A stretch of 26,654 bases of DNA from a virus, in the IMG/VR virus record IMGVR_UViG_3300006026_000083, positions 1-26,654 of that record. One strand, given 5' to 3'. The notes beneath the pieces were generated by a model. That model was not told the origin of the DNA, searched no databases, and saw only the letters and a program-made list of their open reading frames with translations. Position 1 is the first letter of the stretch. Each line of letters begins with the position of its first letter. Shown here in pieces: positions 1 to 26,654 of the stretch. The translations under genes and the position numbers were made by a program.

Positions 1-233
1 TCAATCCAAGATAATGTTCCATGATTGTAGTGCTTTGCACTAGTAATGGTAACTGTACCTTTAGGTGTAGATGGATATACGTTTTGAACTACTGCTCCAG
101 GATACTCATTTTGAAGTTGTTCACCAAGTTCTTTTCTTGATGGTAAATCTCCATTCTCTATAACCATTTCCATATTATAGAGTCTTCCTCTCCAAAGAAC
201 GTCGGCGGTAAAATGTTCACCGACGTTATCTAC
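1..233 (-). CDS. -1 frame extension of the 429-residue gene, partial at window edge
   Basis: Reading on from the heptamer at 233-239 in the -1 frame gives 77 complete codons with no stop before the window edge. The product begins VDNVGEHFTADV and then has LWRGR, DLPSRKEL and EYPGAVV in order. The same order occurs at residues 239-290 of the upstream zero-frame protein (GHLLSVIV, SWRGR, KLPTKKDI, VYPGGRV), so this is a second copy of one short domain. In this frame the nearest upstream stop is TAA at 288-290. Between it and the ATG at 171-173 there is no ATG, GTG, TTG, CTG, ATT or ATA codon, and that ATG lies after the WRGR motif. Independent initiation would therefore lose the start of the domain, and access by -1 frameshifting is the best reading. 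The domain has no function I can name. A frameshift mutation or a sequencing indel is the alternative. The true C-terminus lies outside the window. Confidence 0.7.
198..227 (-). other. 30-base hairpin just downstream of the slippery heptamer
   Basis: On the minus strand AACGTCGGTG pairs with CGCCGACGTT across the 10-base loop AACATTTTAC. That gives eight Watson-Crick pairs, then one U-G, then one G-C. The stem is GC-rich in an otherwise AT-rich window. It starts 5 bases after the slippery heptamer, inside the usual spacing for a frameshift-stimulating stem. It lies within coding sequence of the -1 frame and is followed by CTTTGG with no U tract, so it does not look like an intrinsic terminator. 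Folding energy was not computed. Confidence 0.8.
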
Positions 234-253
234 TTTTTTGGCAGATCTCCTCC
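198..253 (-). promoter_or_regulatory. Candidate programmed -1 ribosomal frameshift signal (dnaX-type)
   Basis: Three elements are seen in the order used by bacterial -1 frameshift sites. GGAGGAG at 247-253 resembles a Shine-Dalgarno sequence. It is followed after 7 bases by the heptamer A AAA AAG at 233-239, correctly phased in the zero frame (codons CCA AAA AAG). After a 5-base spacer (TAGAT, which contains the zero-frame UAG) comes the hairpin at 198-227. Known biology: A AAA AAG with an upstream Shine-Dalgarno-like stimulator and a downstream stem is the arrangement in E. coli dnaX. Inference: the Shine-Dalgarno-like element is stimulatory and not an initiation signal, because no start codon lies at a usable distance behind it. 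The gene starts in this window have much weaker Shine-Dalgarno matches than this internal site. The rival explanation is a seven-A run recorded as six. Confidence 0.72.
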
Positions 254-1519
254 AATAACAATTGTACCAACACTGCCTCCAGAGATATTAACATCTTCTT
301 TTACACAATTAGGAACTACTTTACCATTCTTTTTCTTGGTTCCCTTTGCCTTGTAACCATCCCAGCACTTGCTAGCACCAACGTTGGCGCGTGCTGTTGC
401 CATTTTACCCTCAACATTAAGAGTTTCTGGATAATTTTTATCACCTGGCTTTCTTTTGGGTTTTCCTGCTTTACGTCTCGCATGAATGTTGTCCCAAAGA
501 CCTTTCTTCTCCTCAATTTCTATATCATCACTCTTTGAACACTCACAAGGTGTCTTTTTACATTTGCCGCATTCTTCTTTAAGTTCTACTTCTTCTTTAG
601 TAGTAACTTTAAATAATGGGGAATCAAAATTTGCATGATTGCTAGGAAGATCTGAAGTAGAGAACTGAAGAACTCTTCCTCCAGGATAAACCTTCTCAAT
701 TTCTGCTTGAATATCTTTCTTTGTAGGTAACTTTGCTTGTGGGAAGAACATTCTTAGATATTGTGAACGTCCCCTCCAACTAACAATGACTGATAGCAAA
801 TGACCAAACTCTGAAGGTAGTCTAACTGCCTCTTCTAGTTCAACTTCCTCATTCTGACGCTCTGCTTCTAACTTAGCAGCAATCGCCATTTGGCGGATTT
901 TTTCATCAGACTTACCTTTAAATTGAGGTTTTTTAGACTTACGAAAATCTTTAATTACATCTCCCATGTCTGCTTTTGCAAGATCCATACCTTCTTTTGT
1001 TGTATATCCTGCTACAGCATCTGTATTATGCTCAGTATCAGTAAGTTTTGCTTGCATCCAGGCAGGAAGATTTTTTTCCTTTTTACCAATACTCTTCTTA
1101 ACTTTCTTTAAGTTTTCTTGGGATTTACTAATCTGTTTATGTGCCATGGACACTTCATGATCTTTTTCTTCTCTCTGTGAGAGTAAAGATTCTGGTGTAA
1201 TTAAGTCAATAAATTCTACAAATTTGTTACCAAAAGCATCTTCAATTGTAACTGATTCATCAACATTTGGAATTGGTTTGCAACAGTTTTCTTCAGAGCA
1301 CCAATAGTGCCCATCACTACACCTCTCCTCTCCAAGAATTTTATCTACTAATTTTATTTCTTCTTTCTTAATAGTTGGTAGTCCAACCTTCATAGAAGGA
1401 CGCAATTTTTTATCGGCAACTTTTCTTTCATTTTCATTTGGAGAATCCTTCATAGCAGCAATTCTATTCTGCTTTCTTGCTGAAGAATGTGCTTTAGTAT
1501 CTATATTAAAACTGGCCAT
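230..1519 (-). CDS. Mosaic hydrophilic protein of short conserved motifs, probable virion/late protein
   Basis: This 429-residue, Lys/Glu-rich protein has no membrane segment and no enzyme signature I recognise. It reads as short conserved pieces on flexible linkers. They are a Cys-rich patch (C67, C74, C79, C80), a helical stretch with DHEVSMA (120-126) leading to LPAWMQAKL (151-159), IRQMAIAAKLEAE (208-220), a WRGR/YPG domain (239-290), a second Cys patch CGKCKKTPCEC (317-327), KGLWDNIHARRK (339-350) followed by a KPGDKNYP element, and KCWDGYKAKG...VPNCV (384-406). From memory, similar pieces recur in structural and hypothetical proteins of T4-like cyanophages; I cannot search to confirm. 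The start ATG lies 21 bases after the gp16 stop, behind a late-promoter-like GATAAATA; a GGA 5 bases upstream is the only Shine-Dalgarno match. The stop UAG directly abuts a slippery heptamer, so a longer -1 product is likely. It sits where gp17 usually follows gp16. Specific function unknown. Confidence 0.85.
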   Translation of the reverse strand: MASFNIDTKAHSSARKQNRIAAMKDSPNENERKVADKKLRPSMKVGLPTIKKEEIKLVDKILGEERCSDGHYWCSEENCCKPIPNVDESVTIEDAFGNKFVEFIDLITPESLLSQREEKDHEVSMAHKQISKSQENLKKVKKSIGKKEKNLPAWMQAKLTDTEHNTDAVAGYTTKEGMDLAKADMGDVIKDFRKSKKPQFKGKSDEKIRQMAIAAKLEAERQNEEVELEEAVRLPSEFGHLLSVIVSWRGRSQYLRMFFPQAKLPTKKDIQAEIEKVYPGGRVLQFSTSDLPSNHANFDSPLFKVTTKEEVELKEECGKCKKTPCECSKSDDIEIEEKKGLWDNIHARRKAGKPKRKPGDKNYPETLNVEGKMATARANVGASKCWDGYKAKGTKKKNGKVVPNCVKEDVNISGGSVGTIVIGGDLPKK

Positions 1520-1540
1520 TATCCAAAAGAGTGCTTTTTA

Positions 1541-1969
1541 CTATTTATCGTTTAGTCGCTTTTGATTTTTTAAATATTTAGATAACTCATCTGTAGATCC
1601 AAAAAATACTGCATTGTTAGTAACATTTGTTGTCTTCCCTTTGGGATTTTCCTCATCAAGTTCTTTCATCTTCTTTTGAAGATCTACTATTTTGTCCGTC
1701 GCATCTGATACATTTTTAATTAATTGTGCAACAACTTCATATGCTCTTGGTTGTCCACCATCAACAGCAATTTCTAAAGCACTATCAAGTGCTTCTTGAC
1801 CCTTTTCTATAATTGAATATAAATTTCCTCTGGTATATTCATAATCTTTAGTAATATCTTCATTAGGATCTTTTATAGGAACTATTTTATCTTTTCTTTC
1901 TTTTTTTCTCTCTACTATATCAGCATCAACGTTAAAAGTTGAATTTAAGTCATCGAAGTGTTCTTTCAT
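1541..1969 (-). CDS. 16: Small terminase subunit gp16
   Basis: The 142-residue product resembles T4 gp16 (164 residues), the small terminase subunit that oligomerises, recognises DNA and regulates the gp17 packaging ATPase/nuclease. The order of conserved elements fits: an acidic and basic N-terminal arm, DYEYTRGNL (42-50), a long helical stretch that continues as a predicted coiled coil (about 49-105, including PRAYEVVAQLIKNV), and a C-terminal TNNAVFFGSTDELSKYL (117-133). T4 gp16 has an equivalent NATVFMGSPTEL. The ATG lies 5 bases after the gp15 stop, so the two genes are almost certainly co-transcribed and probably translationally coupled. There is no strong Shine-Dalgarno sequence. In T4 the next gene is gp17; here it is replaced by a mosaic protein, which is unusual. 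Confidence 0.9.
   Translation of the reverse strand: MKEHFDDLNSTFNVDADIVERKKERKDKIVPIKDPNEDITKDYEYTRGNLYSIIEKGQEALDSALEIAVDGGQPRAYEVVAQLIKNVSDATDKIVDLQKKMKELDEENPKGKTTNVTNNAVFFGSTDELSKYLKNQKRLNDK
1542..1549 (-). promoter_or_regulatory. Late-promoter-like motif GATAAATA upstream of the 429-residue gene
   Basis: The minus strand reads CGATAAATAG, overlapping the gp16 stop codon and ending 22 bases before the downstream ATG. It matches 7 of 8 positions of the T4 late promoter consensus TATAAATA, which is read by the phage sigma factor gp55 with the sliding clamp. The same octamer occurs upstream of gp8. In AT-rich DNA such matches arise by chance, so this is suggestive only. Confidence 0.4.
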
Positions 1970-1974
1970 GATTT

Positions 1975-2964
1975 TTACCCACTAAAACCAAAGTCATCAC
2001 CAGCACTGATTAAATTATTATCAGACTCATCTATTCCATATATTGCGCTACCACCAACATGCTCAGCTGCTACTGTATTGTAAGCAGCTCTTGTGACTGT
2101 AATTTCATTACCATTTACTGATCTAACATAAATTGTTTCCTCGTCAATTGTTATATAAGTATCTGCTGCTATTTGGGATCCATCTTCAACATCAAGAATG
2201 GTAGCATCTGGTAAAGTATCTATATTTAATGTTGTTTTAACTATTCCTGTATAATTTTTAGTTGCTACTGGTTTCTTATAAATTAGATTTCTTGCTCCTG
2301 CACCAGAAGTATCTGCACCAGCAAGACCAATAGATACGCTCTTGATAACATCTCTGGTAGAATCTTTAACAGGACCAAACAAGTATGTTTTAGCTGTAAA
2401 CTTCAACGTATAAAGTAAAACTCTTCTTGTTGTGAAATCTCCTTCATAATTATCTTCAAAATTAACAGATTCTAAAGTTATAGGAACATCTCTTTTCTCA
2501 CCAATTGTATCCACCAAATCTATAGTCAATGTATAATTTGGTTGAAAGTATGGAAGTATTTGTTCAACTATTTGTAAAGCATCGTCATTTAATAATGTCA
2601 TTATAGACAACTCAAAGTCCATATTGTATGGTACAGGAAAATATACTTTTTTAATATCAGTCTTATCTGATTTTAGTGTAGTTGTAAAGTGTTGAGTTCC
2701 TGCTAATTTTCTACCAGTATCATAAGATATTCCTGTAAATTCAAATGACATTCTAGGAAGACTCATTTGAACTGGTTTATTTAAATTTGCTTGCTGCTCA
2801 ATCCTAGCAAGAAATTTTTGAGTGGGTCCATATGCTAATGGAACTTCAATTACTTCTTCTGCTACCCCATCAGTAGATTCTCTTTTAATTTTTATATTAT
2901 TAAAAAGAGTTCCAAAAGATATTACAGTTTTTCTGAATATTTGGTGGTAAAAATGATCAAACAT
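1975..2964 (-). CDS. 15: Proximal tail sheath stabilisation protein gp15 (tail terminator)
   Basis: The N-terminal 200 residues match T4 gp15 closely in motif order: MFDHFYHQIFRKTVISFGTLF at the start, NIKIKRES, LPRMSFEFTGISYDT, then FELSIMTLLNDDALQIVEQI leading directly into LPYFQPNY. T4 gp15 has YELSIFTRYEDD in the same place, followed by the identical QIVEQILPYFQP. In T4 gp15 forms a hexamer that caps the finished tail tube and sheath and joins it to the neck (gp13/gp14). Length is 329 residues against 272 in T4. The extra length includes a module at about 245-310 (DATILDVEDGSQ, ITIDEETIYV, ITVTRAAYNT, EHVGGSAIYG) of the type repeated in the giant baseplate proteins here. The start lies 12 bases after the gp14 stop, in an A-rich leader without a clear Shine-Dalgarno sequence. 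Confidence 0.93.
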   Translation of the reverse strand: MFDHFYHQIFRKTVISFGTLFNNIKIKRESTDGVAEEVIEVPLAYGPTQKFLARIEQQANLNKPVQMSLPRMSFEFTGISYDTGRKLAGTQHFTTTLKSDKTDIKKVYFPVPYNMDFELSIMTLLNDDALQIVEQILPYFQPNYTLTIDLVDTIGEKRDVPITLESVNFEDNYEGDFTTRRVLLYTLKFTAKTYLFGPVKDSTRDVIKSVSIGLAGADTSGAGARNLIYKKPVATKNYTGIVKTTLNIDTLPDATILDVEDGSQIAADTYITIDEETIYVRSVNGNEITVTRAAYNTVAAEHVGGSAIYGIDESDNNLISAGDDFGFSG

Positions 2965-2976
2965 GGCTTTATTTTT

Positions 2977-4368
2977 TTAAGGATTTCCGAAAGGATTTGA
3001 CTCACTAAAATCTAGTATGTTATCTGCTTCGATTTCAATAGTTTTGTTTTGTTTGAATTTATCTTCAATTTCAATATCATTATTTAGAATAGTATACTGT
3101 GCTCCACTTTCAGATCCAGTTAAAATCTCTCCATCAATAAATGTTCCCAATATGTTGCCCAAGGTTAAGACCTTGTTAATAGTATCCCAAGATTTTACTC
3201 TTGCAGTAGAACTGTTTGCAGATCCAACAACAACTTCATTGAATATAAATTTACCAGTTCCTATTACTACATCAGGAGGATCTATAACAACAGTAGGAAC
3301 TTCAGCATAGTTGTTTCCACTATCATGAATTACAATAGAGGTAACTATTCCAGATTCACTAATCAATGCTGATGCTACAGCAGGAATAAATCCAGTCAAT
3401 CCTGCCCCAACAAATGTAACATTAGGTGCTTCATAATAACCACTACCTCCACCAGTAATTGTTACTACACCTACAGCATTATTTGCAATTTTACATACTC
3501 CATATGCTCCACTTCCACCACCTCCAGTAAATGTTATACGAGGAGTCACTGTATATCCATATCCAGGGTTTATAATATCTACTGCTTGAACTCTTAAAGA
3601 CTCTTCAGATGTATCACATAGATCAACAATTCCAGAAATCATAGATGCAATTCCAACAGCAGTTAATCCATTATCTGGTGCAGAAGTAATTGCGACTCTT
3701 GGAGATTCAAAATATCCAGAACCTCTATTTGATATTGAAACAGTTCTTATTGCACCATCCACTAAACCAGTAAATGCTGTTGCAGTAGTTCCAACTCCAA
3801 CCATTTGAAGTTTTTGTAAAAATCCTTCTTCCTCTATATTATCATCAATTTCATCTACACCCGTAGCAATAATTTCATCATTATAAACATATAGCTCACA
3901 TTTTAATTCATAAACATAGTTTTTTTGTAATTGATAAAAAGGTTTTTCATGTTCTACATATTTTATTTCGAATAATTTATCACCCAATGGAAAATAAATT
4001 AAGTCCCCCTCTTTGGGTCTCTCTGTTAATTTTGTATTCTCTATGGGTTCAATAATGGGTCGTATTCCCAACTCATACCTTTCTTTTGATATTATTAGTG
4101 TTAAATCATCTACTTCTTGAACACCAAATTTTGATAGTAAAGTTCCTGCTCCACCAAAACCTTCATATGTATCTACATATGCTTCAATAGGAATAGCAAC
4201 AGTAAATTCTGATCTAGAGACTTCTTCTAATATAGTTTTTTCATTTACAAATATTCTTGGAATGTAATAAATTTCTATCCCAAACATCTTAATGTGCTCG
4301 TTTACAAGGTCTTGAACTAAACCTTGTTCTCCAGAAGATCCGTGTAGAAAAAATGGATTTAATGGCAT
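2977..4368 (-). CDS. 14: Neck protein gp14, with a glycine-rich repeat insertion
   Basis: The N-terminus (MPLNPFFLHGSSGEQGLVQD, then NEHIKMFGIEIYYIPR) is typical of T4-like gp14, as are FGGAGTLLSKFGVQEVDDL and KEGDLIYFPLG-type segments (here PKEGDLIYFPLGDKLFEIKY). The C-terminus ends on an acidic stretch and SNPFGNP. In T4 gp14 with gp13 completes the head neck so that tails can join. T4 gp14 has 256 residues; this one has 463. The difference is mainly an insertion at about residues 199-365 made of four glycine-rich units (NRGSGYFESPRV, NPGYGYTVTPRI, GGGSGYYEAPNV, DSGNNYAEVPTV). The insertion splits the ancestral domain, whose remainder continues at the C-terminus. The ATG is 4 bases after the gp13 stop, and AGG within the end of gp13 is the only Shine-Dalgarno candidate. 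Confidence 0.92.
   Translation of the reverse strand: MPLNPFFLHGSSGEQGLVQDLVNEHIKMFGIEIYYIPRIFVNEKTILEEVSRSEFTVAIPIEAYVDTYEGFGGAGTLLSKFGVQEVDDLTLIISKERYELGIRPIIEPIENTKLTERPKEGDLIYFPLGDKLFEIKYVEHEKPFYQLQKNYVYELKCELYVYNDEIIATGVDEIDDNIEEEGFLQKLQMVGVGTTATAFTGLVDGAIRTVSISNRGSGYFESPRVAITSAPDNGLTAVGIASMISGIVDLCDTSEESLRVQAVDIINPGYGYTVTPRITFTGGGGSGAYGVCKIANNAVGVVTITGGGSGYYEAPNVTFVGAGLTGFIPAVASALISESGIVTSIVIHDSGNNYAEVPTVVIDPPDVVIGTGKFIFNEVVVGSANSSTARVKSWDTINKVLTLGNILGTFIDGEILTGSESGAQYTILNNDIEIEDKFKQNKTIEIEADNILDFSESNPFGNP
3270..3775 (-). repeat. Four tandem glycine-rich GSGY modules inserted in gp14
   Basis: Translated on the minus strand, this segment contains four units with the pattern 'V-x-I-x-n-x-G-x-G/N-Y-x-x-x-P-x-V-x-I'. 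Each has a short hydrophobic strand, a G-G/Y turn and a strand ending in a Pro-Val/Ile step. Units are roughly 40 residues and are diverged at DNA level, so they are protein repeats and not recent duplications. The same pattern occurs in gp8 and in both giant proteins of this window. A beta-rich stacked or protruding fold is an inference. Confidence 0.75.
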
Positions 4369-4372
4369 AATA

Positions 4373-5212
4373 CTAACCTATCATATCGAACGGTGGTAAT
4401 TCATAAGTAGAAGACATTTTCTCCATCAATGCAGCAATTTCTTTTTCTCCATCATCATACATTTGTCTTCCATTTAGTTCCACTCCTCCAGGTAATTTAA
4501 CTCCTTGGAATTTTATGAGGTTTTGACCCCACTGCCTTTTAATTAATGCTGTTAAGTATGGTTTTAGAAAAGAATCATTCCATACTTGGGGAGAATCTGC
4601 TGGATCCAAAAGTCTATAACAATCAATAATCAAATATTGCCCAGGTCTAAGCATTCCCCAATCGACATCTAAATATAATCTATCTTGTCTCTGATTGTAT
4701 CTTATTTGTTTTTTTGTACTTAGTAAAAAATCTATATCTTCAAGGTATCTTTTAACCATACTATAACTTAAAAGTTCTATAGAACTCCAATTATAAACTT
4801 CATTTAAAAATAATTGATATTTTACACTAAACATTCCACTAGAAATTGAGTTAGCACCCTCAAAATTCATAACTTTATTGATTCCCATAACATAATCTGG
4901 TATTTGTATATAATTACCAGTCTCAAAATAATTAAATGATGTTGGAGTCCCTGCAATAGTTGTATCAACAGTGGTAGTCGTAATTCCAACTCCCCCCATT
5001 GTTGCGGTTCCCCTATCAATATCTTCTTGAGTAACTTTATACTTTAAAAAAGTTTGAATAACCCCATCAAAATGGCGCTCATAAAAAAACTGTAGCGCAT
5101 CATCAACCAAATCTTCTATCTGTTCATCAGCAACATTGATTTCCAATACAGGATATCCAAGTTTCCTTTTACAATAATCAATTAATTCTGTTCTGGTTGT
5201 TGGTTTTGCCAT
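4373..5212 (-). CDS. 13: Neck protein gp13
   Basis: The 279-residue product carries the conserved gp13 N-terminus of T4-like phages (TRTELIDYCKRKLGYPVLEI, then NVADEQIEDLVDDALQFFYE and RHFDG). It also has the mid-region VMGINKVMNF and the later segments ITFDIDWG-like YLDVDWGMLRPGQYLIIDCY and SFLKPYLTALIKRQWGQNLI, ending in a helical region. Length is near the 309 residues of T4 gp13. With gp14 it forms the neck collar that closes filled heads and accepts the tail. A Thr/Gly-rich loop (GGVGITTTTVDTTIAGTP, about 73-90) looks like a family-specific insertion. The start lies one base after the stop of the 77-residue gene, so the two are tightly coupled. Identification rests on motif memory plus gene order (13-14-15-16). 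Confidence 0.9.
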   Translation of the reverse strand: MAKPTTRTELIDYCKRKLGYPVLEINVADEQIEDLVDDALQFFYERHFDGVIQTFLKYKVTQEDIDRGTATMGGVGITTTTVDTTIAGTPTSFNYFETGNYIQIPDYVMGINKVMNFEGANSISSGMFSVKYQLFLNEVYNWSSIELLSYSMVKRYLEDIDFLLSTKKQIRYNQRQDRLYLDVDWGMLRPGQYLIIDCYRLLDPADSPQVWNDSFLKPYLTALIKRQWGQNLIKFQGVKLPGGVELNGRQMYDDGEKEIAALMEKMSSTYELPPFDMIG

Positions 5213-5213
5213 T

Positions 5214-5447
5214 TTAGTTATTCTTGCTTAAGTTTAATAACAAACTTTTAATATCATTTATATCATTCTTTAAACTATTTAAATCTGATTCTATTTTATT
5301 AATTCTAACAGAATCTCTTTCCTTCATTTTCCTTAATTTTATGTAGGTTTCATATCCAGATTTGTCTGTATTAATAATCCCGTTAGTGACAGTATCTCTA
5401 ACGAGATTATTATGACCTTCTACCTTTAGTCTTTGATTATATTCCAT
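5214..5447 (-). CDS. Small coiled-coil protein between baseplate giant and gp13
   Basis: This 77-residue protein starts MEYNQRLKVEGHNNLVRD and ends in an uninterrupted heptad pattern: I49, I52, L56, L59, I63, I66, L70 and L73 alternate by 3 and 4, with charged residues between. The second half should form a coiled coil. Its ATG overlaps the stop of the 2572-residue gene by one base (TAATG), and its own stop is followed one base later by the gp13 ATG, so it is embedded in the operon and probably translationally coupled. From memory, small proteins with a similar MEYNQRLKVE-type start sit near gp13 in other T4-like marine phages. Its function is unknown; a trimeric or dimeric virion linker is inference. 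Confidence 0.85.
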   Translation of the reverse strand: MEYNQRLKVEGHNNLVRDTVTNGIINTDKSGYETYIKLRKMKERDSVRINKIESDLNSLKNDINDIKSLLLNLSKNN

Positions 5448-8400
5448 TATGCCAAAGCAATTACTCTAAGATCCTTTATCCTTGGTGGATTTGACTGACT
5501 TGTAGATGAACCAATAATTTTGATACTAAAATATCTAAACTCTGGAAGATCATCTGCAGTAAATGTATAGTCATTAAATAATACATCATTAGTATTTGAT
5601 GATAAAACATCAGTCTTAACAACTTTCTTATCTGATAAACCATCAGAAGCAGAAATATCAATCACATTTCCATTCACATCCAAATTATTGTATCCTGGGA
5701 AGGGATAATAAACTGGATCATTTTCTGTAGTATTTGAGATCGAATAAAATACTCTAACATCATTAAATATATTTACATGTGCAGAAAGTAGAACTTTTAA
5801 AGAAGTTGCTGGATTTTCCAATTCAACTGGTAAGTTACAATAAATGAATTCATTAGGATCAGAGTTTAAAGTAGAAGTTCTTGGATCATTTACATAGTCA
5901 GTTATTGGGGCATTTACCCTATTTGATGTTAGAATAACACCTATTCTATCAAGATCAACTACTGGAGAAACTCTAATATCAGCAGAAGATAGACTTAGCT
6001 CTAATTCTAATGATTTATTTGAAATTAAATTTGTATTATGAATGGATTCATTGACCGTTGATGTTATTAATCTTGGTTCTGTAAAATAATTAGTTTCATC
6101 TAAGGTAATGTCTACTATTGGACTTTCTAAGAACGATACTTCATTACCATCTACACTAGTTCCTGTTATACTCTTAAGTTTTGCCGTTACATTAGTTTCT
6201 GGCAGAACTAAAGTTTGTACAATAGGTCTCATTGATTCATACTGTATATTTTGAGTTGCATTTACAAGCTCACCACCATCAGATTTTGACTTACGAATGT
6301 AAAGTTTCTGTACACTTGGATCAGAATCTCTATTGATACCATTTTGAGATGTATCTAGTTTTATGTAATAAAAATCAAAACCTATAGATCTTGGAACAAG
6401 TGCATCTTGTAGATAATGTAGTTTGTTTATTCTCCTTAAAGAAATACCATTATTTTCATATTTAAATACCGTAGTTTCTTCTGGATATGATATTGATTGT
6501 GTATTATCAATTTGCCTTGTAATTCCAGTTAAAGTTCCATTTGATATTCCAGTGTATGAAATAATCTCATCATTTATTAGAATGTACCCAGGATTTGTTG
6601 CACTAACTTCAATATTTTCAAATGTTGTGAAGTTTGTTGTGCTAGCAATACTAACAGGACCAGAGTCCGAGAAAGTATATTCTGCAGTCAGTGAAGTTGG
6701 TTCTATATCAGATCCTACTTCTGATAACTGGACAACATTTGTTTTAGAATGCATTGCATGGTTTTTATGATTTACTTTAATATGTAAACCATCTTCAAAT
6801 GGAGATGAAATCTCTATGTTTGAAATGACAGAATCTGCTCCACCAGTATCAAAAATAGTAGTGGTTATTCCTAAAGAATTATCATATAGTAATGATTTTG
6901 ATGTGTTATTCTCAAAATTACCCTGAACATTATCCACTACTAATTGATTAATTCCATTAATATTGGATATAGTAAATTGTGCATTTTTTCCTAAAGGTTG
7001 TGAACCAATACTATCAATAGTTACTACATCACCTTGCTGATATCCAAATCCACCCGAATTAATAGTTGCTGCAATTGCAACTCCATTTGTACTCCCATCA
7101 GCGCCTATAGTAATATCTGCTGTTGCATTTTTACCTAAACCACTTACCGATGTTAGAGATACTCCATTAAATGTAAAAGAAGAACCATCTGATGGAGTAT
7201 ATCCAATTCCAGCATTTGTTATGGTTAATTGTCCAGAAGCAGATCCACCATATCCAACAACATCACCCCTAACAAAACTATTGTTTTGTTGTTTAATAGT
7301 ATTTCCAATATCTAAAGATGTAATATCTATCACATTTGTAGTTGTTATAATTACTTTTCTGGATTCAAATTCTAAAGGATCTGGAACCAAAGTAGCTATT
7401 TGATCATTACCCAAATCCAACCTTGGGTTAAAGAATGATATAGTTCCTGGGGAATCATTATTAAATGTAGCAGCATATAGTCTAAACTTCAAATCTTCAT
7501 ATTGACTTGCAGTCCAGGTAGATCCATTTTGAGATTTAAATAGTGATCCCAAATCTGGTTGCTGCGAAACAAGAGTTTGTCTTGATTCTTCTTGAAGTAA
7601 TGTTGATACGTCAATCTCTCCCATTTTTGAAATCCAAACAGTATAATCATTTGAATCACTTAATAAAACTATCGCATATTCTTTATTACCTTCCAAATAT
7701 ATTGGGGATGGGAAGAATACTTCAGTTACTGTTAAAGAATCTTCGGAAGTAAATACCTGTTGTGGATTTATGACAACTTCAGAAAATGGACAAACTTCAT
7801 TTGTTGGATACCCATTAACCATAGGTCTTAATTGAACTGTAACTGGTATTATTGGATCTTTAGTTCTAAAGAATAGATCAACACTAGTTACAAATATACC
7901 ATTAGTTTCACTAACTAAAAATGATTGTGCTAAAGGATCCCTATTTCGAGTTGACCTAATTAGTTGTCTTGCGAATCTTCCTGCACTGGGTGGATTTCTT
8001 CTGGGTGGATTTCTTTGACCTCTACGTCCTTGGTTCGGTGCTGGAGCGGGACGCCCACGACCAGCACTTACTGGTTGAGGAAAAACTTGTGGTCGTGGTG
8101 GCGGTGCTGGCGGTGGTGGTGGCGGCGGTGGCGGTGGATCTGGTATAAATCTTGATCTAGTTTCTTGGCTTCTATCTACTGCAGTAGTTACTTGAACATC
8201 TGGTACTGCTGGTCTTCTCTCTGTAGTATCTACAACTTCAAATCTTGGTTTTCGTGTAGATCTTATAGTTTCTTGAACTGTATTCATAGTTCCAGAAGCA
8301 AAATATTGCTCTTCTCCAGAACTATCTACAAGTCCTCCAATTTTTGTATTAGTTGAACTATTTGTTAGTCTAAAGACCTTTGTTCCTGCCTCAAAACTTG

Positions 8401-11400
8401 GATTTGAAGGTACATTTGGGTTTGGAATAAAGAATGATCCTTTTATAGAACCAATACTATCAGTAAATAACCTTACATTTACTACTTCTGCCTCTCCATT
8501 AGGACCTCTTAGCCTCATACCTGGAACAATAAATCCACGATACAGTGATTGATTGTTTTCTGATAGTGATCTAGTGTCAACGTTCAATAATATTGAAGAA
8601 CTTGAATATTCTGCTGGTACTATATAATTTTGATCATATGGACTCTCAACGTAAACATCACTAGGATTTGATATTGGTCCGTATTTGTGGTTTGACTTTG
8701 CTACTCTAAATTGAATTCTTGGTAAAGATCTACCAAAGAATAATCTTCTTCCTCTAAAAAATCTTCCTCTTCTTCCAATTCTTGTTCCTCTGACAAGATC
8801 ACCAACATTAAAAATTCCCCTAATCATTCTTATTTCGATTAGTTTTGGAACTATAAATTGATTTACATCCTGCTCATCAAAAAATCCATATAATCTTGTA
8901 AAAGGTTTGAATCTTCTTGCAGTAAATTCTATATTTCTAGATCTCATGAAAGGAATAACAGAGGTGTTGACAACTCTGTCTCCCTCACTCCTAGTTTCAA
9001 CTTGTTCAGATACTCTTAGTCTTTTACCATCTCTTTGATCAAAACCAGTTTGTGTTGTAGTGGTTACAGTTGTTGTTGTTACATCTCTAACATCAGTTCT
9101 AACAGTACCCCTTCCTCTTCTTATATTACTTTGATTTCTCCAATTACTTCTAGTAGTTGATGATGTACTCGTAGAAGTGGATCCAGTCCAAGTAGTTTCC
9201 CAAGAACCCCAAACAATTGGACCGAGACCAGTTTGTGCATCATAACCAGCATATTCTAGTTGTAATCTTGTTTGGGTATAATCATCTGATGTTATTGTTT
9301 GTGGTCTTAATCTAGTTTGATCAATCCAGATATCAGATGATGGGAATAACTCAATTGTACCCGCATAAGTAGTAACTAAATACGGAGTCACATTTTCAAC
9401 TCTTGTTGCAAATGGATTTTCAACTATTACTTCATCAGTATAATCTAATGTTAGTAATTGTCCAGTTTTTCTTATATTTGATCCAATAAGATCATCCACA
9501 AATTCAGAATCTGCAACTGTACCTGAAGTAGTTCCAATGCCAAGTAAAGATCTTCCACCCAAAAGCAAATCAATTTGTGTAGTAAAGTGAGAAGGTCTTA
9601 GTTCTAGATTTACTGGATCTATACTGTTAGTAACCCTAGAACTCTTAATTTGCGTTTTTCTAGTACTAAAATTATCAACATATATTCCAGATTTAAACCT
9701 TGTTAGTCCATTTGAATCTGGAATTGTTAGTGATTCTGCTTTTGACTCTAAAAGTGACAATGCAGTATAGTATTCTAAATTATTAACTCTCTGTTCTAGT
9801 TGACCAACATCCTCCATTCTATAGCGTTTATATTTGTTTAATTTTATTTCACAATCATCAATATCACACAAATATGGTGGTATTGATATAGTAGCTACTT
9901 CAAGAGCATCTTCTATAGGTATTGGTGGCAAAGGATCTTCTGAAGGAACTCCATTTAACAACTGAAATTCTCCAGTTTTTAATAGGAACAATTTATCAAT
10001 TCTTGCCAAGTAGTGAGAATATGTTAATCTTATAGATTCATCTGATGCAAGAATATTTTTTGCAGAATTATTTGAGTCTGAAAATTGTCTTGAAGTAAAT
10101 TCAAATGGTGATAGTTGTGAATTTGAATTGAATGGTAATACCCTTGGTCTAATATCAATAATGTCTGAGGTTCTGACATCATTTTTTACACTTAATAAGT
10201 CACAATAATCAAACTGAGAATAAGAATTGGCGGTTGTAATATCACCATTTTCAGAAGAAGAAAACTCTCCAGATTCGAAAATAACTTTTATCTGATTTTT
10301 TGGACTTTTGGAATTTTCCTTCCTAATGATTCTAGAATAATCACAAATAGTATCTCTTTGCCCAGAATCTAAAGTGTATCTATCTGTTATATTTGTGGAT
10401 CCTTGTCCAATGTCTGAAATTGTTCCTAAAATATTGCTTTTTTCTGATCTTACTGTCTCACCAATAATAAATGCAAGATCGCTTAAATAAACTATAGATA
10501 TTTTTGAAGAATTTATATTTTCTACATAAATTGCTTCAGCTTCAGAAGTTTCTCCTTTAATCACTTCAGAAATAACTAAATCATCAGTTCTACCAGTTTG
10601 ACCATTTAAATTTGCTAATGTTAAAGAAGGTAATACAGGTTCAAATGTATCTGAAGATTCAAAAATAGCATATACTTTAGTTACATCAGGTTCTAACAAG
10701 CAAATTTCTTTATCCTGAACTCTTAGACCATAACCATAACTTCCATATTCTAGTCCATCATCTAAAGTCGTACTTCCAATACCAGAAGAAACTGATGTAG
10801 ATTTATTTACAATAATAGAGTTTGCTCTATTAGCAGTTTTTGTTCTACTAGTGACTCTATTTTTTGATAATGTTGCTATAAGTCTTCCAGGTCCATTGGT
10901 AGACATTCCATATATGGTGATTGATTTTGATCCATCACCATATATAAATTTATCGCCTGTCAATACTTCAAAATCACCATTAGAATTTATTAATACATAC
11001 CTTTCTTCATCGAATGGTAAAAATGCTTCATCGGATTCACATTGAATTGTATTAGTAACATTCTGATTTATTACTAAATTAAATTCTTTTCTAATTGTAA
11101 TTTCTGATTCTGTTAAATCAACATTAGAAATATATTTTTTTGGTAATGGTGTATATAAAGTATTATCTGTAGATGATTGCAATTTTGTTCCAATCAAACT
11201 AAAGTCCAATGCAATAACATCAGAAGAAGAAGGCATTAAACCATAATTTATTCCTGTTACTTCAGTAACACTTGTAATTCCAATAGTATATTCATCTGTT
11301 ATACTTACTACTTTACCATAAGTTTTATATTCTGGAGACACTAATCCAGTATTTGTAAATGATACATAGTCTCCAACTTTAAATATTTTATCTAGTTGAA

Positions 11401-13165
11401 CATCTGTTGAAACAACAGTAGATACATTAGCAACTGCTTGCCCAACAGTAACTTGACCTACACTAGTGTAATTAGAAAGTTTTGTGTCTGCATTAAAAGT
11501 CTCACCAATACCAATTGTACTATGTAATGATTTTACATCTAAAGTTTTATATTCTGTTACACTAGTAATTAATGAATTTCCATCTACACCATTGAGAATT
11601 AATTTCTCACCTTTTATAAATTTTCCTCTTGTACCATAAACAGTTGCAATTCCTGCACTATTTGTGTCAAATCTTAAATGCCCACTTGCTCCACTAGACT
11701 TACCTTCAATATAAACTGGAGTTGTCCATGAAACAGAAGAATTTAAATTTAATTCTGTATAGTATTGTGTATCATATAAAGATATGTCCCAAGTATTTAA
11801 TTCTTGAACAGCAGTATCATAAGATCCACCTTCTAAAGCATAATCATATATTCTTGATATACCAATTTCTTTGCCACTAGGAATAAATTGGTTTTCTCCA
11901 ATTCTACTATCTCTTAAACTAATTAAAGATGATGTAGTAAATCCAATTCTTGGAGCACCAACGACTCTATTAAGAGACATTGATGGACCAGTAAAATAGT
12001 TTATTGCTTGGTTTTCTAATGTACTAGTTGTTCTTGGTTTTTGGAAATCTAGATATGTTGAAGTTAAATATTCTATCTCATAACCCTTAACATATGCTTT
12101 TCCTGGAGAAATTTTATATGTCCCCAAAGATTCTCTAGGTACATTACCATTTCTAGTTAATTGATTTGATTTAAATACTCCATCATTACCTTTTCTATCA
12201 TCTAGAGTTTCTTTTGCAGACACTGAAAATGATTTTACATAAAAATCACCAGATTGCTCATAAGTTCTTCTAGCAAGCTCATCTCCAATATCATTATAAA
12301 CTGATCTGTTATATGCTTTCTCAACGCCTCCTGATCTTACAATAAAGAGTTCTACAAAGTTTTCATGTTTATCTACTTCTATTGGTCTTTTTGCTAAAAC
12401 AGCTCTTATTTGTAGTCTATCTGCACCAGGAGCTGCATAATTATTGAATCCAGAAGCATTATCGTTTAAACTATTATCTTGTCCAGATGTTACAATATTT
12501 TCATAAATTTCAAATCCAATTCTATATGATGGATTATTCTCATGAGGTTCTAATATTAAAGTCTGTGCTAAAACCTTTACAAAAGTTCCTCTTAGATAGT
12601 AAACTCCTTCCTGCATAAAAACTGCAGAACCAATAGAAGTTGATTGTGTAGGTGCAGTGGTTGTAAATGCTTGCCCTTGCTGAAAAACTGCAGCAGTTGA
12701 ATTTAGATTTTCTTCTAAAATCAATAGTTCATTATCATCAAATACCGCCTTATCATCATTTCCAGTTGAAAGATAATTTATGTATAATGTAATATACCCT
12801 CTATCAGAATATTCAGTTCCTATACTATCAACTATTTTTGCCTTAAGATTTGAATTTTGTCCCCTAATTGTAATCCCAGCCAAATCTCCCCTGAATGAGT
12901 CTAAATTTATTCCTAGATATTGACTCTCTACTTCTACACAATTTAATTCATTATTATAAGAATAATTTCCAGGAATAACTACTGACCCCTCTTTAAACAA
13001 ATGTGTTCCAATTTGTTCAACTTGGTTTTGTAAAATAGACTGTAAAGTTGTAAGTTCTCTAGATTGTACTGGAAAACCTGGCTTAAAAAGAACTTTATGA
13101 TATCCTTTTAGGGGATCATAATCATCAAAATAGGGAGATATATTTAAATTTGTTTCTTGTGGCAT
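5447..13165 (-). CDS. Giant tail/baseplate structural protein, DUF4815-type N-terminus
   Basis: This 2572-residue protein starts MPQETNLNISPYFDDYDPLK, then KGYHKVLFKPGFPVQSREL and QNQVEQIGTHLFKEGSVVIP, a signature of DUF4815-type phage tail proteins, including PGKAYVKGYEIEYL (about 352-365). A Ser/Thr/Arg-rich stretch (about 1325-1385) leads to VIPFMRSRNIEFTARRFKPF and LYGFFDEQDVNQF (about 1400-1437), then an Arg-rich patch (about 1456-1475). A poly-proline and RG/PR-rich linker (1677-1735) separates this half from DPLAQSFLV...FVTSVDLFFRTKD (about 1740-1768). Next come glycine-rich units (about 1970-2090) and one IDDE-type module (about 2175-2240). The end is PEFRYFSIKI...PRIKDLRVIALA. Its position between gp8 and gp13 is where T4 encodes gp9-gp12 and the whisker fibritin, so it probably links baseplate and adsorption apparatus; the exact role is inference. 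The ATG lies 14 bases after the gp8 stop without a clear Shine-Dalgarno sequence. Confidence 0.88.
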   Translation of the reverse strand: MPQETNLNISPYFDDYDPLKGYHKVLFKPGFPVQSRELTTLQSILQNQVEQIGTHLFKEGSVVIPGNYSYNNELNCVEVESQYLGINLDSFRGDLAGITIRGQNSNLKAKIVDSIGTEYSDRGYITLYINYLSTGNDDKAVFDDNELLILEENLNSTAAVFQQGQAFTTTAPTQSTSIGSAVFMQEGVYYLRGTFVKVLAQTLILEPHENNPSYRIGFEIYENIVTSGQDNSLNDNASGFNNYAAPGADRLQIRAVLAKRPIEVDKHENFVELFIVRSGGVEKAYNRSVYNDIGDELARRTYEQSGDFYVKSFSVSAKETLDDRKGNDGVFKSNQLTRNGNVPRESLGTYKISPGKAYVKGYEIEYLTSTYLDFQKPRTTSTLENQAINYFTGPSMSLNRVVGAPRIGFTTSSLISLRDSRIGENQFIPSGKEIGISRIYDYALEGGSYDTAVQELNTWDISLYDTQYYTELNLNSSVSWTTPVYIEGKSSGASGHLRFDTNSAGIATVYGTRGKFIKGEKLILNGVDGNSLITSVTEYKTLDVKSLHSTIGIGETFNADTKLSNYTSVGQVTVGQAVANVSTVVSTDVQLDKIFKVGDYVSFTNTGLVSPEYKTYGKVVSITDEYTIGITSVTEVTGINYGLMPSSSDVIALDFSLIGTKLQSSTDNTLYTPLPKKYISNVDLTESEITIRKEFNLVINQNVTNTIQCESDEAFLPFDEERYVLINSNGDFEVLTGDKFIYGDGSKSITIYGMSTNGPGRLIATLSKNRVTSRTKTANRANSIIVNKSTSVSSGIGSTTLDDGLEYGSYGYGLRVQDKEICLLEPDVTKVYAIFESSDTFEPVLPSLTLANLNGQTGRTDDLVISEVIKGETSEAEAIYVENINSSKISIVYLSDLAFIIGETVRSEKSNILGTISDIGQGSTNITDRYTLDSGQRDTICDYSRIIRKENSKSPKNQIKVIFESGEFSSSENGDITTANSYSQFDYCDLLSVKNDVRTSDIIDIRPRVLPFNSNSQLSPFEFTSRQFSDSNNSAKNILASDESIRLTYSHYLARIDKLFLLKTGEFQLLNGVPSEDPLPPIPIEDALEVATISIPPYLCDIDDCEIKLNKYKRYRMEDVGQLEQRVNNLEYYTALSLLESKAESLTIPDSNGLTRFKSGIYVDNFSTRKTQIKSSRVTNSIDPVNLELRPSHFTTQIDLLLGGRSLLGIGTTSGTVADSEFVDDLIGSNIRKTGQLLTLDYTDEVIVENPFATRVENVTPYLVTTYAGTIELFPSSDIWIDQTRLRPQTITSDDYTQTRLQLEYAGYDAQTGLGPIVWGSWETTWTGSTSTSTSSTTRSNWRNQSNIRRGRGTVRTDVRDVTTTTVTTTTQTGFDQRDGKRLRVSEQVETRSEGDRVVNTSVIPFMRSRNIEFTARRFKPFTRLYGFFDEQDVNQFIVPKLIEIRMIRGIFNVGDLVRGTRIGRRGRFFRGRRLFFGRSLPRIQFRVAKSNHKYGPISNPSDVYVESPYDQNYIVPAEYSSSSILLNVDTRSLSENNQSLYRGFIVPGMRLRGPNGEAEVVNVRLFTDSIGSIKGSFFIPNPNVPSNPSFEAGTKVFRLTNSSTNTKIGGLVDSSGEEQYFASGTMNTVQETIRSTRKPRFEVVDTTERRPAVPDVQVTTAVDRSQETRSRFIPDPPPPPPPPPPAPPPRPQVFPQPVSAGRGRPAPAPNQGRRGQRNPPRRNPPSAGRFARQLIRSTRNRDPLAQSFLVSETNGIFVTSVDLFFRTKDPIIPVTVQLRPMVNGYPTNEVCPFSEVVINPQQVFTSEDSLTVTEVFFPSPIYLEGNKEYAIVLLSDSNDYTVWISKMGEIDVSTLLQEESRQTLVSQQPDLGSLFKSQNGSTWTASQYEDLKFRLYAATFNNDSPGTISFFNPRLDLGNDQIATLVPDPLEFESRKVIITTTNVIDITSLDIGNTIKQQNNSFVRGDVVGYGGSASGQLTITNAGIGYTPSDGSSFTFNGVSLTSVSGLGKNATADITIGADGSTNGVAIAATINSGGFGYQQGDVVTIDSIGSQPLGKNAQFTISNINGINQLVVDNVQGNFENNTSKSLLYDNSLGITTTIFDTGGADSVISNIEISSPFEDGLHIKVNHKNHAMHSKTNVVQLSEVGSDIEPTSLTAEYTFSDSGPVSIASTTNFTTFENIEVSATNPGYILINDEIISYTGISNGTLTGITRQIDNTQSISYPEETTVFKYENNGISLRRINKLHYLQDALVPRSIGFDFYYIKLDTSQNGINRDSDPSVQKLYIRKSKSDGGELVNATQNIQYESMRPIVQTLVLPETNVTAKLKSITGTSVDGNEVSFLESPIVDITLDETNYFTEPRLITSTVNESIHNTNLISNKSLELELSLSSADIRVSPVVDLDRIGVILTSNRVNAPITDYVNDPRTSTLNSDPNEFIYCNLPVELENPATSLKVLLSAHVNIFNDVRVFYSISNTTENDPVYYPFPGYNNLDVNGNVIDISASDGLSDKKVVKTDVLSSNTNDVLFNDYTFTADDLPEFRYFSIKIIGSSTSQSNPPRIKDLRVIALA
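8096..8137 (-). repeat. Poly-proline tract P10-A-P3 in the 2572-residue protein
   Basis: Codons for ten consecutive prolines (residues 1677-1686), one alanine and three prolines, written with mixed CCA/CCG codons, follow Asp1676. The next ~45 residues are rich in Arg, Pro, Gln and Gly. The tract is a sharp local GC rise in an AT-rich gene. Mixed codons argue for selection on the protein and against simple triplet slippage. Such a run normally needs EF-P to be translated; as a rigid linker it would separate the N-terminal and C-terminal halves. Confidence 0.9.
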
Positions 13166-13179
13166 GATTTTAACGGAAT

Positions 13180-14763
13180 TTAGAATTGTAATACAACTTT
13201 AATGTCTTCTCTTTGATTCACAGATCTTGTAATAGATGGTCTATTATCAACATAAATTATGTTTCCCGAATATTTTTCTACCTCTGGTAGAGCAACTCCA
13301 TTTACAAAATTTTGCCCTAAATAATACGTCTTATTATTTATGACAGTACTTATACCTGGATTATTATTTTGACCAAATCCACTATCAATATATAGGTCAC
13401 TAGAACCACCTACAATTTTCAACTCTCCACCATCTGATACGCTAGATGTAAATTTGTTTATCGATAATCCATAGGTTGGTCTATCATTTATTGTTCCATC
13501 GGTGTTGAATCCAACTATAGACCTATCCTGCCAATACTTTAAAACTCCTGTCTGACTATCATAAGAAAGAACTCTACCAACAGCGGTCACTCCAGTACCA
13601 ATTGTTTGGGTTATTATTGAATTTGGTTCATATCTTGTAGTTTTATAATCATCTTGGTTTGGTGCTAAACCAATAAGTTTTATAGCGTCTAAAGAAGTTA
13701 CTCTATCATCAGTAAGTATTGTATTTGAATTATAAGATAATGGATTTTTGATTATACCTATTCTAGATACTTTTGTTCCCGTAACAAAATCTGGATTCTG
13801 AACATCATTCTCTATTCGCGAATAGAGTAATACATTTGTAGAACCCAATTCCCTGTATACATCATATCCATGTCCATTTACTGGTGGGATAATAACATCA
13901 AACTTTGGAGATGATGCACCTAAAGGAACAGAACCTTTAATTAAATCTACAGTACCAAAAGTGTAACCACTTCCACCCTTAGATATTGTAACAGATTCTA
14001 CTTTTGCATCATTATTCACAACTATTGTACATTCTGCTCCTGTACCATCACCAGATATTGGTACATTTGTATATGTCGTATTTGGTGGTCCAACTAAAAG
14101 ACCTCTATCCTTTATAAAAATAGTTTTTAATTGACCACTAGATAATGCATTATTTCTAATATTAGTATATTCCGAATTTGATTCCCAATCAGTTGGAACT
14201 GGAATAAAATTTAAGGAGTCAAATTTTACAATATCGTTTGGATTGATAGTATACAGATACTTCCAAACATATCCATCACCACTAGTTCCAGCAGATCTTG
14301 GCTCTAAATCTGTAAAATTTGGTTCATCTAGTGAGGGTTTTCCATTTGTATTTTCTGGATCCAATCCATTATTTAAACAAACATAAACCCTAAATTGACT
14401 ATTAATTACATAAAAATTTGATGAATATAAACTTGTTTTGTTGGACGGTCTAGAAAGATTTGTCCTAGAAATATCATGTCTGTATGAATCATAAATCGTT
14501 CCAGATTCCCATTGAATTTTTCTAACAACGAGTCTTATGTCATCTGGTGATATTTTTTTTAATGCTATTAATGATTCCCAATATGAATTATCTTCATCGA
14601 AACAGTCTTTTGGGGAAATTGGATTACTATCCCAAGAAGGACTTATAGAATCTGAATTTGGTAGTCCTACAAAAGTATAGTAAGACTGATTAGAATCTCG
14701 AATATCCTCCACAAAAGATTTGGCATTATTTATTCTCAAGTAATCAGTTATGATTGCAGCCAT
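13180..14763 (-). CDS. 8: Baseplate wedge subunit gp8
   Basis: The product resembles T4 gp8, which joins gp7, gp6 and gp10 in the baseplate wedge. Matching elements are the N-terminal TSKF-like NNAKSFVEDIRDS, YTFVGLPNSD near 30-40, NSQFRVYVCLNNG (where T4 has a comparable VYRCLD), GTSGDGYVWKYLYTI followed by NFIPVPTDW (T4: EPGDGYVWEYLFEI, then VVPWP), and the C-terminus GNIIYVDNRPSITRSVNQRE ending DIKVVLQF (T4: GEMIYMENRPPIIMAMDQTE ending INILFTF). Length is 527 residues against 334 in T4. The extra residues include a GGSGY unit (about 257-262) and an IIPPVNGHGYDVYRELG segment (about 289-305) also familiar from other T4-like marine phage tail proteins. The gene follows the 3899-residue gene after 35 bases, the largest gap in the window, where a late-promoter-like motif occurs. 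Confidence 0.92.
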   Translation of the reverse strand: MAAIITDYLRINNAKSFVEDIRDSNQSYYTFVGLPNSDSISPSWDSNPISPKDCFDEDNSYWESLIALKKISPDDIRLVVRKIQWESGTIYDSYRHDISRTNLSRPSNKTSLYSSNFYVINSQFRVYVCLNNGLDPENTNGKPSLDEPNFTDLEPRSAGTSGDGYVWKYLYTINPNDIVKFDSLNFIPVPTDWESNSEYTNIRNNALSSGQLKTIFIKDRGLLVGPPNTTYTNVPISGDGTGAECTIVVNNDAKVESVTISKGGSGYTFGTVDLIKGSVPLGASSPKFDVIIPPVNGHGYDVYRELGSTNVLLYSRIENDVQNPDFVTGTKVSRIGIIKNPLSYNSNTILTDDRVTSLDAIKLIGLAPNQDDYKTTRYEPNSIITQTIGTGVTAVGRVLSYDSQTGVLKYWQDRSIVGFNTDGTINDRPTYGLSINKFTSSVSDGGELKIVGGSSDLYIDSGFGQNNNPGISTVINNKTYYLGQNFVNGVALPEVEKYSGNIIYVDNRPSITRSVNQREDIKVVLQF

Positions 14764-14792
14764 TTCTAGTATCTAACTAAGATTTGTTTATT

Positions 14793-14800
14793 TATTTATC
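14793..14800 (-). promoter_or_regulatory. Late-promoter-like motif GATAAATA upstream of gp8
   Basis: The minus strand reads TGATAAATAAATAAAC across the stop of the 3899-residue gene. GATAAATA and an overlapping AATAAATA each match 7 of 8 positions of the T4 late consensus TATAAATA. The motif ends 29 bases before the gp8 ATG, leaving room for a short leader. This is the longest intergenic gap in the window, which favours a promoter, but base composition makes chance matches common. Confidence 0.45.
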
Positions 14801-17800
14801 AGACAAAATACCCATCATATTTTAGTGGGAGTTTTCTACGCAAAATTGGGTTTGTTCCTATACCAGATTGATTTTCAGAGAATGCAGTAAATGGTTTTGC
14901 TCTAAGTCTTCTTGTTAAATCAACTTTACCCCAGACATAATTGCCAAACAATTCTACACTATTAAAACCAGTATTACTTGGATTCTGCCCAGGAGCTAAA
15001 TTTGACAGTATAACAATAACATTTTTAACTGTAGTTGTTATACCAACAGGTAATCCAGATATTCCAGATGGTATTGTAACTATTTTTTCTGACCAATCAT
15101 AGCATTGAACTACCATATCAGTAAAAATAGTTGATATTCCAACTGGATCTGGTAAAGGTCCAGTTTGTGCAGTAAATCCAGAAGGTAAAGAAACTCTACC
15201 TCCACTTGGATCTCCAAATACAGTATGTGTAATATTAAAATAATCTCCTGTAGTTATACCAACATCATACACTCCATTCTTTCTTAAATCCGAATCCATA
15301 GGAATAAATAAATCTAGTCCAAGGAAATATTGATTTGTTGATTCTGAAATTCTAGACGTGTCAAAACCAACTATTACTCCATAATCACCATAATAATTAA
15401 CAAAAATTGATTCCTCAGTATTTCTCCATGGTGGTGCAATTAAAATTGGAGGTGGTTCAATTTCATTTACAATAAACTTTATAGAGTTTTCTAAAGGCCA
15501 TCTTCTATAAGAACTTGCAAGACCAACGTTATCATAAACTTTAAGTTCTAATATATCACCAACAGAATAATTGACTCCCTTATCATTAATTGATGTTAAT
15601 GATGTAATGGAAGTTTCTGAATTGACCGATATATCTACGGTTGCATTTCTTCCAACACCAGTTACCGTATGTAATTTTGCACTCGTCATTATGGTTTCGC
15701 CACCAAATAAAGGTGGAAATCCAGATCCTTGAGAATAAATTGATAGTGTCTTTATTGGTCCATTGTAATAATTTGTTCCCCCATAACTAACATTCACACT
15801 ATTTACAGAAGATCCCGACATTAATGCAAAAGCAGTTGCTTGAGATCCATCTATAAATGGTTTTTGTATAGTTATTTCTGGTGCCGCTGTGTACCCAAAT
15901 CCAGGATTTGTAACATTTATACTATCAATTGTACCATTTGTATTTAAAACTACCTCTGCTTCTGCAGAAATGAGTTGATCTGTAGGTATAATCTCAATTC
16001 TTCTTTGTTCTGTTGGTTCTATACCTTCTCTTGAAATATTGAACAGTGATGTATCAAAAACATAAACATGTTCTGATGTTATTGCAATACTATTGAGTAT
16101 ATTTGTAGTTGGATTTATTATTGGTTCATAATAAACTCTATCTTTACCAATAAAACTATTATCGATTATTATATCTTGTTCTTGCTTAATCCAACTAATA
16201 GGTCTCTCATATAATTCATCTAAAACAACACCAACATTTGCATAATTATTAGTAATAATTGTATCAGCTGACTTCACATCTACAACAAGTCTTTCTTCTT
16301 GAGTAAGGTTGGAATCTACATCACTAAAAATCTGTACATTATCTCCTACTTTTACTGAAGGTAAAACTCTTACAAGTCGAACATCAATTTCTGATGTTCC
16401 AGTATATGCTAAAATCTTTACAGTATCACCAACAGTACTAAATCCAACTAATTGACCTTTAGGTGCTTCTGTAAATCTGATTCTACTTCCACCATTAAAC
16501 TGATAACCTTCTCCTGGAGTTTGTAGTACATCATTTACAAATACCAATAGATTTGACTGTAAACTAATTCCAGAACTAGTTTTTGCATAGAATGATATAT
16601 CTTCACCATCTATCTGTAATGGGAATAATCTTCTTACTCCATTAAAATATTTGGAAATATCATCCAATATTATAAATTCACCAACGTTCCAACCAGAGAA
16701 CTTTGATCTGAATACTTCTGTAACGTTTAATTCAAAATGTTCAAAATTTGATATGCCAGTTAATGTTGGTATGCCAACAGTTCCCCCAATAGAGACTGTA
16801 AGTAAATCATTTTCATTATATCCATATCCATAATTTTTAATCTCAAAAGAACGTATTGTTCCATCATTACTTGGAACCAAATCTACCGTTGCTTCTGTAC
16901 CAATTCCACTAGAACCTTGTGAATATATTAATGGCAAATTTGTATAACTTAAAGGTGCATCAAAAATAACTTCTGGTGGATTTGATTGATCATATCCTGA
17001 TAGAGAATTAGTTATGTTTACAGAAGTTACATATCCACCATTTACTACAGCTTCTCCAAAGTACACAATTGTATCAGAATCTGTTCTTACACCAACTTTT
17101 ACTGTTTGTAAACCAGATCTATATCCAGATCCAGTGTTACCAATAGCAACAGAGGTAAGAACGCCTAACGGATTAATTATTGCTGTTCCACCAGCACTTA
17201 CTAGTGGTTGATATCCAAATCCTTCTGTAGATCCTACGCTAACTATTATACCACCTTTTGGTAAACGATTTACATTTACATCCTTAGTTATTGTTGGGTC
17301 TGTTGGATTCAAGTTAAATCCTACTTTTAAATTTCCACCATCAACAAAAAGTTTGTAGTCTCCATAAATGCTGTATTTTGGAGTGCTTATTCTTTGAGGT
17401 CCTTGGAATATACCATCAATTAAAAGAATTGTATTTGTGTAAGGGATATTTGTAATATTATTTCCCTCATAACTTAAATTGAATGTTGTTGATATACCAT
17501 TAAATTGTGTAGTAATATCATCATAAACATAGTTATTATCATATGCTTTGTCGAAATCGTTAGTGTATAAAAAGTTAAGTGCGGATCTTAAAAACACTCT
17601 CCCACTAAATTTTGAAGATGTGGTCAATCCAGTATAGTCAATTTCATTTGCAGATGTTGCAGTAGTTCCAAATCCTACAGGTATTTTGCCCCATATTCCC
17701 TCTGAGAAGTTTAAATTATTACCAACAATATTAAAATTACCAGAAAGTTTTGATATTATTTGATTGGAATTGTGAGTATCCTCTTTTGTTCCAACTACCG

Positions 17801-20800
17801 ATCTATCAACATTAATTTGATTGAGTGATTTATTTACAGATTTTACCAACACAATCTCATTATCAATTTCTAGTAAATCTCCAGACTTAATAAAGTCGAT
17901 AGTATTTACTGATATATTTGTATCACCAATTCCAATAGAACTTGAAGTTGCTATAGTATATCCAGATCCAACAAGTGGTGATTGAATAGCTCCATTTATT
18001 GTTATAAGTAGTCTATTATTTGCATCAATAGATCTAATTCTATGAGTAACTCCAGCACCAACTCCTACAATATCTACTCTATTTGGGTTAAATTGTAAAG
18101 AATCACCTACTGTTGCTGCTATACTTATTTTCTGATTATCTTCCTTAATAATATAGAATCTGGAAGGTAATCTTGATGTTATTCCTATTCCTGGCCAATT
18201 AATTGGAGATATTTGTATTCCATTGTTTGGATTTTCATCGTGTGGTATGTATTCAACCTCCTCACCACTAACGAAGTAGTGATTTCCTAAGTTTATATTG
18301 TTTTGATCTACAAGCACTACATTAGAGTCTGTTCCATCAAATTCAACCTCAAATATTGGATTATTCTTTTCAAAAATCCCAAATGATTTAGTGTTAGAAT
18401 CAAACTGATCACTAATATCATCTATAGTTAAAACTCTGTTACCTATAAATTCTCTATACTCTGCCAAAAACGGTAAATTAAAAAGTATCTCATTAGATAC
18501 AAGAGATTCATCTACTTTAATACTCTTTTCTCTGGCAATATCAAAATCTTTAACTGCATTAAGATTCACTGATTCTGTGAGATCTGATATTGCAACAACA
18601 ACGTTATCATCTTGTTCTGTTGGCATTCTATAAAGATCATTATCAGATGGTTCCAAAATCAGATCACTGAATTTTTTAAATCCAACAGTATGTGTTAAAT
18701 TACTAACCAGAGGATTCCAAACAGTAAAATCTAATGGAGATTTTACCGAATATGAAAAATATTGATAATAATCATTGTCAGACAATCTTTGGAAAAATGT
18801 ATTTAACTTACCAGTTTCTTTTTTCCATCCCTCTCTAACTATACTGCTTGAAGATACTTTGTAATCTCCTTCAGATCCAAAGGCTGATGATATTAGTGCC
18901 AGATTTTTTGAAGATTGACCATAAATTATATCTCCAGGTGAGAATTTTTTATTGGTTCTAATTTTTATATACTCATTGTTCTGGTCATATCTTTCCACAA
19001 CTCCAACATTGTCTTCATATATGACTAATTCATTTTCATTAAATGAACCCTTTTCTAGGGTAATATCAAAGATTGGAAAATATGATTCTGGTGTTGCTGT
19101 ACCAAAAGATTCAAATTCATCATAAACTCCTGGAGATTCACCAACTTTAAGTACATCTGATATATTATATACAATAGAAGGAAACTCGCCACCGATGTTT
19201 GGATCTGATTGCTTAACTTTAAATAGAGAATATCCATATGATGAAGAGTTATAACCCTTTCCGCCAATATTTAAATCAATATTAGTATTTTCAATGATTA
19301 CATTATCACCAACATTAAATGGAAAGTCTGAAGCATTTGCAAAAGTAACCGCAAATGCGACTGTAACATCATTAGTAATGCTATCAAACGTAATATTACT
19401 AATTCTAATTCCATTTGGATTATTTACTGGTAGTATTTTTGGTGTAACATTGTATAGCCCAGTAGTATTTCTAATAATATTTACTTCAGTATCTCCAATA
19501 TCATATCTAAGTCTTGCTTCAGTATTAACTCTTCCAGTGAATCCATCAATAACAACTAATTGTGGAGGTACAAAGTAATTTGTACCGAAAGATGATATTT
19601 TTATCTTTTTGAATTTTGATAACGGTTCTATTTTATATGTACTTGGGAAAATTGCAGATGGTCTTAATGTTTTATCTGAAGGATAGTCTAATCCAAGATT
19701 TAATAATTTTATATTATCTATCTTACCAATTGACTTTGAAAATGGTAAGAAAATAGCTCCAGAACCCTGTGAAGATACTACTTTAGTAACATAGGGTAAA
19801 GTTCTATAGTTTCTTCCTTGTGATACTAAAGAGACTTCTGCTATTGGACCAGTACCATAAATGGATTTGTATGTAATTATTCCATCATTTTCACTATATG
19901 AAGATTGTTCTGGATCAGAGTCTAGTGGTATTATAAAAGATGTGGTGGTTATTCCAGATATATTTGATTTACCAGAATATACACTATCAAGAATTTGTAT
20001 TGAACTAGAGTTTTTTATATTACTAAAATCTACCTTTAAATTTAACTTTGTTACTGGAGTATTTGGTAGATTGATAGGAGTTAACTTATAGTAAAGTGTT
20101 TTTGGAGTATCAGAGTCTATTTTTATTTGAACATAAGCTCCATCAGAACCAATGTCCCCAACATAAGTTACATTGAAGGTATCTGTTTTATCTGAAGAAG
20201 AATAATACTTATTTGTGAAGTTAACATCAGTATAAAATTCAAATTTAAAAGATGGGTCTTCATTATATTGCAATGATCTATCAGATAGATCAAATATTAT
20301 ATTTTCATTTTTATAAAATTTCAATTCTGGATTTATAAGAGATATTGATCCATCTTGTTGAGATCCAATATTTACTAATATTGAAGAATCTAACTCAGAT
20401 ATATCGGAATAATACTTTGTAGATAGTGCAATCGTATTAGAATTTATACTTATAATATAATAAATTCCAGAATTTATTAGTCCGATTGATGGACTTTCTG
20501 AATTATAAATTACCTTATCTCCAGTTTTAAATTGGTGGTTATTAATGGTTATTGTATTTAAATCAATATCTACATCAGAAGAACTAAATTCAGTTTTATT
20601 AACTAAGGTTCTATAAACTAAATTATCATAAGATACTTTTATTGTTCTAGTTTTATTGCTGGACAAAGACAAATCTATTTCATTTCCAGCAACTAATCCA
20701 TGAGGTGATTTTGTTATTATATTAGCATATTTTTTTACAATGCTAGATTGAATGACATCATCCCTATTTGTTTTTAGTTTTTGATTATTTCCTACTCCAT

Positions 20801-23800
20801 AATCATTATATTTAATCAATTCAAAAATAGATTCAGATCCAATACCAACATACTGGTTTGTAGATCCTATAGAAACTTTTTGTGTTGATAAACCAATATA
20901 ATGATTAGAATAAGGTACAACGTATAAAGAATCAACATCAGTAAGATCTTTTGTTGTTGCTGCATAAGATACATTTATTGGAGTATCTGTATCATTTATT
21001 ATATAAGATACTTTATCATTCAATATAAATTTATGATTTGGTAAAAATATTGTATTTGGTATAGTATCTTTTGTTTTTACAGGATCCAGTTCTGGAACAT
21101 TTACATACAATAGTCCACTCTTACCCTCCGAACGTTGAAGGGTGGAAGCATAATTTTCGTAGTAAAGACTTAAATTTTCTCTCTCAACTTGAGCTCCCCA
21201 AATATAAAATGTTGGAGTTGAATTTAGGGTAAATCCTGCTGGACCGTAAGTACCAACTCTAAAATTGTGTGTCCCCGAAGAAGTAAGTTGCTTAAATGTA
21301 TATCTTCTATACGTATTTGTTAAAGTTACTAATTGACCATAATATAAAATTCCATCATCAACTATTAAATAGACAGATTCTCCTCCTTCTTCACCCTTCA
21401 AAAATACCGAGAATACATTTTCTTCATTCGACAAGCTTACTCCATTATATCCATATAAAAAATAATCAGAGTTTCCTGTAGTATTTGCGATACTAATTTT
21501 AGCTGCTTCTTTTTTATTTTCTATAGGAGATTCTTGTAAATAATCAATAGATCCAGTGATATTGGCATCATCTTCCCAAGGAGTTCCTGGTAACTGTGAT
21601 GATGAAATTGGATAAGAATATTCTAATAAATTCTCAGAATCTATTATAATAGATTCTTTAGGATTAAAATAATATTCAGAATTTGTATTGTATGATTTAT
21701 CTGTAGATAATCCAGTATTAACTATTACTTTTCTTGGTAATTCCTCAATAATATCACCAGAAGAATGTGTAGTAGAAATTGATCCAGCATAAGATCTTTC
21801 TATTTTTACAGTATAATTTTTACTGTAAATATTCAAAATTTTAAACAATTCTTCATTTGATTTATATATATCACCAATAGATATTACAGATGTTAAGTCT
21901 CCATTGACTTTTAAATATGTGACTATGCCAGTTTGTGAAGAATTTTCTAAATCATTTAAAATAGTTAATCTATTACTCTTCTTAATTTCTAATGATTTGA
22001 CAGGACCAATAAATTTTGTTGATATTATATTACAATTATCAATAATTGGTATATCCTGGTTTGTTATATCTATAAAGTGACTAGAAATTCCTAAGTAATT
22101 ACCATCAGTGTCTAATCTAGAATATTCAAAATCTGGATAAGTATCTTCACTAAATGTAATAGTACCTATTTCCCTACCACTAACCGATTTTACAATGGCA
22201 AAGGCATTACTTCCAAAAGTTCCTTCATTATTAAAATAAATTTCATCGCCTGCCGCATAATTTTCACCACCTGAGATAATATCTAGTTTATCTACAGAAC
22301 CAGAACTAGTATTAGTTATTTTTGGAAGTACATTTTTAAATGTTTCTGGACTTACCAACCCATCATAGAATGTATTATCTTTAGAAAATCCAAAATATGA
22401 TGTAAATCTAAACCAATTATCACTATCTACAGATTTTCTAGATAAATTTGAAAAATCTTCAAAATTATATGGTATTGGTTTTGAATTAAAAGAATTTCCA
22501 ATTACATAAGGAAATATTGGTTTTAAAAATCCATTATATGGACCACTAGACTCTTTAGTGGTATTAAAAGTTGAAAAATATGCATATACTCCGTTTGGAA
22601 ACTCTGGAGTTTTACAAAATCTTCCGTTATTAATATCCAAATCTCCAGCATTAGTAAATACATAATCCTCAATAAAATATCCAGTTGGAAAAATGCTTAC
22701 TGGTGGTCTATTCTCCACTATTGGTCTTAATTCATATCCACTACTCAACTGTTTAATGGCACCACCTTCAATATTTTCATATCCATATGGACCATATATT
22801 GGATTTCCATCATATGCCCATCCAACTATGGGAGAGTGATATTTGATTGTATCCGAATCGTTAAGTAAATCTTGTTTAAATATTGGATTTCCTTCATTAT
22901 CTAAGGATGATGCCAAACACTGCTCTCTAATTCCTCTTGGAGTAAATCCATGACCATAAGATAATTCTTTGGTAATATCTTTTGATTCATATATTATTCC
23001 ATCATCATCATTTATTGATGATGTACTGAAAAGTTTTTCGACCAAATTTAAAGTCCAAGATTGGATATTGACATCAAAAGATACTCCAAATCCATTAGAA
23101 ATTACTTCTATGAAAGTATCTTTCGTATATCCAAAACCTCCATTCAGAATAGTAACTGATTGTATTCTTCCATTAATTATAACAGGAGTTAAAATTGCAT
23201 TAAATCCATCACCATAAATCTTGATCTCTGGGGCAGAGTTATAATTTGAGCCACCATCAATAACTGTTACTTCAATAATTCTTCCATCACTGGAAATAGT
23301 TGGTAATAATTTTGCATTTTCTCCATTGTATACATTAATAGTTGGTTTTCTATTATAATTGACAATAGAATTATCACCATATCCACTACCAGGATTTTTT
23401 ACTGAAGTTGAAAAAATTTCTCCAGTAAAGATAGGATTTAATTTTCCAGTAAATGTTTGACTACTAACAGTGTTTATTCCTATAGGAGCTTCAACTTTTA
23501 CTATTATTGGTGTATATGATACTCTGTGTTGACCACTTCCAAAATCTGAAAATGGAATACTTAATTTATTGTTGTAATTAAAGTCTTTATCAAAATCTGT
23601 TTGAAGTACTTCATATACTTTAAATTCATCATCATTTACTCTTCTTACAAAGTATTCTGATGTTGATGATAATCCTGTAGGAAGAACACCATCACTATTA
23701 AAAATTACTACTTCCTTATCTAAAAATCCGTGATTTTTTATTTTAATTGTATCAAAATTCTTATTAATATTGTTTGAATTAAAATATAAAATTTTATTTG

Positions 23801-26498
23801 TATAGTTTTGTCCAGAATCCAAAACATCAACAGAAGATATACTGTTTTTTGCAGTTACTGATGTGATTTTATGGATACCATCTCCATAAGATGAAAATGT
23901 TATGGTGTTTATTCCAGAAACAGATTCTTCAAAACTATTATACAATTTTGCAGTTATTCCATCATTTGAAGTAATGTAATATATTGATCCATCTACTAAT
24001 CCACCAACAGCATCTTGATTTAGAGTGTTATAAATAACAGCTTCATAATTTTTAAATCTATTGAACTTTTTAAAGTCTATAGTGCCAGTAGATAGATTTA
24101 ATTGATTATATAAGTTAGATGCGTTGAAAAACACTTCATTCTTTTTACTGGATAAATTGCATTTTACTTTTGCACCAAAACCATTTCCACCACTAATGGT
24201 AACAATTGGTTCTGATTCATATCCAAATCCAGGATCGATTACATCAACTCTTTTTAGACCACCTCTAACATTAGCAGTTACCAGAGCGTCTGTCCCAAAT
24301 CCAGAAGAACCTCCTTCCCCAACATTATCTACAATTTCTATTTTGGGTGGATTTATAACATCATAATTAGAATCTCCTGGAGAAGATACAATAACTTCTA
24401 CAATTTTCCCATAAAAAACTGTATCGGTAGATTTATAATTTAATAATTCTATTCCATTTAAAAAGCACCCAGTAGACCCAGGACTTGTAATTTTCTCAGT
24501 ATCTAGTGCTTCATTTGTTGGAGAATTGTATTTTCTTATTATGTCTTGTGGGTATAAAGTTTTATTATAAAATTTTGTAAATATAAGCTTATTATTAGTT
24601 GCCGTTCCAAATAGACTTAAGAAATTTTCGGATCTAATATTTGATCTACTGGAAGCTAATTTTATAGTGCTATCATTAACTCTCTTTATAAAATATTGAC
24701 CTTCTGGTATGTTAAATCCAGAATTTCCATCATAAGTGTAATATATAGAATCACCACTAAGAAATGGATGATTTCCAATTATCAATTCTTCAGTTGGGAC
24801 TGGTAATACCTTTGAAAATTTTATTGTTAGTGTATTATCACCAACATCTCTTGATAGATAACTTGGTAATTGTGAAGAAGTTATATAAGTATCATCTTTA
24901 TCAATATAAACATTTTGAATGTTACTAGAAACTATATTTAAGTTGGAATTGAAAAGAAATTTTGGTTTAGAAATATTTCTTTTGATAGTATATTTTTTAT
25001 TTGTATCCAAAGAAGCAGTAATATTGATATCAAAAACTCTTTTATTTGAAAAACTTATAACAAAATTAGAATACTCTTCTCCAGAACTACTGTTTAATGT
25101 AAATACATCTCCTGCCCTAAAAAGATTATCATCAAAAGTTTCTACTCTATATTGAGAAATCCCATTTAATTTTTCCGATACTTTAAATAAAGACTTAACA
25201 TTATATGTTGGACCAACATTTAAAAACCAAGTATTGTGGATTTGTTTTGTACTTTCTTTCCCCAATGCTGTAATATTAACATTGTCATCTTCCTCATAAA
25301 AATAACTTTCTTCTCTATCATAACTAATATCTCCAAGAACACCCCTTACCCTTACTGTTATTATCTCATCATTATCATTGAATGAATATGCAAAATGATT
25401 ATCTAATATATTAGTACCAGATTTTATATCCACTGGTAAAGTTAAGTTAAAAAATTGATTATCATTTTTTCCATTATATTCTACTTTAGTTAAAACACCA
25501 TTATTATAAAACTCAATAAAACCAGAGTCATCAAATCCTAAAGTAGAGTCTACATCCAAATATGTTTGTCCAGCAACTGCATTATCAGTAACTTTTGTTT
25601 TGGCATGAACAGAAAAATTGAAGAATTCTATATCTGGATTATAGTCTAATGTTAATGAATAAAATTCTGCACCTTCACTAATAACAAGCTCTGATGTTAT
25701 GATAGTAGCAAAAGCACTTTTCTCTACACCATTAACGTCTTCGAACAAGGTTCTACCAGCAAGATCCAGAGGATCTCCTTCATAAGGTTCAACAACAATT
25801 TTTCTTGTTACTCTAAAGTCAGCATCTGATGATTGAATTAGATAATCTCTTGGTTTTATTATTTTACTTTCTACACCCCATACAATATTGAATAATATTT
25901 CAAATGATCTATCAGTTCCCCTTGAAGAATAAAAATCCTTAATTCTAGATACTAATATTTTTTCATTTAATTCTTGATAAAAATCAATTTCTTCAAATCC
26001 AGGTGTGTATTGTGATTTGAATTTTTTATATAACTCAAATAAAAACAGAGCATTTAAATTATATACAACAGTATTTGCTGTATGATCTTTTTTAAATGAA
26101 GTGGAAAATTTGAAATTGTCTTTGGTATATCCAGTTATACCACTAAATCCTCTTTTACAACCCAAAAATTCAGTCTTTGTTTTTTTATCATAAAATATAA
26201 TTTCATCATCAATTTTAATTAAACCATTTTTAAAAGGAAATCCATCAGTATTTGTAACACTAATTGACTTTGAATTTGCAACAATATTAGAAGATAATTC
26301 AGTGTAAAATACAAGTTCAGATATATTCTCTAGTTTTGTGTAATCATTAATATTATTGAGAATATTTGTTGGACCACCAGAGAACTCTAAAGACTTATAA
26401 TAATCCTTTAAGAGTTGTATGAAGTCCGAATAAGACTCTTTTACGTAAGATGGTTGCTGATCTGTGACTAAATTTTGAATTTGTACTCTATTTTTCAT
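14799..26498 (-). CDS. Giant multidomain baseplate/tail structural protein with YHYH domain
   Basis: At 3899 residues this fills 44% of the window. The N-terminus has PSYVKESYSDFIQLLKDYYK (17-36) and a helical part ending IKDFYSSRGTDRSFEILFNI (186-205), a start seen in large tail proteins of T4-like marine phages. After that it is a mosaic. It has IDDE-type modules near 75-147, 1524-1586 and 2851-2917. NHxF-type modules lie near 574-616, 821-882, 918-993, 1809-1894, 1984-2056 and 2738-2819. Glycine-rich units lie near 703-779, 1019-1146, 1396-1444, 2219-2286, 3082-3240 and 3509-3652. A YHYH domain spans about 1197-1335 (VGWAYDGNPIYGPYGYEN), a carbohydrate-module-like beta domain about 1633-1791, and NGVxQxP modules about 2986-3050 and 3273-3369. 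It ends RRKLPLKYDGYFV. It sits directly before gp8, the slot of T4 gp7, but shows no recognisable gp7 sequence. A wedge initiator or side fibre-like role is inference. The ATG lies 4 bases after the preceding stop. Confidence 0.88.
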   Translation of the reverse strand: MKNRVQIQNLVTDQQPSYVKESYSDFIQLLKDYYKSLEFSGGPTNILNNINDYTKLENISELVFYTELSSNIVANSKSISVTNTDGFPFKNGLIKIDDEIIFYDKKTKTEFLGCKRGFSGITGYTKDNFKFSTSFKKDHTANTVVYNLNALFLFELYKKFKSQYTPGFEEIDFYQELNEKILVSRIKDFYSSRGTDRSFEILFNIVWGVESKIIKPRDYLIQSSDADFRVTRKIVVEPYEGDPLDLAGRTLFEDVNGVEKSAFATIITSELVISEGAEFYSLTLDYNPDIEFFNFSVHAKTKVTDNAVAGQTYLDVDSTLGFDDSGFIEFYNNGVLTKVEYNGKNDNQFFNLTLPVDIKSGTNILDNHFAYSFNDNDEIITVRVRGVLGDISYDREESYFYEEDDNVNITALGKESTKQIHNTWFLNVGPTYNVKSLFKVSEKLNGISQYRVETFDDNLFRAGDVFTLNSSSGEEYSNFVISFSNKRVFDINITASLDTNKKYTIKRNISKPKFLFNSNLNIVSSNIQNVYIDKDDTYITSSQLPSYLSRDVGDNTLTIKFSKVLPVPTEELIIGNHPFLSGDSIYYTYDGNSGFNIPEGQYFIKRVNDSTIKLASSRSNIRSENFLSLFGTATNNKLIFTKFYNKTLYPQDIIRKYNSPTNEALDTEKITSPGSTGCFLNGIELLNYKSTDTVFYGKIVEVIVSSPGDSNYDVINPPKIEIVDNVGEGGSSGFGTDALVTANVRGGLKRVDVIDPGFGYESEPIVTISGGNGFGAKVKCNLSSKKNEVFFNASNLYNQLNLSTGTIDFKKFNRFKNYEAVIYNTLNQDAVGGLVDGSIYYITSNDGITAKLYNSFEESVSGINTITFSSYGDGIHKITSVTAKNSISSVDVLDSGQNYTNKILYFNSNNINKNFDTIKIKNHGFLDKEVVIFNSDGVLPTGLSSTSEYFVRRVNDDEFKVYEVLQTDFDKDFNYNNKLSIPFSDFGSGQHRVSYTPIIVKVEAPIGINTVSSQTFTGKLNPIFTGEIFSTSVKNPGSGYGDNSIVNYNRKPTINVYNGENAKLLPTISSDGRIIEVTVIDGGSNYNSAPEIKIYGDGFNAILTPVIINGRIQSVTILNGGFGYTKDTFIEVISNGFGVSFDVNIQSWTLNLVEKLFSTSSINDDDGIIYESKDITKELSYGHGFTPRGIREQCLASSLDNEGNPIFKQDLLNDSDTIKYHSPIVGWAYDGNPIYGPYGYENIEGGAIKQLSSGYELRPIVENRPPVSIFPTGYFIEDYVFTNAGDLDINNGRFCKTPEFPNGVYAYFSTFNTTKESSGPYNGFLKPIFPYVIGNSFNSKPIPYNFEDFSNLSRKSVDSDNWFRFTSYFGFSKDNTFYDGLVSPETFKNVLPKITNTSSGSVDKLDIISGGENYAAGDEIYFNNEGTFGSNAFAIVKSVSGREIGTITFSEDTYPDFEYSRLDTDGNYLGISSHFIDITNQDIPIIDNCNIISTKFIGPVKSLEIKKSNRLTILNDLENSSQTGIVTYLKVNGDLTSVISIGDIYKSNEELFKILNIYSKNYTVKIERSYAGSISTTHSSGDIIEELPRKVIVNTGLSTDKSYNTNSEYYFNPKESIIIDSENLLEYSYPISSSQLPGTPWEDDANITGSIDYLQESPIENKKEAAKISIANTTGNSDYFLYGYNGVSLSNEENVFSVFLKGEEGGESVYLIVDDGILYYGQLVTLTNTYRRYTFKQLTSSGTHNFRVGTYGPAGFTLNSTPTFYIWGAQVERENLSLYYENYASTLQRSEGKSGLLYVNVPELDPVKTKDTIPNTIFLPNHKFILNDKVSYIINDTDTPINVSYAATTKDLTDVDSLYVVPYSNHYIGLSTQKVSIGSTNQYVGIGSESIFELIKYNDYGVGNNQKLKTNRDDVIQSSIVKKYANIITKSPHGLVAGNEIDLSLSSNKTRTIKVSYDNLVYRTLVNKTEFSSSDVDIDLNTITINNHQFKTGDKVIYNSESPSIGLINSGIYYIISINSNTIALSTKYYSDISELDSSILVNIGSQQDGSISLINPELKFYKNENIIFDLSDRSLQYNEDPSFKFEFYTDVNFTNKYYSSSDKTDTFNVTYVGDIGSDGAYVQIKIDSDTPKTLYYKLTPINLPNTPVTKLNLKVDFSNIKNSSSIQILDSVYSGKSNISGITTTSFIIPLDSDPEQSSYSENDGIITYKSIYGTGPIAEVSLVSQGRNYRTLPYVTKVVSSQGSGAIFLPFSKSIGKIDNIKLLNLGLDYPSDKTLRPSAIFPSTYKIEPLSKFKKIKISSFGTNYFVPPQLVVIDGFTGRVNTEARLRYDIGDTEVNIIRNTTGLYNVTPKILPVNNPNGIRISNITFDSITNDVTVAFAVTFANASDFPFNVGDNVIIENTNIDLNIGGKGYNSSSYGYSLFKVKQSDPNIGGEFPSIVYNISDVLKVGESPGVYDEFESFGTATPESYFPIFDITLEKGSFNENELVIYEDNVGVVERYDQNNEYIKIRTNKKFSPGDIIYGQSSKNLALISSAFGSEGDYKVSSSSIVREGWKKETGKLNTFFQRLSDNDYYQYFSYSVKSPLDFTVWNPLVSNLTHTVGFKKFSDLILEPSDNDLYRMPTEQDDNVVVAISDLTESVNLNAVKDFDIAREKSIKVDESLVSNEILFNLPFLAEYREFIGNRVLTIDDISDQFDSNTKSFGIFEKNNPIFEVEFDGTDSNVVLVDQNNINLGNHYFVSGEEVEYIPHDENPNNGIQISPINWPGIGITSRLPSRFYIIKEDNQKISIAATVGDSLQFNPNRVDIVGVGAGVTHRIRSIDANNRLLITINGAIQSPLVGSGYTIATSSSIGIGDTNISVNTIDFIKSGDLLEIDNEIVLVKSVNKSLNQINVDRSVVGTKEDTHNSNQIISKLSGNFNIVGNNLNFSEGIWGKIPVGFGTTATSANEIDYTGLTTSSKFSGRVFLRSALNFLYTNDFDKAYDNNYVYDDITTQFNGISTTFNLSYEGNNITNIPYTNTILLIDGIFQGPQRISTPKYSIYGDYKLFVDGGNLKVGFNLNPTDPTITKDVNVNRLPKGGIIVSVGSTEGFGYQPLVSAGGTAIINPLGVLTSVAIGNTGSGYRSGLQTVKVGVRTDSDTIVYFGEAVVNGGYVTSVNITNSLSGYDQSNPPEVIFDAPLSYTNLPLIYSQGSSGIGTEATVDLVPSNDGTIRSFEIKNYGYGYNENDLLTVSIGGTVGIPTLTGISNFEHFELNVTEVFRSKFSGWNVGEFIILDDISKYFNGVRRLFPLQIDGEDISFYAKTSSGISLQSNLLVFVNDVLQTPGEGYQFNGGSRIRFTEAPKGQLVGFSTVGDTVKILAYTGTSEIDVRLVRVLPSVKVGDNVQIFSDVDSNLTQEERLVVDVKSADTIITNNYANVGVVLDELYERPISWIKQEQDIIIDNSFIGKDRVYYEPIINPTTNILNSIAITSEHVYVFDTSLFNISREGIEPTEQRRIEIIPTDQLISAEAEVVLNTNGTIDSINVTNPGFGYTAAPEITIQKPFIDGSQATAFALMSGSSVNSVNVSYGGTNYYNGPIKTLSIYSQGSGFPPLFGGETIMTSAKLHTVTGVGRNATVDISVNSETSITSLTSINDKGVNYSVGDILELKVYDNVGLASSYRRWPLENSIKFIVNEIEPPPILIAPPWRNTEESIFVNYYGDYGVIVGFDTSRISESTNQYFLGLDLFIPMDSDLRKNGVYDVGITTGDYFNITHTVFGDPSGGRVSLPSGFTAQTGPLPDPVGISTIFTDMVVQCYDWSEKIVTIPSGISGLPVGITTTVKNVIVILSNLAPGQNPSNTGFNSVELFGNYVWGKVDLTRRLRAKPFTAFSENQSGIGTNPILRRKLPLKYDGYFV
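21125..21600 (-). other. Carbohydrate-binding-module-like beta domain in the 3899-residue protein
   Basis: Residues about 1633-1791 show a run of motifs typical of jelly-roll modules in phage tail proteins: a strand with AAKISIANTTGNSDYFLYG, ENVFSVFLKGEEG, VYLIVDD, TNTYRRYTFKQLTSSGTHNF, then FYIWGAQVERENLSLYYENY. The 'FSVFLK ... Y-R-R-Y-T-F ... IWGAQVE ... Y' order resembles CBM4/9-like or concanavalin-like domains. Family assignment is from pattern memory. Binding to a host surface glycan would fit its place in a tail protein but is inference. Confidence 0.6.
22490..22905 (-). other. YHYH domain in the 3899-residue protein
   Basis: Residues about 1197-1335 contain KYHSPIVGWAYDGNPIYGPY followed by YELRP, PTGYFIEDYVFTNAGDLDIN, NGRFCKTPEFPNGVYAYFST and FPYVIG. 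This is the Tyr/Asp/Gly/Pro-rich signature of the YHYH family, in which a 'GxAYDGxPIYGP' core, an acidic-Tyr middle and a 'CxTPEFPxGxYxYF' end are conserved. The domain occurs in bacterial secreted proteins and phage structural proteins; its biochemical role is not established to my knowledge. Confidence 0.8.
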
Positions 26499-26502
26499 GT
26501 CT

Positions 26503-26654
26503 TTATATTCTTACTAAGTCTTCGTTTAAGTAACTAGATGTAACTATATATCCTGATCCAGAAAGATCAGTTCCTGAACTGATAGTATCGTTTATTAAAT
26601 TTACAGTTGAAGATGTTGTATCTAACTGTAGGTATAGGTCTTGTTTTCCTATAA
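26503..26654 (-). CDS. C-terminus of an upstream baseplate gene (gp6 by position), partial
   Basis: The last 50 codons of a gene entering from the right edge are visible, ending ...GSGYIVTSSYLNEDLVRI and TAA at 26503-26505, four bases before the ATG of the 3899-residue gene. The visible part is Thr/Ser/Asn-rich (DLYLQLDTTSSTVNLIND), with a short polar C-terminus and no recognisable motif. In T4-like phages gp6 (baseplate wedge) is two genes before gp8, so gp6 is the natural guess. The 4-base spacing implies co-transcription and probably coupled translation. The frame is supported by the absence of stops through all 50 codons and by the tight junction. Identity is inference from gene order only. 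Confidence 0.6.
   Translation of the reverse strand, partial: IGKQDLYLQLDTTSSTVNLINDTISSGTDLSGSGYIVTSSYLNEDLVRI

Follow-up and report, generated by a model that had tools for sequence, protein, structure and literature searches.

The sequence analysed here, hereafter the window, is the whole of a 26,654-nt stretch of viral DNA, corresponding to positions 1 to 26,654 of the IMG/VR record IMGVR_UViG_3300006026_000083. On its minus strand, gp13, gp14, gp15 and gp16 lie upstream of an open reading frame of 429 aa on the same strand, and gp17 is the next gene in complete relatives, a gene position corresponding to T4-GC 119 of cyanophage genomes in the P-HM2 annotation. At a distance from this locus, positions 14799-26498 hold a 3,899-aa ORF with a YHYH domain (PF14240), presumably encoding a giant virion or tail protein. 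The features at the end of the 429-aa ORF and around it are as follows:

1541..1969, minus strand: gp16, terminase small subunit, the upstream neighbour
230..1519, minus strand: zero-frame ORF of 429 aa, product ending ...GGDLPKK, located between gp16 and, in complete relatives, gp17
247..253, minus strand: GGAGGAG, Shine-Dalgarno-like stimulator, 7 nt before the heptamer (spacer ATCTGCC)
233..239, minus strand: slippery heptamer A_AAA_AAG in zero-frame phase (CCA AAA AAG), covering the last two sense codons of the 429-aa ORF
230..232, minus strand: zero-frame stop UAG immediately following the heptamer; independent relatives have TAG, TAA or TGA at this place
198..227, minus strand: hairpin with a 10-bp stem (one G-U pair) and a 10-nt loop, beginning 5 nt after the heptamer (TAGAT)
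1..239, minus strand: -1 frame extension from the heptamer, KK VDNVGEHF...LSWI, a domain matching phrog_1742, with DUF6321 after it in related contigs
171..173, minus strand: first ATG of the -1 frame, within the conserved domain and so not plausible as an independent start

Read along the minus strand, the order of elements is GGAGGAG-ATCTGCC-A_AAA_AAG-TAG-AT, followed by the hairpin AACGTCGGTG...CGCCGACGTT, whose arms occupy 227-218 and 207-198. A preliminary description of this DNA had reported the in-phase heptamer with UAG next to it, the 5-base spacer and 30-base hairpin, and GGAGGAG 7 bases upstream, and had read them as a dnaX-type programmed -1 frameshift site unlikely to have arisen by chance; all of these elements are observed on the minus strand at the positions then given. 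Folding of the 45 nt that follow the heptamer gives -16 kcal/mol, with about -15 to -16 kcal/mol for the stem, a 66-nt segment at the site has a folding z of -2.67, and in a comparison with 5,292 coding-strand segments of the window the 40-nt segment at the site exceeds 99.8% of them in stability. An in-phase A_AAA_AAG occurs once among the window's 8,726 codons, where 1.9 copies would be expected from codon use, while the bare word occurs 8 times versus 15.7 expected, i.e., more rarely than by chance. The heptamer alone therefore constitutes no evidence; what counts is that it is in phase, that it sits at the stop and that the other elements surround it. A chance heptamer was considered and rejected, given that the word, although not rare, stands in phase only once. 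The joint chance of all the elements at dnaX-like spacing is very low. The site also meets the X_XXY_YYZ heptamer test, being in zero-frame phase and near the end of the zero-frame ORF, as well as the published rules for a hairpin starting 4-10 nt after the motif with at least 7.6 kcal/mol and for a Shine-Dalgarno-like element at 6-17 nt, the distance of GGAGGAG being counted there as 8 nt (PMC4066793). Rfam contained nothing relevant at the site.

The -1 frame had been described as open to the window edge and as lacking a start codon ahead of a recognisable domain, and both statements hold. The window stops 77 codons into the extension, which in related contigs ends 164 codons past the junction (...INKALRRWNCR), and no ATG, GTG or TTG occurs in this frame ahead of codon +22, which is already inside the domain. 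The preliminary description had missed that the -1 frame of the intact gene runs on into DUF6321 (PF19846). This part lies outside the window and was scored on the -1-frame product as completed from a related contig, reaching 45.5 bits against a Pfam gathering cut-off of 28.5. The zero-frame and -1 parts match the N- and C-terminal parts, respectively, of the same families, phrog_28131 and phrog_727, indicating that the shifted product corresponds to a full-length protein of the ordinary kind. The first domain of the extension was modelled, with low confidence (mean pLDDT 66.5), as strand-strand-helix-strand; searches of the PDB by sequence and by fold gave no significant match, and no Ig-like Pfam family was found in the shifted frame.

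The same junction was found in seven other IMG/VR contigs from separate metagenomes. The length of the A-run, for which six versus seven had been proposed as a point to check in raw reads, is six in 8/8 assembled contigs, the window included, which represent four haplotypes. Although about 10% of sites differ between haplotypes, heptamer, stem and GGAGGAG are kept, and from -20 to +75 around the heptamer start the divergent haplotypes display two changes compared to about 9 expected; both fall in the loop of the hairpin and are synonymous when read in the -1 frame. Over 492 nt of the -1 frame, comparison of L007/L037 with L005 yielded 29 synonymous and 13 non-synonymous changes (dN/dS about 0.11), whereas the other two frames of the same stretch gave dN/dS values of about 2.5 and 2.8. 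Judged from these substitution patterns, the -1 frame is evolving as protein, under purifying selection. In one contig of the window clade (L004, 1330-1350), another A-run of the gene has lost one A (AAAA, where L036 has AAAAA), which breaks the frame; unlike the heptamer, this one-base loss is limited to a single contig.

The frequency of the heptamer among relatives was judged only from peptide-based searches, which are blind to it; the large sets of relatives fetched with a pattern containing AAAAAAGT were not used for this purpose. In nearly all relatives from the peptide-based searches DUF6321 is read in the zero frame. The lineages from these searches with DUF6321 out of frame are the window clade, L113 and L156, and all break at A_AAA_AAG plus a stop, as do the later additions L231 and L302. 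The hairpin of L113 is weak, and L302 carries, around 10340-10790, an extra segment of ~55 aa between the heptamer and DUF6321. The preliminary description had held that relatives with simply one continuous frame would refute the frameshift. This is borne out in part, as most of the distant relatives are continuous without the heptamer, but the independent frame-breaking relatives all break at A_AAA_AAG plus a stop, and comparison with relatives supports the dnaX-type reading.

In a second shift class, first found as L151 and L155, the -1 frame encodes a C-terminal module of an unrelated kind (phrog_7595, MPCNKPK...). This class comprises L151, L155, L207, L235, L239, L243, L322, L435, L465 and L490, with TAA, TAG or TGA as the zero-frame stop. 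A -1-frame stop lies directly before the heptamer in L155, L235 and L322, so that the frames could be joined nowhere but at the heptamer, and within one codon of it in L151, L435 and L490. Of 17 shift-class sequences, 14 have a hairpin that begins 3-8 nt past the heptamer, and the stem AAGGCA-GARA-TGCCTT is found right after the site in most members of the MPCNKPK shift class; in three shift-class relatives (L207, L239 and L243) no hairpin was found and the hairpin rule of PMC4066793 is not met. The test of signal conservation is met in the window clade, in L113, L156, L231 and L302, and in the MPCNKPK class. Three further viral contigs matched by the same search pattern (L266, L306 and L308) also have an ORF ending in KK-stop, with open -1 frames of 749, 69 and 60 codons, and L306 and L308 look like tail-assembly chaperones. 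A genome scan with the fused MPCNKPK protein returned 22 lower-similarity loci in assorted bacterial MAGs, for which titles and matched stretches, rather than junction-by-junction inspection, suggest stand-alone modules.

In sister phages the MPCNKPK module is read in the zero frame, and A_AAA_AAG is still present at the junction, a reversed polarity that the preliminary description had also missed. This set consists of L317-L321 from the peptide search and, after the pattern search, 47 sequences in all. The heptamer occurs in 5/5 of the sequences from the peptide search, in which it was not selected for, and in 42 of the 47 a ribosome shifting to -1 would read GTC TGA and terminate; the downstream hairpin is mostly absent in this class. 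The new-frame test is thereby met in two ways, by a selected protein in the window clade and by an early stop in the reversed form. A tree of the module, which is short and has poor resolution, places about five changes of polarity, of which at least two fall on well-supported branches. Reversed dnaX arrangements, with a zero-frame stop directly after the site, have also been described, and according to the same review a single change can reverse the roles at near 50% efficiency (PMC5009743). The reversal of polarity is suggestive, though no proof, of the two forms being produced in similar amounts, neither of them as a trace product.

The sequence upstream of these junctions is unusually uniform. 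Every shift-class junction (13/13) and almost every reversed-class junction spells the linker EEVEI as GAA GAG GTT GAA ATA, and the upstream codons in sister-phage junctions are fixed as GAAGAGGTTGAAATA, a spelling present in 0/23 control junctions, which have the EEVEI linker before an in-frame DUF6321 without the heptamer. Codons beside the linker vary (GAA/GAG 26:21 and 25:22). Shared recent descent could contribute to this uniformity. In these other lineages GAGG is located 17 nt upstream, at the edge of the 6-17 nt range, and the GGAGGAG of the window clade is a different upstream element, closer in.

Based on the data presented above, we consider it very probable that this locus uses a dnaX-type programmed -1 frameshift to yield 429-aa and ~593-aa forms of a low-abundance virion protein. 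Ribosomes reaching CCA AAA AAG would have tRNA-Lys in both the P and A sites, with the hairpin holding the ribosome from the front while GGAGGAG, behind it, pairs to 16S rRNA, and a fraction of them would re-pair one base back, on AAA AAA. Slipping on A_AAA_AAG depends on the host having only one tRNA-Lys (UUU), which would read both AAA and AAG. Unshifted ribosomes would stop at UAG to give the 429-aa protein ending in DLPKK, while shifted ribosomes would read GTA GAT AAC... and add 164 aa, consisting of the small alpha/beta domain and DUF6321, for a predicted product of ~593 aa. The ribosomal shift itself, the ratio of the forms and the role of having two of them are inferred. There is no protein-level evidence, and no fusion peptide has been seen; the predicted tryptic junction peptides are ...DLPKK / VDNVGEHFTADVLWR. 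None of the cultured phages found here has the shifted arrangement.

The same two proteins could also be obtained if RNA polymerase slipped on the A-run and added one A, the long form then resulting from ordinary translation, and Thermus dnaX uses A-runs in this way (PMC5009743). Known runs for polymerase slippage are longer, however, with nine A's in Thermus (PMC5009743) and n > 7 quoted elsewhere (PMC3711429), whereas the run here is only six, in several lineages. Moreover, polymerase slippage needs neither the phase and final G of A_AAA_AAG nor the hairpin, the Shine-Dalgarno-like motif and their spacing, all of which are kept, and we consider transcriptional slippage an improbable source of the long form. 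It is also conceivable that two separate genes are present, the downstream part being translated on its own from a non-standard start or by re-initiation, with GGAGGAG serving to bind the ribosome. The homologous domain is indeed a separate gene with an overlapping or adjacent ATG in S-SCSM1, S-T4 and S-SZBM1, and an ATG is found at codon +7 of the -1 frame in the MPCNKPK class. In the window clade, however, the first ATG, GTG or TTG falls inside the domain; in L113, L156 and L231 it falls at codon +59 to +65, inside DUF6321; relatives have the downstream parts joined in frame to the upstream one; and separate genes would leave the conserved heptamer and stop unexplained, leaving very little room for this possibility. 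Finally, a sequencing or assembly error, or a disabling one-base deletion, in a true or ancestral run of seven A's would fit the continuous frame that seven A's would give, the continuity of most relatives and the lone loss in L004, but error is rejected because eight contigs keep six A's, and the four haplotypes, the purifying selection on the -1 frame, the frame break at the same heptamer in independent lineages with three different stop codons and the restriction of the L004 loss to a single contig make either version scarcely credible.

Homologues of the protein are annotated as virion or structural proteins in several phages, including S-SCSM1. ORF137 of S-CREM2, which carries DUF6321, was detected in the virion by four unique peptides (PMC10665884), and the related proteins S-SZBM1_191, 192 and 194 are absent from the virion list of S-SZBM1 (PMC9146016); the virion evidence for homologues is thus mixed. 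In some cultured cyanophages DUF6321 and the small domain are separate neighbours, and in others they are fused (L001, L002, L525). The interval between the terminase genes is highly modular. The role inferred for the frameshift is to supply a low-copy virion protein in two versions, with and without the C-terminal module.

Among phage genes, frameshifting has been described in those for tail chaperones and coat proteins, and this kind of recoding is already known from dnaX and from the coat extensions of T7, T3 and A2. The site resembles that of E. coli dnaX (tau/gamma) in having the same A_AAA_AAG, an upstream Shine-Dalgarno-like element and a hairpin a few bases downstream, and the reversed relatives (AAA AAG TCT GAG, with GTC TGA in the -1 frame) share with dnaX a short product ending one codon after the shift. 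It differs in that the gene encodes a phage virion protein rather than a polymerase subunit, in that the long form in the window is the shifted one, and in the varied C-terminal modules found behind the same type of site. In T7 gp10B, T3, Lactobacillus phage A2 and Listeria A118/A500/PSA, a frameshift near the gene end gives a fraction of a virion protein a C-terminal domain (PMC5009743). The arrangement proposed here is alike in extending part of a virion protein pool C-terminally, but those are coat or tail-shaft proteins, whereas this is a minor protein between the terminase genes of T4-like cyanophages, with a DUF6321 or MPCNKPK module and not an Ig-like domain. Lambda gpG/gpGT likewise yields short and long forms of a late phage protein by a -1 shift, but the gene is unrelated, its place in the gene order and its site are different, and gpG/gpGT is absent from the virion (PMC5009743), in contrast to the homologue found in S-CREM2 virions. 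The T4-GC 119 and DUF6321 proteins of the cultured phages (P-HM2 PHM2_112, DSL-LC02 and S-CREM2 gp137) share the gp16-gp17 position and the C-terminal DUF6321, but in those phages DUF6321 lies in the zero frame and no shift is needed to read it.

In the literature, we found no paper on DUF6321 and no description of frameshifting in T4-like cyanophages, in this gene or in cyanophage virion genes. As far as the literature consulted shows, both the gene and the phage group are new for such recoding, and so are the swapping of unrelated modules behind a single junction type and a polarity that reverses within one phage gene family. One consequence is that cyanophage annotations cut such proteins short or miss the C-terminal part. 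More broadly, related viruses appear to rely on this slip for attaching or omitting exchangeable tail pieces. The occurrence of the same heptamer in both polarities before unrelated modules represents a natural experiment suggesting selection for a mixture of two forms. We somewhat favour, without holding it firmly, the wider proposal that this family of T4-like cyanophages has, in the gene for a minor virion protein located between those for the terminase subunits, a portable junction consisting of a Shine-Dalgarno-like motif, A_AAA_AAG and a stop, and that recombination swaps unrelated modules behind this junction while small indels flip which product is the shifted one, both forms persisting under selection for a mixture of tagged and untagged protein.

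Follow-up and report, generated by a model that had tools for sequence, protein, structure and literature searches.

A predicted −1 frameshift site behind a terminase small subunit gene, and similar sites in T4-like phages

Introduction

How can a phage gene be continued behind its own stop codon by a reading frame that lacks a start? This question is raised by the virus record IMGVR_UViG_3300006026_000083, a stretch of 26,654 bases that was analysed as a whole (the window) and whose base 1 is the end of the contig. On its minus strand, genes for a head-tail adaptor, a head closure protein, a tail sheath stabiliser and the terminase small subunit precede the open reading frame (ORF) P0001, and the −1 frame remains open behind the P0001 stop (Table 1). 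Two of the ORFs are very large, with 2572 and 3899 aa (window 5447-13165 and 14799-26498), and adjoin the neck genes. A Pfam search with P0001 found no family above its cut-off, and in relatives only some of the neighbouring genes carry the annotation “virion protein” or “structural protein”. Judged solely by its phage relatives, the window phage would infect a cyanobacterium. A sequence-only reading had proposed that frameshifting at the end of P0001 appends a second copy of a domain already present in the protein, and that the resulting one- and two-domain forms, made in a set ratio, could plausibly control valency or stoichiometry in a particle.

Table 1. Features at the 3′ end of P0001 (window coordinates)
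Feature	Position	Strand	Remarks
P0001, zero-frame ORF	230..1519	-	429 aa, terminus ...GDLPKK followed by the stop
Domain copy 1 (“internal” family)	671..805	-	P0001 residues 239-283
Shine-Dalgarno-like GGAGGAG	247..253	-	7 nt 5′ of heptamer
Putative slippery heptamer A_AAA_AAG	233..239	-	codon phase right for −1 shift; same site in L002
Zero-frame stop TAG	230..232	-	directly 3′ of heptamer
−1 frame	3..233	-	77 codons in window, open at contig edge
Hairpin, 10 bp + 10-nt loop	198..227	-	5 nt 3′ of heptamer
Domain copy 2	87..221	-	−1 residues 5-49; related to PHROG 1742 (108-aa family)

The Junction Resembles the dnaX Frameshift Cassette

The last codons of P0001, CCA AAA AAG TAG, contain a heptamer of the X_XXY_YYZ type in the correct phase before the zero-frame stop, and a hairpin lies downstream at a short distance. 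By its sequence, the junction is a dnaX-like −1 frameshift cassette that is kept in eight contigs. The −1 cassette of Escherichia coli dnaX likewise consists of A_AAA_AAG, an internal Shine-Dalgarno (SD)-like sequence upstream and a hairpin downstream (PMC5009743; for the SD element, PMC5600365), and shifts with an efficiency of 50% (PMC5009743). The shift in E. coli dnaX leads to the shorter product, whereas that in the window would lead to the longer one; some dnaX genes are reversed in this respect, with a stop directly after the shift site (PMC5009743). Of the −1 motifs tested in E. coli with stimulators, A_AAA_AAG, G_GGA_AAG and C_CCA_AAG are the three that shift most efficiently (PMC4066793). 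A 113-nt stretch of the window folds with a z of −2.84, and the identical hairpin sequence in contig L002 reaches −14.7 kcal/mol within 36 nt (p 0.007), while the pairing of the same SD-like sequence with the anti-SD amounts to −9.3 kcal/mol in L002 (p 0.029 in comparison with other in-frame positions within the ORF).

The eight contigs, the window and L002-L008, form one clade, and the seven others come from seven different metagenome numbers. L003 and L004 are each identical to the window at 5519 of 5519 bases and L002 at 4871 of 4874 in the overlap; in L005 and L008 the 330 nt upstream fall to 82% identity per 100-nt block. Heptamer, stop and hairpin are kept in all eight, and from the heptamer to the end of the hairpin L008 differs from the window at two positions, both in the loop. 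A true frameshift mutation in a decaying gene, or an indel from assembly or sequencing, would leave a comparable trace: loss of one base from the seven-A run of CCA AAA AAA GTA yields exactly the heptamer and the stop, and a lone indel does occur elsewhere in the clade (L007:1200-1400, where one A is missing relative to L006 and the ORF breaks without a heptamer). It is nevertheless very improbable, given that the A6 run is identical in eight contigs that differ elsewhere, and that an SD-like sequence and a hairpin flank the site.

No start codon lies near the junction. The codon after the slip is GTA, and the first ATG, 20 codons into the −1 segment of the window, falls within the copy-2 domain, so that a start there would remove the conserved first part of the domain. 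These observations bear on the possibility that the −1 ORF is a separate gene, reached by re-initiation at that internal ATG or at a non-standard codon, which we consider very improbable. Its precedent is found in the many relatives in which the copy-2 domain, and in some cases a DUF6321 ORF, is a gene of its own whose ATG coincides with the stop of the gene before it. Re-initiation would not need an in-phase heptamer, however, and such heptamers are frequent at start-less −1 junctions (see below).

The −1 Frame Is Coding and Ends in DUF6321

The end of the −1 frame is reached in L002, L003, L006, L007 and L008. In L002 (4642-5136) it comprises 164 codons followed by TAA, as it does in L008, so that no early stop follows beyond the window edge; in both contigs a new ATG comes directly after the −1 stop. 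The −1 frames of L002 and L008 differ in 27 codons synonymously and in eight non-synonymously, with 5, 7 and 30 differences at the first, second and third codon position, respectively. Since the differences are mostly synonymous and in third positions, the frame is coding, as the sequence-only reading had held, and is under purifying selection; the persistence of this selection is a further argument against decay or an indel. The downstream frame is a coding frame that lacks its own start.

In L002 the appended segment starts with the copy-2 domain and ends with DUF6321 (Pfam PF19846), which matches residues 87-161 of the −1 segment with 45.5 bits against a cut-off of 28.5. No Pfam family was found in the 77-aa part that lies in the window. 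A tryptic peptide predicted from the −1 frame of the window phage is VDNVGEHFTADVLWR. AlphaFold models the appended segment with low confidence (pLDDT 63.6, pTM 0.42) and suggests a strand-strand-helix-strand order followed by helices. A Foldseek search of the segment against the PDB gave nothing at E ≤ 0.001 and sequence searches of the PDB gave nothing, and therefore no function is derived from structure.

The Two Domains Are Homologous but of Different Origin

Copy 1 and copy 2 align without gaps with 14 of 45 residues identical (BLASTP E 1e-7), which upholds the claimed homology and, with a match that begins at −1 residue 5, its resumption right after the junction. The local BLOSUM62 score of domain against domain, 74, was reached by none of 5000 shuffles (maximum 45), and that of the whole protein against the −1 segment by none of 3000 (maximum 52). 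Copy 2 also matches the PHROG 1742 profile (E 1e-17, profile 33-97 of 108) and falls into the corresponding clade; the match begins at profile position 33, however, and neither the N-terminal third of the family nor a start is present.

In a tree of 58 domain rows, which is built on only 64 columns and has 20 of 55 inner branches starred, copy 1 belongs to a starred set of 29 rows (99/95) formed by domains inside the long protein, and copy 2 groups with all 24 standalone small genes (100/100). A tandem duplication of the domain is rejected by this separation, so that the appended part does hold a homologue of a domain already present, but not a duplicate of copy 1. The Synechococcus phages DSL-LC02 and S-RIM2 show the order terminase small subunit, long protein ending in DUF6321 and a domain gene of 106-108 aa. 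The ATG of the small gene overlaps the upstream stop in DSL-LC02, and one further small gene lies between the long protein and the domain gene in S-RIM2. In L511 (S-SRM01), the long protein and the small domain gene are separated by a gene annotated as recombination endonuclease VII (3810-4220). Tree and gene order together indicate that the −1 part of the window joins what is a neighbouring gene in relatives to the DUF6321 that terminates their long protein. A separate gene with its own start for copy 2 thus exists in relatives, but not in the clade of the window.

Similar Sites Occur at Other Boundaries

Among the loci fetched up to L385, DUF6321 was found in 341, of which 252 are distinct. 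Its ORF is in frame with at least 100 aa upstream in 192 of these; 57 have a short upstream part and three lie at contig ends. In eight of the 57 (L002, L006, L008, L071, L112, L128, L164 and L326) the junction lacks an ATG, the ORF lies in the −1 frame relative to a long ORF before it, and a heptamer, either A_AAA_AAG or G_GGA_AAG, is in phase. Five other short ones have no such long ORF before them, and in nearly all of the remainder an ATG lies near the junction. Further sites came from a wider scan (L023, L047, L052, L135, L136, L138, L139 and L242) and a later one (L652); among the matches listed in a loose pattern scan, few loci hold DUF6321. Its two relevant contigs, L481 and L486, are apparently L128 and L112 again, judged by their gene layout.

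Eight of the sites are located between the terminase genes (L023, L071, L164, L112, L128, L136, L326 and L138), and L135 and L139 precede the large subunit gene. For the clade of the window, the small subunit gene lies before the site in L002 and L006 and the large subunit gene after it in L008. By our own grouping, this first slot comprises about seven boundaries: the window clade, L023, L071/L164, L112/L128, L326, L136 and L135/L138/L139/L652, the gene context of the last group having been read for its first three members. The putative −1 sites of T4-like phages in this slot thus fall at about seven boundaries between modules of the gene that separates the two terminase subunit genes. A second locus adjoins the cytidyltransferase gene and has two −1 boundaries, L047/L052 and L242 together with cultured Synechococcus phages. 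At L047:4441 and L052:4411, A_AAA_AAG and a 9-bp hairpin precede a 50-codon −1 extension that is not DUF6321. The −1 site at L652:2707, on a contig of 235,761 bases, would add more than 600 codons to a 586-codon ORF. At L136:2728 and L326:2989 the G_GGA_AAG cassette is nearly the same, with CGCCTGGGAAAGTAGAAGAA in both, but the modules behind it differ, as though one had been exchanged while the frameshift site was kept.

A scan of 19 isolate or single-cell records gave two matches, the Synechococcus phages Sf-CH11 and Sf-FR1 (host WH8102); in a separate search, Sf-CH1a matched in the same way as Sf-CH11. The junction near the cytidyltransferase gene reads GAA AAA AAG TGA in Sf-CH11 and GAA AAA AAG TAA in Sf-FR1, and in both the −1 frame continues; at the same boundary S-RSM4 and S-H9-1 have an ATGA overlap. 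No frameshift site in the terminase slot was seen in any isolate among these 19 records. The annotated second gene of Sf-CH11 and Sf-FR1 starts at an internal ATG, which means that annotation pipelines mis-start the second part at such junctions. The codon after the slip is GTG in Sf-CH11, a possible start for re-initiation, but the close parallel Sf-FR1 has GTA.

In a survey of 1026 ORF pairs (at least 60 codons; loci L391-L510 left out), an in-phase heptamer was present at 12 of 20 −1 junctions without a start codon, compared with 14 of 713 with one (Fisher p 2.3e-14); it is this enrichment that re-initiation leaves without a role. At +1 junctions the heptamer occurred in none of two without and 13 of 291 with a start, and in-phase A_AAA_AAG makes up 0.05% of codons in long ORFs. 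At 12 tested sites, SD-like pairing (Fisher p 3e-7) and downstream folding (5e-7) are stronger than at positions elsewhere in these genes, but the sites were chosen by us, those in related contigs are not independent, and because such contigs are included the Fisher p-values overstate the evidence. Several of the 12 have weak SD pairing, and L023 and L136 no strong hairpin (p 0.52 and 0.98).

Five of the 14 junctions with both heptamer and start (L071, L136, L139, L242 and L386) were counted as sites because the start looks internal (an ambiguous GTG in L386). Among the eight start-less −1 junctions without a heptamer, that of L007 is the lone indel, L062, L067, L352 and L511 were judged from the sequence to have starts further downstream, and three have fewer than three homologues, as does one further junction with a heptamer. 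L047, L052 and L522 lie below the 60-codon limit and were found by other scans. Indels or decay should also produce +1 breaks, and the sole start-less +1 case with a homologous continuation, L386:3386, looks like a further-downstream start. Furthermore, two other site types are G_GGA_AAG, which contains no homopolymer. The same sites count against transcriptional slippage on the A6 run, which would deliver mRNAs in both frames from a run that does consist of A. A reviewed bacterial case uses nine A or T (PMC5009743), and the SD-like sequence and the hairpin would be left unexplained, so that this mechanism appears extremely improbable.

Proposed Mechanism and Purpose

Programmed −1 ribosomal frameshifting very likely explains the window junction, and the protein probably comes in two lengths, the longer one arising when some ribosomes slip back by one base before the stop. 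Most ribosomes would read P0001 to the TAG and release the 429-aa protein of ~48 kDa. A fraction would pause on A_AAA_AAG, aided by the upstream SD-like sequence, by the hairpin and by the stop codon that follows immediately, whereupon both lysine tRNAs could re-pair one base back and reading would go on for 164 codons. The long product of 593 aa (~67 kDa) would contain two WRGR-type domains and end in DUF6321. We infer both the occurrence of slippage at this junction and its rate from sequence features.

Recoding into one- and two-domain forms is consistent with these results, but the appended part also holds DUF6321. Judged across the sites, the most often appended part is DUF6321 and not the repeated domain. 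Domain valency is probably not the main point, since every other site found in the slot adds DUF6321, either by itself or as the final part. Most likely, the purpose would be to equip just some copies of the protein, whose gene lies among head, neck and packaging genes, with DUF6321; a role of DUF6321 in marking protein for the particle is conjecture.

In T7, 10B is the minor form of the capsid protein. Like the lambda G/GT tail assembly chaperones, T7 10A/10B are produced by −1 frameshifting near the ORF end (PMC5009743), and the window gene would share with them a −1 shift near the end of a structural gene that gives a minor extended product. The window gene differs in its position between the terminase genes, and no homology of lambda G/GT or T7 10A/10B to the window protein appeared in any search made here. 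Closer in kind are the Ig-like domains at the C-termini of phage coat and tail proteins. In T3, A2, A118, A500 and PSA these extensions are reached by a −1 (or +1) shift; other phages encode them in frame, and the difference is attributed to recombination that places some domains out of frame (PMC5009743). The likeness is a mobile C-terminal domain that is frameshifted in some phages and in frame in others; here, however, the modules are DUF6321 and the WRGR-type domain, several boundaries of one gene slot are involved and all sites found are −1. No report of a frameshift-made C-terminal domain was found in the literature searched for the gene of the window or for cyanophages, and the available sections of the PRFect paper name no cyanophage (PMC10885494). 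Frameshift-made C-terminal domains of phages are known as such, and what is new is the recurrence of predicted sites at several boundaries.

The same −1 trick appears to have evolved several times in the same genome region of relatives; in most relatives the parts are fused in frame or sit in a gene that starts at an ATG of its own. The interval from gp16 to gp17, annotated as small and large terminase subunits, is a hot spot of cyanophage gene variation (PMC3037559), which fits an exchange of modules. For the T4-like phages of marine and lake cyanobacteria with a modular gene between the terminase subunits, we regard it as possible rather than probable that the cassette acts as a movable hinge, which arose at or moved to about seven boundaries and tunes the fraction of protein with DUF6321 without separate genes. 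In nature the same gene occurs in three arrangements, namely fused in frame, split into two genes whose stop and start overlap, or joined by a predicted frameshift, and therefore the question why frameshifting is used instead of a simple fusion can be tested by comparing close relatives.
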